From: Faecalibacterium prausnitzii
Lineage (GTDB): Bacteria; Bacillota; Clostridia; Oscillospirales; Ruminococcaceae
NCBI RefSeq assembly: GCF_003287405.1
Contig: NZ_PRLD01000007.1
Coordinates: 62,001 to 126,000 of the forward strand
Reading direction: 5' to 3'
Length of the DNA stretch: 64,000 bases
The translations under genes and the position numbers were made by a program. The notes under the pieces were generated by a model that saw nothing but the letters and a program-made list of their open reading frames with translations, had not been told where the DNA came from and did not search any database. Below, in pieces: positions 1 through 64,000 of this stretch. Position 1 is the stretch's first letter; each line of letters begins with the position of its first letter.

Positions 1-5
1 CACCT

Positions 6-33
6 CGCTTTTGCTTTACAGTATGCAAAAGCG
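6..33 (-). terminator. Candidate hairpin downstream of the uracil-DNA glycosylase gene
   Basis: A perfect 9-bp inverted repeat (arms 6-14 and 25-33, 10-nt loop) lies just past the stop of the minus-strand glycosylase gene. No clear T-run follows on the minus strand, so intrinsic termination is only a guess from position. Confidence 0.3.
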
Positions 34-52
34 GCGCGGTTGGTTCCTGACC

Positions 53-625
53 TTACCTATTATAGGTATGCTCGCACACGGCGGCAATGGTGTCCCGCAG
101 CACGGTAAAGTCCGCAAAGGCTTCGGGCTTGTTCTGGGGCTGGCGCAGCAGGGCGGCGGGGTGGAAGGTGCCCATGAACAAAATGCCGCCTTTATTGATG
201 ATCTGCCCGTGCTCCCGGGTGACGGAAAAATCCTGCCGGATCATCCGCTGGGCGGCAACGCGCCCAAGGCAGACCACGATCTTAGGCTGGATCAGCCGGA
301 ACTGCTCCCGCAGCCACGGCATACAGGCTTCGCTCTCGGCGGGCAGCGGGTCGCGGTTCTGGGGCGGGCGGCACTTGACGATGTTGGCGATATAGCAGTT
401 CTTTTTGCGGTCAAGGTCGATGGCAAACAGGTATTTGTCCAGCAGCTGCCCGCTGCGCCCCACAAAAGGCAGACCCTGCTCGTCCTCGCTCTGGCCGGGG
501 CCCTCGCCCACAAACAGCACCTCGGCGTCTGGCACGCCCTGCCCGAACACCACGTTCGTCCGGGTGGCGCACAGCTCGCACCGGGTGCAGGCAAGGCATT
601 CGGCCTTTAAAGTATCCATATCCAT
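53..625 (-). CDS. Type 4/5-like uracil-DNA glycosylase (Fe-S family)
   Basis: DNA repair enzyme that removes uracil from DNA, leaving an abasic site. The 190-residue protein begins with the paired cysteines typical of the Fe-S cluster of family 4 enzymes (CxxCxLC near residues 11-17). It then has the uracil-pocket signature GEGPGQSEDEQGLPFVGRSG and, near the C-terminus, the active-site motif HPAALLR. I chose the ATG at 625 rather than 634 because an AAAGGAG ribosome site touches the upstream ATG but sits 9 nt from this one. The gene stands alone and diverges from the DUF4160 gene. Length and motifs fit the family; the exact subclass is not certain. Confidence 0.9.
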   Translation of the reverse strand: MDMDTLKAECLACTRCELCATRTNVVFGQGVPDAEVLFVGEGPGQSEDEQGLPFVGRSGQLLDKYLFAIDLDRKKNCYIANIVKCRPPQNRDPLPAESEACMPWLREQFRLIQPKIVVCLGRVAAQRMIRQDFSVTREHGQIINKGGILFMGTFHPAALLRQPQNKPEAFADFTVLRDTIAAVCEHTYNR

Positions 626-741
626 GGAGAACATCTCCTTTAAAATCAGATCAACGATTTATTTGCAAATTATAATATTGTAAACTATAACACAGATTCA
701 AGAGTACGGCAAACGCACAAAAAGAGATCATCACAGTTTCT

Positions 742-769
742 TGAAAAAAACACCTGCGTATGATAAAAT
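742..769 (+). promoter_or_regulatory. Sigma-A-type promoter of the DUF4160/DUF2442 pair
   Basis: TTGAAA (742-747), 16-bp spacer, TAAAAT (764-769). It overlaps the upstream in-frame ATG at 741, which argues for the start at 795. Confidence 0.55.
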
Positions 770-794
770 GAACTTGAAGAAGGGAGTGGGTAAA

Positions 795-1061
795 ATGCCG
801 GTATTAAGCATATTTTATGGCATCATCGTCAGAATGTACCGGGAACAGGGCGGAAAACACAATATGCCGCATATCCATGCGGAGTATTCCGGGGAAGAGA
901 TCGTGATGGCACTGGACGGGACGATTTTGGAAGGCGGCTTTCCCAAAAACAAGCTGAAGCTGCTGGAAGCGTGGGTAGTAATACACCGCGATGATCTGGA
1001 AGCGAACTGGAAGCTGTTGAGCAACGGCGAGCAGTTCTTCCGCATTGACCCTTTGAAATAA
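795..1061 (+). CDS. DUF4160 domain protein
   Basis: An 88-residue small protein that matches DUF4160 in its features: an N-terminal hydrophobic strand, the conserved NMPHIHAEY block around residues 23-31, and an EAWVVIHRDDLEANW block near the middle. The start at 795 has a GGGAG ribosome site at 7 nt, whereas the longer in-frame start falls inside the promoter. It is followed after 11 nt by a DUF2442 gene, a very common pairing in bacteria. The pair has been discussed as toxin-antitoxin-like, but nothing in the sequence proves this; the molecular function is unknown. Confidence 0.8.
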   Translation: MPVLSIFYGIIVRMYREQGGKHNMPHIHAEYSGEEIVMALDGTILEGGFPKNKLKLLEAWVVIHRDDLEANWKLLSNGEQFFRIDPLK

Positions 1062-1072
1062 GGAGTGATCTT

Positions 1073-1330
1073 ATGTTGCAGCCGAAATTGACTAAGGTGG
1101 AGACCATAAGCCCCTTGAAGCTTCGCCTGTTCTACGAAACGGGAGAGGTAAAGCTCTTTGACGTTGCACCCTATGCAACGGGGCCGTGGTACGGACAGCT
1201 GAAGGACGAAAGCTATTTCAACGCGGTGCAGCTGCTGCCCGGCGGCGTGGGCATCGAATGGCCGGAGGGACAGGACGTTGCGCCCCACGAACTGTATGAG
1301 AACAGCGTCCCCGTAAAGAAAACTGCATGA
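1073..1330 (+). CDS. DUF2442 domain protein
   Basis: An 85-residue protein with the DUF2442 layout: a strand with P-L-K-L-R-L-F followed by G-E-V-K-L-F-D, then GPWYGQL and YFNAVQL, and a terminal G-I-EWPEGQD-APHELYE block. It sits 11 nt downstream of the DUF4160 gene with its own AAGGAG site, so the two are surely co-transcribed. Members of this family are often the second partner of DUF4160 or other small proteins. No catalytic residue is evident and the function is unknown; a regulatory or antitoxin-like role is only an inference from the gene pair. Confidence 0.8.
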   Translation: MLQPKLTKVETISPLKLRLFYETGEVKLFDVAPYATGPWYGQLKDESYFNAVQLLPGGVGIEWPEGQDVAPHELYENSVPVKKTA

Positions 1331-1476
1331 TGGAGCATCTGCCCATAGAGCCTGTGGACTGCACGGGCTCTTTTATATTTGCGGGGAAAATATCCTTTAA
1401 AATCAGTATGATATTTTATTCACAAATAAAACAAGGCTTTCTCTCCTAAAATATAGCACAAAAACACAATTTTGTC

Positions 1477-1504
1477 TTGAACTTTTTGCTGTCTGTGCTA
1501 GAAT
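1477..1504 (+). promoter_or_regulatory. Promoter of pta
   Basis: TTGAAC (1477-1482), 16-bp spacer ending in an extended TGC, then TAGAAT (1499-1504). It lies 75 bp before the start codon. Confidence 0.6.
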
Positions 1505-1578
1505 AAAGAAGAAAGGCATCCTTGTGTCCAACAGGCAGAGGAAGCAAATTTTGGAAAGCATTTTCGGAGGTAATCACA

Positions 1579-2604
1579 ATGGCTGATATGTTTGCACCGC
1601 TGGTAGCACAGCTGAAGGCAAATCCCAAGACGATCGTGTTCACCGAGGGCAATGACCCCCGCATTCTGGAGGCCGCAAGCAAGCTGCTGGCCGAGGGCGT
1701 GCTGAAGGTCGTTATGGTGGGCAACGAGGCAGAGTGCAAGGCTGCTGCCGCCGCCGGTAACTTTGATATTTCCGCTGCCGAGATCATCGACCCGGAGAAC
1801 TACGCCGGTTTCGATGAGATGGTCAGCACCATGGTGGAGCTGCGCAAGGGTAAGCAGTCCGCTGAGGAGTGCACCGCACTGCTGAAGAAGTCCAACTACT
1901 TCGGCACCATGCTGGTGAAGATGGGCAAGGCTGACTGCCTGCTGGGCGGCGCTACCTACTCCACCGCTGACACCATCCGTCCCGCTCTGCAGCTGGTCAA
2001 GACCAAGAAGGGCGCACATCTGGTGAGCTCCTGCTTTATTCTGGACCGCGACTGTGGCGAAGAGGGTCTGAAGCGCATTGCCATGGGCGACTGCGCTGTC
2101 AACATTGATTACACCGATACCGTCGATAAGGCTACCGGCGAGGTCAAGATCTCTGCTGCTTCCAAGCTGGCAGAGGTGGCTGTGGAGACTGCCCGCACCG
2201 CAAAGCTGTTCGGCATCGACCCGAAGGTGGCTGTGCTGAGCTTCTCCACCAAGGGCTCCGGCAAGGGCGGCACCGTGGCACTGAGCCACGATGCTACCAT
2301 CAAGGCTCAGGAGATGGACCCCGAGCTGGCTGTGGACGGCGAGCTGCAGTTTGACGCAGCCGTTGCTCCCGAGGTGGCACAGGTCAAGTGCAAGGGCAGC
2401 AAGGTTGCCGGTCAGGCCAACACCTTCATCTTCCCCTGCATCGAGGCCGGCAACATCGGCTATAAGATCGCACAGCGTCTGGGCGGCTACGCTGCCTACG
2501 GCCCCATCCTGCAGGGTCTGAACGCACCCATCAACGACCTGTCCCGCGGCTGCAACGCAGACGAGGTCTACAAGATGAGCCTGATCACCGCTTGCCAGTC
2601 TTAA
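1579..2604 (+). CDS. pta: Phosphate acetyltransferase
   Basis: Catalyses acetyl-CoA + Pi to acetyl-phosphate + CoA in the cytoplasm, the step feeding acetate/ATP formation (or acetate assimilation run backwards). The 341-residue protein has the full single-domain PTA fold: the N-terminal IVFTEGNDPRILEAA stretch, GGATYSTADTIRPALQ around residues 125-140, SFSTKGSGKG near 220, and the C-terminal NTFIFPCIEAGNIGYKIAQRLGG motif. The start at 1579 has a GGAGG site 8-10 nt upstream; an upstream in-frame ATG lacks one. It is monocistronic, with its own promoter and a strong terminator. No acetate kinase gene is adjacent. Confidence 0.95.
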   Translation: MADMFAPLVAQLKANPKTIVFTEGNDPRILEAASKLLAEGVLKVVMVGNEAECKAAAAAGNFDISAAEIIDPENYAGFDEMVSTMVELRKGKQSAEECTALLKKSNYFGTMLVKMGKADCLLGGATYSTADTIRPALQLVKTKKGAHLVSSCFILDRDCGEEGLKRIAMGDCAVNIDYTDTVDKATGEVKISAASKLAEVAVETARTAKLFGIDPKVAVLSFSTKGSGKGGTVALSHDATIKAQEMDPELAVDGELQFDAAVAPEVAQVKCKGSKVAGQANTFIFPCIEAGNIGYKIAQRLGGYAAYGPILQGLNAPINDLSRGCNADEVYKMSLITACQS

Positions 2605-2620
2605 ACAATTTTAGCACAAA

Positions 2621-2650
2621 CGAGGAGAAGCCTTCGGGCTTCTCCTTTTT
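2621..2650 (+). terminator. Intrinsic terminator of pta
   Basis: GAGGAGAAGCC-TTC-GGGCTTCTCC hairpin followed by a T-run, 17 bp after the stop codon. Confidence 0.85.
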
Positions 2651-2663
2651 GTTTTGCCCCCTC

Positions 2664-2692
2664 TTGCAATCCGGCGGGGTTTATGGTACAAT
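2664..2692 (+). promoter_or_regulatory. Promoter of the SRP RNA (and possibly dnaX)
   Basis: TTGCAA (2664-2669), exact 17-bp spacer, TACAAT (2687-2692), a near-consensus sigma-A promoter just upstream of the RNA gene. Confidence 0.75.
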
Positions 2693-2717
2693 ATCTTAGC
2701 ATCCACAAGGATGTGTC

Positions 2718-2896
2718 GGACAGCGCCTGCTGCGTGGTTCGGCATACGGATGCGGGTCCTGTACGATGGGCTCGCTGTGAACCAGGTCAGGTGGGGAACC
2801 AAGCAGCCTTAAGCAGTGCGTTCGTGCGTTTCAGTAAGCCTGCATCCGTATGCCGAGTTACGCAAGGCGGGGACAAAACCCCGTCGAGCGCTGTCC
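2718..2896 (+). ncRNA. ffs: Signal recognition particle RNA, large Firmicutes type
   Basis: RNA scaffold of the signal recognition particle. The apical domain-IV signature is plain: ACCAGGTCAGG, a GGGGAAC tetraloop region and AAGCAGCC-TTAAGC (about 2780-2816). The two ends pair perfectly (GGACAGCGC at 2718-2726 with GCGCTGTCC at 2888-2896), and an inner long-range helix joins GGCATACGGATGC to GCATCCGTATGCC. The size of about 180 nt indicates the Bacillus/Clostridium type with an Alu-like domain. A T-rich stretch follows. Position directly upstream of dnaX is the classical Firmicutes arrangement. Ends are set by the closing helix and may be off by a few nucleotides. Confidence 0.92.
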
Positions 2897-2938
2897 TTTT
2901 ATTTTTGCCGCAAAGGCCGGGAAAGGGGAGACATCGCC

Positions 2939-4819
2939 GTGTATCGTGCACTTTACCGCAAATGGAGACCCCAGCGGTTTGAGGATGTGGTGGGTCAGCG
3001 CGCCATCGTGACTGCCCTGAAAAACCAGATCACCGCAGGGCGTGTAGGCCATGCGTATCTGTTTACCGGCGTGCGCGGCACCGGCAAGACCACCTGCGCC
3101 AAAATTTTTGCCAAGGCGGTCAACTGCCTGCATCCAGTAAATGGCGACCCCTGCGGGGAGTGCGAGATCTGCAAAGGCATCGACAACGGCAGCCTGCTGG
3201 ACGTGGTGGAGATGGACGCAGCCTCCAACAACGGCGTGGACGATATCCGCGACCTGCGGGACGAGACCGCCTATACCCCCAGCGCCTGCCAGTATAAGGT
3301 GTATATCATCGACGAGGTGCATATGCTGTCCACAGCGGCCTTCAATGCGCTGCTGAAAACGCTGGAAGAGCCCCCCGCACACGTTATCTTCATTCTGGCG
3401 ACCACCGAGATCCAGAAAGTGCCCGCCACCATCCTCTCCCGCTGCCAGCGGTACGATTTTACCCGCATCGGGCCGGAGGATATCGCACGGCGGGTGGAGT
3501 ATATCGCCGGGGAGGAAAAGCTGGAGCTGACCTCCGACGGCGCGGAGCTGATCGCTCGTCTGGCGGATGGTGCGCTGCGCGATGCGCTGTCCATTCTGGA
3601 CACCTGCGCCGGTGTCACGGCAAAGATCGATGCGGACGTGGTGCGCCGCATGGCGGGCGTGACCGACCGCAGCTACCTGTTCCACATCTCGGACGCCTTG
3701 GAAGCACAGGACGCCGCCGCCGCGCTGGCACAGCTGGCGCAGCTGCGGCAGCAGTCGGTGGACGTAAAACGTCTGACCGAGGAACTGATCGCCCACTACC
3801 GCGCCCTGATGCTGGCGGCGCTGCCCGGCGGGCAGGCGCTGCTGTCCGGTGTTTCGCCGGAGGAAGAAGCGCTGTACCTGCAAAAAGGCCCGGAGATGGG
3901 GCAGCGGGAAGCCATCCGCGCCATCCGCACCCTTGGCACGGCGCTGGAGCACATGACCCGCGGCAGCGACCAGCGCATTGAGCTGGAACTGGCACTGTTC
4001 AGCCTGTCCGAGCCGCCCCAGCAGCTGCAGGCGGCAGCGGTGCAGGCAGCCCCCGCCCGGGCGGCACAGCCGGAAGCGCCCCGCCCCTTTGCGGCAGCGG
4101 TGCAGCCCTTTGCCAGCGCCCCGGTGCAGCCTGCCCCCGCAGCAACTGCACCCCAGACCCCGGCAGCAGGAGCAGAACCTGCCCCTGCCGTGCAGCAGAC
4201 CTCTCCGCAGCCTGCCGCGCCGGAAGCCCCGTCCGCCCCTGCGGAGGAGCTGCCGCCGATGCCGGACGAACCGCCGGTACAGCAGAGCGATGCCGCCCTG
4301 CCGTGGGACGAGCCTGCCCCGCAGGCACCGCCGCCGGAGGAACCGGTCAGCCAGCCGGAACAGCCCGCCCCTGCAGAGCCCGCGCAGCCGGTTTCTGCGG
4401 CAGGGGAACCGCCTGCCCCGGTGCAGGAGCACCCCGCCGACCCGGTGCTGACCAAGCCCCGCAGCGTGGCGCAGCAGGGCACGAACCCCTTCCCGTACTG
4501 GGGACAGATCGTGCAGAAACTGGAAGGCATCGACCCCATGCTGTATATGTATCTGCGCAAGTCCAAGGCCTACTTTGACGGCACCCGCGTGCTGATCGAC
4601 GGCGGCAAGACCTTCCGGGATTTTATCCGGGTGAACAAGGACAGCCAGAAGCTGATCAAAAAGCTGATCGCCGAGGTATCCGGCGTGCCGGTGCCCATCG
4701 GCCCTTACGAGCCCAAAACGGCAGGAAAGACCTCCTCCAACGCGGAGCAGTCCCTTCTGGCGCTGGAAAAGCTGGGGTTAGAGGTCAGCATTGAGGATAC
4801 CGCCCGCAAAAAGCGATAA
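2939..4819 (+). CDS. dnaX: DNA polymerase III subunit gamma/tau
   Basis: Clamp-loader ATPase of the replicative polymerase. The 626-residue protein has Walker A GVRGTGKTT at residues 44-52, four zinc-binding cysteines just after (CLHPVNGDPCGECEICKG), the DEVHML box near 125 and the sensor-1 region ATTEIQKVP. Residues about 360-520 are a long Ala/Pro/Gln-rich linker, followed by a conserved C-terminal tau domain that ends KLGLEVSIEDT. The start is GTG at 2939 with GGGGAG 9 nt upstream; the longer ORF would begin inside the SRP RNA. No slippery frameshift signal of the E. coli type was seen. It heads the dnaX-ybaB-recR unit. Confidence 0.95.
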   Translation: MYRALYRKWRPQRFEDVVGQRAIVTALKNQITAGRVGHAYLFTGVRGTGKTTCAKIFAKAVNCLHPVNGDPCGECEICKGIDNGSLLDVVEMDAASNNGVDDIRDLRDETAYTPSACQYKVYIIDEVHMLSTAAFNALLKTLEEPPAHVIFILATTEIQKVPATILSRCQRYDFTRIGPEDIARRVEYIAGEEKLELTSDGAELIARLADGALRDALSILDTCAGVTAKIDADVVRRMAGVTDRSYLFHISDALEAQDAAAALAQLAQLRQQSVDVKRLTEELIAHYRALMLAALPGGQALLSGVSPEEEALYLQKGPEMGQREAIRAIRTLGTALEHMTRGSDQRIELELALFSLSEPPQQLQAAAVQAAPARAAQPEAPRPFAAAVQPFASAPVQPAPAATAPQTPAAGAEPAPAVQQTSPQPAAPEAPSAPAEELPPMPDEPPVQQSDAALPWDEPAPQAPPPEEPVSQPEQPAPAEPAQPVSAAGEPPAPVQEHPADPVLTKPRSVAQQGTNPFPYWGQIVQKLEGIDPMLYMYLRKSKAYFDGTRVLIDGGKTFRDFIRVNKDSQKLIKKLIAEVSGVPVPIGPYEPKTAGKTSSNAEQSLLALEKLGLEVSIEDTARKKR

Positions 4820-4849
4820 AAATTGTTTATAATAAAGGAGAATACCATT

Positions 4850-5188
4850 ATGAAAGCAAGAATGCCCGCAGGCTACGGCCGCCCCGATATGAACGCCCTG
4901 ATGCGTCAGGCTCAGAAGATGCAGGAGGACATGAAGAGCAAGCAGGCCGAGCTGGAAGCCGCCGAGTACACCGGCAGCGCCGCCGGTGAGATGGTGACCG
5001 TAAAGATGAACGGCAAGCACGAGGTGCTGTCCATTACCATCAAGCCCGAGGCCGTGGACCCGGACGACATCGAGATGCTGGAAGACATGGTGGCTGCTGC
5101 CATCAACGCCACCGTGAAGCAGGTGGATGAGACCGCAGAAGCCGAGATGGGCAAGCTGACCGGCGGCCTGAACATTCCGGGTCTCTGA
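4850..5188 (+). CDS. YbaB/EbfC-family nucleoid-associated protein
   Basis: A 112-residue DNA-binding protein of the YbaB/EbfC family, whose members bind DNA as dimers and usually lie between dnaX and recR, as here. It has the conserved QAQKMQEDM helix near residue 25, the AAEYTGSAAGGMVTV-type strand (here AAGEMVTVKMNGKHEV), and the KPEAVDPDDIEMLEDMVAAAINAT block. The start at 4850 has AAAGGAG 7 nt upstream, 30 nt after dnaX. The precise role, in nucleoid organisation or recombination support, is not settled for the family. Confidence 0.92.
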   Translation: MKARMPAGYGRPDMNALMRQAQKMQEDMKSKQAELEAAEYTGSAAGEMVTVKMNGKHEVLSITIKPEAVDPDDIEMLEDMVAAAINATVKQVDETAEAEMGKLTGGLNIPGL

Positions 5189-5207
5189 GCCGGGAAGGGG
5201 AGATACC

Positions 5208-5807
5208 ATGGACTACACTGCCGCACCGCTGGAAAAGCTGATCGAAGAGTTCGGCAAGTTTCAGGGCGTGGGCCGCAAGGGTGCTACCCGCATGGCCTAT
5301 CAGGTGCTGAGTATGTCGGATAAGGACGCTGCGGCGCTGGCCGATGCCATCCGCGGCGCGCACACCCGGCTGCACCGGTGCCGCATCTGCCAGAACTTTA
5401 CGGATGCCGAGTTGTGCCCGGTGTGCGCCAGCGCCAAGCGGGACACCTCGGTGATCTGCGTGGTGGAAAAGCCCCGGGATGTGCAGGCTTTTGAGCGCAC
5501 CCGGGAGTATAACGGTCTGTACCATGTGCTGCACGGTCTGCTGGACCCGCTGGCCGGTGTGGGCGCAGAGCAGCTGACCGTCAAGGAGCTGCTGGCGCGG
5601 CTGAAGGACGACACGGTGAAGGAGGTCATCATGGCAATGAACCCCACCGTGGAGGGCGAAGCCACCGCCATGTATCTGGCAAAGCTCATCAAGCCGCTGG
5701 GCATCCGGGTCACCCGGCTTGCCTCCGGTCTGCCGGTGGGTGCAAGCCTGGAATACGCCGACGAGACCACCCTGTACCGGGCGCTTTCCGGCCGGGGAGA
5801 GCTGTGA
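5208..5807 (+). CDS. recR: Recombination mediator protein RecR
   Basis: A 199-residue recombinational repair protein that with RecF/RecO helps load RecA on gapped DNA. The domains are in the family order: N-terminal helix-hairpin-helix (LPGVGRK-like FQGVGRKGATRMAY), the four-cysteine zinc finger CRICQNFTDAELCPVC near residues 58-73, and a Toprim domain (CVVEKPRDVQAFERT, then NPTVEGEATAMYLAKL and a terminal RLASGLPVGASLEYADE). It begins 19 nt after ybaB with a GGGGAG site, so it belongs to the same operon. Length is normal. Confidence 0.95.
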   Translation: MDYTAAPLEKLIEEFGKFQGVGRKGATRMAYQVLSMSDKDAAALADAIRGAHTRLHRCRICQNFTDAELCPVCASAKRDTSVICVVEKPRDVQAFERTREYNGLYHVLHGLLDPLAGVGAEQLTVKELLARLKDDTVKEVIMAMNPTVEGEATAMYLAKLIKPLGIRVTRLASGLPVGASLEYADETTLYRALSGRGEL

Positions 5808-5843
5808 GTTTGTAAAAATTTACAATTCTGTCAGAAACAGCCC

Positions 5844-5871
5844 TTGCATTACCCTGAAAAAATGGTATACT
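5844..5871 (+). promoter_or_regulatory. Promoter of smpB (probably smpB-ssrA)
   Basis: TTGCAT (5844-5849), 16-bp spacer, TATACT (5866-5871), 38 bp before the start of smpB. Confidence 0.65.
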
Positions 5872-5908
5872 GAAACAACGAACCGAACGGAGAAAGGAGG
5901 CGCGCAGC

Positions 5909-6391
5909 ATGGCACCCACAAAGGAGCGCCCGGCGACCAAGACCATCGCCACCAACCGCGAAGCGCGCCACGAGTATTTTGTTCTGGAAGCGCTGGAGAC
6001 CGGTGTGGAACTCAAAGGCACCGAGGTGAAAAGCCTGCGGGCCGGCGGGGTCAACCTGAAGGACAGCTGGGTGGATATTGAAAACGGCGAGCTGCTGGTA
6101 AAGGGGATGCACATCAGCCCCTACGACCACGGCAATCTGTTCAATCAGGACCCCATGCGCGTCCGGCGGCTTCTGGCACACAAAAGTGAGATCCGGCGTC
6201 TGCACCAGCAGTGCAAGCTGCAGGGCTATACGCTGGTACCGCTCTCGCTTTATTTCAAGCATGGCCGCGTAAAGATGGAAGTGGGCTTGTGCAAGGGCAA
6301 AAAGCTGTACGACAAGCGTGCCGATGCCGCCCAGCGCGATGCAAAGCGCTCCATTGACCGGGCTGTGAAGTCCAACGGCAAGTATTATTAA
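5909..6391 (+). CDS. smpB: SsrA-binding protein SmpB
   Basis: A 160-residue partner of tmRNA that delivers it to stalled ribosomes for trans-translation. Family motifs are present: ATNREARHEYFVLE at the N-terminus, GTEVKSLRAGGVNLKDSW near residues 37-53, the LLVKGMHISPY strand, and the basic C-terminal tail GKKLYDKRADAAQRDAKRSI, whose end enters the decoding centre. An AAAGGAGG site is at optimal spacing. The tmRNA gene follows 72 bp downstream, which is common in Firmicutes and fits joint expression. Confidence 0.95.
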   Translation: MAPTKERPATKTIATNREARHEYFVLEALETGVELKGTEVKSLRAGGVNLKDSWVDIENGELLVKGMHISPYDHGNLFNQDPMRVRRLLAHKSEIRRLHQQCKLQGYTLVPLSLYFKHGRVKMEVGLCKGKKLYDKRADAAQRDAKRSIDRAVKSNGKYY

Positions 6392-6463
6392 GCATTCCAA
6401 TTGCAGACTGCGGCTCACCGCAGAAAACCAAGCTTTCCGCACATCGCAAGATGTGCTTTATAA

Positions 6464-6814
6464 GGGGGCGTAAAGGTTTCGACGGGGGGAGCGAGGTCTG
6501 GGCAGCGGGTAGCAGTGGGGGAACTGCTCTATAACTCCTCCAAAAAAATTAACTGACAACAATAATTATCAGTTGCTCGCAGCCTGAGTGCTGCGCGTTC
6601 CGCCCACTCTTGTGTCGTGTGGGGCCGGGGCGTCCTTTAGACACAGCACCTGAACGGACCTAAGCTTTGCGGACCGGCAGGAACTCATGAAGCTACCAAA
6701 GCGCTAGCCTGACGATCGGCGTGGCGCGGCGGGAATGTTGTAGATCGCCTGCACCCGGAGACACCTACACTGAGCTCTTTTCGGACATGGGTTCGACTCC
6801 CATCGCCTCCACCA
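6464..6814 (+). ncRNA. ssrA: Transfer-messenger RNA
   Basis: One-piece tmRNA of about 351 nt. The 5' GGGGGCG pairs with the CGCCTCC that precedes the encoded ACCA 3' end, and the T-arm GGGTTCGACTCCC is clear at about 6788-6801. The tag reading frame ends with codons for T-D-N-N-N-Y-Q-L-L-A-A at 6552-6584, then TGA at 6585. The A-A end is the usual protease degron, though LLAA instead of the common ALAA is a small departure. The resume codon is not certain from the sequence alone. A strong terminator follows directly. Confidence 0.95.
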
Positions 6815-6821
6815 GTACAAA

Positions 6822-6857
6822 AGTCACCTGAAAACGTAAGTTTTCAGGTGGCTTTTG
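6822..6857 (+). terminator. Terminator of ssrA
   Basis: AGTCACCTGAAAAC / GTTTTCAGGTGGCT hairpin with a T-run directly after the tmRNA 3' end. It faces the convergent DUF1836 gene and may serve both strands. Confidence 0.85.
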
Positions 6858-6884
6858 CTATATCTGCTATTCCGTGCTTTTCTG

Positions 6885-7427
6885 TCACGCCAGATCTGGC
6901 AGGATATCCGACCACAGAGCCTGCTCCTGCCGCAAGGCATCAAAGCAGCAGTCCAGATACATTTTGTTGACCGCCGCAAAAATGGTGCTGCGCAGCAGCA
7001 GACGCTCGTCGTTGAGCACAGTCTCCGGCTGGGCGGCTTTGCTGCCGAACACCACGGAAAGACTGGCCTCCAGTTCCTCGCAGAAGATATCGTAGGCTGT
7101 CCCGGCGGAGCAGTGCTCCCGCTGCATTTTGAACAGGGTGTCGATATTTTCGATCGAGAGCACCGTTTTGGAGACTGCAATGTACATCAGGGATGCGATC
7201 TGATCCCGGGTGTATTTTTTGCGGATGGGGTGATCCACCACCCCTTTTTTGACGTAGTTGCTTACCATAGAGGGGGTCAGTTCCACCCCGCAGAAGCTGC
7301 GGAAGTAGCCGTTGACGAACTGCACCGTCTGGTCCAGATACAGCCCTACCGAGGGGAGATCGTTGTACCGGGGCAGGGCAAAGCCCGCAGCACACGCCGC
7401 AACGCGGAGTTTGGTTTCAGCTTTCAT
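6885..7427 (-). CDS. DUF1836 protein (YkrK-like, predicted DNA-binding)
   Basis: A 180-residue cytoplasmic protein of the DUF1836 family. It carries the family's helix-turn-helix-like middle region, ELTPSMVSNYVKKGVVDHPIRKKYTRDQIASLMYIAVSK (about residues 52-90; quoted in pieces: LTPSMVSNYVKKG and KKYTRDQIASL), resembling a winged MerR-like DNA-reading head. This is followed by a helical C-terminal region. It is convergent with ssrA and divergent from degV. Members are thought to be transcriptional regulators, but no target is known. Only the family assignment is well supported. Confidence 0.8.
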   Translation of the reverse strand: MKAETKLRVAACAAGFALPRYNDLPSVGLYLDQTVQFVNGYFRSFCGVELTPSMVSNYVKKGVVDHPIRKKYTRDQIASLMYIAVSKTVLSIENIDTLFKMQREHCSAGTAYDIFCEELEASLSVVFGSKAAQPETVLNDERLLLRSTIFAAVNKMYLDCCFDALRQEQALWSDILPDLA

Positions 7428-7601
7428 AGTATCTTGTTCCGTTCATGCTCCTGCACTTTTTGCAAGCAGGAACGTTGTTTTTGTGCAAAGGCAGGGCAAT
7501 TGCTTTCCGCAAAAGCACTTCTGCCTGTAAAATAGTATACCGCATTTTGAAAAATTGGTCAACGGGCAACGAAAACTTTGTAAAAGAATTTGAAAAAACA
7601 G

Positions 7602-7630
7602 TTGACAGGGTTTTGAAAAACTGCTATGAT
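7602..7630 (+). promoter_or_regulatory. Promoter of the degV gene
   Basis: TTGACA (7602-7607), 17-bp spacer, TATGAT (7625-7630). The upstream in-frame ATG at 7626 falls inside the -10 box, which supports the later start at 7686. Confidence 0.75.
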
Positions 7631-7685
7631 GGTCACAAACAAAGGAATGACCGCGGCATTGCGCCGCTTGAAAGTGGAGAAAAAT

Positions 7686-8534
7686 ATGAAAAGCAAGATC
7701 ATTGTAGATTCCTCTGCAAATGTGTACCAGCTCCCCGATGTGGATTTTGCCTGCGTGCCGCTGAAGATCCTGACCGATGAGCAGGAGTATGTGGACACCG
7801 CAGAGGTGGATGCCCCCGCGCTGGCTCAGATGATGCGCACCTATAAGGGCCGCACCAGCACCTCCTGCCCCAATATCTCGGACTGGCTCACCGCCTACGA
7901 GGGTGCAGACGAGGTGTACGTTGTGACCATTACCGGCACGCTGTCCGGCGCTTACAACGCCGCGCTGCTGGCGGGCGAGGAATACGAGCAGAGCCACGAG
8001 GGCGCGCGGGTCTTTGTGCTGGACAGCCTGTCTACTGGTGCGGAGTCCCGGCTGCTGGTGGAGCGTTTGGCGGCGCTGATCAAGGCCGGCAAGCCCTTTG
8101 ATACCGTATGTGAGGAGATCCGGGCGTACCATGAGCACACTCATCTGCTGTTTGCGCTGGAATCTCTGGCAAACCTTGCCCGCAATGGCCGCGTGAAGCC
8201 CGCTGTGGCTGCTGTGGCGCGGATGCTGGGTATCCGGGTCATCGGGCAGGCCAGCGATGCCGGTGATCTGGAGGTTCTTTGCAAGACCCGCGGCGAGCAC
8301 GGCGCACTGGAGCGCATGGTGCTGGAAATGAAGGCGCACGGCCTGACCAACGGCCGGGTGCACATCGACCACTGCTGCAACGCTGCCGCTGCGGAGCGGC
8401 TGAAGCACATGGTCCATGCCGTGTTCCCGGAGGCCAAGGTGGAGGTAGGCACCTGCGGCGCTCTGTGCAGCTACTATGCGGAGTACGGCGGCCTGATGGT
8501 GGGCTACGAGGATAACGAAGCACCGACCGTCTGA
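7686..8534 (+). CDS. DegV family fatty-acid-binding protein
   Basis: A 282-residue DegV-fold protein. DegV/FakB proteins bind a fatty acid and, with the kinase FakA, present it for phosphorylation and phospholipid synthesis. The sequence has the N-terminal IIVDSSANV (DSS motif), the TSCPNISDWLTAYEG segment with the conserved T-S near residues 58-59, VTITGTLSGAYNAA, and the DSLSTGAESRLLVE region, and ends with a HxxxxGALCSYYAEYGGLMVGY-like pocket. The start at 7686 has a GGAG site. No fakA is next to it, but a cardiolipin synthase gene lies downstream behind a terminator. Which ligand it binds is unknown. Confidence 0.9.
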   Translation: MKSKIIVDSSANVYQLPDVDFACVPLKILTDEQEYVDTAEVDAPALAQMMRTYKGRTSTSCPNISDWLTAYEGADEVYVVTITGTLSGAYNAALLAGEEYEQSHEGARVFVLDSLSTGAESRLLVERLAALIKAGKPFDTVCEEIRAYHEHTHLLFALESLANLARNGRVKPAVAAVARMLGIRVIGQASDAGDLEVLCKTRGEHGALERMVLEMKAHGLTNGRVHIDHCCNAAAAERLKHMVHAVFPEAKVEVGTCGALCSYYAEYGGLMVGYEDNEAPTV

Positions 8535-8557
8535 GCAGAAAATATAGAATAGGATCT

Positions 8558-8600
8558 TGATTCACCGGGGCCTCTGCGGACGCTCCGGTGAATTTTTTTA
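8558..8600 (+). terminator. Terminator after degV
   Basis: ATTCACCGGGGCC / GCTCCGGTGAAT hairpin with seven following T residues. Confidence 0.85.
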
Positions 8601-8635
8601 CGAGGAATAATTCCGGTGCACCCGACACCAAAAAC

Positions 8636-8664
8636 TTGCAAAGGGTGAAAAACCGCGTTATACT
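8636..8664 (+). promoter_or_regulatory. Promoter of the cardiolipin synthase gene
   Basis: TTGCAA (8636-8641), 17-bp spacer, TATACT (8659-8664), 34 bp before the ATG. Confidence 0.7.
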
Positions 8665-8698
8665 TAACCGTATTAGAAACACGGAAAGGGGAGATGGT

Positions 8699-10240
8699 AT
8701 GCTGTTCCGGTTGCCGATCGTCAAATTTTTCAACCGCATCCTCAACCGCATCACGGTCACGGTGGTGCTGGTGGCGCTGCAGCTTGCATGGCTGGCGTGG
8801 GTGTTTTTTGCCCTCACCACCGGCACGGCGCGGGTGTGGGTCACCGGGGTGCTCAACGGGTTGAGCCTGCTGATCATTCTGTATCTGGTGCGCAAGGACG
8901 AAAACAGCGCCTATAAGGTGGGCTGGATCGCCCTCATCGGGCTGCTGCCGCTGCTGGGCGGGGCGCTGTATCTGGCCTTTGGCAACAAGCGCCCTTCCCG
9001 CCGCCTGCGCAGCAAAATGCAAGCGGTGGAGCAGGCACACCGCACAGACCGCGCCCAGCAGCCCGGGCAGACTGCCGGGCTGTGCGATGAAAACCGGGGC
9101 GTGAGCCGCTACCTGACCCAGTACGGCTGCTATCCTGCATGGCAGAACACCACCGCCCGGTATTTCTCCTGCGGCGAAGCCATGTATCCGGCATTGCTGG
9201 CGGATCTTGAAAAAGCGGAAAAGAGCATCTTTCTGGAGTTTTTCATCGTCAGTCAGGGCAAGATGTGGCAGGGCGTGGAGGACATTCTGCGGCGCAAGGC
9301 GGCGCAGGGGGTGGACGTGCGGCTGATCTATGATGATTTTGGCAGTTTGCTGGGTCTGCCCAAGGACTTTGTGGTGCGCATGGAGCGGGCGCATATCCGC
9401 TGCATCCCCTTTAACCCGGTGGTGCCGCTGCTTTCGCTGGTGATGAACCACCGCGACCACCGCAAGATCGTGGTGATAGACGGCAAAGTAGCCTACACCG
9501 GCGGCATCAATCTGGCAGACGAATACATCAACGCGATCACCCGCTTCGGCTACTGGAAGGACGCGGGCTTGCGCATCGAGGGCGCTGCGGTGTGGAACTT
9601 TACCGTGATGTTTCTGGATTTCTGGAACGCCTTCCGCCCCTTCGAGCAGGATTACAGCGCCTTCCGTCCGCAGCTTGCGGTACTGCCCGCCAGCGATGGG
9701 GTGGTGCAGCCCTACGCGGACAGCCCGCTGGACGAAGAGCCGGTGGCAGAAACCGTCTATCTGGATATTCTGGCACAAGCACAGCAGTACGTTTATTTTT
9801 ATACGCCCTATCTCGCCATCGGCGAGGAAATGCTGGACGCGCTGCGCAACGCCGCCAAGCGCGGGGTGGATGTGCGGCTGGTGCTGCCGGGCATCCCGGA
9901 CAAAAAGCTGGTGTTCCGGCTGAGTCGCTCGTACTATCTGCCCCTGCTGCGGGCGGGGGTGCGCATCTACGAGTACACCCCGGGCTTTCTCCACGCCAAG
10001 TGCTGCGTCAGCGATGACCGCGCGGCGGTGGTGGGCAGCATCAATATGGACTACCGCAGTATGTTCCTGCACTTCGAGTGCGGGGTGCTGCTGCTGCAAA
10101 ACAGTCAGGTGCTGGCTTTGCGGGACGATGTGCGCCGCACCCTGCCCCAGTGCCGGGAGGTGCAGTGCGCGGACTGCCGCACCGGGCTGGCCGGTACGGT
10201 GCTGGACAGCGTGCTGCGGCTGTTAAGCCCCTTGATGTAA
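8699..10240 (+). CDS. cls: Cardiolipin synthase (phospholipase D family)
   Basis: Membrane enzyme that condenses two phosphatidylglycerols into cardiolipin and glycerol. The 513-residue protein has two N-terminal membrane spans (about residues 19-40 and 45-95), then two HKD phospholipase-D motifs. The first is in NHRDHRKIVVIDGKVAYTGG near residue 245-265, and the second in HAKCCVSDDRAAVVGSINMD near 430-450. The ATG at 8699 is chosen for its AAAGGGGAG site; longer in-frame starts overlap the promoter. Length and architecture are typical for the Firmicutes enzyme. It is probably monocistronic or read through into the lipoprotein gene 92 bp downstream. Confidence 0.93.
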   Translation: MLFRLPIVKFFNRILNRITVTVVLVALQLAWLAWVFFALTTGTARVWVTGVLNGLSLLIILYLVRKDENSAYKVGWIALIGLLPLLGGALYLAFGNKRPSRRLRSKMQAVEQAHRTDRAQQPGQTAGLCDENRGVSRYLTQYGCYPAWQNTTARYFSCGEAMYPALLADLEKAEKSIFLEFFIVSQGKMWQGVEDILRRKAAQGVDVRLIYDDFGSLLGLPKDFVVRMERAHIRCIPFNPVVPLLSLVMNHRDHRKIVVIDGKVAYTGGINLADEYINAITRFGYWKDAGLRIEGAAVWNFTVMFLDFWNAFRPFEQDYSAFRPQLAVLPASDGVVQPYADSPLDEEPVAETVYLDILAQAQQYVYFYTPYLAIGEEMLDALRNAAKRGVDVRLVLPGIPDKKLVFRLSRSYYLPLLRAGVRIYEYTPGFLHAKCCVSDDRAAVVGSINMDYRSMFLHFECGVLLLQNSQVLALRDDVRRTLPQCREVQCADCRTGLAGTVLDSVLRLLSPLM

Positions 10241-10332
10241 CTGCCTGCTCATAAAATCCCGCGCGGCGGGGCATACTGGCTCCAAAGCCTGCGTTAGCAA
10301 TGCAGGCACGGAAAGGGAGCGTATGTGACGAT

Positions 10333-11361
10333 ATGAAACAGGCATCGCGATGGTTTTTGTGCTGCACGCTGGCGGCAGCACTGGCATTGACCGGCTGCGG
10401 CGGGGGAAGCTCCGGCAGCAGCTCCGGCTCTATGAGCGGCAGCACCTCTGCGGGCAGCAGCGCGGCGCAAAGCGCGGCGTGGCGCACCGGACTGGGCGTT
10501 CTGACCGAAGCGACGGGTACAGACCGTGCGGGCAATATCCGCACCGTGGCGGCTGCCGTGCTGCTGGATGCAGACGGCAAGCTGGCGGGGGTGACACTGG
10601 ACGAGCTGGAGCTTTCGGTCAGCGCGGACGGCACCGGCAAGGTGACCACCCCTACCGACACCCGCACCAAGCGCCAGAAGGGGAAGGACTATCCGCTGGC
10701 AGAGGTGTCCGGCCTGAAAAAGGGCTGGGCAGAGCAGGCCGATGCCTTTGGCAGCTGGCTTGAGGGCAAGACCCCGGAGGAAGTGAAAAAGCTGAAAACG
10801 GATGCAGACGGCAAGCCCACCGATGCAGACCTTCTCTCCGGCTGCACCATCGCGGTGGACCGCTACCGGGATGCCGTTGTCCGCGCCTGCGAGAATGCGC
10901 AGGTGCTGGGCGCTGCCCGGGGCGATACGGTCAAACTGGGCGTTGAGGTAGCCGAAATGCCGCAGGGGCTTGCGGGCACAGATGATAAGGACGCACAGGT
11001 GCAGGCTAAGATCACGCTGGCGGTGGTGACTATGGACGAGAACGCCCGGGTGACCAGCGCCATCGGGGATATGACCGAGCCGGAGCTGACGGTCAGCGCG
11101 GACGGCACGGTGTCTGCCCCGCGTGAGCCGGTGTACACCAAAAACGAACTGGGCGACCGCTACGGGATGCGCAGCGCAAGCGCGTTAGGCAAGGAGTGGT
11201 ACGAGCACAGCGCAGGCTGGTGCGGCTACCTGAAAGGCAAAAACGCCGTGGAGATCGGCAAACTCTCCGCAGACGGCACAGACGCCGACCTGAAGGCGCT
11301 GTGCACCATCTCGGTCACCGACCTGCAAAAGGCGGTGCTGAAGGCCATGGCGGAGCAGTAG
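10333..11361 (+). CDS. Lipoprotein with two tandem copies of an uncharacterised domain
   Basis: A 342-residue predicted lipoprotein. The signal ends in the lipobox LALTGC near residues 16-21 and is followed by a Gly/Ser-rich linker. The mature part consists of two related units. Each has a strand pair ending in A-x-V-T/G (VAAAVLLDADGKLAGVTLDELELSVSADG; ITLAVVTMDENARVTSAIG...ELTVSADG), then a TRTKRQKGKDY / YTKNELGDRYGM segment, a Trp/Gly-x-W-L/GYLKGK stretch and a terminal C-T-I-x-V-x-x-x-x-x-AV helix. FMN-binding or metal-sensing relatives are possible, but I do not recognise the family. The start is fixed by AAAGGGAG upstream; other frames terminate at once. Confidence 0.75.
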   Translation: MKQASRWFLCCTLAAALALTGCGGGSSGSSSGSMSGSTSAGSSAAQSAAWRTGLGVLTEATGTDRAGNIRTVAAAVLLDADGKLAGVTLDELELSVSADGTGKVTTPTDTRTKRQKGKDYPLAEVSGLKKGWAEQADAFGSWLEGKTPEEVKKLKTDADGKPTDADLLSGCTIAVDRYRDAVVRACENAQVLGAARGDTVKLGVEVAEMPQGLAGTDDKDAQVQAKITLAVVTMDENARVTSAIGDMTEPELTVSADGTVSAPREPVYTKNELGDRYGMRSASALGKEWYEHSAGWCGYLKGKNAVEIGKLSADGTDADLKALCTISVTDLQKAVLKAMAEQ

Positions 11362-11959
11362 AGGACGATTTGGAATGCCCGCCGCGTGCGCTTTGGGCAT
11401 GATCAGCGGAAAAATTATTTTTTATTTCGAGATAGCGGAGCGTCTGCGGACGCTCCGCTATCTCATTTTCACGGGAGGGGTTGTGAAGGAAAACGGCATT
11501 TGCAGCGCCTACTTCCTACGGAAGCGGCGGCGCTGCGGGAGATACCCCCTCAGGCGCTAACGCGCCAGATTCCCCCTTTTGTCACCTGCGGTGACATCTT
11601 CCCCCGGCCGGGGGAAGTCTTTCCTCAAGGGGACGCCTTATGGAGGTACCGCAAAGTTTCTCGCCACCGCGAAAAGCCGTCCCCTTGGGGAAGGTGGCTG
11701 CGAACGCAGTGAGCAGACGGAAGGGGTATTTGCAGCTGCCCTCTCAGGCGCAAAGCCGAAAGGGGTATGCACACTTTCCCACAAAAAGCGGGCTTACGGG
11801 CGGGGCAAAGCAGTGCATTGTGCAAAAAATGAAGGTTTCCTCTTGCCAAACGGCGGCAAACGCGCTATTCTATAGCTACAGTTTACCACTTTAGCATGGT
11901 AAAATGGTAAAACAAGAGGGAAGCGGGACACAGAACGTCCCCCATGGGAGGAAAAAGAT
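11362..11959. repeat. Non-coding stretch with Faecalibacterium-type palindromic repeats
   Basis: A 598-bp gap without a convincing gene. Around 11430-11465 a GCGTCTGCGGACGC-centred hairpin may end the lipoprotein transcript. From about 11535 to 11765 lie back-to-back palindromic units. One core runs from AAGGGGACGCCTTATGG (about 11636) to CCGTCCCCTTGGGGAAGG and GACGGAAGGGGTA (about 11731), and closely matches the unit at 27842-27978. The last 100 bp carry the probable promoter and the ribosome site of the ABC transporter gene. Confidence 0.7.
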
Positions 11960-12802
11960 ATGAAACTCAAGCGTATTGCAAGTGCATTTCTGGCCGGTGC
12001 TCTGGCACTGAGCCTTGCAGCCTGCGGCGGCAGTGCATCCACCTCTGCGGCGGCTTCTGCTTCCGGCAGTGCAGCCGGTTCGGCTTCTGCCGCAGCGGGC
12101 AGCGATCTGGACTACATCAAGGGCAAGGGCAAAATGGTCATCGGCTACACCGTGTACGAGCCCATGAACTACACCGATGCCGACGGCAACTTTACCGGCT
12201 TTGATACCGAGCTTGCCACCGCTGTGTGCGCAAAGCTGGGCGTAGAGCCGGAGTTCGTGGAGATCAACTGGGACACCAAGGTGGTGGAGCTGGACGCCAA
12301 GAGCATCGACTGCATCTGGAACGGCATGACTCTGACCGAGGATATCATGGCTAACACCGCCACCACCAAGGCCTACGCCAAGAATGCACAGGTCGTGGTG
12401 GTCAAGGAGGGCACCGCCTACACCTCCACCGCCGACCTTTCCGGTAAGACCGTGGTGGCCGAGGCCGGTTCTGCCGGTGAAGCCGCCATTCAGGGCGATG
12501 AAAACCTTGCCAAGGCCGATTATGTTTCCAAGAGCGTGCAGACCGACTGCCTGATGGAGGTTGCTGCCGGTACGGCAGACGCCGCTGTGCTGGATCTGAC
12601 CCTTGCCAACGCTATGATCGGGGAGGGCACCGACTACGCCGGTCTGAAGATCGTGGACGAGCTGAACGCCGAGGAGTACGGCGTGGCTTTCCGCAAGGGC
12701 AGCGATGCCGCCGCCGCAGTGGACACCGCCTTTGATGAGCTGAAGGCTGACGGTACCATGCAGGCACTGGCAGAGAAGTACGAGCTGGCGCTGGCGGACT
12801 GA
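11960..12802 (+). CDS. Amino acid ABC transporter substrate-binding lipoprotein
   Basis: A 280-residue extracytoplasmic solute-binding protein of family 3. The signal peptide ends in the lipobox LSLAAC near residues 17-22, followed by a Ser/Ala-rich linker to about residue 48. The bilobed domain shows KMVIGYTVYEPMNYTDADGNFTGFDTELATAV, the family's first-lobe signature, then the hinge and ...YGVAFRKGSDAAAAV near the end. It lies 38 bp before the permease and ATPase genes, so this is a complete polar amino-acid uptake system. The ligand (for example glutamine, cystine or histidine) cannot be read from the sequence. Confidence 0.92.
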   Translation: MKLKRIASAFLAGALALSLAACGGSASTSAAASASGSAAGSASAAAGSDLDYIKGKGKMVIGYTVYEPMNYTDADGNFTGFDTELATAVCAKLGVEPEFVEINWDTKVVELDAKSIDCIWNGMTLTEDIMANTATTKAYAKNAQVVVVKEGTAYTSTADLSGKTVVAEAGSAGEAAIQGDENLAKADYVSKSVQTDCLMEVAAGTADAAVLDLTLANAMIGEGTDYAGLKIVDELNAEEYGVAFRKGSDAAAAVDTAFDELKADGTMQALAEKYELALAD

Positions 12803-12840
12803 GCCGGGCGTAAAACAAAACGATAGATGGGTGTGTTTTT

Positions 12841-13494
12841 GTGTCTGTAATCCTTGGGCGCCTTTCCGGCGCGTTCCTGCTCAACTGTGAGCTGTTTGCC
12901 CTTACGCTGCTGTTTGCATTGCCGCTGGGGCTGGTGGTGGCCTTTGGTTCCATGAGCCGGTGCAGGCTGCTGTCCGGTGCGGTAAAGACCTTTGTCTGGG
13001 TCATCCGCGGCACGCCGCTGATGCTGCAGATCATCGTCATTTATCTTGGTCCCGGTCTGCTGGGCATGAATAACCCGTGGCCCTCCGGCTCCGGCGGACG
13101 CATGGTGGCGGCGGTGGTGGCCTTTGCCATCAATTACGCCTGCTATTTTTCGGAGATCTACCGCGGCGGCATCGAGGCCGTGCCCAAAGGGCAGACCGAG
13201 GCCGGGCAGGTGCTGGGCATGACCCGCACGCAGATCTTTTTCAAGGTCACCCTTTTGCAGGTGGTCAAGCGCATCCTGCCGCCCATGGGCAACGAGATCA
13301 TCACCCTTGTCAAGGACACCTCGCTGGCAAACACCATCGCCAACAAGGAAATCATCATGATGGCCAAGGAGTACAGCGCAAAGGGCCTGATCTGGCCGCT
13401 GTTCTCCACGGCGCTGTTCTTCCTTGTGTTCGTAGGCGCGCTCACCCTGCTGTTCAACTGGGCTGAAAAGAAACTGGATTATTTCCGCTGCTGA
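12841..13494 (+). CDS. Amino acid ABC transporter permease (HisM/GlnP type)
   Basis: A 217-residue inner-membrane permease with about five membrane spans. It carries the HisMQ-family N-terminal region (ELFALTLLFALPLGLVVAFG), the VWVIRGTPLMLQI motif near residues 55-67, and the EAA cytoplasmic loop EIYRGGIEAVPKGQTEAGQVLGMT near 105-128, which contacts the ATPase. The start is GTG at 12841. It lies between the binding protein and the ATPase in one operon. A single permease gene implies a homodimeric channel. Confidence 0.92.
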   Translation: MSVILGRLSGAFLLNCELFALTLLFALPLGLVVAFGSMSRCRLLSGAVKTFVWVIRGTPLMLQIIVIYLGPGLLGMNNPWPSGSGGRMVAAVVAFAINYACYFSEIYRGGIEAVPKGQTEAGQVLGMTRTQIFFKVTLLQVVKRILPPMGNEIITLVKDTSLANTIANKEIIMMAKEYSAKGLIWPLFSTALFFLVFVGALTLLFNWAEKKLDYFRC

Positions 13495-13510
13495 GGAGGT
13501 TTTTAAGAAT

Positions 13511-14293
13511 ATGGCATTACTGGAAGCCTCCGGCATTGGCAAAAATTTCGGAGATACAAAGGTCTTAAAGGACATTTCTCTTACTTTGGAGCAGGGCGAG
13601 GCACTGGCCATTATCGGCTCGTCCGGCTCCGGCAAGACCACCCTGCTGCGCTGCCTGAACTTTCTGGAGCGGCCGGACACCGGCTGCATCCGGGTGAACG
13701 GCGAGACCATGTGGGACGCCGCCGACCCCGCCACCCAGCGGGAGAGCGAGATCCGCAAAAAGCGGCTGCACTTCGGGCTGGTGTTCCAGAACTTCAACCT
13801 TTTCCCGCAGTATACCGCCTTGCAGAACGTGATGCTGGCAGGGGAACTGCTGGCAAAGGAGCGCCCGGACTACCGCGCCAACAAAAAGGCGGTGCACGCC
13901 CAGCTGGAACAGCAGGCGCGGGAGCTGCTGGCGCAGATGGGGCTTTCGGAGCGGGCAGACCACTACCCGCACCAGCTTTCCGGCGGGCAGCAGCAGCGGG
14001 TAGCCATTGCCCGTGCGCTGGCACTGCACCCGGACATCCTCTGCTTCGACGAGCCTACCAGCGCCCTTGACCCGGAACTGACCGGCGAGGTGCTGCGGGT
14101 GCTGCGGGAGCTGGCCGACCGCAAGACCACCATGATCATCGTGACCCACGAGATGCACTTTGCCCGGGATGTGGCTGACCGCATCCTGTTCATGGACGGC
14201 GGCGTGGTGGTGGAGGAAGGCCCTGCAAAGCAGCTGATCGACCACCCGCGCGAGCAGCGCACCAAACAGTTTCTGGCACACTACGCGGAGTGA
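13511..14293 (+). CDS. Amino acid ABC transporter ATP-binding protein
   Basis: A 260-residue ATPase energising the preceding permease. All motifs are present: Walker A GSSGSGKTT near residues 37-45, the Q-loop VFQNFNLFPQYT, the signature LSGGQQQRVAIARAL near 155-170, Walker B ILCFDEPTSALDPE, and the H-loop VTHEMHFARDVADR. This layout is the GlnQ/HisP/PAAT group. A GAGGAGG ribosome site overlaps the end of the permease gene 16 nt upstream. It is the last gene of the three-gene operon. Confidence 0.94.
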   Translation: MALLEASGIGKNFGDTKVLKDISLTLEQGEALAIIGSSGSGKTTLLRCLNFLERPDTGCIRVNGETMWDAADPATQRESEIRKKRLHFGLVFQNFNLFPQYTALQNVMLAGELLAKERPDYRANKKAVHAQLEQQARELLAQMGLSERADHYPHQLSGGQQQRVAIARALALHPDILCFDEPTSALDPELTGEVLRVLRELADRKTTMIIVTHEMHFARDVADRILFMDGGVVVEEGPAKQLIDHPREQRTKQFLAHYAE

Positions 14294-14348
14294 GCAAAAT
14301 CACCAATTCTTTACGCAAAAAAATGGAAATGTTGATGCAAACCAAGTC

Positions 14349-14377
14349 TTGTAAAACCGGCGCTGCTCCGCTATAAT
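14349..14377 (+). promoter_or_regulatory. Promoter of the MATE gene
   Basis: TTGTAA (14349-14354), 17-bp spacer, TATAAT (14372-14377), about 108 bp upstream of the start codon, leaving a leader of about 100 nt. Confidence 0.75.
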
Positions 14378-14401
14378 ACCACTCATGAATCCTTACAACG
14401 T

Positions 14402-14434
14402 CCTGCCGCTTTTCCGGCAGGGCGTTTTTCACGG
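14402..14434 (+). terminator. Attenuator-like hairpin in the leader of the MATE gene
   Basis: CCTGCCG-CTTT-TCCGGCAGG hairpin followed by GCGTTTTT, located between the promoter and the ribosome site. A short in-frame leader reading ATG-AAT-CCT begins just before it. This fits transcription attenuation, although no competing antiterminator was worked out. Confidence 0.5.
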
Positions 14435-14484
14435 CAAAAATGCGAACATCCATCTTTTTTTGTGTTGGCAGGAGGTATATTTCC

Positions 14485-15846
14485 ATGACCAAAGATATGA
14501 CGCAGGGCAGCCCGCTGAAGCTGCTGCTTGCCTTTGCTGTGCCGCTGATGCTGGGCAGCCTGTTCCAGCAGTTCTACAATCTGGCCGATACCATCATCGT
14601 GGGTCGGTTCGTGGGCGTGGAAGCACTGGCGGCGGTAGGCAGCGTGGGCGGCCTGAACTATCTGGTGCTGGGCTTTGTCAACGGCATTGCCTGCGGCTTT
14701 TCCATCCCCATCTCATGGACCTTCGGTGCCCACGACCACCACGAGATGCGCCGCTACACCGCCAATACCGTGTGGCTGTCCATCGCCTTTGCCACGGTGC
14801 TTACCATCGTTACGGTGGCTATGACCCGTCTGGTGCTGGTGTGGACGAACACCCCGGCCGATATCATTGACCTTGCGGATGTGTATATCCGCACCATTTT
14901 TGCAGGCATCCCCTTCACTCTGCTTTATAATGTGACCAGCGCCCTGATGCGTGCACTGGGCGACAGCAAGCGCCCGCTGTATTTTCTGCTGGTGGCCAGT
15001 GTGCTGAATATCGGGCTGGACCTTGCCTGCATCATTGTGTTCAACATGGGCGCGTTCGGCGCGGCCTTTGCCACCGTGTTCAGTCAGGCTGTGGCGGGCA
15101 TCGGCAGCCTTATTTACATCATGCGCCACTACCCGGAGCTGCGCTGGAGCAGGGAAGAGGGCCGCATCAGCGCACCGCACTGCGCAAAGCTTTGCGCCAT
15201 GGGTCTCCCCATGGGCTTGCAGTGCAGTATTACCGCCATTGGCAGCGTGGTGCTGCAGGGCGCGGTGAACGGTCTGGGCAGCGATATCGTGGCGGCGCAG
15301 ACCGCCGGCGGCAAGGCCGCGCAGTTCCTCAGCGTGCCGCTGGAGAGCATCGGCACCGCCATGACCACCTACACCAGCCAGAATATGGGCGCAAAAGACC
15401 TTGGCCGTGTGAACCGCGGCGTGAACACCGCACTGGGCATCGGCTGCGTGTACAGTGTGGCGTCCTTCCTCATCCTGCGCGTGCTGGACAAGCCCCTGAT
15501 CGGCCTGTTTCTGGACGCAGGCGAGACCGCCATTATGGCCAACGCGCAGGAGTTCATCTTCTGGAACAGCGTGTTCTACATCCCGCTGGCGGTGCTTATC
15601 ATCTACCGCTACACCATTCAGGGTCTGGGGCACTCCGGCCTTGCCATGTTTGCCGGTGTGGCTGAAATGATCGCCCGCGCCATGGTGGGCTTCTGGTTCG
15701 TGCCGCTGTGGGGCTACTTTGCCGCCTGCATCGCAAACCCGGTGGCATGGTTCTTTGCCTGCTTCTTCCTGATCCCGGCGTATTTTGTGGTGTTCCGTAA
15801 ACTGCAAAAGGAAAAGCAGCAGGAAGCCGCCGCAAAGGCGCAGTAA
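14485..15846 (+). CDS. MATE family efflux transporter
   Basis: A 453-residue cation-coupled multidrug exporter of the MATE family (DinF/NorM-like subgroup common in Clostridia). It has twelve predicted membrane spans. The first repeat begins [37 protein letters not shown], the hallmark of the family, and the pseudo-symmetric second half starts near residue 240 with [19 protein letters not shown]. The start at 14485 has GGAGG at 9 nt; a longer in-frame ORF has no ribosome site. Its promoter and leader hairpin suggest regulated expression. The substrate is unknown. Confidence 0.92.
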
Positions 15847-15885
15847 GGGTTCATAAAAAGTGCTTTTTCTTTTCGCCTTTTCATG

Positions 15886-15891
15886 CTATAA
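15886..15891 (+). promoter_or_regulatory. Candidate -10 box for the aconitase-like operon
   Basis: TATAAT at 15886-15891 with only a weak T-rich -35 region, about 115 bp before the start. The leader contains short GC-rich hairpins. Confidence 0.4.
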
Positions 15892-16007
15892 TAACAAATA
15901 AATACGGCTTTTGCCGTAACAGGGCAGGGCAGGGGGGACCCCGCACTGCCGGGGCAATGCCCGCAATTGCGGCGGGCGGGAAAATACAAAAAGAGAGGCG
16001 AATCGAG

Positions 16008-18284
16008 ATGTTGGATATGATCAGATGCAGCACCGGCGGCGCGTACTATGCGCGCGGCGAGTGGGTGCCCGCAGACGGCAATGCACCCGCTGCACTGGCA
16101 GCAAAGGGCTTTGATGCCGCTGCCGTTGCCACGGCTAAGACCGGCACTATGGCCTACAATATTATGCAGGCACACAACACCAGCGGCGATGCCGAGAATC
16201 TGAAGATCAAGTTTGATGCCATGGCAAGCCATGACATCACCTTTGTGGGCATTATCCAGACCGCCCGTGCTTCCGGGCTGGAAAAGTTCCCCATCCCTTA
16301 TGTGCTTACCAACTGCCACAACAGCCTGTGCGCTGTGGGCGGCACTATCAACGAGGACGACCACCGCTTTGGTCTGTCCGCTGCCAAAAAGTACGGCGGC
16401 ATCTTTGTGCCCCCGCATATGGCAGTCATCCATCAGTATATGCGTGAGCGCTTTGCGGGCTGCGGCAAAATGATCCTTGGCTCGGACTCCCACACCCGCT
16501 ACGGCGCACTGGGCACCATGGCGATCGGCGAGGGCGGCGGTGAGCTGGCAAAGCAGCTGCTGGGCCGCACCTATGATGTTGCCCGCCCGGGCGTGGTGGC
16601 CATCTACCTGACCGGCAGTCTGCCGGCGGGCTGCGGCCCCCACGATGTAGCCATTGCCCTTGTGGGCAAGCTGTTCAAGAGCGGCTACGTCAAGAACAAG
16701 GTCATGGAGTTTGTTGGCCCCGGCATTGCTTCCCTGCGGCAGGATACCCGCAACGCCATTGATGCCATGACCACCGAGACCACCTGCCTGTCCTCCATCT
16801 GGGAGACTGACGAAGTCACCCAGCGTTTTCTGGCAGTGCACGGCCGTGCAGCGGACTACAAAAAGCTGGCACCGGCAGACCTTGCCTACTACGACGGCGT
16901 GGTGGAGGTGGATCTTTCTGCCATCCGTCCCATGATCGCCCTGCCCATGCACCCCTCCAACGCCTTTACCATCGAGGAGCTGAACGCAAATCTGGAGGAC
17001 ATCCTCCACGCCTGCGAGCAGGATGTGCAGAAGCTGATCGGCCGCAAGGATGTGCAGCTGGATCTGTGCAGCAAGATCGAAAACGGTAAGCTGCGTGTGG
17101 ATCAGGGCGTGATTGCAGGCTGTGCAGGCGGCCTGTACGACAGCATCTACGAGGCTGCTTCCATCCTCAAGGGTCACACCGGCGGCTGCGGCGACTACGC
17201 CCTGAGCGTTTATCCCGGCAGCCAGCCCATCATGATGGAACTGGTGCGCACCGGCGTCATCGGCGAGCTGATGGCCAGCGGTGCCACCATCCGCACCGCC
17301 TTCTGCGGCCCCTGCTTCGGCGCAGGCGATGTGCCCGCCAACGGCGCACTGTCCATCCGTCACACCACCCGCAACTTCCCCAGCCGCGAAGGCTCCAAGC
17401 CCGGCAGCGGCCAGCTGTCCGGTGTGGCACTGATGGATGCCCGCAGCATTGCAGCCACCACCGCAAACGGCGGCATCTTGACCCCTGCCACCGACATTGA
17501 TTACGATCCCACCGTGCCGGAGTACCAGTACGATGCTTCCAGCTACGACACCCGCGTGTATCAGGGCTTTGGCAAGGGCGATTACGATGCCCTGCTCAAG
17601 TTCGGCCCCAACATCAAGGACTGGCCGGAGATCGCACCGCTGGGCGACAACCTGCTGCTGAAGGTGGCTTCTTATATCACCGACCCTGTCACCACCACCG
17701 ACGAGCTGATCCCCTCCGGCGAGACCTCCTCTTACCGTTCCAATCCGCTGGGTCTGGCTGAGTTCACCCTCAGCCGCAAGGACCCGGAGTATGTGGGCCG
17801 CGCCAAGGCCGTGCAGGCCGAGGAAGCTGCCCGCCGCGCCGGTGCAGGGGACGCCGCCCTGCTGGCAAAGGTGAACGCCGTGCCCGGCTGCGAGCAGCTG
17901 AAGTGGAACGATATCCAGATCGCTTCTACCATCTTTGCAGTCAAGCCCGGTGACGGCTCTGCCCGCGAGCAGGCCGCCAGCTGCCAGCGTGTGCTGGGTG
18001 CCGGTGCCAATATCGTTACCGAGTACGCCACCAAGCGTTACCGCTCCAACCTGATCAACTGGGGTATGCTGCCCCTGCAGCTGGCAGGTGCCACCCCCTT
18101 TGGTCTGGGGGACTATGTGCTCATCCCCAATGTGCGGGAAGCACTCAAGGGCGATCTGCAGAGCATCAAGGCCTACGTTTTGGGCGATACCGTCAAGGAG
18201 TTCGAGTTGTACATGGCTCCGCTCACCACTGACGAGCGCCAGATCCTGGCTGACGGCTGCCTGATCAATTTCTATAAGCACTAA
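16008..18284 (+). CDS. Aconitase-superfamily hydratase (YbhJ-like)
   Basis: A 758-residue protein of the aconitase superfamily, closest in layout to the YbhJ-type hydratases of unknown substrate. It keeps the swivelling-domain organisation and the substrate/cluster regions: [24 protein letters not shown] near residues 160-185, [18 protein letters not shown] near 430-447, and [13 protein letters not shown] around 455. Two cluster cysteines of the C-G-P-C type are visible. The start at 16008 has GAGAGGCG upstream. It forms an operon with the PHP and TSCPD genes, 14 bp and 5 bp apart. Whether it is a true aconitase is doubtful; no other TCA-cycle gene is near. Confidence 0.85.
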
Positions 18285-18298
18285 GGAAGTAACCCGCT

Positions 18299-19159
18299 AT
18301 GTCCTGTGACCTGCATATCCATTCCACCTGCTCGGACGGTGCTGTGCCCATCGAGCGGCTGGCGTCCATCGCCGCCCGCACCGGGCTGCACGCCATCGCC
18401 CTTTCCGACCACGACACCCTGCTCAGCGCCCAGTACGCCTACGCCCACACCGGGCAGGACGGGGTAGAGCTGATCCCTGCCGTGGAGCTGACCGGCTACG
18501 ACTTTGAGCGGCAGCACCGGGTGCACCTGCTGTGCTACTACCCGGACGTGGACTGCCCGGCGCTGCGGGAGCACTGCGCCATCATGAAGGAGCGCCGCAA
18601 CGCCTGCGCTTTGCAGAGCGCAAAGGAGCTGGAGCAGCTGTACCCGCAGTTTACCACCGACCTTGCGTGGGAGACCACCAAGGCCAGCGGAGTGCTGTTC
18701 AAAAGCGGGCTGATGCAGGCGCTGGAACTGCTGGGCCTGACCGATGGCAGCATCTACGGCGAGACCTACCACAAGCTGTTCGGGTGGAACCCCCGGGGCA
18801 TCGTACTGCACTCGCCGGAGTATCTGCCGGTGCGGCAGGTGCTGGCTACCGCTAAAGCCAGCGGCGGCGCGGTGGTGTTTGCCCACCCCACGGTGTACAA
18901 AAGTATGCCCCTGCTGCGCGAGCTGGCGGCAGAGGGCGCAGTGGACGGCATTGAAGTGTACCACCCCAGCAACAGCCCGGAGGACAGCGCCGAGTGCCTT
19001 GCCCTGTGCAAGCAGTACGGCCTTGTTGCCACTGCGGGCACGGACTTCCATGGCCGCAACCACAAGCACCCCCACCCCATCGGTACCTGTACCGCACCGG
19101 ACGAAGCCGCAGCGCAGCTGCGCGCCATCGCTGAAAAACGTAAAAGAGAGAGGACGTAA
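18299..19159 (+). CDS. PHP-domain phosphoesterase
   Basis: A 286-residue metal-dependent phosphoesterase of the PHP family, resembling the YciV/RNase AM group that acts on nucleoside bisphosphates and RNA 5' ends. The metal ligands are evident: DLHIHSTCSDG at residues 3-13, SDHDTL near 36-41, the glutamate in AVELTGY near 62, and AGTDFHGRNHKHP near 240-252. It follows the hydratase gene by 14 bp with an AAGGAAG site. The exact substrate is inferred from family resemblance only. Confidence 0.87.
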   Translation: MSCDLHIHSTCSDGAVPIERLASIAARTGLHAIALSDHDTLLSAQYAYAHTGQDGVELIPAVELTGYDFERQHRVHLLCYYPDVDCPALREHCAIMKERRNACALQSAKELEQLYPQFTTDLAWETTKASGVLFKSGLMQALELLGLTDGSIYGETYHKLFGWNPRGIVLHSPEYLPVRQVLATAKASGGAVVFAHPTVYKSMPLLRELAAEGAVDGIEVYHPSNSPEDSAECLALCKQYGLVATAGTDFHGRNHKHPHPIGTCTAPDEAAAQLRAIAEKRKRERT

Positions 19160-19164
19160 AGACC

Positions 19165-19428
19165 ATGAGCAAGGAATTTTCCTTCCCGAACAAGGGCACC
19201 TGCTCCAAGCAGACCAACTTTGTGCTGAACGATGACCACACCATTGCATCCATCGAGGTCATCGGCGGCTGCAACGGCAACCTGAAAGGCATCTGCCAGC
19301 TGCTCACCGGCATGAAGGCAGAGGACGCCATTGCCCGTCTGGACGGTACGCTGTGCGGCTTCCGCAGCACCAGCTGCCCGGACCAGATCGCCAAGAACCT
19401 GAAAAAGGCTCTGGAAGAGATGAACTAA
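19165..19428 (+). CDS. TSCPD domain-containing small protein
   Basis: An 87-residue protein of the TIGR03905 type, a stand-alone version of the TSCPD domain otherwise found at the end of vitamin-B12-dependent ribonucleotide reductases. Motifs seen are GTCSKQTNF, the IGGCNGNLKGICQLL stretch and the defining TSCPDQIAKNLKKAL near residues 70-84. It begins 5 bp after the PHP gene and ends the three-gene operon before a strong terminator. The function is unknown; cysteines C-x-n-C may bind metal. Confidence 0.85.
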   Translation: MSKEFSFPNKGTCSKQTNFVLNDDHTIASIEVIGGCNGNLKGICQLLTGMKAEDAIARLDGTLCGFRSTSCPDQIAKNLKKALEEMN

Positions 19429-19436
19429 ACTCACTG

Positions 19437-19476
19437 GAGAGCCGCTGCACAGACCTTTGTGCGGCGGCTCTCTTTT
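19437..19476 (+). terminator. Terminator of the hydratase-PHP-TSCPD operon
   Basis: GAGAGCCGCTGCACA / TGTGCGGCGGCTCTC hairpin followed by TTTT. Confidence 0.85.
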
Positions 19477-19495
19477 GTTGTACATGGGGAGCATC

Positions 19496-19635
19496 CTCGC
19501 CCTCTCCGTCTTTGCTTCGCAAATCCACCTCTCCCAAAGGGAGAGGCCTTGGCAAAGAGATGAACTTTGCGTGGACTGCCAAGGGCTCCCACTTTGGGGG
19601 AGCTGGCATCGCGCAGCGATGACTGAGAGGGCGAG
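19496..19635. repeat. Palindromic intergenic repeat with perfect 11-bp ends
   Basis: A 140-bp unit bounded by CTCGCCCTCTC (19496-19506) and its exact reverse complement (19625-19635), with internal inverted segments such as CTCTCCCAAAGGGAGAG. It belongs to the same loose family as the units at 11535-11765, 23767-23912 and 27842-27978. It has no coding capacity that I can support. Confidence 0.75.
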
Positions 19636-19771
19636 CCCGCTGAAAATGGCAAGAGCAAGGCAACGACTAAGCTGAAAGATTTTGCATATCGCTTTTATGT
19701 CACAATTTGTACGCATTTCCAGCAAATAAGGGCGGATGTAAAAAATCTATACACCGGGCAAAGTTTGTTTG

Positions 19772-19800
19772 TTGTTCAAGTTCACTTTGCGGGGTATACT
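19772..19800 (+). promoter_or_regulatory. Promoter of the oleate hydratase gene
   Basis: TTGTTC (19772-19777), 17-bp spacer, TATACT (19795-19800), 65 bp before the start codon. Confidence 0.7.
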
Positions 19801-19865
19801 GTTGCCATAGAGAACAGCACGATGAAGGCTGTGAAAAGATATTTTTGAAGCAGGGAGGCTTTTTT

Positions 19866-21638
19866 ATGTACTATTCCAGTGGCAACTACGAAGCTTTTGC
19901 AACCCCCAAAAAGCCGGAGGGCGTGGATCATAAATCCGCTTATATCATCGGCTCCGGTCTGGCTGCGCTGACCGCTGCCTGCTATCTGGTGCGTGACGGT
20001 CAGATGAAGGGCGAGCACGTCCATGTGTTTGAAAAGAACGCACTGGCCGGCGGTGCCTGCGATGGCTACAAGTACGATATCGGCTATGTGATGCGCGGCG
20101 GCCGCGAGATGGACAACCACTTCGAGGTCATGTGGGATCTGCTGCACTCCATCCCGTCTCTGGAGACCGAGGGTGCCAGCGTGCTGGACGAGTATTACTG
20201 GCTGAACAAGGAGGACCCCAACTTCTCCTTGTGCCGTGCCACCGTCAACCGCGGCGAGGATGCCCACACCGATGGCAAGTTCGGCCTGTCCGATAAGGGT
20301 GCCATGGAGATCATGAAGCTGTTCTTCACCCCGGACGAGCAGCTGCAGGATAAAAAGATCACCGATTTCTTCGATGACGAGGTGCTCAACACCAACTTCT
20401 GGATGTACTGGCGCACCATGTTCGCCTTCGAGAACTGGCACAGCGCTTTGGAAATGAAGCTGTACCTCAAGCGCTATATCCACCACATCGGCGGTCTGCC
20501 GGACTTTACCGCCCTGCGCTTTACCCGCTATAACCAGTACGAGTCCATCATCCTGCCCATGGTGCACTATCTGGAAAGCTTTGGCGTGCAGTTCCACTAC
20601 AACACCAAGGTCACGGATGTCAAGTTCGACATCCAGAAGGGCCGCAAGCTGGCAAGCTCTGTCACCGTGGAGCACGAGGGCGAGACCACCAACATCGACC
20701 TGACCGAGAACGATCTGCTGTTCATCACCAACGGCGGCTGCGTGGAAAGCTGCACCGTGGGCGCACAGAATAAGGCCACCGGTTTCGACCCCACCATCCA
20801 GCCTGGCAACGGCTGGGATCTGTGGAAAAAGATCGCCGCACAGGATCCCTCCTTCGGTCACCCGGAAAAGTTCTGCTCCGAGCCGGAGCTGAGCAACTGG
20901 GAAAGCGCTACCATCACCACGCTGGACGACAAGATCCCCCAGTATATCCGCAAGATCTGCAAGCGCGACCCCTTCAGCGGCCACACCGTCACCGGCGGCA
21001 TCGTCACCGTCAAGGACTCCAGCTGGCTGCTCAGCTGGACACTGAACCGTCAGCAGCAGTTCAAGGATCAGCCCAAGAACCAGCTGTGCGTCTGGGTGTA
21101 CGGCCTGTTCAGCGATAAGCCCGGCGATTACGTCAAAAAGCCCATGCGTGACTGCACCGGCCGCGAGATCTGCATGGAGTGGCTGTACCACATCGGCGTG
21201 CCCGAGGATCAGATCGCTGAACTGGCAGAGCACAGCGCCAACACCGTGCCTGTGATGATGCCCTATATCGATGCCTTCTTCATGCCCCGTGCCATGGGCG
21301 ACCGTCCCGATGTTGTGCCCGAGGGTGCTGTGAACTTTGCCTTCCTTGGCCAGTTTGCCGAGACCGCCCGCGATACCATCTTTACCACCGAGTACTCCAT
21401 GCGCACCGGTATGGAGGCCGTGTACACCCTGCTGAACATTGACCGCGGCGTGCCCGAGGTCTGGGGCAGCACCTACGATGTGCGCGCCCTGATCGATGCC
21501 ACCGTGAAGCTGCGCGACGGCAAAAAGATCACCGACATGGATCTGCCGCTGATCCCGCGTCTGGCTTTGAAGGAAGCCTTGAAGAAGATCGAGGGTACCG
21601 ACCTTGAGAAGTTCCTCAAGGAGTATAACGCTATCTGA
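19866..21638 (+). CDS. ohyA: Oleate hydratase (myosin-cross-reactive antigen family)
   Basis: A 590-residue FAD-dependent enzyme that adds water to the cis-9 double bond of oleate and related fatty acids, giving 10-hydroxy fatty acids. The dinucleotide fold is at residues about 27-55 (IIGSGLAALTAACYLVRDG). Family regions follow: GGACDGYKYDIGYVMRGGREMDNHFE, the catalytic-loop area near residues 75-90, and the ITNGGCVESCTVG and GLFSDKPGDYVKKPM blocks. The start at 19866 has a GGGAGG site; the longer in-frame ORF runs through the promoter. It is monocistronic. Together with DegV this hints at handling of host or diet fatty acids, an inference. Confidence 0.93.
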   Translation: MYYSSGNYEAFATPKKPEGVDHKSAYIIGSGLAALTAACYLVRDGQMKGEHVHVFEKNALAGGACDGYKYDIGYVMRGGREMDNHFEVMWDLLHSIPSLETEGASVLDEYYWLNKEDPNFSLCRATVNRGEDAHTDGKFGLSDKGAMEIMKLFFTPDEQLQDKKITDFFDDEVLNTNFWMYWRTMFAFENWHSALEMKLYLKRYIHHIGGLPDFTALRFTRYNQYESIILPMVHYLESFGVQFHYNTKVTDVKFDIQKGRKLASSVTVEHEGETTNIDLTENDLLFITNGGCVESCTVGAQNKATGFDPTIQPGNGWDLWKKIAAQDPSFGHPEKFCSEPELSNWESATITTLDDKIPQYIRKICKRDPFSGHTVTGGIVTVKDSSWLLSWTLNRQQQFKDQPKNQLCVWVYGLFSDKPGDYVKKPMRDCTGREICMEWLYHIGVPEDQIAELAEHSANTVPVMMPYIDAFFMPRAMGDRPDVVPEGAVNFAFLGQFAETARDTIFTTEYSMRTGMEAVYTLLNIDRGVPEVWGSTYDVRALIDATVKLRDGKKITDMDLPLIPRLALKEALKKIEGTDLEKFLKEYNAI

Positions 21639-21685
21639 TATTTCCTCTCCTCCGATAGACCCGGCAACGGGTCTGAATCCCCCCT

Positions 21686-21736
21686 AAAAAAGACCTCTCC
21701 GCTGCTCTGCGACAGGGCGCGGGGAGGTCTTTTTTG
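21686..21736 (+). terminator. Terminator of the oleate hydratase gene
   Basis: AAAAAGACCTCTCCGC / GCGGGGAGGTCTTTTTT hairpin with flanking A and T runs, possibly bidirectional. Confidence 0.85.
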
Positions 21737-21821
21737 TATGGGATTTGTGTAAAAATGGTACAATGTGTGTCAAAATAAAGCGGGACGTGAAAATTATTTG
21801 TGCCAAAAGAATGATTTTGGC

Positions 21822-21850
21822 TTGTCTGCGGCGGCGTTCTGTGCTATGCT
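21822..21850 (+). promoter_or_regulatory. Promoter of the 5'-nucleotidase gene
   Basis: TTGTCT (21822-21827), 17-bp spacer, TATGCT (21845-21850), 77 bp before the GTG start. Confidence 0.55.
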
Positions 21851-21926
21851 AGAACTATTGAAAGGGCAGGAGGGAAGAGCCTGCCCCAAATGCGATACGC
21901 CAAAAATAAAAGGAGGTCGTTTTCCT

Positions 21927-23687
21927 GTGAAACAACTTATTTCCCGTCGCAGCTTTTTAAAGGCTGCTGGTGTGACCGCTGCCGCTGCATCCATGGCCAT
22001 CGGTGCACCCGCCGCATCGGCCTGCTGGCTTGGTGATAAGTCTGACGTCACCATCCTGTACACCAACGATGTCCATACTTACATCGACAAGCAGAGCCCC
22101 AAGCTGACCTACGCCGCCATTGCCGACCTGAAGCAGAGCTATCAGAACGCCGGTAAGGACGTGCTGCTGGTGGACGCAGGCGACCATGTGCAGGGCACTG
22201 CCTATGGCTCTATGGACGAGGGCGCTTCCATCATCAAGCTGATGAACGCTGCCGGTTACGATGTCGCCACCCCCGGCAACCACGAGTTTGACTACGGCAT
22301 GGACCGCGCCAAGGCCATCATGAAGGAAGCGGACTTCCCGTACCTGTCCTGTAACTGGGTAGACCTGCGCACCGGCCTGCGTGTGCTGCCCTCCGTCAAG
22401 GTGTTCGTGCGCGGCGGCAGACGCATTGCCTTTGTGGGTGTGACCACCCCCGAGACCTTTACCAAGTCCACCCCTGCCTACTTTATGGACAAGGCACAGC
22501 GCAAGTACATCTACGACATTCAGGGCGGCGAGGACGGCAAAAAGCTCTATGACGCCGTGCAGAAGGCCATTGATAAGGCAAAGCTTCTGGCAGACGTGGT
22601 CATCGGTCTGGGCCATCTGGGCGTAGACCCCTCTTCCTCTCCGTGGACCAGTGAGGAAGTCATTGCCCACACCAGCGGCTTTGACGCCTTTATCGACGGT
22701 CACTCCCATACCGTAATGGAGAACAAGCAGGTGCAGGATGCCTCCGGCAAGGCGGTCACCCTGACCCAGACCGGTTCTTACTTTGCCAACGTTGGCGAGA
22801 TGACCATCGCTGCGGACGGCACCATCACCACCAAGCTCATCCCCACCCACGAGGGTATGGATGCAACGATCGCTGCCATGCAGACCAGCTGGGTGAACAC
22901 CGTGGACGATATGCTGGGCGAGAAGATCGCTGTGGGCGACAGTGATTTCTATGTTTCCGACCCTGCCACCGGCAAGCGCCGCATCCGCTCTGCCGAGACC
23001 AACCTCGGCGACTTTGTGGCCGACGGCATCTACGCCTACTTCAACGAGGTGGAAAAGCTGCACTGTGATCTGGCCATCATGAACGGCGGCGGCATCCGCG
23101 CCGACGTGCCCGCAGGCGACTGGACCTTCAAGACCTGCAAGCAGGTCAGCCCCTTTGGCAACGTGGCCTGCCTGATGTCGGTCACCGGCAAGCAGATCCA
23201 GGACGCATTGGAGTTTGCAGCCCGCTTTGCAGGCGAGGGCGGCAAGGAGAACGGCGGCTTCCTGCAGGTGGCAGGTGCTACCTACGAGATCCACACCGAT
23301 ATCCCCAACACCGTGCAGACCGACGAGAAGAATGTCTGGATCGGCAGCGCCACCGGCACTCCGCGCGTGCAGAACGTGAAGATCTACGATAAGGCTTCCG
23401 GCAGCTATCTGCCGCTGGACCCGGGCGCTACCTACGCGCTGGCCGGCATGAACTACACCCTGCGCAATCTGGGCGACGGCTTTGCCATGTTTGACGGCGC
23501 AGAGCTGATCAAGGACTATGTGTCCGAGGATTATCTGGTGATGGCTACCTACGCTATGATTTTTGACGGCGCAGATGCTGCGGGTCTGCCGCACCTGTCC
23601 AGCGCCAACAGCCCGCTGGCCGCTTACCCCGGCTATCTGCTCAACTACGAGCAGCCCTACGGTGCAGGCCGCATTACTATTCTGTAA
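21927..23687 (+). CDS. Tat-exported metallophosphatase / 5'-nucleotidase
   Basis: A 586-residue extracellular enzyme of the UshA-like family that hydrolyses nucleotides and related phosphoesters. The N-terminus has a twin-arginine signal, SRRSFLKAAG, followed by an Ala-rich core ending near residue 33. The metallophosphatase domain shows TNDVHTY, DAGDHVQG, GNHEFDYGMD and GHSHT; the C-terminal nucleotidase domain shows NGGGIRADVPAGDWTF near residue 387. The start is GTG at 21927 with a perfect AAAGGAGG site, which correctly exposes the signal. Monocistronic, with its own promoter and terminator. It probably salvages nucleosides or phosphate outside the cell. Confidence 0.92.
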   Translation: MKQLISRRSFLKAAGVTAAAASMAIGAPAASACWLGDKSDVTILYTNDVHTYIDKQSPKLTYAAIADLKQSYQNAGKDVLLVDAGDHVQGTAYGSMDEGASIIKLMNAAGYDVATPGNHEFDYGMDRAKAIMKEADFPYLSCNWVDLRTGLRVLPSVKVFVRGGRRIAFVGVTTPETFTKSTPAYFMDKAQRKYIYDIQGGEDGKKLYDAVQKAIDKAKLLADVVIGLGHLGVDPSSSPWTSEEVIAHTSGFDAFIDGHSHTVMENKQVQDASGKAVTLTQTGSYFANVGEMTIAADGTITTKLIPTHEGMDATIAAMQTSWVNTVDDMLGEKIAVGDSDFYVSDPATGKRRIRSAETNLGDFVADGIYAYFNEVEKLHCDLAIMNGGGIRADVPAGDWTFKTCKQVSPFGNVACLMSVTGKQIQDALEFAARFAGEGGKENGGFLQVAGATYEIHTDIPNTVQTDEKNVWIGSATGTPRVQNVKIYDKASGSYLPLDPGATYALAGMNYTLRNLGDGFAMFDGAELIKDYVSEDYLVMATYAMIFDGADAAGLPHLSSANSPLAAYPGYLLNYEQPYGAGRITIL

Positions 23688-23724
23688 AAGAAAGCTCTTT
23701 ATTAAGGCAAAATCAACGGTATAG

Positions 23725-23760
23725 CAAAAAAACGGGCAGTCTGCGGGCTGCCCGGTTTTT
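23725..23760 (+). terminator. Terminator of the 5'-nucleotidase gene
   Basis: CGGGCAGTC-TGC-GGGCTGCCCGG hairpin with TTTTT. Confidence 0.85.
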
Positions 23761-23766
23761 GTGTGT

Positions 23767-23912
23767 GCGGGGAAACTCCCTCAGTCAAAGCCTAACGGCT
23801 TTGCCAGCTCCCTCTGGGAGGGAGCCTCTGGCGAAACCGGGAACTTTCCCACCATGCCAAAGGCCCCATCCCCGAGGGGGCTGTCTGCGCAGCAGACTGG
23901 GGGAGTTTCCCC
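23767..23912. repeat. Palindromic intergenic repeat
   Basis: A unit of about 146 bp that starts GGGGAAACTCCCTCAGTC and ends with the near reverse complement GACTGGGGGAGTTTCCCC. Internal inverted segments include CTCCCTCTGGGAGGGAG. It is the same class as the other dispersed palindromes in this window. Confidence 0.75.
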
Positions 23913-23919
23913 GGCAGGG

Positions 23920-23968
23920 GTGACTCTTCAAAAGTTCCCTATGACCCACAGGGGTTTTGAAGAGTCAC
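23920..23968. repeat. Hairpin with perfect 14-bp arms
   Basis: GTGACTCTTCAAAA (23920-23933) and its exact reverse complement (23955-23968) enclose a 21-nt loop. It lies between the palindromic repeat and the tRNA-Gln terminator. No T-run follows, so it is not an obvious terminator. Confidence 0.7.
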
Positions 23969-24002
23969 GGCCTTGCGGCTGTGGCTCAGAATCATACAAA
24001 CA

Positions 24003-24034
24003 GAAAAGCCACCTGAGTTTCCTCAGATGGCTTT
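24003..24034 (-). terminator. Terminator of tRNA-Gln
   Basis: AAAGCCATCTGAGG / CCTCAGGTGGCTTTT (minus strand) hairpin with a T-run immediately after the tRNA 3' end. Confidence 0.8.
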
Positions 24035-24038
24035 GTTC

Positions 24039-24112
24039 TGGTTGGGGATGAGAGAATCGAACTCCCACAAGTAGAGTCAGAGTCTACCGCACTACCACTA
24101 TGCAAATCCCCA
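24039..24112 (-). tRNA. tRNA-Gln (anticodon CTG)
   Basis: Read on the minus strand: acceptor TGGGGAT pairs with ATCCCCA, the D-arm is GCAT/GTGC, and the anticodon stem GTAGA/TCTAC has the loop CTCTGAC, so the anticodon is CTG. The T-arm is GGGAG-TTCGATT-CTCTC, and the CCA end is encoded. The U1-A72 acceptor pair is characteristic of glutamine tRNAs. Confidence 0.93.
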
Positions 24113-24340
24113 ATATTCTGTTGTGTTTTGCGGGGTGAGCCGCTCAACGTGTGCTATTATACGGGAAAAGCCCGGAGTTGTCAAGCATATTTTTGAAAAA
24201 AGTTGTACTTTTTTGGAAAATGCCGCAGCAGCGCCGGATAATCTGTGCCGGAGCACTGCCGCGCTTCGGCACATTCTGCGCACCGCACCGCCTATACTGG
24301 AAGGTACAAAACCTTGCAAAGTACCAGAAGGAGGATGCCT

Positions 24341-24628
24341 ATGCCGGAACGAACCACACAAAACGCCCAGACCCTGCTTTCGCCCCGCGTCCCGCGGGAT
24401 ACCGAGCACGAGCGCTACCACCCGGAACTGGAAGAAGAACTGAAAGAATGCCTGTTCTGTTTGAAGCGCAACGAGATGATGTTTGATATGGAGGTGGATA
24501 CCGACCTCATTGAGCAGCGCATCTACGAGCGGCAGGCGCTGCTGTGCCGTTACCGGTACTTACTGGCACGCGCCCGGGAGCTGGGACTGCATACGGTGCT
24601 TACCCGCTACCAGCCCATGGGCGGGTGA
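24341..24628 (+). CDS. DUF2508 (YaaL-like) small protein
   Basis: A 95-residue helical protein. The segment ELEEELKECLFCLKRNEMMFDMEVDTDLIEQRIYERQALLCRYRYLL (here cited by parts: TDLIEQRIYERQALLCRYRYLL is shown as DLIEQRIYE and LLCRYRYLL) matches the DUF2508/YaaL pattern of an acidic helix, D-L-I-E-x-x-I-Y-E and RYxYLL. In Firmicutes such genes often lie near recR. The start at 24341 has a perfect GAAGGAGG site 6 nt away; the upstream in-frame ATGs lack one. It precedes the SCIFF promoter. The function is unknown. Confidence 0.7.
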   Translation: MPERTTQNAQTLLSPRVPRDTEHERYHPELEEELKECLFCLKRNEMMFDMEVDTDLIEQRIYERQALLCRYRYLLARARELGLHTVLTRYQPMGG

Positions 24629-24648
24629 AAGGGCTTAGCGAAAAAATC

Positions 24649-24677
24649 TTGACAAAAGCCGCGCTGCGTGATATCCT
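24649..24677 (+). promoter_or_regulatory. Promoter of the SCIFF operon
   Basis: TTGACA (24649-24654), 17-bp spacer, TATCCT (24672-24677), 72 bp before the peptide start codon. Confidence 0.75.
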
Positions 24678-24748
24678 ATTACAAGATAAAAGCGTACCGG
24701 AACTATGTCCGGCGCGATAAATTTTTGAGAGTTAGAGAGGTTTCTATC

Positions 24749-24895
24749 ATGGAGCGTATCAAGACTATTGCTACTCGTGACCTGACCAAGAGCGTTAAGA
24801 CCGGTGGCTGCGGCGAGTGCCAGACTTCCTGCCAGTCCGCCTGCAAGACTTCCTGCGGCGTGGCTAACCAGCAGTGCGAGAACAGCAACAAGTAA
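24749..24895 (+). CDS. scfA: SCIFF ranthipeptide precursor (six cysteines in forty-five residues)
   Basis: A 48-residue ribosomal peptide precursor. The N-terminal leader MERIKTIATRDLTKSVKTGG is followed by a core with six cysteines (C-x2-C-x3-C-x3-C-x3-C-x6-C, residues 21-43), the defining pattern of SCIFF peptides that are nearly universal in Clostridia. The neighbouring radical SAM maturase installs thioether crosslinks from these cysteines. The start at 24749 has a GAGAGAGG site. A hairpin terminator between it and the maturase gene probably makes the peptide mRNA more abundant than the enzyme mRNA. The biological role in quorum or metabolic signalling is not settled. Confidence 0.93.
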   Translation: MERIKTIATRDLTKSVKTGGCGECQTSCQSACKTSCGVANQQCENSNK

Positions 24896-24906
24896 TTTTT
24901 GCAAAC

Positions 24907-24938
24907 CTTATGCCGCCTTTGCCGGGCGGCATTTTTTT
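24907..24938 (+). terminator. Leaky terminator between scfA and scfB
   Basis: ATGCCGCC-TTTG-CCGGGCGGCAT hairpin followed by TTTTTTT, in the 67-bp gap between peptide and maturase genes; likely sets their ratio. Confidence 0.75.
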
Positions 24939-24962
24939 GTGTAATCTGGAATGGAGTGTAAA

Positions 24963-26414
24963 ATGGTACATCAGTATCAATTAAACGGTTATAACATCGT
25001 GCTGGACACCTGCAGCGGCTCGGTGCACGTTGTGGACGAGGTGGCCTACGATGTCATCGCCATGTACCCGGAGCATACCGCAGACGAGATCGTTGCCGCC
25101 ATGCTGGCAAAGTACGGCAGCCGCCCGGACGTGACCGAGGAGGATCTGCGCCAGTGCATCGACGATGTGACCAGCCTGAAGGAAAACGGCAAGCTGTGGA
25201 GCCCGGATGTCTATAAGGACATGGCCTTTGACTTCAAGAACCGCAACACTGTGGTAAAGGCACTGTGCCTGCACGTTGCCCACAGCTGCAACCTGAGCTG
25301 CTCTTACTGCTTTGCCTCGCAGGGACGCTACCACGGCGACCGCGCCCTGATGAGCTTTGAGGTGGGCAAGCGCGCCATGGACTTCCTCATCGAGAACAGC
25401 GGCACCCGCCGCAATCTGGAAGTGGACTTCTTTGGCGGCGAGCCGCTGATGAACTTTGATATGGTCAAAAAGCTGGTGGCCTACTGCCGCGAGCAGGAAA
25501 AGATCCACAACAAGAACTTCCGCTTTACCATGACCACCAACGGTGTGCTGATCGATGATGATGTCATTGATTTCTGCAACAAGGAGTGCCACAACGTGGT
25601 GCTGAGTCTGGACGGCCGCAAGGAGGTCAACGACCGCTTCCGTGTGGACTGCGCAGGCAACGGCAGCTATGACCGCATCGTGCCCAAGTTCCAGGAGTTC
25701 GTCAAGAAGCGCGGCGACAAGAACTACTATATGCGCGGCACCTATACCCACTTTAACACCGACTTCACCAACGATATCTTCCACATGGCAGACCTTGGCT
25801 TTACCGAGCTGAGCATGGAGCCGGTGGTCTGCGACCCCAGCGACCCCAGCGCCCTGACCGAGGCGGATCTGCCCATCCTGAAGGAGCAGTACGAGATCCT
25901 TGCCAAGGAGATGATCAAGCGCGACCGCGAGGGCAGAGGTTTTACCTTCTACCACTACATGATCGACCTGACCGGCGGTCCCTGCATCTATAAGCGTATC
26001 TCCGGCTGCGGCTCCGGCACCGAGTACATGGCGGTTACCCCTTGGGGCGACTTGTACCCCTGCCACCAGTTCGTGGGCGACCCCAAGTACCTGCTGGGCG
26101 ATATCTGGAAGGGCGTTACCAACACCGCCGTGCGGGATGAGTTCAAGCACTGCAACGCCTACGCCCGGAAGGAGTGTCAGGACTGCTGGGCAAAGCTGTA
26201 CTGCTCCGGCGGCTGCGCTGCCAACTCCTACCATGCCACCGGCAGCATTACCGGCGTGTATGAGTACGGCTGCGAGCTGTTCAAAAAGCGCATGGAGTGC
26301 GCCATCATGATCAAGGTAGCCGAGAATCAGGAACTGGCAGCCAAGGGCATTGAGGTGCCCATTGAGCTGGGCTCCACCTGCAACGCCTGCGCTGACGGCG
26401 AAGCCTGCGAATGA
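24963..26414 (+). CDS. scfB: SCIFF radical SAM maturase
   Basis: A 483-residue radical SAM/SPASM enzyme that forms sulfur-to-alpha-carbon thioether crosslinks in the SCIFF peptide. The N-terminal 90 residues form a peptide-recognition (RRE-like) domain. The SAM cluster motif CNLSCSYC is near residues 106-113, followed by FFGGEPLMNFD. The C-terminal SPASM region has the cysteines of CxxxCHQF, C-x2-C and SGGCAANSYH that bind two auxiliary [4Fe-4S] clusters, and a terminal C-x2-C-x5-C. The start at 24963 is the inner of two ATGs. The stop overlaps the next gene (ATGA). Confidence 0.93.
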   Translation: MVHQYQLNGYNIVLDTCSGSVHVVDEVAYDVIAMYPEHTADEIVAAMLAKYGSRPDVTEEDLRQCIDDVTSLKENGKLWSPDVYKDMAFDFKNRNTVVKALCLHVAHSCNLSCSYCFASQGRYHGDRALMSFEVGKRAMDFLIENSGTRRNLEVDFFGGEPLMNFDMVKKLVAYCREQEKIHNKNFRFTMTTNGVLIDDDVIDFCNKECHNVVLSLDGRKEVNDRFRVDCAGNGSYDRIVPKFQEFVKKRGDKNYYMRGTYTHFNTDFTNDIFHMADLGFTELSMEPVVCDPSDPSALTEADLPILKEQYEILAKEMIKRDREGRGFTFYHYMIDLTGGPCIYKRISGCGSGTEYMAVTPWGDLYPCHQFVGDPKYLLGDIWKGVTNTAVRDEFKHCNAYARKECQDCWAKLYCSGGCAANSYHATGSITGVYEYGCELFKKRMECAIMIKVAENQELAAKGIEVPIELGSTCNACADGEACE

Positions 26415-27829
26415 GCATGACCACCCCCATCGTGGATTTTGTGCGCAGCTATGCACAGTCCGGCACCGCCCGGCTGCACATGCCCGGCCACAAGGGGCAG
26501 AGCCTTTTAGGCTTTGAGCCGCTGGATATCACCGAGATCTGCGGTGCGGACGAGCTTTACGCGCCGGAGGGCATTATTGCCGAAAGCGAAGCCAACGCCA
26601 CCCGGCTGTTTGGCACGGCACACAGCTATTACAGCACCGAGGGCTCATCTCAGTGCATCCGTGCCATGCTGTTTCTGGCGCTGCAAGGCGCACCGCAAAA
26701 CGGTAAGCGCCCGGTGCTGTTGGCTGCCCGCAACGCCCACAAGGCGCTGCTGTACGCGGCGGCGCTGTTGGATTTTGATATCCGCTGGCTCTGGCCGTCT
26801 GCGCAGGCAGAGGGCGCACTGTGCAGCTGCCCCGTCACAGCCGAAGCGCTGACCGGGGCTTTACACGCGCTGGCGCAGCAGGGGATAGAGCCCTTTGGCG
26901 TGTACGTCACCAGCCCGGATTATCTGGGCGGGGTGCAGGACATCCCGGCGCTGGCGGCGGTCTGCCGGGCGCAGGGCGTGCCGCTGCTGGTGGATAACGC
27001 CCACGGTGCCTATCTGCGTTTTCTGCCGCAGAACTGCCACCCCATCGCGCAGGGCGCGGCCATGTGCTGCGACTCTGCCCACAAGACCCTGCCGGTGGTC
27101 ACCGGCGGCGCGTATCTGCATCTGGCGCACGATGCCCCCGTGCAGGACGAAGCCGCCGTGCGGGGTGCGCTGGCGCTGTTCGGCTCTACCAGCCCCTCTT
27201 ACCTCATTTTGCAGTCGCTGGATGCCTGCAACGCGGTGCTGGCAGGGGACTACCCCCGGCGGCTGGCGCAGTGCTGCGCGGCGCTGGAAGGTCTGCGCCG
27301 CAGCCTGAACAAGGCCGCAGCGGCACGGCAGTGCCCGGTGCCGCTGGCAGTTGCCGGTGCGCAGCAGGAGCCGATGAAGCTCACACTGGATGCCGCCGCC
27401 CTTGGCTGCACCGGCACAGCGCTGGCAGAGGCTTTGCGCCGCGCACAGCTGGAGTGCGAGTATGCCGACCCCCGTTATGTGGTGCTGATGTTCACCCCGG
27501 AGAACCCGCCGCAGGACTTTGAACGCCTGCAAACGGCGCTGGAACAGCTTCTGGCTGCTGTGCCTGCCGGGCTGCCCCGCCCCGAGAACCGGGCAGGGGA
27601 GTTTGCCGCCTTGCAGCAGCAGGTGGTGCAGTGCTGTACCATCCGGCAGGCGGTGCTGGGCGCACAGGTGCGCATCCCGGTACACAAGGCACTGGGACGG
27701 GTGTGTGCCATGCCCACGGTGTCCTGCCCGCCCGCCATCCCTGTGGCGGTCAGCGGCGAGGAGATCACCCCGGCGGCTATCGCCCTGATGCAGCGTTATG
27801 GCATTGAGGAACTCTCGGTGCTGCGATAA
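26411..27829 (+). CDS. Orn/Lys/Arg decarboxylase family protein (YaaO-like)
   Basis: A 472-residue PLP-dependent enzyme of the group I basic amino-acid decarboxylase fold. Visible are MPGHKG near residues 19-24, the GTAHSYYSTEGSSQ cofactor phosphate loop near 60-75, the aspartate block LLVDNAHGAY and the Schiff-base lysine in DSAHKTLPVVTGG near 220-232. The C-terminal domain is short, as in the YaaO/SpeA-like Firmicutes proteins often encoded near recR, tmk or SCIFF genes. The ATG overlaps the maturase stop by 4 nt, so translation is coupled. The substrate (arginine or lysine) is not determined. Confidence 0.9.
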   Translation: MSMTTPIVDFVRSYAQSGTARLHMPGHKGQSLLGFEPLDITEICGADELYAPEGIIAESEANATRLFGTAHSYYSTEGSSQCIRAMLFLALQGAPQNGKRPVLLAARNAHKALLYAAALLDFDIRWLWPSAQAEGALCSCPVTAEALTGALHALAQQGIEPFGVYVTSPDYLGGVQDIPALAAVCRAQGVPLLVDNAHGAYLRFLPQNCHPIAQGAAMCCDSAHKTLPVVTGGAYLHLAHDAPVQDEAAVRGALALFGSTSPSYLILQSLDACNAVLAGDYPRRLAQCCAALEGLRRSLNKAAAARQCPVPLAVAGAQQEPMKLTLDAAALGCTGTALAEALRRAQLECEYADPRYVVLMFTPENPPQDFERLQTALEQLLAAVPAGLPRPENRAGEFAALQQQVVQCCTIRQAVLGAQVRIPVHKALGRVCAMPTVSCPPAIPVAVSGEEITPAAIALMQRYGIEELSVLR

Positions 27830-27841
27830 AAAATATTATTA

Positions 27842-27978
27842 TTTACCCCTTCAGCCGCCTGCGGCGACAGCTTCCCCAAGGGGACGCCTTATGGCTGTGC
27901 CGGAAAGCTGCCCGTTGCTACAAAAGCCGTCCCCTTGGGGAAGGTGGCTGCGACCAACGGGAGCAGACGGAAGGGGTA
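27842..27978. repeat. Palindromic intergenic repeat
   Basis: A unit of about 137 bp that begins TACCCCTTC and ends GAAGGGGTA, with an inner inverted pair CTTCCCCAAGGGGACG / CGTCCCCTTGGGGAAG. Its core and right half match the copy around 11630-11731 closely. Confidence 0.8.
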
Positions 27979-27991
27979 AGTAGGCTGAAAA

Positions 27992-28031
27992 TAAACGACC
28001 CACTGCATAAAACTTGCAGTGGGTCGTTTGC
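27992..28031. terminator. Bidirectional terminator between the decarboxylase and tenA genes
   Basis: AAACGACCCACTGCA / TGCAGTGGGTCGTTT hairpin between convergent genes, T-rich on the minus-strand side. Confidence 0.8.
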
Positions 28032-28041
28032 GTATCAAAGA

Positions 28042-28719
28042 CTAAATATCCGTCCGGGGTGTGGCGCACATCTCCCAGAAGTGCAGCTCGTGCTCCGAGC
28101 AGGCGCGGAAGATCGCGCGGCAGCGGGCGGCGCGCTCCGGCGAAAGGCCGGTGCAGGCGGCTTCGGCGCGTTCTGCCCATGCGCGGCAGGCGGCATCGTA
28201 GCCGGGGCCGGCGTAGTCCAGCACCAGCGCGCCGTAGTAGGTGTCCTTTACGGCGGGGGAGCGCTGCAAAAGCTTCTGGAACAGCCAGCCATAGCTCAGC
28301 ATACAGGGCAGGCAGGCCATCAGGCACTCGGCTTCCCCATCGCCGTTGCGGGCGGCGTCGATCATGCAGTCCAGATAAGCGCGGCTTTCCGGGCGCAGGG
28401 GCAGGGACTGGATATCGGCTTCCCGCAGGCCGTACTCTTCCAGATATCGCAGCCGGGTCAGATCCTCGTTCTCCTGCACGAAGGACAGCAGGGAATAGTA
28501 AGTGCGCATAGCCGCCATGGTGGTGGCCTTGGTCATGCCCCACGCAAAAATTTTGGCGTACTCCCGCAGATACAGGCTGTCCTCCACAAGGTAGCTTTTA
28601 AAGCAGTCCTCGCTCAGGGTGCCGTTTTCCATCTTTTGCAGAAACTCGGTCTGTAAGCACTGTTCCCACACGGGCAGGTCGGCCTGCACCAGCGCCGAAA
28701 CAAAGGGCAGGTCAGTCAC
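28042..28719 (-). CDS. tenA: TenA family thiaminase II-like protein
   Basis: A 225-residue all-helical TenA protein. Family members hydrolyse aminopyrimidine breakdown products of thiamine so the pyrimidine can be salvaged. Motifs: the helix EFLQKMENGTLSEDCFKSYLVEDSLYLREYAKIF, shown in part as YLVEDSLYLREYAK, then the active-site cysteine region ECLMACLPCMLSYGWL near residue 135, and a conserved terminal E-HxF/HFWE. I chose GTG at 28719 (GGGAG at 9 nt) over TTG at 28725. It overlaps the end of thiD by 8 nt, so the two are translationally coupled and together form a pyrimidine salvage pair. Confidence 0.88.
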   Translation of the reverse strand: MTDLPFVSALVQADLPVWEQCLQTEFLQKMENGTLSEDCFKSYLVEDSLYLREYAKIFAWGMTKATTMAAMRTYYSLLSFVQENEDLTRLRYLEEYGLREADIQSLPLRPESRAYLDCMIDAARNGDGEAECLMACLPCMLSYGWLFQKLLQRSPAVKDTYYGALVLDYAGPGYDAACRAWAERAEAACTGLSPERAARCRAIFRACSEHELHFWEMCATPRTDI

Positions 28720-29512
28720 GGACAAAATCTCCCTTCAGGTTGAAGGTGTGATCCATGGGCCCGGAGCCGTGCCCTAAATCCAGCATGGCAGACAGACAGC
28801 CGGAAATGTAGGCCTTGGCACGCTCCACGGCAGTGTCAAGGTCGTACCCCTTGGCAAGATTGGAAGCGATGGCGCTGGACAGGGTGCAGCCGGTGCCGTG
28901 GGTGTTGGGGTTTGCGATGCGCTTGCCCTTGAACCACTTGCCGGTGCCGCCGCGCCACAAAAGGTCGTCGGCATCGTTGATCTGGTGGCCGCCCTTGCAC
29001 AGTACGGCGCAGCCGTAGCGCTCGCTGATGGTGCGGGCAGCGGCTTCCATGTCGGCGGCGTTGGCAATGGTCATGCCGGACAGGATCTCCGCTTCCGGGA
29101 TGTTGGGGGTAAGCACCTCAGCCAGCGGCAGCAGCTTTTCGGTCAGCGCCTGCACGGCATCGTCCTGCAGCAGCTTTGCGCCGGAGGTAGCCACCATCAC
29201 AGGGTCCACCACGATATGCTTTGCGCCGTAGAAGTGCAGCCGCTCGGCGATGGTGTCGATGAGCGGGGCAGAGGATACCATGCCGATCTTCACCGCATCC
29301 GGGTAGATGTCGGTGAACACGGCATCAAGCTGCTGCGCCAGAAACTGCGGCGTAGTGTCAAAAATGGCGGTCACACCGGTGGTGTTCTGTGCGGTCAGGG
29401 CGGTAATGGCGCTCATGGCAAACACGCCGTTGGCGGTCATGGTCTTGATATCGGCCTGGATCCCGGCGCCGCCGCTGGAATCACTGCCGGCAATGGTCAA
29501 TGCAGTTTTCAT
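28712..29512 (-). CDS. thiD: Hydroxymethylpyrimidine/phosphomethylpyrimidine kinase
   Basis: A 266-residue ribokinase-fold enzyme that phosphorylates HMP and then HMP-phosphate in thiamine biosynthesis and salvage. It has the N-terminal TIAGSDSSGGAGIQADIKTM, the Q-N-T-T-G-V segment, KIGMVSS near residue 75, VVDPVMVATSGAKLL near 105 and the terminal anion-hole motif NTHGTGCTLSSAIASNLAKG near 205-225. A strong AAGGAG site precedes the ATG. It is the third gene of a tightly packed minus-strand operon and overlaps tenA. No TPP riboswitch was seen upstream of the operon. Confidence 0.94.
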   Translation of the reverse strand: MKTALTIAGSDSSGGAGIQADIKTMTANGVFAMSAITALTAQNTTGVTAIFDTTPQFLAQQLDAVFTDIYPDAVKIGMVSSAPLIDTIAERLHFYGAKHIVVDPVMVATSGAKLLQDDAVQALTEKLLPLAEVLTPNIPEAEILSGMTIANAADMEAAARTISERYGCAVLCKGGHQINDADDLLWRGGTGKWFKGKRIANPNTHGTGCTLSSAIASNLAKGYDLDTAVERAKAYISGCLSAMLDLGHGSGPMDHTFNLKGDFVRD

Positions 29513-29532
29513 AGATAAACACTCCTTGTTTT

Positions 29533-30429
29533 TTATTCGCCCAGTGCGGTGCGGAGGTTGTCCAGCACCTTTTTGCTCAGCAGCACAAAGGCCTGCTTGG
29601 TGCGGCCGGCGGACACATTGGCGCAGCGCACGTTTTCCCGGGCAAAGAAGTTCTCAGCCACGGGCCCCGCTGCGGCGCGGGTGTCGCAGAAAAAGCGTGT
29701 GCCGGGCAGGTTAAGCCACTTTTCCAGCGCAGCGGAGTCAAAGCCGGGGCCGATGGAGGTGTTGAACAGCACCTTGCCTACACCCAGCTGGGCAAACTCG
29801 TTTTCGCCCAGCAGCAGCACGTTCTTGTTCAGGCAGGTGAATACCACCTCGCTGTCCGCCAGCAGCTGGGGCAGGGGCTTGAAGGTCATACCGGCGGCTT
29901 CGGCGTCCGGCTTTGCGCTGCGGGCAAAGTAGCTGATCTCTGCGCCCATAAATTGCAGCGCATCGGCGATCATCCGGCCGGAAACGCCCAGACCCACGAT
30001 GCCCACCTTCAGGCCGGTGATCTCCACCGGCTCGTCCCGCAGCATGGACATCCCAAAGCCGTGCAGCAGGCCGGTCAGCTCGTGCAGAACGTACTCCACA
30101 ACGCCGCGGTCGCCGTAGTCCCGGATGCCCAGCACCTGGATGCCCCGGGTGCGTGCGTAGGCGATATCCACATTGGCGCTCTCCTCAGAGTACAGGCTGC
30201 AGCACATCCCGATATAGCGGATGTTGGGGCACTGCGCGATGACTTCCTTGCCCATGCGGGAGGTGTAGCTCAGCAGTACGGCATCGGCGTCTCCAATGCG
30301 GCGCACCATCTCATCGTCGCTGGCGGGTACGTCCCGGTACAGCACCACCTGCTTGGCGTAGCGGTGCAGCTCCTCCTCGGCAGAGGGGATCAGGCTGACA
30401 GGCTCAATGGCAACAAGCTTTTCAAACAT
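29533..30429 (-). CDS. D-2-hydroxyacid dehydrogenase family protein (NAD-binding)
   Basis: A 298-residue oxidoreductase with the two-domain fold of D-isomer-specific 2-hydroxyacid dehydrogenases. The nucleotide-binding motif is GLKVGIVGLGVSGRMIADAL near residues 140-158, preceded by the N-terminal catalytic half (SYTSRMGKEVIAQCPNIRYIG). The expected catalytic Arg (FNTSIGPGFD region) is replaced, and the final His/Trp block is unusual (RFFCDTRAAAGPVAENF), so the substrate may be atypical. It lies 18 bp after the aspartate-dehydrogenase-like gene and 20 bp before thiD. The role in this operon is unknown. Confidence 0.82.
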   Translation of the reverse strand: MFEKLVAIEPVSLIPSAEEELHRYAKQVVLYRDVPASDDEMVRRIGDADAVLLSYTSRMGKEVIAQCPNIRYIGMCCSLYSEESANVDIAYARTRGIQVLGIRDYGDRGVVEYVLHELTGLLHGFGMSMLRDEPVEITGLKVGIVGLGVSGRMIADALQFMGAEISYFARSAKPDAEAAGMTFKPLPQLLADSEVVFTCLNKNVLLLGENEFAQLGVGKVLFNTSIGPGFDSAALEKWLNLPGTRFFCDTRAAAGPVAENFFARENVRCANVSAGRTKQAFVLLSKKVLDNLRTALGE

Positions 30430-30447
30430 GACGGACTCCTCCTTATA

Positions 30448-31248
30448 TTAGTAGAAGCAGACGGGCGAAGCCAGATTGCGCAGCAGGGAGACGGCGCTCC
30501 AGCCCGCAATGGCGCTGGTGGAGGAGCAGATATCTACCACAGCCTTTACGCCCTCGATCTCGGCAGTGATGCAGTGGTCATCGCCCACCCAGCCGGGCAC
30601 GGAGTGCATGGTCACACCGGTGATCTCGGGACCGGTGGTGGCCAGAGAGGTAGCCACCGCCACGTTCACCCGGCGGGGGAAGGTAGCAATGGCCTGTTTT
30701 GCGTTGCCGGTGAACACGGTGGTCTTTTCGGTGTCGGTCAGCAGGTGCTCTGCCCATACCGGCGTGTTGCGGAAGCCCTTTGCACCGGTGTGGGTCTCGA
30801 TGCCGGCAGTCTCCGGCAAGCCCTGCGCCTGTGCCATCAGGGTGACGGTCTGCAGCACATCAAAGCCGCCGATGGCACCGCTGGCCAGATGCACCTTGGC
30901 GCCGCCCTCCACGGCGGCTGCCTTGACCTGTGCGTAGAAATCCAGATCCGCAAAGGCACCGATGGACAGAATGACCAGATTCACGCCCCGCTTCAGCACC
31001 GGGATGGCCATAGCACGCACCGACTCCACCGAAGCGGCCTCCACGATGTACTCCGGCTCAAGCGCCAGCAGCGCGTCCACGTCCTCACAAACAGCGCAGC
31101 CGACATTGGCGGCGGTCTTTTCAGCCGAGGCGCGGGTGCGGCTGGTCACGCCCACCAGCTCGTAGTCCGGCAGCAGACCCTTCTTCCACGCGTCAACCAC
31201 GATGTTGCCCAGAAAGCCGCAGCCCACAATACCCAATTTTGTTTTCAT
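30448..31248 (-). CDS. Aspartate dehydrogenase-like oxidoreductase
   Basis: A 266-residue NAD(P)-dependent protein of the aspartate dehydrogenase/DUF108 family. The Rossmann motif is LGIVGCGFLGNIVVDAW at residues 5-21. Further family blocks are EYIVEAASVESVRA, SIGAFAD, HLASGAIGGFDVLQ (catalytic-site region near 130-143), NVAVATSLA and the terminal VDICSSTSAIAGWSAVSLLR. Such enzymes oxidise L-aspartate to iminoaspartate, a NAD precursor, or work in amination. It is the first gene of the minus-strand operon with a GGAG site. No nadA/nadC is nearby, so a NAD role is unproven. Confidence 0.85.
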   Translation of the reverse strand: MKTKLGIVGCGFLGNIVVDAWKKGLLPDYELVGVTSRTRASAEKTAANVGCAVCEDVDALLALEPEYIVEAASVESVRAMAIPVLKRGVNLVILSIGAFADLDFYAQVKAAAVEGGAKVHLASGAIGGFDVLQTVTLMAQAQGLPETAGIETHTGAKGFRNTPVWAEHLLTDTEKTTVFTGNAKQAIATFPRRVNVAVATSLATTGPEITGVTMHSVPGWVGDDHCITAEIEGVKAVVDICSSTSAIAGWSAVSLLRNLASPVCFY

Positions 31249-31403
31249 ATCCGTATCCTAAACTCCTTTTTCTGCCTGTGGCAGCATATTCAAAGCCAGT
31301 ATACCATACCGGGCACAAAAAGGGAAATGATGTTTGCGGCAGCCCGGCGGTGCAGGACATAAAAAGTTAACAAAATAAATTACAAAAAAATTACAATACC
31401 CTA
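31249..31403. other. Intergenic region upstream of the minus-strand operon
   Basis: Contains a TATACT-like -10 box on the minus strand near 31297-31302 for the aspartate-dehydrogenase operon. The rest is AT-rich with no gene. Confidence 0.4.
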
Positions 31404-31432
31404 TTGCAAAACGGTTTCAAAAGAGTTACAAT
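31404..31432 (+). promoter_or_regulatory. Promoter of a candidate small RNA
   Basis: TTGCAA (31404-31409), exact 17-bp spacer, TACAAT (31427-31432). No gene with a ribosome site follows within the next 580 bp. Confidence 0.7.
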
Positions 31433-31438
31433 ATGGTT

Positions 31439-31620
31439 ACAGCAAGGGCAAAGCCCCAAGGCTGTGTGTGAAATCTTTTTCTTCTTGTTTTTTGGGATAC
31501 TGGGCGCGGATCCTCCTCCTCCGGCTGTTCTCCTTCACAGCTATGATCCATGCGCCGCACAGGCAGTGTCCCGCTTCGTGTGCAAAAGGGCTCGTCCGAT
31601 GTTCCGGACGAGCTTTTTTG
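31439..31620 (+). ncRNA. Candidate structured small RNA with a C-rich loop
   Basis: About 180 nt lie between a near-consensus promoter and a strong terminator, with no ORF that has a ribosome site. A nested rod-like helix is evident: GGGATACTG (31494-31502) with CAGTGTCCC (31564-31572), GGCGC with GCGCC, GGATC with GATCC, and a tip hairpin GGCTGT/ACAGCT. The inner loop carries CCTCCTCCTCC (31512-31522), complementary to Shine-Dalgarno sites. It could be a 6S-like RNA, a C-rich trans-acting regulator or a guaB leader; I cannot decide among these. Confidence 0.5.
31589..31620 (+). terminator. Terminator of the candidate small RNA
   Basis: GCTCGTCCG-ATGTTC-CGGACGAGC hairpin followed by TTTTTT. 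Confidence 0.85.
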
Positions 31621-31759
31621 CATTCTGTAAGCTCTGATTTGCCTGCAAAAGTGATACTTCAAAAATCAAAGTATGACCAATGCCTAAAAACGCTTGGCAA
31701 TTTGTCTGTTTTTCCGCAAAGGACAATTATAAAGTTTGGCGCGGCAGGGGTTTGTATTC

Positions 31760-31789
31760 TTGCGGGCTTTGTGGTAAAGTATATACAAT
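31760..31789 (+). promoter_or_regulatory. Probable promoter of guaB
   Basis: TTGCGG (31760-31765) and TATACAAT (31782-31789), spacing 16-18 bp depending on the -10 chosen. It leaves a leader of about 235 nt that includes the long hairpin element. Confidence 0.5.
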
Positions 31790-31846
31790 CAATTTATAGG
31801 CAGCAAACATGAAGGATTTTGATGCTGATCTTTATCGGATGCGTTA

Positions 31847-32011
31847 AAGGTGTATCTGGAAACAAAGAAAATGACGAATATTTCGCAAGCACAAGCGGGA
31901 TTTAAGGCAAATAGCCGCAGGAATCCTTTGTGGATTTCAAGGCTGTTTAACGCAAAATCCAGCTGTGCTTGTAGAAATAGGCTAAATTTTCGACTTTTCA
32001 GATACACCCTA
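31847..32011. mobile_element. Long near-palindromic MITE-like element in the guaB leader
   Basis: A 165-bp imperfect palindrome. The ends are AGGTGTATCTGGAAA and its near reverse complement TTTTCAGATACACCCT, and similarity between the two arms continues inward (GCAAGCACAAGC / GCTGTGCTTG and GGGATTT / AAATCC). Because of the symmetry both strands translate to look-alike peptides beginning MYL, which is an artefact, not a gene. Such structures are typical of miniature inverted-repeat elements; a clear target duplication was not found. It separates the guaB promoter from its ribosome site. Confidence 0.65.
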
Positions 32012-32030
32012 AGAGAAAAGGAGTTTGATT

Positions 32031-33545
32031 ATGGCTTATTTCTACGAAGAACCCTCCCGCACCTTTGGCGAGTACCTGCTGGTCCCTGGCTATTCCTCTG
32101 CGGAGAATGTGCCTACGGCGGTCAGCCTGAAGACCCCGCTGGTCAAGTACCGCAAGGGACAGGAGGAGTGCCCGCTGCAGATGAATATCCCCATGATCAG
32201 CGCCATCATGCAGTCGGTCTCCGGCGATAAGCTGGCCATTGCACTGGCTCGTCAGGGCGGCGTTTCCTTTATCTATGGCTCTCAGAGCATCGAGAACGAG
32301 GCCGCTATGGTGCGCCGCGTCAAGAGCTTCAAGGCCGGCTATGTGGTGTCCGATTCCAATCTGGCTCCCACTGCCACCCTGCATGACGTGCTGGAGCTGA
32401 AGGCACGCACCGGTCACTCCACCATTGCCATCACTGCCGACGGTACTCCCAATGGCAAGCTGCTGGGCATCGTGGCTTCCCGCGATTACCGCATCAACCA
32501 CACCCCGGACGACGCCTGCGTCACCACCTTTATGACCCCCGTTGAAAAGCTGGTCACTGCTCCGGCCAACACCTCCCTGCACGACTGCAACAACATCATC
32601 TGGGACAACAAGATCAACACCCTGCCGCTGGTGGATGCCGAGGGCAATCTGGTGTATATGGTGTTCCGCAAGGACTACGACTCCCACAAGGCAAACGTCA
32701 ACGAGCTGCTGGATAAGAACAAGAGCTACGTTGTGGGTGCCGGTATCAACACCCGCGACTACGCTCAGCGCGTGCCCGCACTGGTAGAGGCCGGTGTGGA
32801 TGTGCTGTGCATCGACTCCTCCGAGGGCTACTCCGAGTGGCAGAGCCGCACCATCGGCTGGATCCGCGAGCACTACGGCGACACTGTCAAGGTGGGTGCC
32901 GGCAACGTGGTGGACGCCGAGGGCTTCCGCTTCCTCGCTGAGGCTGGTGCAGACTTTGTGAAGATCGGCATCGGCGGCGGCTCCATCTGCATCACCCGCG
33001 AGACCAAGGGCATTGGCCGCGGTCAGGCTACCGCTGTTATCGAGGTTGCCAAGGCACGCGATGAGTACTACAAGGAGACCGGCATCTACGTGCCCATCTG
33101 CTCCGACGGCGGCATCGTCCATGACTACCACATCACCCTCGCGCTGGCTATGGGCGCAGACTTTGTGATGCTGGGCCGCTACTTTGCCCGCTTTGACGAG
33201 AGCCCCACGAACAAGGTGCGCATCAACGGCCAGTATATGAAGGAGTACTGGGGCGAAGGTTCCAACCGTGCCCGCAACTGGCAGCGCTACGATCTGGGCG
33301 GCTCCACCAAGCTGAGCTTTGAGGAGGGCGTGGACAGCTATGTGCCCTACGCAGGCCCTCTGGCGGACGGCGTGCAGACCACCTTGTATAAGGTCAAGAG
33401 CACCATGTGCAACTGCGGCGCTCTGTCCATCCCCGAACTGCAGCAGAAGGCCAAGCTGACCGTTGTTTCCTCCACCTCCATCGTGGAGGGCGGCAGCCAC
33501 GACGTTGTGCTGAAGAACGCCACCCCCAGCATTATGAACGGCTGA
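32031..33545 (+). CDS. guaB: IMP dehydrogenase
   Basis: A 504-residue enzyme that oxidises IMP to XMP with NAD, the first committed step of GMP synthesis. The TIM-barrel starts near residue 1 ([15 protein letters not shown]), with two CBS domains inserted at about residues 110-230 ([13 protein letters not shown]). The barrel then resumes with [32 protein letters not shown]. The catalytic loop is [24 protein letters not shown] near residue 320, with the active cysteine in SICIT. The start at 32031 has AAAAGGAG 7 nt upstream. Its leader carries a long hairpin element that may affect expression. Confidence 0.95.
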
Positions 33546-33567
33546 GCCTGATTTATTTGTTATAAGC

Positions 33568-33606
33568 GCAGAGACCGCTGCACAGCGTTTGTGCAGCGGT
33601 CTTTTT
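33568..33606 (+). terminator. Terminator of guaB
   Basis: AGACCGCTGCACA / TGTGCAGCGGTCT hairpin followed by TTTTT. Confidence 0.85.
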
Positions 33607-33618
33607 GCGCGAAAATAC

Positions 33619-33647
33619 TTGCACAGGCAGGGAAATCGTGCTATCAT
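33619..33647 (+). promoter_or_regulatory. Promoter of pncB
   Basis: TTGCAC (33619-33624), 17-bp spacer, TATCAT (33642-33647). A CATGATAG-type inverted repeat (TATCATGATAGAA / TCTGTCATGACAG) overlaps the start site and may be an operator. Confidence 0.6.
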
Positions 33648-33758
33648 GATAGAAACGCTCTGTCATGACAGGGCGGCAGATCCCCCTGCCGGGCAAGCGG
33701 CAGGCGGCGCGCAGTAGGGAAGAGCTGACGCCGGGTATAAATAGAGAGGAAAACATTC

Positions 33759-35276
33759 ATGAACGAGATCAAGGTTGAGCCTTATATCCCCGATGAGGAC
33801 TACGATAACCCCGCGATGGTGGTGGACTTTTACGAATTCACCATGGCAAACTGCCTGTTCCTGCATGGTTTTAAGGATACCACGCTGGTGTTTGATATGT
33901 TCTTCCGTAAAAACCCGGATAATCAGGGCTATTCCATCAGCGCAGGCCAGCGCAAGCTGACCCGCTTTTTGCTGGACTATCACTTCAATGAGCAGGACAT
34001 CCACTGGCTGCGCACCAAGGGCATGAGCGAGGAGTTCTGCGAGTATCTGCGCACCTACAAGTGGCAGGGCGATATGTACGCCCTGCCCGAAGGCACGGTC
34101 TGCTACCCCCATGTACAGATGGTGCGCATCGAGTGCGATCTGGTAGGCGCGATCCTCATCGAGACCTACCTGCTGCAGACCATGAACTTCCATAGCCTGA
34201 TCGCCACCAAGGCCACCCGCGTTACCGGCCTGAACACCCACACCCCTCGCAGCGTCATGGAGTTCGGCACCCGCCGCGCACAGGGCGAGAGCGCTGGTAA
34301 CGATGGTGCTTACGCAGCAGTGCTGGGCGGCTGCATCGGCACGGCCAACTGTCTGGCCGAGATGAAGTTCGGCGCAGAGGTCAAGGCCGTGGGCACCGTG
34401 GCGCACAGCTTTATCGAGTTTTTCCCCACCGAGTTCGATGCGTTCAAGGCCTTTGCTGATACCTACCCGGATTCGGTCAGCCTGCTGCTGGATACCTATA
34501 ATATTATGGAAAGCGGCCTGCCCAACCTGATCAAGCTGGACGATTATCTCATTGAGAAATATCCCAACGATCCCAACCGCCGTGTTAAGAGCGCCCGCAT
34601 CGACTCTGGTGACCTTGCCCGCGGCTCCAAGCGGCTGCGCAAGGCACTGGATGCCGCCGGCAAGCCCTACATCAAGCTGGTGGCCTCCAACGGTCTGGAC
34701 GAGAAAAAGATCGCCAACATGGAGCTGTACGAGCACGCACACTTCGACTCCTACGGCGTGGGCGAAAACCTCATCACCTCTGCCTCCGACCCCGTGTTCG
34801 GCGGCGTGTACAAGCTGGTGGCGGTGAAAAAGCCGGACGGCAGCTACACCCCCAAGATGAAGTGCTCGGACTCCGCCAGCAAGGCCATCATCCCGGGCAA
34901 AAAGATGCCGTGGCGTCTGTACGACGAAAACGGTCAGGCGCAGTGTGACCTGATTGCCATGGACGGCGAGGTCATCGAGGCCGGTAAGCCGGTCACCATG
35001 GTCAATCTGGACTCAGACGCCATCGAGCGCACCATCACCTTTACCCCCACCGCTGTGCGTCCGCTGCTGGTGCCGCATATTCTGGGCGGTAAGCTGGCCA
35101 TTGAACTGCCCTCTATTGCGGAGAAGAAAGCCTATATTGCAAAGCAGCTCACCGAGGAAACTTGGGAGAGCGAGCTGCGTCTGGAGTGCCCCCACAAGCA
35201 CTACGTCAATATGACCCCCGCAGTGGCCGAGTGCCGCTCCCGGATGTACGCCGAGCTGCACGGCGGCAAGGTGTAA
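33759..35276 (+). CDS. pncB: Nicotinate phosphoribosyltransferase
   Basis: A 505-residue enzyme that joins nicotinate to PRPP (with ATP) to make nicotinate mononucleotide for NAD salvage. It has the N-terminal MVVDFYEFTMANCLF substrate segment, FDMFFRKNPDNQGYSISAG, the ATKATRVTG and EFGTRRAQ blocks near residues 150-175, and GTVAHSFIEFFP with the phosphorylated-histidine region near 215. ARIDSGDLARGSKRLRKAL then marks the PRPP site near 285. The length matches the long Firmicutes form. It has its own promoter and an AGAGAGG ribosome site. Confidence 0.94.
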   Translation: MNEIKVEPYIPDEDYDNPAMVVDFYEFTMANCLFLHGFKDTTLVFDMFFRKNPDNQGYSISAGQRKLTRFLLDYHFNEQDIHWLRTKGMSEEFCEYLRTYKWQGDMYALPEGTVCYPHVQMVRIECDLVGAILIETYLLQTMNFHSLIATKATRVTGLNTHTPRSVMEFGTRRAQGESAGNDGAYAAVLGGCIGTANCLAEMKFGAEVKAVGTVAHSFIEFFPTEFDAFKAFADTYPDSVSLLLDTYNIMESGLPNLIKLDDYLIEKYPNDPNRRVKSARIDSGDLARGSKRLRKALDAAGKPYIKLVASNGLDEKKIANMELYEHAHFDSYGVGENLITSASDPVFGGVYKLVAVKKPDGSYTPKMKCSDSASKAIIPGKKMPWRLYDENGQAQCDLIAMDGEVIEAGKPVTMVNLDSDAIERTITFTPTAVRPLLVPHILGGKLAIELPSIAEKKAYIAKQLTEETWESELRLECPHKHYVNMTPAVAECRSRMYAELHGGKV

Positions 35277-35300
35277 GCAGCACCGAATAAGCGGTTTTTC

Positions 35301-35329
35301 TTGACAAAGTACGGAAACTATTGTATCAT
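35301..35329 (+). promoter_or_regulatory. Promoter of tRNA-Leu
   Basis: TTGACA (35301-35306), 17-bp spacer, TATCAT (35324-35329), about 125 bp before the tRNA. Confidence 0.7.
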
Positions 35330-35456
35330 AAATATCGCTGAATTTCATGTTACTTCAAGTGACGGCAAGTCATTTGGATGACATTTTACCTCACACCTGT
35401 TATTCCCGGTTCCCTCCCAAGCCAGAGGGCAGCAGGGCTTTGTAAGCCGGGTTTGC

Positions 35457-35540
35457 GCCGCTGTGGTGAAATTGGCAGACACGAGGGACTTAAAATCCCT
35501 TTCTGGAGACAGAGTACGGGTTCGACCCCCGTCGGCGGCA
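35457..35540 (+). tRNA. tRNA-Leu (anticodon TAA), island integration site
   Basis: An 84-nt class II tRNA: acceptor GCCGCTG pairs with CGGCGGC, the anticodon stem AGGGA/TCCCT carries loop CTTAAAA (anticodon TAA), and there is a long variable arm (TTCTGGAGACAGAG region) and T-arm CGGGTTCGACCCCCG. CCA is not encoded. Its 3' part (35473-35522) is exactly repeated at 59383-59432, so it is the integration target of the island to its right. Confidence 0.94.
35473..35522 (+). repeat. Left 50-bp attachment-site repeat
   Basis: The anticodon, variable-arm and early T-arm part of tRNA-Leu, identical to 59383-59432; the likely attL core. Confidence 0.8.
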
Positions 35541-35549
35541 TCGGAAAGC

Positions 35550-35592
35550 CTAGAATTATTCGTTGATTCGAATGATTTTAGGCTTTTTCTTT
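35550..35592 (+). terminator. Terminator of tRNA-Leu
   Basis: AAAGCCTAGAATTATTCG / CGAATGATTTTAGGCTTT hairpin followed by a T-run. Confidence 0.8.
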
Positions 35593-35661
35593 TTGTTCCA
35601 TTTTCTGGAAGTGTTGAGCGGGCGAGAGGGATTTTTCGCGAAAAAAGGAGGAGTCTCTCTC

Positions 35662-36369
35662 GTGCGTAACCGTGATTTAAGACCCGCTGCCAAGGCAAAT
35701 CCCACCATCCAACAGGCCTTTGAAAGGTTCCAAAAGTACAACCGGCTCAAGAACCTCTCCCAAGGCTCGCTCGACTTCTATGCCGCAAAAGGTAGGAGCT
35801 TCTTTCGGTTTCTGGGGGATACAGAACAGCCCATCCATACCATCACAGAGGAAACGGTGGAGGATTATATCTTCTATATGAAGGACCAGCAGCTCCACGA
35901 TACGACCATCAATACGAACCTCCGCATGGTGCGTGCGTTTTTGTACTGGTGCATGGAAAAAGGCTATCTGGAAAAGTATCCCATTCGACTGGTGCGTGCC
36001 GATGATCCGATCAAGGAACCCTATACCACCGACGAGCTGCAGAAGCTGCTGAAGGAACCGGACTGCAAGACCTGCTCCTTTGCCGAATACCGCAACTGGG
36101 TCATTGTCAACTTCCTGCTTGGTACCGGCTGCCGTGCGTCCACGCTGCTCAACCTGCAGATCGGAGATTTGGACCTTTCTGCCGGGACAGTATTTTTCCG
36201 CCACATGAAGGCGCGTAATCAGCAGATCGTACCGCTCTCCAAGGCACTGGTCAGGATCATGGAGGAGTATCTGGAGCATCGCAGCGGCGACCCTACAGCC
36301 TGCAAAACAGTACATCACAGATCTTGTTGGCGAGGATTACAAGAACTGGCATGGGATCGTGGTGCTTGA
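35662..36369 (+). pseudogene. Truncated tyrosine recombinase (integrase)
   Basis: The 5' two thirds of a phage/ICE-type tyrosine integrase. It begins at GTG 35662 with AAGGAGGAG, and holds the core-binding SAM-like domain (residues about 10-100) and the start of the catalytic domain with the first active arginine in GTGCRASTLL near residue 160. The HxxR motif and the nucleophilic tyrosine are missing: around 36290 the homology stops and the sequence continues out of frame into a helicase coding region. This is a deletion fusion, so the enzyme cannot recombine DNA. Its position beside tRNA-Leu marks it as the island's former integrase. Confidence 0.85.
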
Positions 36370-37860
36370 TGCGGGCACGAACTCCGGCAAGACCTATTTT
36401 ATTCTGAAGACATTGCTGCCGTGGGCATATGAACATCGTAAGCGTATCCTGATCCTGTGCAATCGCGAAGCTCTGCGCAACCAGATCGAGCGCGATGTGA
36501 ACCGTTTGGGGAGTATAGAGGTATCCTACGAGGACTATGATCCCGCGCTTGGAGGAATTGTTGACAAAACCGCCATAGATAACAAGTATGAGCACACCAT
36601 CTGTGTTGAAACATACCAGTGGCTGGAAACCTTCCTGCAAAGGAATGAAGATGCCGCCAAAACTTATCTGAGATCGTTTGATTGTATCGTGTCAGACGAG
36701 TATCACTACATGGTAACAGATGCCAGCTTCAACGATCATGTGGATGCAAGCTATGAGGCTATTAAAGAGCTTTGGACAACGAAGACCTGTATCTTTATGA
36801 GCGCTACCGCCCGCCCCTTCTTTGACTATTGGGAGCTGCGGAATATGATCCCGGAGGGACAGCACTATCGTCTGCCGATGGATTATCGGTTTGTGTCAAG
36901 CGTGAAATTCTTTTACCGTGACGATGACGAATTGGATATCATCCGCCGGGTACAGCCGGGAGAAAAGATCCTCGTTTTTGTGAATACCATCGCCAAGCTA
37001 CGAAAACTGCGGGACACTCTGAAAGCAGATGGTATAGAGGATGTGGTGTGCCTGTGCTCCAAATACCGTCAGGAAGCGGAGGAATTTGACAAACTGGATG
37101 ATGTGCTCGTGGGCAATGTTCTGCAGCATCAGGTTACACTGACCACAACGACCCTCTATAATGGTGTGGATATGAAAGACCGTGCGCTGAAATATATTGT
37201 CAGTGAACTGTGGAACCCGCTCGTTAATGCGCAGATCCTTGGCCGCAAACGTCCCTTGGATGAGGGGGATACCTGCGCGGTATATTTGCTGCATTACCCC
37301 AAAGAACGTCTGGAAGGAGAACTTAAAAAATCGAGAAGTATCAGCTGGAACCGGTCAAGGCATATCGAAAATGGTTTGATGATAGGAAGGCATGGAAGGC
37401 ATACCTGCATCAGCCTGAAACAGTGGAAATACTGAAAAAAAGCCATACAGTCGTTCTGGACCCACGGGAAGGTGAATACTGCTGGCGGAAGCGTGCGACC
37501 TTGCAGGCTCGTGTAGAACGTGTTTTCCTGCTGCAAATGCTCGAACAGGGGTATCAGACAGAGCTGCTGAAAAAAATCGATGAAAGCCTGCTTGCAAAAG
37601 TAGAGCGCCTTGACCCGCCGCTGCTGCTTGCATATCTGGATGCCCATCTGAATGAGGAACGCTACTATGAAGACTGGCAGAAGATCTTCTTTGAGCTGGG
37701 GCACATCTACAACAAGGCAGATGGACACGCTGAAAAATCGTTGCCAAGCTATACCTTTGCACGTCAATGGCTGCAGCACTATGGATATGATTTACAGAAG
37801 AGACGTGTAACAAGTGGAGAACTGCGAAATAAGAACGTTTGGTGGGTCACAAAGCAGTAA
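36296..37860 (+). pseudogene. DEAD/DEAH-type superfamily 2 helicase, 5'-truncated and frameshifted
   Basis: Sequence in the frame of 36296 reads into Walker A VLDAGTNSGKTYF, then a DEYH box (SDEYHY) near 36700, the SAT motif MSATARPFF near 36800 and motif VI QILGRKRPLDEG near 37240. The true N-terminus was lost in the deletion that removed the integrase end. At the A6 run 37326-37331 the frame changes: the -1 frame continues EKYQLEPVKAYRKWFDDRK and on to the stop at 37858-37860, giving a sensible C-terminal domain. Either an inactivating indel or, less likely, frameshifting on the A-run explains this. Probably a replication or transfer helicase of the former element. Confidence 0.75.
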
Positions 37861-38631
37861 AATGCGCACAAAATTCACTATACTATATAGCAAAGTGAAA
37901 AATATGCGCACCAAGACCGCTTCTTGATTGACTTTATTTGTTTTTTTTTTGCGTGGTTGTGTTGGCCGAGTGCTTCTTGAACGGCCGAAGCATGAGGACG
38001 GGACAGAAACGCTCGGTTAACATGATCACGCCAACGTAAATCTTGACTAAGCGAACCTGTGAGCTTTTTCAAGATTGGAGTTGATCTAAATGGTATGAGC
38101 GCCAGCGAATACCTTCCTCTTTATCAATCCTTCACCAATAGGACGCATATCAGAAATGGGCGACGATTTGATCAGAGTGAAATATCTCAAATAGTTGAGA
38201 AAAACATCTGTTGCGGTGTGATTCTGTCTGGAAATGTATGTGGGTACCTCAATTTGTCAATTATTTATATTCTAGTAAGTGTCTGCCCGGCGGATGGTAT
38301 CACAAGCCGTTGTCCTATCTGGATTGATGCGATTAAAAAATGAATTTCAAAATATGGCGCGTTACCGTATAATGCGAGGGCGTCTATGTGGTGGACACCG
38401 TTTTGTGGCGGAATTTTAGGCTGCAAAAAAGGGGTACTTAAATTGATTGCCCCTGAAAGCGAATCATGAGAGTACCGTGTGTGACTTCCTACCTCAATTA
38501 CCAAATTGGTAATCGAGTTCAATGGGTCAAGACATGCTTTGTTGCGCTGATATAATGGTCATGGCTGCTCTCCTTTAAATAATGGGCGTCCTCTCACAGC
38601 CCGGCGAATCTCTGTCTTTACGGGTGCATTT
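37861..38631. other. Degraded intergenic region, possible insertion-sequence debris
   Basis: A 771-bp stretch without a supported gene. It contains a T10 run (37941-37950), a hairpin TTCAC/GTGAA near 37876-37903, a short plus-strand ORF to 38343 with no recognisable family, and a minus-strand reading from 38522. The latter is preceded by an AGGAGA ribosome site and a start ATGACCATTATATCAGCG near 38563 that stops after 11 codons. This looks like the decayed beginning of an IS66-type accessory ORF, but that identification is weak. Confidence 0.35.
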
Positions 38632-38916
38632 TTAAACAACGTCAAGGGTAATGGTGCCGCTCTCTTTGGTGATGATCTCATACTTGGTGGACTGGATATC
38701 TCGCAATACCAGCTTTTCAATACTCAGGATGCTGGCAAGGGGGATGGAAAGCATGGTGTGTCCGGCCATGAAATGCAGCTCTGACTTGTTCCGGTGTGTA
38801 TGCAGCTGGATGTCTTGAAATGCGATGTCTGCCCCGATAAAGACGGCGCACCCACTGGCTTTGCACTCGGACGTCTCGGCAAGAAAGGTGTCAATAGCGA
38901 TTTTATAAGTATCCAT
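38632..38916 (-). CDS. Small hypothetical protein
   Basis: A 94-residue protein with no recognised family. A consensus AGGAGG ribosome site lies 6 nt before the ATG at 38916, which is the main reason to accept it. The sequence alternates strands and polar turns (GADIAFQDIQLHTH, SELHFMAGHTMLSIPLASILSIEKLVL, TKYEIITKESGTITLDV), suggesting an all-beta, PH-like or LytTR-adjacent fold with a hydrophobic middle. It is on the strand opposite to the surrounding island genes and flanked by debris. It may be a surviving passenger gene of an earlier insertion. Confidence 0.55.
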   Translation of the reverse strand: MDTYKIAIDTFLAETSECKASGCAVFIGADIAFQDIQLHTHRNKSELHFMAGHTMLSIPLASILSIEKLVLRDIQSTKYEIITKESGTITLDVV

Positions 38917-39603
38917 GAGGAGCCTCCTGTAATTTTATAACTGCACTCTCCAGCGCCTTGGACAACTATATGACCACACATTTTGTCCATCGATGATTTC
39001 ATCTGGAGCTTTCATGCGAAACTGGGCAATGTGCAAAAAAGTTCTGGCTGAATCGCATTTTTTTCTAAAGCATGGATGGATACATTTCCTCGGATTTCTA
39101 TTGATTCCCAGATATAACCATGATAGAATAATAAGAGAATTCAGACGGCCACGTAGAAGAACTGGTATCCTCTGTTTTGTGATGGAAGGATACGCCTTGA
39201 TTGCGGTAAGGAGGTGAATCCAGTGGGCTTATGTCTGTTTGCGAACAATCATGTGATAGATCATGAGGAAACCCGAATGATAGATCAAAATAAAAAGCCC
39301 ACTGCTGTTTCCCTTGCTGGCGTGATGCGCAAAGGTGAAAATGAAGTGGGCTTGTTGAGGTTCTACAAAAATGTGAAATATTGCATACTGGAAGCATTGC
39401 ACACGCGGCGCTTGAGCTGCAGCATGACGTTCTGGTTTTCATTACGGCCACATTGCATTTGAAATGACCTTGGGCGAAGCTGTCGTCCGAGGGTTTTTGC
39501 TTGCCCGGAGATCAGGAATAACGGTCTGCCGGTTTTAGGAAAAGAGGAACGGTTATCTAAAAGGAAGGTGCTTGCCGGAACGGTGTGAGTTAAAGAGATT
39601 ACT
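38917..39603. other. Non-coding or degraded region before the exopolysaccharide leader
   Basis: About 690 bp. A consensus AAGGAGGTG at 39209-39216 is followed by GTG 39223 and an 80-codon reading, and CAGTGGGCTT (39221-39230) has an inverted copy near 39296 and a direct partial copy near 39346, so this may be a structured transcript rather than a gene. A short reading ending GITVCRF near 39540 resembles a C-terminal gene fragment. I see no convincing complete gene. Confidence 0.35.
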
Positions 39604-39700
39604 TTATAGAAGTTTGCGTTTTAAATGTCCAAGCAACATCCGCAAACTGCATATCGCAAATAAGCCGTGTTGATAGGCACTATTTCTGAAAATTGCGATA
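39604..39700 (+). promoter_or_regulatory. Conserved two-hairpin leader element, exopolysaccharide copy
   Basis: About 97 nt that match 60755-60850 (opposite strand) with only a handful of differences. Hairpin 1 pairs GTTTGCG (39612-39618) with CGCAAAC; hairpin 2 pairs TATCGCAA with TTGCGATA (ending 39700), with inner AAATA/TATTT and GCC/GGC. It ends 52 nt before the sugar-transferase start. Position and orientation relative to the gene are the same in both copies, so it is probably a leader RNA element, for example a target for processive antitermination. Confidence 0.7.
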
Positions 39701-39752
39701 AAACGAATAACGATAAGAAGTGCATAGAAAAGGATTTATGTGAGGAGAAAAA

Positions 39753-40427
39753 ATGGCTACGAATACTGTCGGAATCGATAAGGAAGTTGAAGTTAACCGC
39801 AAGGAAAATCTGCGCGACCATCGCCTGTACTGGATCGGGCGGCGGACGCAGGATGTAATTTTGTCGTCTCTGGCGTTGGTGGTGTTGTCGCCGGTCATGC
39901 TGGCTACGGCTATCGCAATTGTGGTGGACGACCCGTCTGCTGGTCCTGTTTTCAGTCAGGAGCGCATCGGCCGCAACGGTAAGCCCTTTAAGTTCTATAA
40001 GTTCCGCTCCATGTGCCCCAATGCAGAGGCAAAACTGGACGACCTGCTAGACCAGAACGAAATGGATGGTCCCGTGTTCAAGATCAAGGACGACCCCCGC
40101 ATTACCCGTGTGGGCAAGTTTATCCGCAAGACCAGTATCGATGAGCTGCCGCAGCTGTGGAATATCCTGAAGGGCGATATGAGCATCGTTGGCCCCCGCC
40201 CGGCGCTTCCCCGCGAGGTGGAGCAGTACGGCGACTACGAAAAGCAGCGCCTGTATGTGACTCCCGGCCTGAGCTGCTATTGGCAGATCGCCCCGCACCG
40301 CAACGACCTTTCTTTTGAAGAGTGGATGGATCTGGACGTGAAGTATGTGAAGGAGCGCAGTTTCTGGGTCGATTGGAAGATTATTTTTAAGACCTTCAAG
40401 GTGTGTCTGCTGGGGCATGGGGAGTAA
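39753..40427 (+). CDS. Undecaprenyl-phosphate sugar-1-phosphate transferase (initiating)
   Basis: A 224-residue membrane-associated enzyme that starts repeat-unit assembly by moving a sugar phosphate onto undecaprenyl phosphate. One hydrophobic segment at residues about 33-55 (VILSSLALVVLSPVMLATAIAIVV) is followed by the conserved cytosolic core: FSQERIGRNGKPFKFYKFRSM near 68-88, DPRITRVGKFIRKTSIDELPQLWNILKGDMSIVGPRP near 115-150, and the terminal PGLSCYWQI. A GAGGAG site is ideal. GC content is still high here, unlike the genes downstream. It is preceded by the conserved leader element, making it the likely first gene of the polysaccharide locus. Confidence 0.93.
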   Translation: MATNTVGIDKEVEVNRKENLRDHRLYWIGRRTQDVILSSLALVVLSPVMLATAIAIVVDDPSAGPVFSQERIGRNGKPFKFYKFRSMCPNAEAKLDDLLDQNEMDGPVFKIKDDPRITRVGKFIRKTSIDELPQLWNILKGDMSIVGPRPALPREVEQYGDYEKQRLYVTPGLSCYWQIAPHRNDLSFEEWMDLDVKYVKERSFWVDWKIIFKTFKVCLLGHGE

Positions 40428-40465
40428 AAAAATAGTACATGGAAGGATAACGGTTGGAAAGACGA

Positions 40466-40710
40466 GATGGAAAAAGACCTTAGAATTGCGGTGTTTGGAC
40501 AGAAGCGGTTGTCAAGAGAGGGCGGCGTGGAGATCGTTGTATAGGAGCTGTGCACGCGGATGGCGCAGCAAGGCTGTCAGGTGGGTGACCTGCTACAACC
40601 GGTCGGGGCACCATGTGAGCGGTGCGGAGTATGACAGTACCGATAGCACAAACTATGAGGGAATTCGGCAGAAGTACGTTCCGACGATAGAGAAAAAAGG
40701 GGCTAGAGAT
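40466..40710 (+). pseudogene. Remnant of a DUF1972-type glycosyltransferase
   Basis: From ATG 40466 the reading EKDLRIAVFGQKRLSREGG matches the N-terminus of DUF1972/Cps2T-like rhamnosyltransferases. It hits an in-frame TAG near 40538, continues ELCTRMAQQGCQV, then jumps frame to VTCYNRSGHHVSGAEYD and YEGIRQKYVPTIEKKG before ending. So it has at least one stop and one frameshift, and only the first quarter of the gene survives. The intact related gene 41004-42236 may have replaced it. Confidence 0.75.
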
Positions 40711-41003
40711 ATAATAGGGTCAACCAAGAGAACCTACGATAATTAAAGGGTTTTGACGGCTTGAGTTGTCCTTCAAATGTTTTATTTGTTGAAAAACTGC
40801 AAGAAGCGGAAAATCCTGGGGGTTATATGTAGGAGGCTTTTGGAAGCTCTGTTTTGACCCACAAAAAGGAGCAACAAATAAAGATTGAAGGAGAGTTCAA
40901 GCCTACGGTGGATTGCCTTTGTGCGACCCGCCGTAGGTTTGTTTTTATCCATAAGGGAATAGATGCAACATTAGCGATAAAAATGTGAGGATGGAATAGA
41001 GGA
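40711..41003. other. Intergenic region with a transcription terminator
   Basis: After the pseudogene, a ribosome-site-like GTAGGAGG occurs near 40831 without an ORF. CCTACGG and CCGTAGG (40902-40939) form a terminator hairpin followed by GTTTTT. The glycosyltransferase cluster begins beyond it, so it must either have its own promoter or depend on read-through. Confidence 0.6.
40898..40947 (+). terminator. Terminator inside the exopolysaccharide locus
   Basis: AAGCCTACGG(TGG) ... (CCG)CCGTAGGTTT hairpin followed by GTTTTTAT, upstream of the main cluster; a possible site for antitermination control. Confidence 0.7.
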
Positions 41004-42236
41004 ATGAATTCAAAAAAAGAAGTGCAGCACGTATACCTTGTCGGAGCGAAGTCATTGGGGGCTTACGGAGGTTATGAGACCTTTGTCTACAAGCTCACAG
41101 AGTATCACCAGAATAAAGAAAACATCAAATATCATGTTGCCTGCAAAGCCAATGGTGACGGCTGCATGGATGAGAGCAAATTTGATGGTGTGACAAAAAT
41201 CAACGAACATGAATTTGAACTCCACAATGCCCACTGTTTCAAAATTGATGTTCCTCAGATTGGGCCTGCGCAGGCAATCTATTATGACGTTGCTGCGCTG
41301 AAAGCGTGCTGCGAGCATATCAGGAAAAATCAAATTCCGCACCCGATCGTCTACATAATGGCATGTCGTATCGGACCCTTTGCTGGTCATTTCTATAAAG
41401 AAATCCACAAGTTGGGTGGAACTGTGTACTTGAATCCAGATGGACATGAATGGATGAGAGCTAAGTGGTCCGCACCGATTCGGAAGTACTGGAAGATTTC
41501 TGAGCAGATGATGGTTAAGTACTGTGATCTTGCCATCTGTGATTCTGTGAATATCGAAAAGTATATCCATGAGTGCTATGACGGTAAAGGAATCAAGGGC
41601 AGAAATCCGAAAACGACCTTCATTGCCTACGGTGCAGATTTGACCCTCAGTAAGCTGGCTGACGATGATAAAAATCTGGTGAGCTGGTATAAGGAAAAAG
41701 GATTGACGAAGAAGGACTATTACCTTGTTGTCGGTCGTTTCGTGCCGGAGAACTCTTTTGAAGTCATGATCCGAGAGTTTATGAAGAGCAAGAGCCAGAA
41801 GGACTTTGCCATCATTACGAATGTGAATGACAAATTTTTGAATGAGTTGGAAGAAAAACTTCATTTTAAGAGCGATAGGAGAATCAAATTTGTTGGCACT
41901 GTTTATGATCAGGAACTGCTGAAGAAGATTCGAGAGAATGCCTATGCGTATTTCCATGGTCATACGGTTGGCGGTACCAATCCCTCGCTGATTGAGGCTC
42001 TCGGCAGTACGGATCTGAACCTGTTGGTTGATGTTGGTTTCAACAAGGAAGTGGCAGAGGATTGCGCTTTGTATTGGAGCCGTAAACCGGGTAGCCTTGC
42101 GAAGTTGATTGATAAGGCAGACCGAATGAGCGCAGATGAAATTGCAGAAATGGGCCGGAGAGCTAAGAAGCGTGTGGCGGAAGAGTACACGTGGGATAAG
42201 ATTTGTGGGCAATATGAAGATATATTTACAAAGTAA
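41004..42236 (+). CDS. DUF1972-containing glycosyltransferase (Cps2T/rhamnosyltransferase-like)
   Basis: A 410-residue GT-B glycosyltransferase. The N-terminal DUF1972 part begins VYLVGAKSLGAYGGYETFVYKL (residues 9-30) and is typical of enzymes that add the second sugar, often rhamnose, to the lipid-linked primer. The donor-side domain shows YYLVVGRFVPENSFEVMIREF near 245 and HGHTVGGTNPSLIEALGSTDL near 315-335. Codon use is AT-rich, unlike the preceding sugar transferase. It is the first gene of a long operon-like run with short gaps. The exact sugar cannot be told from the sequence. Confidence 0.88.
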   Translation: MNSKKEVQHVYLVGAKSLGAYGGYETFVYKLTEYHQNKENIKYHVACKANGDGCMDESKFDGVTKINEHEFELHNAHCFKIDVPQIGPAQAIYYDVAALKACCEHIRKNQIPHPIVYIMACRIGPFAGHFYKEIHKLGGTVYLNPDGHEWMRAKWSAPIRKYWKISEQMMVKYCDLAICDSVNIEKYIHECYDGKGIKGRNPKTTFIAYGADLTLSKLADDDKNLVSWYKEKGLTKKDYYLVVGRFVPENSFEVMIREFMKSKSQKDFAIITNVNDKFLNELEEKLHFKSDRRIKFVGTVYDQELLKKIRENAYAYFHGHTVGGTNPSLIEALGSTDLNLLVDVGFNKEVAEDCALYWSRKPGSLAKLIDKADRMSADEIAEMGRRAKKRVAEEYTWDKICGQYEDIFTK

Positions 42237-42257
42237 GAATACGAGGAAGTGCAGTTT

Positions 42258-42872
42258 ATGAAAATCTCAAAGCGTTACAGAGCTTTTTTGAGGAAAAGAC
42301 TAAATGCAGAAAATCGAAAAAGACTTAAAAATGAAAATTTTACGATACTATGTAATAACTGCGTAGGGGGGGTAATTCTTCACGAGTTGGGGGAACGCTT
42401 TAACTCTCCAACGGTTAACTTGTTTTTAAGTGCAGAGGACTACATTCGGTTTTTGGAAAAACTGGATTATTATTTGAGCCAGGCTCTGGTAGAGATTCAA
42501 AGCGACAAGGATTATCCTGTTGCAAAACTGGATGATCTGACAATTTATTTTATGCACTATCTGTCTTTCAGTGAAGCAAAAACAACTTGGGAAAAAAGAA
42601 CAGCAAGAATCAATAGAGATAACCTTTATGTTATTTTAGTTCAGCAAAATGGATGCACAGAAGAAATTTTAAAAAAATTTGATGAACTGCCTTATAAACA
42701 TAAGTTGGCACTGACGGCACGGCCTATGCCGGAAATTAAATGTTCATATTGTATTCCTGGTGCAGAGCAACCGAATGGTGATGTAATGGATTTGTGTAAG
42801 TACAAGGGAAAATTCACGGGTAGGCGATGGATAGATGATTATGATTATGTGGGATTTTTAAATATGAGATGA
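42258..42872 (+). CDS. DUF1919 exopolysaccharide biosynthesis protein
   Basis: A 204-residue protein of the DUF1919 family, regularly encoded in capsule clusters and possibly a modifying transferase. Conserved blocks: NFTILCNNCVGGVILHELG near residues 27-45, FNSPTVNLFLSAEDYIRFL, and FDELPYKHKLALTARP. The start at 42258 has a GAGGA site; the GTG at 42249 does not. A G7 tract at 42366-42372 encodes the two glycines of CVGG and is a possible slippage point. Gap to the next gene is 16 bp. Biochemical activity is unknown. Confidence 0.8.
   Translation: MKISKRYRAFLRKRLNAENRKRLKNENFTILCNNCVGGVILHELGERFNSPTVNLFLSAEDYIRFLEKLDYYLSQALVEIQSDKDYPVAKLDDLTIYFMHYLSFSEAKTTWEKRTARINRDNLYVILVQQNGCTEEILKKFDELPYKHKLALTARPMPEIKCSYCIPGAEQPNGDVMDLCKYKGKFTGRRWIDDYDYVGFLNMR
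42366..42372 (+). repeat. Poly-G tract (G7) inside the DUF1919 gene
   Basis: Seven consecutive G at codons 37-39, in frame. Shorter than the other three tracts of the cluster and a weaker candidate for slippage. Confidence 0.6.
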
Positions 42873-42888
42873 TGTGAGGAGAAAAACG

Positions 42889-44046
42889 GTGACGAATGAA
42901 TGTACAAAGATGAAGAAAGCGTTGATTGTGACTGCTCTGGCACGGTTTACAAAAAGCTTTTTAACGAACGATATTATTACACTTCAAAAAATGGGGTATG
43001 AAGTACACTGTGCTGCAAACATTCATCATGCTGGAGCAGAATGTATGCTAGCATATTTTGAGGAAATGAATGTTATTTTTCATCAGATCGATTTTTCGTC
43101 TAGTAAACCGTTGTCTTCTGAAACATTAAAGGCATATAAACAGATGGCAAAGTTGTTCAAAAAAGAACACTTTGATTTAATTCATTGCCATACTCCGATT
43201 GCGGGTGCAATTGCTCGATTCGCAGGAAGAAGGCAGCGAAAAGCAGGAAGTATTGTAATATACACCACACATGGATTCTATTTTCACAAGCACTCTAGCA
43301 AGAAAACATGGATCGTTTTTCATACCATTGAAGATATGATGTCAAGATATTGTGATGCCATCATTACCATTAACAGAGAAGATTACGAGAATGCAAAGAA
43401 ATTACATTGTAGAAAAGTTTTTTATATTCCAGGAGTTGGTGTGGATACAAAGCGTTTTCGTGATATAGATATAGATCGTTCGGCGTATAGAAAGATGTTG
43501 GGTATTAGAGACAATCAGCTGTTAGTACTGGCCGTGGGCGAACTCTCCCACAGAAAAAATCATCAGATTGTTGTTAAGGCACTTGCTAAGGCTCAAATAC
43601 CGGGTGCAGTTTTTATGGTTTGTGGCAATGCTATGACAAGTGCAAATACAAAAGAAGAATTAGAACAACTTGCCAAAGAAGTTGGTATTGATTTGAGGCT
43701 TATGGGACTTCGCGATGATATTCCGCAGATTTGTAAATGTGCAGATATCGGTGTTATGCCATCAACGAGAGAAGGACTTGGTCTTTCTGGTATTGAAATG
43801 CTGGCTGCAGGTCTTCCCGTGATAGCATCTAATGTGCATGGTATTGTGGACTATATTACGGATGACGTTGATGGCTATTTGTGCGACCCATTTGATGAAA
43901 ATGCATTTGCAAAAGCTATTAGTAAGCTGGCTGACGAAAACCTGCGTAAATCTATGATTGAAAATTGTGAGAAAGCAGCAGAACCATTTGATGTTGAACA
44001 TTCTAAAAAAGCGATGCAAGACATCTATTTTGAAATGCTGAATTGA
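42889..44046 (+). CDS. Glycosyltransferase family 4
   Basis: A 385-residue GT-B enzyme. The N-terminal acceptor domain includes CAANIHHAGAE, DLIHCHTPIAGAIARFAGRR and a TTHGFYFHKHSS segment; the donor domain has VLAVGELSHRKNHQIVVKAL near residue 205 and the family signature MPSTREGLGLSGIEMLAAGLPVIAS near 285-310. This layout matches EpsD/CapM-like capsule transferases. The start is GTG 42889 with GAGGAG at 7 nt; the alternative GTG at 42874 overlaps that site. AT-rich; 9 bp before the next gene. Confidence 0.88.
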   Translation: MTNECTKMKKALIVTALARFTKSFLTNDIITLQKMGYEVHCAANIHHAGAECMLAYFEEMNVIFHQIDFSSSKPLSSETLKAYKQMAKLFKKEHFDLIHCHTPIAGAIARFAGRRQRKAGSIVIYTTHGFYFHKHSSKKTWIVFHTIEDMMSRYCDAIITINREDYENAKKLHCRKVFYIPGVGVDTKRFRDIDIDRSAYRKMLGIRDNQLLVLAVGELSHRKNHQIVVKALAKAQIPGAVFMVCGNAMTSANTKEELEQLAKEVGIDLRLMGLRDDIPQICKCADIGVMPSTREGLGLSGIEMLAAGLPVIASNVHGIVDYITDDVDGYLCDPFDENAFAKAISKLADENLRKSMIENCEKAAEPFDVEHSKKAMQDIYFEMLN

Positions 44047-44055
44047 GAAAAGACG

Positions 44056-45414
44056 ATGAACATATTACATTATTCACTTGGCTTCCCTCCGTTCCGTCGA
44101 GGAGGAATGACACAGTATTGCTTGGATTTGATGATTGAACAGGCTAAAGTCGGGCATCAGGTTGGGCTTTTATGGCCGGGTAGACTATATGATCTTACTC
44201 CAAAGTCGAAAGTAAATCAAAAACAAAAATATAAGCTACAGAATGATTTGTATTGTACAAGTTATGAATTGTTAAATCCATTGCCGATACCCTTAATGGA
44301 TGGAATTCAAAATCCTGCGATGTACCTGGTTAAGAAAGAAAAAAAGGTATATACCGAATTCTTTCAAAAACACACATTTCAGGTGTTTCATATTCATACG
44401 TTTATGGGACTTCCTTCTGAACTAGTAGAAGCGGCGCATGAAGTGGGAGTTAAGACTGTATTTACTACTCATGATTATTTTCCGATATGCCCACGTTGCA
44501 ATTTATTCCATTCTGGAAAAGATTGTCAGGATGACAAAAAATGTTCCGATTGTGTAAGCTGCAATCAATATGGCTTGTCATTTAATAAAATGAGACTTTT
44601 TCAGTCAGAACTGTATAAAAGTGTTAAGGAAAGCTCTGTTATCAAGATGCTTCGTGCTAGACACAATAGGAAAATGTACGATGCAACAGAGCAGGTGATT
44701 GAATCAGAAATTATTGATGCGAAGAAGCAAAAGGAATATCAGAATTTACGCAACCGTAATATAGTTTTGCTTGAAAAAATGGACGTTGTTCATTTCAATA
44801 GCACAAATACGCTTTGTATTTATAAGAAGCGAGGATACGCCGGAGATAATGCGAAAGTAATATCAATATCCAATGGAGCAATTGCAGATCATAAAAGAAT
44901 ACGAAAAGTAGGTTCACCGGTAAGATTTGGCTATTTAGGACCTCTTACTACCCACAAGGGATATAACTTGTTTAAGAATGCATGCGATGCATTGTGGCAA
45001 AGTGGAGAACATAATTTTGAAGCCCACATTTTTGTTGAAATTAATAATCCACCGCCATATATGATATGTCACAAGCCATATTCTTACCAAGAACTTCCTA
45101 ATGTTATGGATCAATTTGATGTTTTGATCACTCCTAGTAAATGGGAAGAAACATTTGGATTCACTGTACTAGAGGCGTTGAGCTATGGAATTCCAGTAAT
45201 TGTGAGTGAAAAGGTTGGAGCAAAAGATTTGATTCTTGAGGGGAAAAACGGTTTTGTAATTGAGGGTTCTGTTCACAAGCTAAAAGATTGCTTAAAAAAA
45301 ATTATTGACAATCCGTCTATTGTCCGGCAAATGAATTCTTATACGGTGGAAAATTTCGATGTCAAAACAATGGCAGAACATGCACATGAAATTGAAAAAA
45401 TGTATAAAAAATAA
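44056..45414 (+). CDS. Glycosyltransferase family 4
   Basis: A 452-residue GT-B enzyme. It starts MNILHYSLGFPPFRRGGMTQYC, the classical acceptor-side loop, and contains TTHDYFPICPRCNLFHSGKDC, a cysteine-rich insert (C-P-R-C, D-C, C-SDC-VSC) around residues 145-175 that could bind zinc. The donor side reads RFGYLGPLTTHKGYNLF near 290 and TPSKWEETFGFTVLEALSYGIPVIVSEKVGA near 355-385. It is AT-rich and lies 9 bp after the previous gene. The linkage formed is unknown. Confidence 0.87.
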   Translation: MNILHYSLGFPPFRRGGMTQYCLDLMIEQAKVGHQVGLLWPGRLYDLTPKSKVNQKQKYKLQNDLYCTSYELLNPLPIPLMDGIQNPAMYLVKKEKKVYTEFFQKHTFQVFHIHTFMGLPSELVEAAHEVGVKTVFTTHDYFPICPRCNLFHSGKDCQDDKKCSDCVSCNQYGLSFNKMRLFQSELYKSVKESSVIKMLRARHNRKMYDATEQVIESEIIDAKKQKEYQNLRNRNIVLLEKMDVVHFNSTNTLCIYKKRGYAGDNAKVISISNGAIADHKRIRKVGSPVRFGYLGPLTTHKGYNLFKNACDALWQSGEHNFEAHIFVEINNPPPYMICHKPYSYQELPNVMDQFDVLITPSKWEETFGFTVLEALSYGIPVIVSEKVGAKDLILEGKNGFVIEGSVHKLKDCLKKIIDNPSIVRQMNSYTVENFDVKTMAEHAHEIEKMYKK

Positions 45415-45434
45415 GATTATAGTAGGAGACCAAA

Positions 45435-45965
45435 ATGTATAAAGGCGATAGAACAAGATGGCTTTCTGAAATGCGTCATCCCGAATTGGTTGCACAGTAT
45501 AGATTTGTGAGGGCAAAACGTCGTTGTGAATACTGGGCAGAAAAAAGTAAGATTGTCTATTTATGTGTCCGATTTATATACGAACACTATAAAGTGAAAT
45601 ACAATACAGATATTCCGGCTCGCTGTAAAATCGGGGGGGGGTTCAAAATACGGCATCTAGGAGGAATTGTTTTCAATCCAGGTGTTGAAGTAGGAAAAAA
45701 TGTAGATTGCCTTAATGGTGTTCTGCTTGGGCAGATTGACAGTGGTGCAAAAGCCGGTACGCCAATCATTGGAAATGATGTGTTTTTGGGCACAAACTCA
45801 ATTGTTGTAGGAAAAGTAAAAGTAGGAAATGATGTATTGATAGCTCCTGGCGCATATGTTAATTTTGATGTTCCTGACCATTCAATTGTAATCGGGAATC
45901 CGGGGAAAATAATACCGAAAGAAAATGCCACCGAGGGGTATATTGCATCACCTGTTGTAGAATAA
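45435..45965 (+). CDS. Serine acetyltransferase-like left-handed beta-helix protein
   Basis: A 176-residue acyltransferase of the CysE/LbetaH group, probably adding acetyl groups to the polysaccharide rather than to serine. After a helical N-terminus come hexapeptide turns: IGGGFKIRHLGGIVFNPGVEVGKNV, GAKAGTPIIGNDVFLGTNSIVVGKVKVGNDVLIAPGAYVNFDVPDHSIVIGNPGKII (cited in parts). A G9 tract at 45633-45641 encodes Gly67-Gly69 at the start of the helix; loss or gain of one G would remove the whole catalytic domain. In the present sequence the gene is in frame (ON). Confidence 0.86.
   Translation: MYKGDRTRWLSEMRHPELVAQYRFVRAKRRCEYWAEKSKIVYLCVRFIYEHYKVKYNTDIPARCKIGGGFKIRHLGGIVFNPGVEVGKNVDCLNGVLLGQIDSGAKAGTPIIGNDVFLGTNSIVVGKVKVGNDVLIAPGAYVNFDVPDHSIVIGNPGKIIPKENATEGYIASPVVE
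45633..45641 (+). repeat. Poly-G tract (G9) inside the acetyltransferase gene
   Basis: Nine consecutive G at codons 67-69 of 176, in an AT-rich gene. Currently in frame; a change by one base would frameshift before the catalytic helix. Confidence 0.85.
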
Positions 45966-46032
45966 ATACCAAATGAAGGATAAGCCGTATAAGTAAATAC
46001 GGTAGTCATTTGGCTTGAAGGAGAAACAGATT

Positions 46033-46974
46033 ATGCAGGGGAAAATTAGCATTATCGTTCCCGTATATAAAGTAGAAAAAGAACTGGATCGCTGTGTGCA
46101 GAGCTTGTTGAAACAGACATATAAAAATCTGGAAATCATTTTAGTTGATGATGGAAGCCCAGACCGTTGTCCAATACTTTGTGACCAGTATGCAATGGAA
46201 GATGAACGGATACGTGTAATTCACAAGAAAAATGGCGGACTTTCAGATGCGCGTAATGCTGGTTTGAATTTGGCAACAGGAGAATATGTCTTATATGTTG
46301 ATTCGGATGATTACATCGAATTGGATTCCTGTGAACGATTAATAAGTGCCACAAGTGATGGGCAAGTAGATATTGTCGTTGGAAACGCAATTATGGAGAA
46401 GCCGGATGGAAATGAGAAAATGATTCATTCTGCAACACCGGCGGGATTTATATATAGCGCAAAAGACTTTGTTGAAAAGGCAGTTTGTGAGTCTCAATGG
46501 TACGCGCCGGCATGGTTGAATATGTATAGGAGAAAATTCCTTCTTGATAACGAATTATATTTTAAAAAAGGTATTTATTTTGAGGATGTTCAAATGTTAC
46601 CGCGCGTTTTTTTGCCTGCCAAAAAAATTACATGTATAGATGAAACTTTCTATCATTATATCATTCGTGAAAATTCAATTATGACTTCGCAGAGGGATGA
46701 GAAAAAGAAAAATGACTCGGTTAAGAATTTGAAAGAATGGAAAAATCAATTTGATTTGTTAGATGATAAAGCATTACAGAAGTGTATGTATGGGATGCTT
46801 GTAAAGATGTACATACATGAATGCCAACTATATGATATACATGGTTTTGTCATTGATGGAATGGACTTTTCTTTTTGCTTTAAGAATGCATTGAACAAAA
46901 AGGAAAAAATTAAAACAGTTTTGTTTGGTAAGATGCCGAAGGCATATAGTATTTTAGCAAGATATCTTTCCTGA
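46033..46974 (+). CDS. Glycosyltransferase family 2
   Basis: A 313-residue GT-A enzyme using a nucleotide sugar. The N-terminal core is ISIIVPVYKVEKELDRCVQSLLKQTYKNLEIILVDDGSPD (cited in parts), with the acidic VDDGS near residue 40, then GGLSDARNAGLNLATGEYVLYVDSDDY containing the DSD/DxD metal site near 88-92, and YFEDVQMLPRVF near 185. I chose ATG 46033 (GGAG at 9 nt) over 46015. Most similar in layout to EpsJ/WcaA-type capsule transferases. Acceptor unknown. Confidence 0.88.
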   Translation: MQGKISIIVPVYKVEKELDRCVQSLLKQTYKNLEIILVDDGSPDRCPILCDQYAMEDERIRVIHKKNGGLSDARNAGLNLATGEYVLYVDSDDYIELDSCERLISATSDGQVDIVVGNAIMEKPDGNEKMIHSATPAGFIYSAKDFVEKAVCESQWYAPAWLNMYRRKFLLDNELYFKKGIYFEDVQMLPRVFLPAKKITCIDETFYHYIIRENSIMTSQRDEKKKNDSVKNLKEWKNQFDLLDDKALQKCMYGMLVKMYIHECQLYDIHGFVIDGMDFSFCFKNALNKKEKIKTVLFGKMPKAYSILARYLS

Positions 46975-47014
46975 AAATTCAAATTAGAAGGGAGTTCTAA
47001 AGGAGTATAAATGT

Positions 47015-48112
47015 ATGACAGTTTATATAGGACTTTTGTTATTTATTGCTATAGTAGCATTCATCAATAAGAAAACCAACTTATCGTCTAAATACTTTTT
47101 ATGGATTTCTTTCATGGCGATGACCCTTGTTCTTGGATTGCGTGGATCTACTGTCGGAGAAGATACAAAAATGTATCTATCTGTTGCGAATGCCGCATCA
47201 AGAATGTCATGGAAAGATATTTTTTCATCTTTTCCAACAACTGAATGGAACTTTATTTCTTATGGAATCTATGGTGGATATAGTGAACAGACAGAAACCA
47301 TATACATGGCATATAATAAGCTGATTATGTCTGTATTCCATAATCCACAATGGGTTCTAATTATAACTGCTGCTATTACATGCTATTTCATGATGCGATT
47401 TATTTGTAACAATGTAGAGCAGTATAGTGATTTGTATCTTGCAACGTATGTATATATGTGTGATTCCATATATATGAGTTCCTTTAATATTATGCGACAG
47501 GTTTTGGCTTTGTCAATTGCGGCGCAGGCTATTGAGGAAGTTAAACAAGAAAAGTATAAAAAAGCAATCGTGTGGGTTGCTATTGCGGCGTGTTTTCATC
47601 TGTCTGCACTATTGTTTGTGGCTGTGTTATTGATATATAAGCTGAAGGAAAAAAGAAAGTATTACAAATGGATAGTGTTAGGAGTATGTATTTTACCAGT
47701 CGCACTTCCCCTATTGACAACGATAGTTTCCAAGATTTTGCCGAAATATGTATCTTACCTCCAAACAAGTTTTTGGAGTGCAGAGGCGAAAGGTACACTT
47801 GTACTATGGGGAATTATAATAATTGCGATTCTGATTATGATAAGACGTAAAGATAATGATGAGAGAACATGGTGGCTGATTTATATGGCAACCATTTATA
47901 TTGGCGTTGAATTGATCGGAATGAGATATACGGTGATCTCTCGTGTTGCAATGTATTTCCGTATAGGATTGCCTCTCTTTTTCCCAACAATGAAAAAATA
48001 TTTTAACACAAACAGTAGACTAATATATGTTGGAGGCCTACTTTTTGTAATGACATGGTCGTTCTTAAGCTATGCAAGTTCACCGGCACGTTTGTATACT
48101 TTCGGATTTTAG
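47015..48112 (+). CDS. EpsG/Wzy-like polysaccharide polymerase
   Basis: A 365-residue integral membrane protein with about ten to eleven predicted spans. The EpsG family mark is the region GLRGSTVGEDTKMYL near residues 45-59, with an extracellular loop carrying conserved R-G-x-x-V-G-x-D-T. Later spans include SFNIMRQVLALSIAAQAIEE. Such proteins join repeat units outside the membrane in Wzy-dependent pathways. An AGGAG site lies 9 nt before ATG 47015. The presence of a second large membrane protein (48210) leaves open which one is the polymerase. Confidence 0.82.
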   Translation: MTVYIGLLLFIAIVAFINKKTNLSSKYFLWISFMAMTLVLGLRGSTVGEDTKMYLSVANAASRMSWKDIFSSFPTTEWNFISYGIYGGYSEQTETIYMAYNKLIMSVFHNPQWVLIITAAITCYFMMRFICNNVEQYSDLYLATYVYMCDSIYMSSFNIMRQVLALSIAAQAIEEVKQEKYKKAIVWVAIAACFHLSALLFVAVLLIYKLKEKRKYYKWIVLGVCILPVALPLLTTIVSKILPKYVSYLQTSFWSAEAKGTLVLWGIIIIAILIMIRRKDNDERTWWLIYMATIYIGVELIGMRYTVISRVAMYFRIGLPLFFPTMKKYFNTNSRLIYVGGLLFVMTWSFLSYASSPARLYTFGF

Positions 48113-48209
48113 AGTCATGTGATATGAGGGTGGAAAGAGTAATCTGATTTGGTAGAAGATTGAAACTACCGATGCTAATGAGTAAGGAAAGGTTTAAACG
48201 GTGTAGAAG

Positions 48210-49418
48210 GTGAAACTAGATATAAATTATTTTGCTGTTCAAATAATGTGGCTTGCCTTATTTTTGCGAATCACAGCAGTTAATGAAATCACTTGGCTTC
48301 TGATTGAGCTAATGGGCTGTCTGTTTTGTACAGGGTATGTTATTAAAAATATAAAATGTATCAATAGATCAACACTCATCTGGGGGGGGGTACTGGCGTT
48401 TTCCTATTTGATTTCTTCGGCAGTAAATAGGCAATATAATGGATTATATGTTACATTTTCAGGTGTGATTTATGCATGGAAAATGATACTGTATATTGCT
48501 GTTCCTTGGATTTCAGTAATGAAAAGAGGAAGTAGGAAGATTGCAAAAGTATCAAGGGACTGCTTGCTTCTATATTGGGTTCCGTCTGTGATAACAGTAC
48601 TGATTCAAGGAAGGAATGTTGTAGATAATGCAAACAATATATACTTTATTGGAAACAAATTTAATGTGGCTTACCTAAATGTGATATTGCTTTGTTTCAA
48701 TTTGTATCTGATGAGGCGTGATAACAACGAACGACAACGGTTTGTGCTTTCACTAAAAATACGCCATAGTAGTGTGTTGAACGGTTTATTCTATTTCCTA
48801 ATCATCTATTTGGATCTATACATGAAGGCATATACTGGATTGTTTATGATTATTTTTGTCTTACTCTTGTCTTTTATTTCAAGGCTATTCAAGTTTAAAA
48901 TAAACAGACGCTGGACAGGATTTTTGAACTTTATCAGCAGCCCGATTGTTCTTGTAGTCTCAGTTATTCTTTCGGGAATTGTGACGGTTGCACTTGATGC
49001 TATTATGAGTCTTCCCACTATTGCCACGTATCTAGGAACGATAGGTAAAACAGGAAATATTCTATCTCGAACTTTGATATACAAGAATCTGGGTGAGATT
49101 ATATCAAAAAAGCCTTGGATTGGATATGGATATGGTACAGCAGTAGTTTCACGATATTTTGGTCCTAATGCACAAAATGGATTAGCACAGGTGGCAATTC
49201 AGGCTGGCATCATTGGAGTTGTGCTGATGCTGCTTATAACATATCATTGCGGTAAAATGGGGAAGAACTCAGGAGGAAGAACAGCTCCCTTCCTATTTGG
49301 CGTGTATGCTTTCATTCTTTCGGCAACTGTTGAAATCACGCTGGGCGGCTCTTTCTTGATACTGTTAGCGTTTTATTGTGTATGTGGGTGGGAGAGAAAA
49401 GTTAAGGAGGAAACCTAA
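48210..49418 (+). CDS. O-antigen ligase/polymerase-like membrane protein
   Basis: A 402-residue protein with about ten predicted membrane helices. The long periplasmic-type loop and the segment TLIYKNLGEIISKKPWIGYGYGT near residues 285-310 resemble the Wzy_C/O-antigen ligase superfamily, where R-x-x-x-W and GxGxGT are typical. The GTG start at 48210 lacks a well-placed ribosome site, so the start is uncertain. A G9 tract at 48382-48390 (codons 58-61) sits early in the gene, so slippage would abolish the protein. It ends directly before the next ATG. Confidence 0.78.
   Translation: MKLDINYFAVQIMWLALFLRITAVNEITWLLIELMGCLFCTGYVIKNIKCINRSTLIWGGVLAFSYLISSAVNRQYNGLYVTFSGVIYAWKMILYIAVPWISVMKRGSRKIAKVSRDCLLLYWVPSVITVLIQGRNVVDNANNIYFIGNKFNVAYLNVILLCFNLYLMRRDNNERQRFVLSLKIRHSSVLNGLFYFLIIYLDLYMKAYTGLFMIIFVLLLSFISRLFKFKINRRWTGFLNFISSPIVLVVSVILSGIVTVALDAIMSLPTIATYLGTIGKTGNILSRTLIYKNLGEIISKKPWIGYGYGTAVVSRYFGPNAQNGLAQVAIQAGIIGVVLMLLITYHCGKMGKNSGGRTAPFLFGVYAFILSATVEITLGGSFLILLAFYCVCGWERKVKEET
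48382..48390 (+). repeat. Poly-G tract (G9) inside the ligase/polymerase-like gene
   Basis: Nine consecutive G around codons 58-61 of 402 (Trp-Gly-Gly-Val), in an AT-rich gene, currently in frame. Confidence 0.85.
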
Positions 49419-50393
49419 ATGAATGAACTCGTAAGCGTTATAGTTCCTATATATGGCGTAGAGGATTATCTCAGCAAATGCGTTGATTCTATCATCAACC
49501 AGGCATATAAGAATTTAGAGATTATACTGGTTGATGATGGAGGAAAAGATAAATGCCCAGAAATATGCGATGAATATGCAGGGAAAGATAGTAGGATAAA
49601 GGTGATTCATAAAGAGAATGGTGGATTGTCTGATGCCAGAAATACCGGAATCGACATTGCAAAGGGAGAATACCTTGTATTCATAGATAGTGATGACTGG
49701 GTAGAAACCACGATGGTAGAGCATTTACTGGATGCCTGTAAGAAGTACAATGTTAAACTGGCGGCCTGTGGCAGGTATATCACTGATGGAACAGTCATAA
49801 ATGGAACAGCTTACGAAGGAACTGAAGGAGTTTACTCATCGGAAGAGGCACTGAATGAGATTCTCTCTGGAAAGTCACTTGATGTTGCAGCGTGGGATAA
49901 GATTTATGTCCGGGAATTATTTGATGATATTCGTTACCCGGTAGGAGAAAACAATGAGGATATAGCAGTGTTCTATAAAATAGTGGATGCTGCTGGAAAA
50001 GTTGCTCATTGTGGAACAAATGAATACTATTATCGAAGCAGACCCGGAAGTATTACAAAACTTAAGTATAGTATCGATGCAAGAAAGGTAATAGAAAAGA
50101 ATTTGAATTCTATTGAAGCCTTTATCGCAGAGAAATACCAAGGGTGCGGAAAGGCATTTAACCGATATAAGGCTGTGAACATCTACGCACTATTGAACAA
50201 GTATATTAAGTGTAAAGGAACAGGAAAAGCACAAGAGTATGAACATTTAATGGCAGAATTTCGGAAATGTAGGCGGGATTTCTTCAGAGATGAGCAAACG
50301 CCTAAAAAAGAAAAGATGATTGCTTCTTTGATCCTCTTACATCTTTATGATCCATATTTGAGAGTGAAAGAAAAAATCAAAGGATATAAATAA
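49419..50393 (+). CDS. Glycosyltransferase family 2
   Basis: A 324-residue GT-A enzyme. VSVIVPIYGVEDYLSKCVDSII at the N-terminus, VDDGGKDKCPEICDEYAGKDSRIKVIHKENGGLSDARNTGID (cited in parts) and the metal-binding FIDSDDWVE near residue 88 define the fold; VAAWDKIYVRELFDDIRYP and ENNEDIAVFYKI near 155-185 form the acceptor side. It overlaps nothing but starts immediately after the stop of the previous gene, with AAGGAGG inside that gene, so translation is coupled. Closely related in sequence to 46033-46974. Confidence 0.88.
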   Translation: MNELVSVIVPIYGVEDYLSKCVDSIINQAYKNLEIILVDDGGKDKCPEICDEYAGKDSRIKVIHKENGGLSDARNTGIDIAKGEYLVFIDSDDWVETTMVEHLLDACKKYNVKLAACGRYITDGTVINGTAYEGTEGVYSSEEALNEILSGKSLDVAAWDKIYVRELFDDIRYPVGENNEDIAVFYKIVDAAGKVAHCGTNEYYYRSRPGSITKLKYSIDARKVIEKNLNSIEAFIAEKYQGCGKAFNRYKAVNIYALLNKYIKCKGTGKAQEYEHLMAEFRKCRRDFFRDEQTPKKEKMIASLILLHLYDPYLRVKEKIKGYK

Positions 50394-50441
50394 CATAAGG
50401 ACGAGGCAAGTTTTGGGTGTTAGAGAGGTGGCTGAAAGTCG

Positions 50442-51413
50442 ATGAATTATTTGGATGATCAGACCATAAAGGTCAGTATTATAATCCCAGTATACAATTG
50501 CGAGAATTTACTAAGACGAACAATTGACTGTGTACTTAGCCAGTCTTATTCTAATATCCAATTGATTCTCATAGATGACGGATCAATAGATAACTCGCCA
50601 AACATATGTGATGAATATGAATCACAGGATTCACGTGTAAATGTAGTTCATCAAGAAAATGCGGGAGCATCCGCGGCTCGAAATACTGGATTAAAATGGG
50701 TACAGGGCGATTATGTTGCATTTATCGATGCAGATGACATGGTTTCAAAGCAGTATATAGAAATACTTCTATATTGTGCCTTGTCAACAAAAACGAGGAT
50801 TTCAACGTGCGAGGCTTTTTATTGCAGTGAAAATGAATATAAACAGTATCCGATTGAAACCCTCAGACCAAGAGTTATAAAGGTTCCGGATTATAATTTT
50901 ATGGAAGCATGGTCTCATGCTACAGTTTGGGGAGCATTGTTTAAGAAAAATCTTTTAACGGATCTGATGTTTGACACAGAAATTTCAGTGGGAGAGGATT
51001 CGCTGTTCTTTGCAAACGCTTTAGCTCAGTGTGACAGTGTTTCGTATATCTCAAATAAATTGTATTACTACTTTATATATGATCAATCAGTTTCACACGG
51101 CATTTATAATGAAAAGAGACTGTCTGAGTTTACGGCATGGCAAAAGATCAACACACTTGTCGCCCCGATAAGTGAGACTCTTGATGAATCTTCTAAGGCG
51201 AGGATGGTTCGTCATGCAATCGAAAGATATAAGGAAGTTTTAAGACAAGATGTGCCAAACGAGGACATCTTGATCTTTTTCCGAAATATGATACTGAAGA
51301 ATAAAGATTCCTATCTGAAGCTAAATTCGTCACAGAAGGCTAAGATAGAAATGTATTTGATATTAAAAACACCGAAGATGTATGAAATTGCTTACAGAAA
51401 GCATAAGAGTTAA
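50442..51413 (+). CDS. Glycosyltransferase family 2
   Basis: A 323-residue GT-A enzyme with VSIIIPVYNCENLLRRTIDCVL, LIDDGSIDNSPNICDEY, NAGASAARNTGLKWVQGDYVAFIDADDMVS (metal site DADD near residue 95) and a later GEDSLFFANALAQ acidic motif near 190. An AGAGAGG site lies about 11 nt upstream of the ATG. It belongs to the same run of AT-rich genes. The acceptor and sugar are unknown; the C-terminal 130 residues are helical as in capsule transferases. Confidence 0.88.
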   Translation: MNYLDDQTIKVSIIIPVYNCENLLRRTIDCVLSQSYSNIQLILIDDGSIDNSPNICDEYESQDSRVNVVHQENAGASAARNTGLKWVQGDYVAFIDADDMVSKQYIEILLYCALSTKTRISTCEAFYCSENEYKQYPIETLRPRVIKVPDYNFMEAWSHATVWGALFKKNLLTDLMFDTEISVGEDSLFFANALAQCDSVSYISNKLYYYFIYDQSVSHGIYNEKRLSEFTAWQKINTLVAPISETLDESSKARMVRHAIERYKEVLRQDVPNEDILIFFRNMILKNKDSYLKLNSSQKAKIEMYLILKTPKMYEIAYRKHKS

Positions 51414-51438
51414 GAATTAGAATGGTAGGAAAAATAAG

Positions 51439-52572
51439 ATGAACGAAAAGATTGGCATATTAACATTTCATAAATCAATTAATTATGGCTCTGTCTTGCA
51501 ATCGTGGGCTCTTTCAAGAGTTATTTCGAAGAGATTTGTTGTAGAAATTATTGATTATGAACCTCAGAATTACGAATTTCTCTATGCAAATTACCGGCAA
51601 TGGAACAGCTGGAATAACATAAAATACAATCTAAAAAGAATGCCATTATCTTCAGCATTAAATAATCAACGGCAACGGTTCAAAAAATTCAGAGACGAGC
51701 AACTACCGTTAAGCAGAAAGAAATATAATTATAACAACGGTTGTGATATAAAAGAAGAATATAAGGGAATCGTTGTAGGAAGTGATCAGGTATGGAATAT
51801 TCGTGCCAAAGATTGCGATCCTATCTTTTTTCTTCCATTCAATTATTCGGGAAACAAAGTTTCTTATGCCTGTAGCATAAATGATACAGACTATACCGAA
51901 AAGAATCTTCCGTCAAACCTGGCAAGTGAAATTTGTGATTTTGATTTTATTTCCATAAGAGAGGAATCAGGAAAAAATAAACTTGAACAATTCATTGCAA
52001 AACAGAAAAAAGTTTACACATTATTAGATCCGACGCTCCTGTGTAATAGCTCAGAGTATGACAGTTTGTTAAATGATCGAATTGTAGATGGAAAATATAT
52101 TTTCTTATACAACGTCTGGACGAGTGAAGCGGGTATTCAGGCTGCAAAGTTTCTGTCCGAAAAGTTGAATATGCCTGTTTATACTATTATGACAGCATCA
52201 AATGTAAAGGAGATAAACCTACTGAAGAAAAGTGGAATATTGGTAGATACAGTCAGAACATCGCCATCTGATTTCCTAAATTTCTTTAAATATGCGTCTT
52301 ATATTGTAACGGAATCATTTCATGGGACTGCCTTCTCCTTAATATTTGAGAAGCCTTTTGTTTGTGTCAGCAACCGCACAAATGATGAACGATTGAATAA
52401 TATTCTAACGCTTGTTGGGCTTAAAGACCGCTATATGAAGTTGGGTGAACTGCAGACTTATGACCTGAAACAAGAGATCGATTACGAGATCGTTACTGAA
52501 AAGAAGGCGAAAAGAGCAGGGGAATGCATAGAACTCCTCTATAAAGCAATTGGGGGTGAAGCTAAATCATGA
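51439..52572 (+). CDS. Polysaccharide pyruvyl transferase family protein
   Basis: A 377-residue protein of the PS_pyruv_trans family, which adds ketal-linked pyruvate from phosphoenolpyruvate to sugar residues. The start GILTFHKSINYGSVLQSWALSRVI (residues 5-28) with the N-x-G-x-x-L-Q pattern is characteristic, as are VVGSDQVWN near 113, YACSIN near 143, and YIVTESFHGTAFSLIF near 290. Pyruvylation would make the polymer acidic. The gene overlaps the flippase gene by 4 nt (ATGA), so the two are translationally coupled. Confidence 0.88.
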   Translation: MNEKIGILTFHKSINYGSVLQSWALSRVISKRFVVEIIDYEPQNYEFLYANYRQWNSWNNIKYNLKRMPLSSALNNQRQRFKKFRDEQLPLSRKKYNYNNGCDIKEEYKGIVVGSDQVWNIRAKDCDPIFFLPFNYSGNKVSYACSINDTDYTEKNLPSNLASEICDFDFISIREESGKNKLEQFIAKQKKVYTLLDPTLLCNSSEYDSLLNDRIVDGKYIFLYNVWTSEAGIQAAKFLSEKLNMPVYTIMTASNVKEINLLKKSGILVDTVRTSPSDFLNFFKYASYIVTESFHGTAFSLIFEKPFVCVSNRTNDERLNNILTLVGLKDRYMKLGELQTYDLKQEIDYEIVTEKKAKRAGECIELLYKAIGGEAKS

Positions 52573-54095
52573 AAATGGAAAAGACCAAAAATGCTTCAAG
52601 AAATATTGTCTTTGGCGTCAGCTTGAAAGTGTACCAGATTCTTCTCCCGTTTATTATGCGTACAGTTATGATGTACACAATAGGGGTAGAATATCTTGGA
52701 TTAAATAGCTTGTTCACTTCCGTACTTCAGGTGTTAAATCTGGCCGAATTAGGTGTTGGAAGTGCAATGGTATTTAGTATGTACAAGCCAATTGCGGAAG
52801 ATGATTCTATTACTATTTGTGCGTTGATGAAGCTATATAGAACATACTACAGAGTGATTGGAGGTATCATTCTTGTAGTGGGTCTTCTATTAACCCCATT
52901 TATGCCTAAATTGATATCGGGGCCAATACCCGAGAACATGAATATATATTTCCTGTATCTGCTCAATTTATTGGCAACGGTATTAACTTATTGGCTTTTT
53001 GCTTACAGAAACAGTGTTCTGCAGGCTCATCAAAGAAACGATCTGATTAGTAAGGTCACACTTGTCACGGACACAGTAAAATATCTTCTGCAGATTGCTG
53101 CACTTGTAGTACTTCATGATTATTATTGCTATGTAATAGTACTCCTGCTGACACAGGCATTAAACAATGTATTAACAGCGATAATAGCAAAAAGAGTATT
53201 TCCTCAGTATAATCCAGAAGGCAAACTGGCCCAGAATGAAATTAAACAGATCAATGGAAAAATCCGGGATTTGTTCACTTCTAAATTGGGATATACGATT
53301 GTCAGTTCGGCAGATACCATTGTTATCTCAGCATTTTTAGGCTTGACAGTACTGGCACAGTACCAGAATTATTATTACATTATGAGTTCTATCATCGGGT
53401 TTATGTCAATCATATATGCTTCCATTACTGCCGGAGTTGGAAACAGTATGATTACGAAGTCAGTTGACCAGAACTACAGAGAGTATTGTGTTTTTTCTTT
53501 ACTCGTTTCCGTTGTGAGTGGAATTTGTTGTGCTTGTTTTTTATGCCTCTATCAGCCCTTTATGACATTGTGGATGGGAGAAAATCTGCTTCTGCCTTTT
53601 TCACTTGTGGTTTTATTGTGTGTGTATTTCTGGATATATGAATACATTATGATGGCCAGTGTTTATAAGGATGCTGGAGGAATTTGGCATCAAGACCGAT
53701 TTAGACCATTGATATCAGGTGTTGTAAATCTCGCCTTGAATTTGGCGACAGTAAGATTTATTGGATTATATGGCATTGTCCTATCAACTATAGTTAGTAT
53801 GGCAATCGTTAGCGCACCATGGATAACCTCAAATATTTTCAAATTAATATTTAAAAAGAATCCAGTTAGCTATGTTGTGAAAATAGTTTATTATGTTTTT
53901 TCAACAGTCTTAGCATCAACAGCCGCATATGTTTTGACAAGCCTTATTTCTATTAATGGGGGGATCGGTTTAATAATTAAGGCAATTGTGTGTGCTGCTT
54001 CATCTGTTTTCGTTATGGTTATTCTGCTTTGCAGGATGAAAGAGTTTTCTGATGCGTTATATCTTATTGCAAGGATGTTCCATCTTGAAAAATAA
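52569..54095 (+). CDS. Polysaccharide repeat-unit flippase (Wzx-like)
   Basis: A 508-residue membrane protein with about 12-14 predicted spans of the MOP exporter superfamily. It begins NASRNIVFGVSLKVYQILLPFIMRTVMMYTIGVEYLGLNSLFTSVLQVLNLAELGVGSA (cited in parts), the typical Wzx first helices, and later has SSADTIVISAFLGLTVLAQYQNYY near residue 250. It moves undecaprenyl-linked repeat units across the membrane for polymerisation. A G6 run at 53958-53963 encodes Gly-Gly near codon 464. Its presence makes this a Wzx/Wzy-type pathway. Confidence 0.9.
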   Translation: MKMEKTKNASRNIVFGVSLKVYQILLPFIMRTVMMYTIGVEYLGLNSLFTSVLQVLNLAELGVGSAMVFSMYKPIAEDDSITICALMKLYRTYYRVIGGIILVVGLLLTPFMPKLISGPIPENMNIYFLYLLNLLATVLTYWLFAYRNSVLQAHQRNDLISKVTLVTDTVKYLLQIAALVVLHDYYCYVIVLLLTQALNNVLTAIIAKRVFPQYNPEGKLAQNEIKQINGKIRDLFTSKLGYTIVSSADTIVISAFLGLTVLAQYQNYYYIMSSIIGFMSIIYASITAGVGNSMITKSVDQNYREYCVFSLLVSVVSGICCACFLCLYQPFMTLWMGENLLLPFSLVVLLCVYFWIYEYIMMASVYKDAGGIWHQDRFRPLISGVVNLALNLATVRFIGLYGIVLSTIVSMAIVSAPWITSNIFKLIFKKNPVSYVVKIVYYVFSTVLASTAAYVLTSLISINGGIGLIIKAIVCAASSVFVMVILLCRMKEFSDALYLIARMFHLEK

Positions 54096-54164
54096 CTAAA
54101 AAAATGAACTGAATGATTTTTAATGATGAATTCAGATACGCGCTTACAGGGAGGAATGCTATAA

Positions 54165-55280
54165 ATGAGAACGGTATGTGATAGAGGGCGATGTACTGGA
54201 TGCAGGGTCTGCGTTAATGTATGTAAAAAAGACGCGATTTTTATCAAGGATTCACTTTCTGCAATGAATGCAGTGATTGATGAAGTTAAATGTGTTAATT
54301 GCAAAATGTGTGAGAAAGTATGTCCAAATAATAATCCTGTTGATAAGGTGCAACCTCAAAAATGGTATCAGGGTTGGGTATGTAAAACAAGAGAACAATC
54401 TTCTTCTGGTGGGGTGGCGGCTGGTTTGACGCAGAACTTCATACAAAACGGTGGTTATGTTGCGGCTTGTCTTTTCAAAGATGGTGAATTTGTATTTGAT
54501 ATAACGAATGATTTGGATTATGCAAGGAAGTTTGCAGGATCAAAATATGTTAAAAGCAACCCCAAAAATATTTATTCAAAAATCTATGAGAGATTAAAAC
54601 AGGGAGATAGGGTGTTGTTTATTGGTCTGCCTTGTCAAGTGGCAGCACTGAATAACTACATAAAAGATAAGAAAAATCTGTATACTGTTGATCTTATCTG
54701 TCATGGCTCCCCATCTCCAATTATTTTGGAAAAATATCTAGCTGAGAATTATGTTGACATAAGAAAAATTAAAGATTTGAATTTTAGGAATAAAGATGGA
54801 TTTGGACTAAGGTCTGGATATAAAAGAATATCTTTTGATGATGGTTCAGATCTGTATACTTTTGCATTTCTGACATCGCTTGATTATACTGAAAATTGTT
54901 ATTCATGTCGATATGCGACTTTGGACAGAGTTTCAGATATTACATTGGGAGATTCATGGGGAAGCGAATTAGAGGCAGAAGAGCAAAAAAAGGGAATTTC
55001 ATTAATTCTGTGTCAAACGGAAAAAGGAAAAGAATTATTGAAAAATACGAAAATTGAATTAAGAGATGTAAATTTGAATAAAGCTGTAAAGGCTAATCAT
55101 CAGTTGAGCTACCCGTCAAAAATGCCAACTGAGAGAAAGATATTTTTCAAAAACATAGATAAGGGATTTTATTATGCTATCTCACGGTGTCACCCGAAAA
55201 TGTATTATATCCGTCGGTTGAAATATATTCTTCATAAAGCAAAAATCATCCGGGGGGGGGGCAGTAGAGATAAAAATTGA
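54165..55280 (+). CDS. Coenzyme F420 hydrogenase/dehydrogenase beta-like Fe-S protein
   Basis: A 371-residue protein with two N-terminal [4Fe-4S] ferredoxin motifs, CDRGRCTGCRVCVNVCKK and CVNCKMCEKVCPNNNP (residues about 4-60). The FrhB N- and C-terminal domains follow (SSGGVAAGLTQNFI near 82, FIGLPCQVAALNNYI near 150, CHGSPSPIILEKYL near 180, GDSWGSE near 265). Such proteins recur in polysaccharide clusters with pyruvyltransferases; the redox role there is unknown, since F420 is not expected in Firmicutes. A G10 tract near the 3' end (codons 363-366) could switch the last residues. Confidence 0.85.
   Translation: MRTVCDRGRCTGCRVCVNVCKKDAIFIKDSLSAMNAVIDEVKCVNCKMCEKVCPNNNPVDKVQPQKWYQGWVCKTREQSSSGGVAAGLTQNFIQNGGYVAACLFKDGEFVFDITNDLDYARKFAGSKYVKSNPKNIYSKIYERLKQGDRVLFIGLPCQVAALNNYIKDKKNLYTVDLICHGSPSPIILEKYLAENYVDIRKIKDLNFRNKDGFGLRSGYKRISFDDGSDLYTFAFLTSLDYTENCYSCRYATLDRVSDITLGDSWGSELEAEEQKKGISLILCQTEKGKELLKNTKIELRDVNLNKAVKANHQLSYPSKMPTERKIFFKNIDKGFYYAISRCHPKMYYIRRLKYILHKAKIIRGGGSRDKN
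55252..55261 (+). repeat. Poly-G tract (G10) at the end of the FrhB-like gene
   Basis: Ten consecutive G at codons 363-366 of 371. With G9 the frame would continue about 15 codons to a stop near 55308; with G11 a TAG would follow at once. Slippage would therefore swap the C-terminal tail. Confidence 0.85.
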
Positions 55281-55368
55281 TATGTATGATATGACATATA
55301 AGAATTAAAAAATTCAACTATAGAGTTATTACATAATTGTTTTTAATGAAAAGAGAGAAAAAGTCTAA

Positions 55369-56271
55369 ATGAACACAACATTACTTATCATGGCGGCCGG
55401 AATCGGTAGCCGATTTGGAACAGGAATAAAACAGTTGGAGCCGGTCGATGATGCTAATCATATCATCATGGACTACTCAATCCATGATGCGATTGAGGCT
55501 GGCTTCAATCATGTAGTATTTATCATCCGTAAGGATATCGAGAAAGTGTTCAAAGAGGTTATCGGTGATCGCATTGCCTCCATTTGCTCTTCTCATAACG
55601 TAACAGTAGACTACGCTTTCCAGGATATCGACGATATTCCAGGAGAACTTCCGGAAGGCCGTACAAAACCGTGGGGAACCGGTCAGGCCGTGCTTGCTGC
55701 TAAAAATGTGATTGATACCCCGTTCATTGTGATCAATGCAGACGATTACTACGGTAAGGAAGGTTTCAAGGCTGTTCATGAGTATCTGATGAATGGCGGC
55801 AAGTCCTGCATGGCTGGTTTTGTTCTGAAGAACACGCTGTCTGATAACGGTGGTGTGACTCGCGGCATCTGCAAGATGGACGAGAATGGAAACTTGACTG
55901 AGGTTGTGGAAACCAAGAACATCGTGAAGACTGCAGATGGAGCAGAGGCCGACGGTGTGGCTGTTGATGTGAATTCTCTTGTTTCCATGAATATGTGGGG
56001 ACTGACTCCTGATTTTCTGGATGTGTTGGAAGATGGCTTCAAAGAGTTTTTCGAGAAAGAAGTACCGAGCAATCCTCAGAAAGCCGAGTATCTGATCCCA
56101 ATCTTCATCGGTGAACTGCTGAATGAAGGTAGGATGTCTGTGAAGGTTCTGAAGACCAACGACACCTGGTACGGCATGACCTACCATGAAGATGTCGCAG
56201 CAGTAAAGGACAGCTTCAAGAAAATGTTGGCGGATGGTGTGTACAAGGCTGATTTGTTTTCAGACTTGTGA
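55369..56271 (+). CDS. Sugar nucleotidyltransferase family protein
   Basis: A 300-residue NTP-transferase-fold protein. The nucleotide loop is LLIMAAGIGSRFGTGIKQLEPV at residues 4-25, slightly off the usual GGxGTRL form, and VINADDYYGKEGF near 122 supplies the metal-binding aspartate. It probably activates a sugar-1-phosphate or acts on a related donor for the polymer. Codon use is less AT-rich than in the preceding genes, and an 88-bp gap separates it from them. Direct neighbours downstream are an HDV-like ribozyme and a membrane-protein gene. The substrate is unknown. Confidence 0.82.
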   Translation: MNTTLLIMAAGIGSRFGTGIKQLEPVDDANHIIMDYSIHDAIEAGFNHVVFIIRKDIEKVFKEVIGDRIASICSSHNVTVDYAFQDIDDIPGELPEGRTKPWGTGQAVLAAKNVIDTPFIVINADDYYGKEGFKAVHEYLMNGGKSCMAGFVLKNTLSDNGGVTRGICKMDENGNLTEVVETKNIVKTADGAEADGVAVDVNSLVSMNMWGLTPDFLDVLEDGFKEFFEKEVPSNPQKAEYLIPIFIGELLNEGRMSVKVLKTNDTWYGMTYHEDVAAVKDSFKKMLADGVYKADLFSDL

Positions 56272-56277
56272 TATACT

Positions 56278-56293
56278 GGGAACAATAGTTCCC
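56278..56293 (+). promoter_or_regulatory. Hairpin directly upstream of ribozyme copy 1
   Basis: GGGAAC-AATA-GTTCCC, ending 3 nt before the predicted cleavage site. The second ribozyme has GGGAGC-GTGA-GCTCCC at the same place, a compensatory change. Confidence 0.7.
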
Positions 56294-56296
56294 TAC

Positions 56297-56376
56297 GCTG
56301 CTCGAAACTTTGCACGCCTCTTCGTGGTGAGTAGCAGGCAACACAGCAATACGATACTGTGGCTAAGAATGCAGAG
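56297..56376 (+). ncRNA. HDV-like self-cleaving ribozyme, copy 1
   Basis: All parts of the HDV double pseudoknot can be placed. P1 is GCTGCTC (56297-56303) with GAGTAGC (56329-56335), 7 bp. P2 is CTTTGCA (56308-56314) with TGCAGAG (56370-56376). P3 is GCC/GGT with the 7-nt loop TCTTCGT. P1.1 uses GG at 56337-56338, and P4 is CACAG/CTGTG (56342-56361). J4/2 is GCTAAGAA with the predicted catalytic C at 56363. Cleavage is predicted just 5' of G56297. It lies between the nucleotidyltransferase gene and the membrane-protein gene. Confidence 0.85.
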
Positions 56377-56401
56377 AAAAAATAATAAGGAAAAATATAA
56401 G

Positions 56402-57319
56402 ATGGGCTATAGGTATCATAATTATACGGATACGGCAGAACTTGAAGACATTGGAATGACACTGGCTAACTTTCTTCGGTACGCAATGATGGCTTTTCGT
56501 CCAGCAGAAACGCTACTGATATGTACTGTACTTACGCTATTAGTTGCAATTCCATGTGTGCTGATTCTTATAAACAGTGAGAGTAGCAGCACAAGGTATG
56601 CGATTGCAATGGCAATCGTGACAGGTGTCATTGCCTCTGGATTGGTGTCCCTTACCTTGGAAATGTGCAATAATTATAGGCATAATAGAAAGAGATTTGT
56701 TGTTCTTAACTATTACCTGCATATAGTCAGTTCTTATGAGGAATATATAAATTGTTCGAGTCATGGCAAATATGAAAAATACAATAAAGATGCTTGCTAT
56801 TATTTGAGCTTTCAGAAAACGGGAGAGATTTCAAATCGTCTGCACGCGGTTGCAGAACTGGTTTTAATAGTTGCACCGCCGGTCGATGAAGCGTTGGAAA
56901 AGGGAAGCGAATATTTAGCTGTAAAAGAAATGCAGTATGCAACGCGTGTAAAAGATGCGGCAGAAGATATTTTAGAAATCGCAAAAAATCAGATTTTCGA
57001 ACATATGAAAAACCATAACTACAGCTTTTTTGACTGCCTTGAGGAAAAATATAGGGATAAACTTGTTGCGTATTCAGATCATGTCGAGATTCGTATGACT
57101 GATAAAAACCTAGAAAGCGTCGTATGTGACTACATGCTTAACAATTTTGATGAGCAGACTAGAGATGTAAAGGCTAAACTTGTAGCCAAACTTAGTAACT
57201 TTGATTATGCAATGCACGAGTTGCAGAAGATGATGCGGCTTGAACCCGTGATGTACGAAAATCTTATTCCGATGGAGGAGAAATTTAAAATGGACGATGC
57301 GAAGCTGAATAGTAAATAG
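56402..57319 (+). CDS. Hypothetical two-helix membrane protein between two ribozymes
   Basis: A 305-residue protein I do not recognise. After a polar N-terminus there are two predicted membrane helices (residues about 40-60, LLICTVLTLLVAIPCVLILI, and about 68-90, YAIAMAIVTGVIASGLVSLTLEM). A long cytoplasmic, helix-rich domain follows to the end. The start at 56402 is an ATG with a weak AAGGA site 25 nt after ribozyme copy 1. Upstream in-frame ATGs fall in the ribozyme or the previous gene. The gene is bracketed by two HDV-like ribozymes, so its mRNA would be cut out as a single cistron. A defence or signalling role is conceivable but unproven. Confidence 0.6.
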   Translation: MGYRYHNYTDTAELEDIGMTLANFLRYAMMAFRPAETLLICTVLTLLVAIPCVLILINSESSSTRYAIAMAIVTGVIASGLVSLTLEMCNNYRHNRKRFVVLNYYLHIVSSYEEYINCSSHGKYEKYNKDACYYLSFQKTGEISNRLHAVAELVLIVAPPVDEALEKGSEYLAVKEMQYATRVKDAAEDILEIAKNQIFEHMKNHNYSFFDCLEEKYRDKLVAYSDHVEIRMTDKNLESVVCDYMLNNFDEQTRDVKAKLVAKLSNFDYAMHELQKMMRLEPVMYENLIPMEEKFKMDDAKLNSK

Positions 57320-57324
57320 TATTT

Positions 57325-57344
57325 ATGGGAGCGTGAGCTCCCAT
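57325..57344 (+). promoter_or_regulatory. Hairpin directly upstream of ribozyme copy 2
   Basis: ATGGGAGC-GTGA-GCTCCCAT, ending 1-3 nt before the predicted cleavage site; the counterpart of 56278-56293 with compensatory base changes. Confidence 0.7.
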
Positions 57345-57345
57345 T

Positions 57346-57418
57346 GCTGCTCGAAACTTTGCACACCTCTCCGTGGTGAGCAGCAGGCAACGCTGATAAG
57401 GCGGCTAAGAATGCAAAG
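57346..57418 (+). ncRNA. HDV-like self-cleaving ribozyme, copy 2
   Basis: P1 is GCTGCTC (57346-57352) with GAGCAGC (57378-57384). P2 is CTTTGCA (57357-57363) with TGCAAAG (57412-57418). P3 is ACC/GGT with loop TCTCCGT. P1.1 pairs CC (57371-57372) with GG (57386-57387), followed by CAAC, and P4 is CGC/GCG (57391-57403). J4/2 is GCTAAGAA with the predicted catalytic C at 57405. Differences from copy 1 keep every helix paired. It lies 34 nt before the AbiH-like gene. Confidence 0.87.
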
Positions 57419-57451
57419 GATAAGCTCTTGGAACTTAAGAGGAGTGTTCCT

Positions 57452-58414
57452 ATGAAGAAGCTGTATATTATTGGAAACGGATTCGACATTGCTCACGGTT
57501 TAGATACAGCATATTGGGATTTTAGGTCTTTTTTATTTGACAACTATCCTCAGTTCCTCGAAAACTTTGAGTACTGGTATAATGTTGGCCGAGTTGATTT
57601 CTCGAGCCCTAGGCTTTCGGCAAATGCACGTCAGCAATGGGAAGAAAGAACAAAAGTCAAGCTGTGGTATGAATTGGAAAATGTTATGGGCTGTCCAAAC
57701 ATTTATGAGATGATGGATCGTTCAGAGTCTGTTTTAAATGATATGGACTTAGACAGTGGGCTTGTTGGAATCGAAAGCACTATGAATTCGTACTGGCAAG
57801 AGCAGTATGGATATATTAATAAGTTTGAGCAGTATGTAAAAGAATGGATTGAAACCATAGATACAACGGACATTGAGCCGAAAAGAATGGCATTGGTGGA
57901 GAGTACAGACTACTTTTTGAATTTTAATTATACGGATACTCTAGAGACTGTTTACAAGATAGAGGATGTTCTCCATATTCATGGTGGAGTCAGTTCAGTA
58001 TCTGATATTGATCCCATTATGGGACACTGTAATTATCAGGATATTGAGGAGCATCGTAGATTGGCAGGAGAGGCCGATGAGGTACTTAATGAAGGAGAAG
58101 CCAGCATTCATCGGGCGATTGCAAACTATCTTCGGTCAATATACAAAGATACTAACTCGATAATCAGTTTATCGGAGTCATTTTGGGAGAAACTTAGTGA
58201 TATTGATGCGGTTGTAGTTGTTGGTTGGGCAGCAGGAAAAGCTGATTGGCCGTATCTGAGAAAAATTCAAAAGTCAATCAAAGATGATACAAAGTGGCAC
58301 GTATATTATTATGATAACAAAGCCCTGGCGGCATTAAGTAAAGCAATGCAGGAAGAAGGCATTGAAGGGAAATATGAAGTGACATATATGCAGACAAGAG
58401 AGTTTTGGGATTGA
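57452..58414 (+). CDS. AbiH-family protein
   Basis: A 320-residue protein that fits the bacteriophage abortive-infection AbiH family. It has the N-terminal signature KKLYIIGNGFDIAHGLDTAYWDFRSFL (residues 2-28), a central D-FLNFNYTDTLETVY motif near residue 155, the HIHGG motif near 177 and VVVGWAAGKADWPYL near 265. AbiH members are reported to block phage multiplication by an unknown route. The start at 57452 has a GAGGAG site; an HDV-like ribozyme ends 34 nt upstream. It sits at the island's distal end, a typical position for a defence cargo. Confidence 0.82.
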   Translation: MKKLYIIGNGFDIAHGLDTAYWDFRSFLFDNYPQFLENFEYWYNVGRVDFSSPRLSANARQQWEERTKVKLWYELENVMGCPNIYEMMDRSESVLNDMDLDSGLVGIESTMNSYWQEQYGYINKFEQYVKEWIETIDTTDIEPKRMALVESTDYFLNFNYTDTLETVYKIEDVLHIHGGVSSVSDIDPIMGHCNYQDIEEHRRLAGEADEVLNEGEASIHRAIANYLRSIYKDTNSIISLSESFWEKLSDIDAVVVVGWAAGKADWPYLRKIQKSIKDDTKWHVYYYDNKALAALSKAMQEEGIEGKYEVTYMQTREFWD

Positions 58415-58418
58415 AGCG

Positions 58419-58447
58419 TTGTTTTTGCCATTCTACAGTGCTATACT
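58419..58447 (+). promoter_or_regulatory. Promoter of the small coiled-coil protein gene
   Basis: TTGTTT (58419-58424), 17-bp spacer, TATACT (58442-58447), 36 bp before the ATG. Confidence 0.65.
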
Positions 58448-58482
58448 AAAACCATAATACATAATAGAAAGGCGGATATCTT

Positions 58483-58809
58483 ATGCCCAGAACCAAAGGT
58501 AGTAAGAACAAACCGAAAGTTACCAACAACTTTGCATCCCAGATTGCAGAGAAGAAGGGATTCATCGCTTCCCTGACTTTTGAAATCACTTCCATCACCG
58601 CCAACATTGACACTTTGAAAGCTGACCTGAAAGAGAAGAAGACTGCTCTGAAGAAGGCCGAAAAAGAAGTGGCATCCCTGGAAGCGAAGAAGGTAAAGGC
58701 AGATGCTAAGGCAGCAGAATCCGCAAAGAAAGCTGAAGCAGAGGACGTGCTGAAAAAGCTGCTGGCCAGCGGCGTGAGTGCAGACGAGATACTCGAAAAA
58801 CTAAAATAA
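58483..58809 (+). CDS. Small coiled-coil protein with an AT-hook-like N-terminus
   Basis: A 108-residue basic protein without an assigned family. The first residues MPRTKGSKNKPK resemble an AT-hook (R-x-K-G-S-K-N). Residues about 25-85 are a strongly predicted coiled coil with heptads rich in Lys, Ala and Glu (LKADLKEKKTALKKAEKEVASLE cited in part), and the end GVSADEILEKL is a short helix. It has its own promoter, an AAAGGCGG ribosome site and a terminator. A nucleoid-associated or H-NS-like silencer role for the AT-rich island would fit, but this is inference only. Confidence 0.65.
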   Translation: MPRTKGSKNKPKVTNNFASQIAEKKGFIASLTFEITSITANIDTLKADLKEKKTALKKAEKEVASLEAKKVKADAKAAESAKKAEAEDVLKKLLASGVSADEILEKLK

Positions 58810-58828
58810 TCTTTTAGACCTCAGACCG

Positions 58829-58869
58829 TGTGGGTGTGGTTACAAAATCCCATCCATACGGTTTTATAA
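58829..58869 (+). terminator. Terminator of the coiled-coil protein gene
   Basis: CCGTGTGGGTG / CATCCATACGG hairpin followed by TTTTAT. Confidence 0.7.
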
Positions 58870-59382
58870 TAGAACGATTGTTTTATATCGAACAAATATA
58901 CACGTTTTTCATTCCATTCCTCAAAATCACTTCCGGTGAAATTTCAGCAAAAGAACAGCAGGGGAGAGCACAGGCAAAGTAGTTACTGAGCAAATAAACA
59001 GCAATGAACAACAAGGATAAGAAATAATCAAAGCAATCAGCACATCAAAATAAATTCAGTCACTTCAAAAGTACTCTTCAAAAATCAGAAATACTGCATC
59101 GTCCAAGCCAGACCATCAGTACACCAATCAAACTATCATCCACCCCTCACCACACCCCACCCTGAGGAGCGCATCTGGGCAGGGCGAACGCCCCGGGCCC
59201 CGGACGCTCCGAAGATCAAGCACGACAAGATGAAACAATTTTACATGATTGACATAGGGCGGAAAATGTGATACTATCATCTTATCAAAAAAGTGCGAAT
59301 CCCTCTCGCTCACGAAGGGAAAATCTCTCTCGCGATGAGAAATAAAACGATACAACGAACGAAAATGGACTTTGCCGAAGGC
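58870..59382. other. Non-coding right end of the island
   Basis: About 510 bp, AT- and A-rich up to 59140, then a short GC-rich patch (59145-59220) containing GGGCGAACGCCC-GGGCC palindromes, then AT-rich again. No ORF with a ribosome site. CTCTCGCTCACGAAGGG and CTCTCTCGCGATGAG near 59300-59340 echo the integrase upstream region on the left. Confidence 0.4.
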
Positions 59383-59432
59383 TGGCAGACACGAGGGACT
59401 TAAAATCCCTTTCTGGAGACAGAGTACGGGTT
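59383..59432 (+). repeat. Right 50-bp attachment-site repeat (tRNA-Leu fragment)
   Basis: Identical to 35473-35522, from the D-arm end through the variable arm into the T-arm. The 5' half of the tRNA is absent and the 3' part is mutated (TTTGCCCCCGCCGAC), so it is not a functional tRNA. Likely attR or a remnant of an earlier integration. Confidence 0.8.
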
Positions 59433-59625
59433 TGCCCCCGCCGACAGTATTAAAAACCCCAGAATTATTCTCTAATTCGAATGATTCTGGGGTTTTCTTT
59501 TTGTTCCATTTTCCGGGAACGCTGGAGGGGCGAGAGGTTTTTTACGAAAGAAAAACCTCTCATACGCAACTAAAATCCATGACATAACTTGGCGCAGTGT
59601 AGAGAGACTGAAGCTGTCTTTTTGT
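59433..59625. other. Diverged copy of the tRNA-Leu terminator and integrase upstream region
   Basis: The hairpin ACCCCAGAATTATTC / GAATGATTCTGGGGTT with a T-run, TTTTTGTTCCATTTTC and GGGCGAGAGG follow the order seen at 35545-35660, with many substitutions. The last bases resemble the integrase start region. So the duplication extends about 130-150 bp beyond the exact 50-bp repeat. Confidence 0.6.
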
Positions 59626-60711
59626 TTACTGTGCAGCAACCTTTGCATGACGCTGCCGCACCCGGCGTTCCAGCGCCTTATAAAACCAGCTCAGGCAGAG
59701 CGTGAGCAAAAATACGGTCAGGGTCCAGACCACAGGCTGCACTGTAATGTCAAGCTTGTCTGCAACCCGCTCCATATACCGGATCAGTACCTGATGGATC
59801 AGAAAGCCGTAAGGGGAGAGCTGTGCCAGCCACAAAAACGGCTTTGCGGATAGCAGCCGGGAAATGAACCCTTTGCCCATGGCGAGCAGCCAGACCAGCA
59901 GCACCGCAGAGGGAGTGAACAGCACATTGTACCGGAAGGCCACTGCGCCCAGAACCCCTGTCTGCTTGGCGGCGATAAAAAGGCAGCCGCCCGCAAGCAG
60001 TACAGCACCCAGTTCCAATAGGGAGAAAGCACTGCGCGGCAGTGTGCTCTCCTGTTTGCGGCTGTGGTAAAGACAGCCCGCGCAGCAGCTGATAGTAAAA
60101 TCGCCTGCCCGGAACAGCGGACACAGATAGGTCAGGTAGAATGCGGCCTTTCCGCTGAGCCCGGCTTTCCAGACCGCAAGGGAGAAAAGGCACTGTACGC
60201 AGAAAATTGCTGCGGCAATGCAGCGCAGTTTGCGGGCATCGGCCTTTTTCAGCACGGCGAGAAGCGTGGGAAAGATGGCATACAGAAAAGCCTGCACCGA
60301 AAGATACCAAGCCACTCCATTCAGGCAGAACCAGAAACGGCTGGACGGGATCCATGTTTGCAACAGGAAAATGCTTACCGCAAGCTGCGCCGCACAGGAG
60401 AGAACCCCGCGGGCAGAGGGCTGCGCCAGAAGCCCCTTCAGTACAAATAACAGGGCGGCAGCCATCATAATAAGGTGCAGCGGATACAGCCGGCGTATTT
60501 TTTTAAAGGAGAAAGCTATGGCAGACTGCAGCCCCGGTGCTGTGCGAGGGCGGTCGTAATAGTTGCAGACCATCAGAAAACCGGACAGCGCTACAAATAC
60601 TGAAATCGCCCACGGACCAAGCCACGGCGCCCCGCAATGGGAGATGACCACGCACAAAAATGCGACTGCCCGCAGTCCTTGTAAAGATGAGATCAGTTTT
60701 TTGTCTGTCAC
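59626..60711 (-). CDS. Membrane-bound acyltransferase family 3 (OafA/YrhL-like)
   Basis: A 361-residue integral membrane O-acyltransferase with about ten predicted spans, likely acetylating or otherwise acylating a cell-surface polysaccharide. The start LISSLQGLRAVAFLCVVISHCG (residues 5-26) includes the conserved R in QGLRAVA and the catalytic-type histidine in ISH; SGFLMV near 44 and RIRRLYPLHL-like KKIRRLYPLHLIMM near 70 are also typical. The start is GTG 60711 with GGAGG at optimal distance. It is GC-rich like the core genome, yet carries the same leader element as the exopolysaccharide locus. Confidence 0.9.
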   Translation of the reverse strand: MTDKKLISSLQGLRAVAFLCVVISHCGAPWLGPWAISVFVALSGFLMVCNYYDRPRTAPGLQSAIAFSFKKIRRLYPLHLIMMAAALLFVLKGLLAQPSARGVLSCAAQLAVSIFLLQTWIPSSRFWFCLNGVAWYLSVQAFLYAIFPTLLAVLKKADARKLRCIAAAIFCVQCLFSLAVWKAGLSGKAAFYLTYLCPLFRAGDFTISCCAGCLYHSRKQESTLPRSAFSLLELGAVLLAGGCLFIAAKQTGVLGAVAFRYNVLFTPSAVLLVWLLAMGKGFISRLLSAKPFLWLAQLSPYGFLIHQVLIRYMERVADKLDITVQPVVWTLTVFLLTLCLSWFYKALERRVRQRHAKVAAQ

Positions 60712-60754
60712 GGTATCCTCCGTTCTGCCGCAAAGCGCGGCAGCTGTGTTTTTC

Positions 60755-60850
60755 TATCGCAATTTTCAAAAATAGTGCCTATCAAGACGGCTTATTTGCG
60801 ATATGCAGTTTGCGGCTGTTGCTTGTGCATTAAAAACGCAAACTGCTATA
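60755..60850 (-). promoter_or_regulatory. Conserved two-hairpin leader element, acyltransferase copy
   Basis: Reverse-complement match of 39604-39700. On the minus strand hairpin 1 is GTTTGCG/CGCAAAC (60843 leftward) and hairpin 2 TATCGCAA/TTGCGATA (to 60755), with inner AAATA/TATTT and GCC/GGC. It starts within about 12 nt of the predicted transcription start and ends 43 nt before the GTG, so it is transcribed as a leader. Confidence 0.75.
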
Positions 60851-60860
60851 ATGCGCTATA

Positions 60861-60889
60861 AGTATAAAAAAGGCGGCGCGTCCTGTCAA
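60861..60889 (-). promoter_or_regulatory. Promoter of the acyltransferase gene
   Basis: On the minus strand TTGACA (60889-60884), 17-bp spacer, TATACT (60866-60861). The -35 box is in the loop of the hairpin at 60866-60907. Confidence 0.8.
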
Positions 60890-60907
60890 GGATGCGCCGC
60901 CTTTTTT
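60866..60907. terminator. Terminator-like hairpin overlapping the acyltransferase promoter
   Basis: GGCGGCGCGTCC / GGATGCGCCGCC (60872-60901) with an A-run on the left and T6 on the right, thus terminator-shaped on both strands. The adjacent genes diverge, so there is no obvious transcript to end. Confidence 0.6.
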
Positions 60908-60969
60908 GCGTGGCAGAGTACGATTTTTGGGCGTCATAAATTCTTAACAAAGAAAAATCGCAAAACCCC

Positions 60970-60998
60970 TTGATTTTTCAGGGCAAGATGAGTACAAT
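60970..60998 (+). promoter_or_regulatory. Promoter of groES-groEL
   Basis: TTGATT (60970-60975), 17-bp spacer, TACAAT (60993-60998), immediately followed by the CIRCE operator. Confidence 0.8.
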
Positions 60999-61002
60999 AC
61001 AC

Positions 61003-61029
61003 TTAGCACTCAGAGAAAAGGAGTGCTAA
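61003..61029 (+). promoter_or_regulatory. CIRCE operator (HrcA binding site)
   Basis: Perfect consensus TTAGCACTC - 9 nt - GAGTGCTAA. The heat-shock repressor HrcA binds it; here it overlaps the transcription start of groES-groEL, so the operon is repressed without stress. Confidence 0.97.
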
Positions 61030-61110
61030 ACCACTGCGGGGCACACACGAAGCCCCCGCAGGACGCAACAAAGTTTCAAATAAATTCAATATAATTGGAG
61101 GGCAAGAATT

Positions 61111-61398
61111 ATGAAGATCATTCCTCTTGCAGACCGTGTTGTCATTAAGACTGTTGAAGTTGAGGAGACCACCAAGGGCGGCCTGATCCTGACCGGCAGC
61201 GCAAAAGAGAAGCCGCAGGTCGCACAGGTCATCGCGGTGGGCCCCGGCGGTGTCGTGGACGGTAAGGAAGTCAAGATGACCGTTAAGGTCGGCGACAAGG
61301 TCCTCACCAGCAAGTACTCCGGCACCGAGGTCAAGGTGGACGGCGAAGAGTGCACCATCGTGCGCCAGAGCGACATTCTGGCTGTTGTGGAAGACTGA
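61111..61398 (+). CDS. groES: Co-chaperonin GroES
   Basis: A 95-residue heptameric lid of the GroEL chamber. It has the family's IIPLADRVVIKTVEVEETTKGGLILTGSAKEKPQ, with the mobile GroEL-binding loop at residues about 17-31 (GGLIL), then VIAVGPGG and KVGDKVLTSKYSGTEVKVDGEE. An AATTGGAGGG ribosome site precedes the ATG. It is the first gene of the CIRCE-controlled operon, 52 bp before groEL. Confidence 0.97.
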   Translation: MKIIPLADRVVIKTVEVEETTKGGLILTGSAKEKPQVAQVIAVGPGGVVDGKEVKMTVKVGDKVLTSKYSGTEVKVDGEECTIVRQSDILAVVED

Positions 61399-61423
61399 AA
61401 CTGAATTTTCCCTTTTCAATTGA

Positions 61424-63085
<1,662 letters not shown>

Positions 63086-63118
63086 TCCGTACCAGTCTTT
63101 CTTAATAAGATACGCCAG

Positions 63119-63159
63119 AGAGGTGGAATTTCTCTTCGGAGAGGTTCCACCTCTTTTTA
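63119..63159 (+). terminator. Terminator of groES-groEL
   Basis: AGAGGTGGAA / TTCCACCTCT hairpin with an inner CTCTTCGGAGAG stem, followed by TTTTTAT. Confidence 0.9.
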
Positions 63160-63214
63160 TGTATACCCTGCACCCCTGCTGCCCACCCTAACCATACGGA
63201 AAGGGGGCGCGGGG

Positions 63215-64000
63215 ATGTCCGGCAAACGGGTATTGGCGGTGTATGCTGCCTTGCTGCTGGGGTTTATGGTGGTGCTGTGCCGGTTGTATCTGCTGGCGCA
63301 GCACCCCGCCTATGCCGCGCGGGCGGCGGCGCAGAGCACGGTCACCCTGCAGCTGCCCGCCCGGCGGGGCAGCTTTTACGATGCACAGGGGCAGCTGCTC
63401 ACCGGGTTAGAGGAGCGCTGGCAGGTGGTGTGTTTTCCCGGGCAGAGCAATTACGACCGGCTGTATGCCTGCACGGACGCCGCCGGGCAGGCGCTTTTGT
63501 ACCGCAGCCGCAGCCGCGCTGCGCCGTTTTTGCTGGAGGTGAACTGCGACCCCGCCCGCCTTGGACTGACCGGTTACCCCACCGCCCGGCGGTACGCGGC
63601 GGTGCCGCTGTGTCAGCATCTGCTGGGCTATCTGGATGGCACAGGTCACGGCGCTGCGGGGCTGGAAAAGGCATTGGACGCCGTGCTTTCCGGCACAGGG
63701 GAGCACAGCAGCCTTGTCTGCGCCGTCACAGCGCAGGGTACGCTGCGCACCGGCGAGACGCCCAAACTTTTGCAAGCCGACAGCGGGGCGCTGGGTGTGC
63801 AGCTGACCATCTCCCGTCCGGTGCAGCGGGCAGTGGAAGCGGTGGCGTCCACCACTATGCAAAGCGGCTGCATTCTGGTGCTGGATACCGCCACGGCGGC
63901 GGTGCGCGCCAGCGTCAGTGTGCCGGGCTACGACCCGGAGCACCTTGCCGACAGTTTGCAGGCGGCGAACAGCCCCTTCCTGAACCGGGCGCTGCAAAGC
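63215..64000 (+). CDS. Penicillin-binding protein (PBP2/SpoVD-like), 5' part
   Basis: An open reading frame from ATG 63215 (GGGGGCGCGGGG upstream) to the window edge, at least 261 codons. A single N-terminal membrane anchor at residues about 4-25 (VLAVYAALLLGFMVVLCRLYLL) is followed by ARRGSFYDAQGQLLT, the RGxxYDRNG-like motif that opens the pedestal domain of class B penicillin-binding proteins. GLEKALDAVLSG near 150 and GVQLTISRPVQRAVEAV near 190 (the TID-x-x-Q-x-x-x-E-like linker) then lead to the transpeptidase domain, which lies beyond the window. Probably a cell-wall transpeptidase of division or sporulation type; which one cannot be decided. Confidence 0.85.
   Translation, partial: MSGKRVLAVYAALLLGFMVVLCRLYLLAQHPAYAARAAAQSTVTLQLPARRGSFYDAQGQLLTGLEERWQVVCFPGQSNYDRLYACTDAAGQALLYRSRSRAAPFLLEVNCDPARLGLTGYPTARRYAAVPLCQHLLGYLDGTGHGAAGLEKALDAVLSGTGEHSSLVCAVTAQGTLRTGETPKLLQADSGALGVQLTISRPVQRAVEAVASTTMQSGCILVLDTATAAVRASVSVPGYDPEHLADSLQAANSPFLNRALQS

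Follow-up and report, generated by a model that had tools for sequence, protein, structure and literature searches.

Hairpins at the Predicted Cleavage Sites of HDV-Like Ribozymes between Clostridial Genes: Candidate Self-Processing Operon Junctions

HDV-like ribozymes of the HDV-F-prausnitzii family mostly lie between co-directional genes in Clostridia, and in most copies a paired hairpin ends directly at the predicted cleavage site. Two such copies occur in a 64,000-nucleotide stretch of DNA from Faecalibacterium prausnitzii, the whole of which is referred to here as the window (Table 1). On balance, we favor the reading that hairpin and ribozyme are one module, a self-processing operon junction in which the hairpin would supply the 3′ end of the upstream mRNA and the ribozyme the 5′ end of the downstream mRNA. 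The ribozyme family itself is already known; the surroundings of the window copies look new.

Table 1. Positions of the ribozymes, hairpins and neighboring genes in the window.
Feature	Position	Strand	Basis and remarks
Exopolysaccharide gene cluster ahead of ribozyme 1	39753..56271	+	Pfam matches; extent inferred from consecutive + strand ORFs
Nucleotidyltransferase-like (NTP transferase) gene	55369..56271	+	PF00483, 8e-7, above cut-off; stop codon 25 nt before ribozyme 1
TATACT, extended -10-like (TTGTGATATACT)	56272..56277	+	Sequence; overlaps the NTP transferase stop codon
Hairpin 1, GGGAAC-AATA-GTTCCC	56278..56293	+	-9.2 kcal/mol, z -3.45; ends 3 nt before the predicted cleavage site
HDV-like ribozyme 1	56297..56376	+	RF02682, 71.2 bits; predicted cleavage 5′ of G56297; catalytic C56363
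Membrane protein gene, 305 aa, two TM, no known family	56402..57319	+	Two hydrophobic segments
Hairpin 2, ATGGGAGC-GTGA-GCTCCCAT	57325..57344	+	-14.4 kcal/mol, z -5.0; ends 1 nt before the predicted cleavage site
HDV-like ribozyme 2	57346..57418	+	RF02682, 77.4 bits; predicted cleavage 5′ of G57346; catalytic C57405
AbiH-family abortive infection gene	57452..58414	+	PF14253 8e-49; PADLOC AbiH 2.2e-32; ATG 33 nt after ribozyme 2
108-aa coiled-coil-like gene, right-hand border	58483..58809	+	Clusters with 8 other loci; Pfam below cut-off only

Results

The original prediction, made from the DNA letters and their open reading frames, placed HDV-like ribozymes at 56297–56376 and 57346–57418. A covariance search (cmscan at the gathering threshold; the RF02682 cut-off is 44 bits) confirmed both as predicted HDV-F-prausnitzii ribozymes at exactly these positions, with E-values of 3.8e-11 for ribozyme 1 and 1.4e-12 for ribozyme 2. 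Both matches are full length (model positions 1–74, + strand), and they are the only two RF02682 matches in the assembly. Helices P1 to P4 and J4/2 with its catalytic C can be traced by eye in both copies as had been claimed. P1 is GCTGCTC/GAGTAGC, with one G-U pair, in ribozyme 1 and GCTGCTC/GAGCAGC in ribozyme 2; P2 is CTTTGCA/TGCAGAG, again with one G-U pair, and CTTTGCA/TGCAAAG; P3 is GCC/GGT and ACC/GGT; and P4 is CACAG/CTGTG and CGC(T)/(G)GCG, respectively. J4/2 reads GCTAAGAA and contains C56363 in the first copy and C57405 in the second. The pair-keeping differences that had been put forward as evidence of selection on structure, G-U tolerances included, are thus present, but two copies alone make weak evidence of selection, and its strength comes from the comparison of 81 copies.

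Of these 81 Clostridia copies, searches of the genus and family supplied 32. Scanning GTDB species genomes and IMG/VR for exact patterns turned up 32 more, 31 of which were kept, and the other 18 were drawn from one sample of the class and one of the family to which a further genome (G711) belongs. The copies share ancestry, and counts drawn from them are not independent; 11 score below the Rfam cut-off. In 80 of the 81 copies, P1 forms 6 or all 7 of its pairs (7 in 67), with 27 different strand combinations; P3 pairs in every copy, and P4 with at least 3 pairs and the C motif is found in 74, in 38 distinct forms. P2 has at least 5 perfect pairs in 66 of 81, a rough figure because the automatic parse misreads some copies, both window ones included. 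In three copies an additional hairpin separates P1 from P2, and the Rfam match therefore starts 21 nt late. At E ≤0.001, RF02682 was found in 11 of 31 genomes of the genus (26 copies), and in 8/396 genomes of the family sample, 5/391 of the class sample and 16/397 of the G711-family sample, the last three figures including repeats of earlier genomes and coming from stricter filters. Named hosts include Blautia schinkii, Coprococcus comes, Coprococcus catus, Clostridium fessum, Gemmiger formicilis and several Faecalibacterium.

Placement between co-directional genes is the rule. Taking as an open frame any frame of at least 90 codons or running off the contig, a co-directional frame ends within 140 nt upstream of 72 of the 81 copies and starts within 150 nt downstream of 75; 69 copies have both. 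An antisense frame of at least 150 aa starts within 140 nt upstream of 14 copies and could be either a divergent gene or a coding shadow; these frames are a point against splitting.

Each window ribozyme is directly preceded by a hairpin (Table 1). The RF02682 match begins at the first ribozyme base, and the abutting hairpin consequently lies outside the Rfam model; hairpins 1 and 2 are also absent from the original prediction. In a strict test, requiring a stem that ends 0–3 nt before the cut with a score of at least 15, 69 of the 81 copies pass, compared with 5.4% of 23,068 positions drawn at random from the same loci and 62 of 1,620 shuffled upstream stretches. An RNAfold test of positions -40 to -1 is passed by 77 of 81 copies, compared with 23% of 4,858 random windows, some of which may hold ribozyme positions. 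Averaged over the first 32 copies in 4-nt steps, the hairpin score peaks at the cleavage site. Four copies fail both tests (L101, L110:2471, G613 and G904), and eight more fail the strict stem rule only, several of them, by eye, because the loop or the stem is longer. Among the 81 are two damaged ribozymes, L111:2532 and L110:5174, both of which pass the RNAfold test.

The 69 hairpins represent 59 distinct sequences, which by eye form several stem classes unrelated to one another (GGGAGC, CCGTGTG, GCCATG, CCGGGGACGG, CCCCGCC and others), many of the stems having 8–13 pairs. Within one class, which holds 22 distinct hairpins, pairing covers 99.2% of cells and a change on both sides is seen at two pairs, a number as high as this occurring in 4 of 500 shuffles; hairpin 1 shows one G-C to A-U double change relative to the commonest pair of its class. 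Because the 22-sequence class varies little, its apparent covariation is suggestive, not strong. An ordinary terminator was rejected: a terminator-like U-tract follows only 1 of the 69 hairpins (L111, on a ribozyme with damaged P1), neither window hairpin was called by the terminator scan, and the stems are followed by TAC-GCTGC (hairpin 1) and T-GCTGC (hairpin 2).

The sole job of the hairpin could instead be to keep upstream RNA off P1, as upstream structure is said to do in the genomic HDV ribozyme; the ribozyme would then serve to process a 5′ UTR, and how the upstream RNA ends would be irrelevant. Consistent with this, P1 is predicted to pair with higher probability behind the native 40 nt (0.639) than behind shuffled sequence (0.543), the native value being the greater in 58 of 81 copies (Wilcoxon p 1.4e-5). 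This advantage is among the points against operon splitting, as it fits a folding helper equally well. However, P1 is predicted to form better still without any upstream RNA (0.726), many of the stems are longer than insulation would need and yet end 0–3 nt from the cut, and 72 of the 81 copies have a co-directional frame upstream. We regard a role confined to folding as unlikely.

The gene order in the window is NTP transferase, 25 nt, ribozyme 1, membrane protein, ribozyme 2, AbiH and the 108-aa coiled-coil-like gene. The cluster ahead of ribozyme 1 contains genes for a sugar transferase, glycosyltransferases, EpsG, a Wzy_C-like protein, a polysaccharide pyruvyl transferase, flippase-like and FrhB-like proteins and the NTP transferase; Pfam matches were obtained for 10 genes and the NTP transferase, those to Wzy_C and Polysacc_synt being below the curated cut-offs. 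Matches to the NTP transferase in the genus at ≥92% identity all lie within about 2.5 kb of a ribozyme. The product of the gene between the ribozymes does have the two hydrophobic segments expected of a membrane protein, and the assignment of the gene after ribozyme 2 to AbiH holds in both Pfam and PADLOC. No Pfam family matched the membrane protein above cut-off, PADLOC gave nothing for it at E 0.01, and its single-sequence fold has a mean pLDDT of 37.5, which is low and uninformative. Among 197 genomes of the family, the source genome included, AbiH matches occur in 3 and membrane-protein matches in 2, while the 108-aa gene recurs after the cargo in 8 other ribozyme loci (in one of them as a 79-aa frame).

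On the + strand from the NTP transferase to AbiH, the terminator scan returned one terminator-like site, inside the membrane-protein gene. TATACT, which we take to be an extended -10-like motif, is a possible internal promoter and leaves room for separate initiation ahead of hairpin 1; the promoter scan made no call at this site. RNA initiated there would be without most of the 5′ arm of hairpin 1, which speaks against splitting. The sequence TTGTGATATAMTGGGA occurs in 40 of 156 loci, many of them overlapping.

In Faecalibacterium, inspection by eye showed the upstream partners of the ribozyme to be mostly surface-sugar genes or VanZ, and the downstream partners to be glmM, NTP transferase or variable cargo. 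The cargo includes homologues of AbiH, Pycsar (PycTM with PycC), AbiGii and KwaA of Kiwa, and further a Schlafen AlbA_2 gene with a caspase, an ATPase–Toprim-like pair, RES with PLD, and a PDC-S45 protease. Thirty cargo proteins were chosen from first or second genes after ribozymes, glmM and EPS genes being left out. PADLOC matches at E ≤1e-3 were found for 14 of the 30, several of the weak ones being generic domains, compared with 1 of 20 random window proteins (Fisher p 0.0016); at 1e-10 the figures are 7/30 and 1/20 (p 0.12), and the enrichment of defense genes is not firm at this strict cut-off.

A different kind of neighborhood is found at six divergent copies, all below the Rfam cut-off and all with P1 and P2 paired. 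A Sortase-domain gene lies downstream in 6/6, and the four upstream genes scanned all match SpaA/LPXTG pilins. One low-scoring candidate (32.9 bits) is flanked by a phage-type gene for an ssDNA-binding protein and a gene for DNA polymerase A. A phage or plasmid origin of the module was rejected: the exact-pattern scan of IMG/VR found it on 1 contig, phage records gave 6 partial matches, and the plasmid search gave no ribozyme match. IMG/VR likewise contained no AbiH match and no membrane-protein match. Two of the phage records were examined; both contain the module, and both are unannotated and marked UNVERIFIED. In one of them a VanZ-like frame (by eye) and an NTP-transferase gene accompany the module, and bacterial contamination is therefore possible.

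Relatives of the NTP transferase that have no ribozyme offer a partial comparison. Five such homologues are followed by unrelated genes, and the insertion borders are unreadable. A terminator check after the NTP transferase, in which the gene end was resolved in 10 of 30 loci, gave one strong terminator-like call, one weak call and one call inside the next gene at the five ribozyme-less loci, and two weak calls at loci with a ribozyme further downstream. A strong terminator-like site in only 1 of 5 ribozyme-less relatives counts against splitting.

The published F. prausnitzii HDV-like ribozyme reportedly adjoins glmM and is described as activated by glucosamine-6-phosphate, the product of glmS. 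In the passages of PMC10919898 consulted, one bacterial HDV-like ribozyme is cited as a possible source of metabolite-dependent regulation, the only role named there for a bacterial copy. The window copies, like that one, might accordingly be switches that tune the downstream gene in response to the metabolite, and several loci fit this idea. Nine glmM genes follow a ribozyme in the collected loci, the ninth being the first, truncated copy in L050, whose ribozyme was found by the family search although the exact pattern misses it. The gene before the (first) ribozyme is glmS-like in L093, L104 and L112 and a SIS-domain fragment of a glmS-like gene in L130 (a SIS domain is found in all four, a glutamine amidotransferase domain in two), and the window cluster makes cell-surface sugars. 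That glmS or glmM adjoins several copies fits metabolite control too, and to this extent tells against splitting.

In the source genome, however, glmM lies on another contig without a ribozyme (at E 0.1, nothing in Rfam matched the 4,380 bases examined there) and has a terminator-like site and an extended -10; both ribozyme copies of this genome serve other genes, away from the published glmM-leader position (a position that Rfam does not require). The divergent copies that precede sortase genes, and the candidate beside phage-type genes, also sit poorly with a glucosamine-6-phosphate switch, for which the conserved upstream hairpin is not needed. We regard such metabolite control as improbable.

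A second glmM that combines terminator-like site and extended -10 and lacks a ribozyme belongs to a genome (G029) whose other glmM carries one. Eight ribozyme-marked glmM genes follow another frame by 135–174 nt; a terminator call is absent in seven of them and in the eighth falls within the upstream coding sequence. The seven ribozyme-less glmM genes are mixed: two have a terminator-like site and an extended -10 (L045, L157), one (L112) has the terminator call alone, another two (L049, L099) lie directly against the gene upstream, and L035 and L104 have neither terminator call nor extended -10. On these small numbers, the presence of the ribozyme follows the closeness of an upstream gene, not glmM itself. 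The combination of terminator-like site and extended -10 in only 2 of the 7 is a further point against splitting.

The module is also a site of exchange. In 6 of 13 hand-picked homologous cargo pairs, the 45 nt after the ribozyme are 87–98% identical and the 60 nt before it 46–68%; five of the remaining pairs are alike on both sides of the ribozyme and two on neither. The chimeric half-ribozymes L111:2532 and L110:5174, the duplicated ribozyme–glmM fragment in L050 and the tandem ribozymes around an NTP-transferase tail in L093 and L104 point to exchange at the module. The earlier suggestion that the pair marks a mobile cassette survives in this form, as a recombination seam, but the two ribozymes are not a set of element ends, because single and triple copies occur and only the module repeats. 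The hairpin–ribozyme module is itself the only long repeat common to both borders, and no recombinase was found among the window proteins scanned near the modules.

Shared homology could in principle be all that the module is kept for, as a short seam at which cargo (defense) genes are swapped behind polysaccharide operons, with cleavage secondary. The one-sided agreement of cargo pairs, the chimeras and the L050 duplication, and the recurring 108-aa right-hand border are what such a seam would leave. Homology alone, however, does not require the P1, P3, P4 and J4/2 that are kept in nearly all copies, the neighbors are of the same kind at all six pilin/sortase copies, and the repeat structure and the scanned proteins offer no other mark of an element. 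We consider it very unlikely that this is the primary role. Two ribozymes around one gene would also suit circularization of the mRNA by RtcB, through ligation of 5′-OH and 2′,3′-cyclic-phosphate ends; this too is unlikely, RtcB (PF01139) giving no match in the source genome and being matched in 2 of 31 genus genomes versus 9 of 14 control genomes.

Discussion

From gene order and predicted structure, we infer the following course of events for a self-processing operon junction. RNA polymerase would read through from the exopolysaccharide operon into the cargo genes, and the HDV-like ribozyme would cut 5′ of its own first G during transcription. The upstream RNA would then end in a stem-loop, 1–3 nt from the new 2′,3′-cyclic-phosphate end, and this terminal stem-loop should resist 3′ exonucleases much like a terminator hairpin. 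The downstream RNA would start with a 5′-OH and the knotted ribozyme and should resist 5′-end-dependent decay by RNase J. Resistance of such RNA ends to RNase J-type enzymes and PNPase is general knowledge, and the source genome has a PNPase gene and a gene matching TIGR00649, presumably the RNase J-type family. Under this scheme, cleavage at both window sites would free a membrane-protein message of 1,049 nt with a ribozyme at its 5′ end and a hairpin at its 3′ end, and the AbiH message would start with ribozyme 2, so that stabilized messages could be expressed separately.

The original prediction had offered the cutting of a polycistronic mRNA into separate messages as one possibility. It is now the best-supported role, with cleavage in the cell as its inferred step: 69 of 81 copies are co-directional on both sides, a stem stands at the cut in as many, a U-tract follows just one of those stems, and no + strand terminator-like site was called between the genes from the NTP transferase to AbiH. 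The pilin–ribozyme–sortase copies and the source-genome glmM, which has a terminator-like site and an extended -10 and no ribozyme, lend further support.

More tentatively, hairpin and HDV-like ribozyme together may constitute a general, protein-free route to mRNA 3′ ends inside clostridial operons, a “ribozyme terminator” past which transcription continues. It could be used where co-transcribed genes need independent stability, as with a polysaccharide operon and phage-defense cargo or a pilin and a sortase, and it could double as a plug-in seam for defense genes behind surface-layer operons, because the module would insulate whatever follows. A hairpin at the cut, found in several unrelated sequence classes and in differing operons, suggests a role open to direct test, namely operon splitting by RNA alone with protection of the resulting ends. 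If true, operon splitting would explain why the ribozyme lies between genes, and it would connect a ribozyme with how gut commensals arrange their anti-phage genes. In the open-licence PubMed Central literature, we found no paper on a conserved upstream hairpin of HDV-like ribozymes and none on HDV-like ribozymes with defense or sortase genes.

The window copies resemble the HDV-F-prausnitzii ribozyme (RF02682; drz-Fpra) in their full-length matches above the gathering score and in the same P1–P4 and J4/2. They differ in context, the published one being glmM and theirs an NTP transferase, a two-TM protein and AbiH, and in the abutting hairpin. A precedent for HDV-like cleavage directly 3′ of a folded RNA, setting its 3′ end, is provided by theta ribozymes, which cleave at tRNA 3′ ends (PMC10879173); the RNA is a tRNA there and a hairpin here. 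Theta ribozymes are minimal (no P4), nearly all from phages and often adjacent to tRNAs. In contrast, the present copies have P4, were found almost only on bacterial contigs and follow hairpins. The window copies share neither the missing P4 nor the tRNA 3′ adjacency, tRNA matches in the window being confined to 24042–24112 and 35457–35540.

Intrinsic terminators and 3′-protecting stem-loops likewise make the upstream transcript finish in a GC-rich stem-loop; the present hairpins differ in having a ribozyme where the U-tract would be. HDV-like ribozymes at the 5′ ends of retrotransposons, which are mentioned in PMC8256844, resemble the window copies in that cleavage makes a defined 5′ end. They differ in that no reverse transcriptase was seen among the window proteins scanned. 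Elsewhere in the collection, the L101 copy shares its contig with a group II intron.

Genes Adjoining the Ribozyme

At four loci (see table) the gene directly upstream of the ribozyme is glmS-like; where a locus has two ribozymes, this gene precedes the first. The HDV-F-prausnitzii ribozyme is reportedly activated by a metabolite that glmS supplies. Two glmM genes are found in a single genome, G029 (loci L044 and L045), one with a ribozyme leader and the other with a terminator-like site and an extended -10. This pair provides a natural comparison for metabolite regulation. A 108-aa coiled-coil-like gene recurs 3′ of the cargo in nine ribozyme loci, including the window.

Variant and Possibly Phage-Associated Copies

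In three ribozymes an additional hairpin separates the 5′ strand of P1 from P2, and as a result their Rfam matches begin 21 nt late.

Features of the ribozyme loci
Feature	Position	Description
glmS-like gene	L093:2977-3786	SIS domain
glmS-like gene	L104:2866-4740	SIS and glutamine amidotransferase domains
glmS-like gene	L112:2287-4152	SIS and glutamine amidotransferase domains
glmS-like gene	L130:1658-1981	SIS domain
108-aa coiled-coil-like gene	window 58483-58809	lysine-rich; begins MPRTKGSKNKPK
Ribozyme with extra hairpin	L086:5991-6109	Coprococcus comes
Ribozyme with extra hairpin	L095	Pullilachnospira MAG
Ribozyme with extra hairpin	L110, first copy	Hominisplanchenecus

A low-scoring HDV-like candidate (L124:1501-1588, 32.9 bits), in which P2 and P4 are ambiguous, is flanked by genes for a phage ssDNA-binding protein and DNA polymerase A, and it too has the abutting hairpin. 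The module is also found in MT836086.1 and MT835848.1 (L155 and L156), deposited as unverified “Bacteriophage sp.” Bacterial contamination of these records is possible, since L156 additionally holds an NTP-transferase and a VanZ-like frame. Group II intron matches (L101:80-153 and 1580-1800) share a contig with a ribozyme copy at 5302-5377. Within the window, the IMPDH RNA motif (RF02994) has a strong match at 31489-31596 (117.5 bits).
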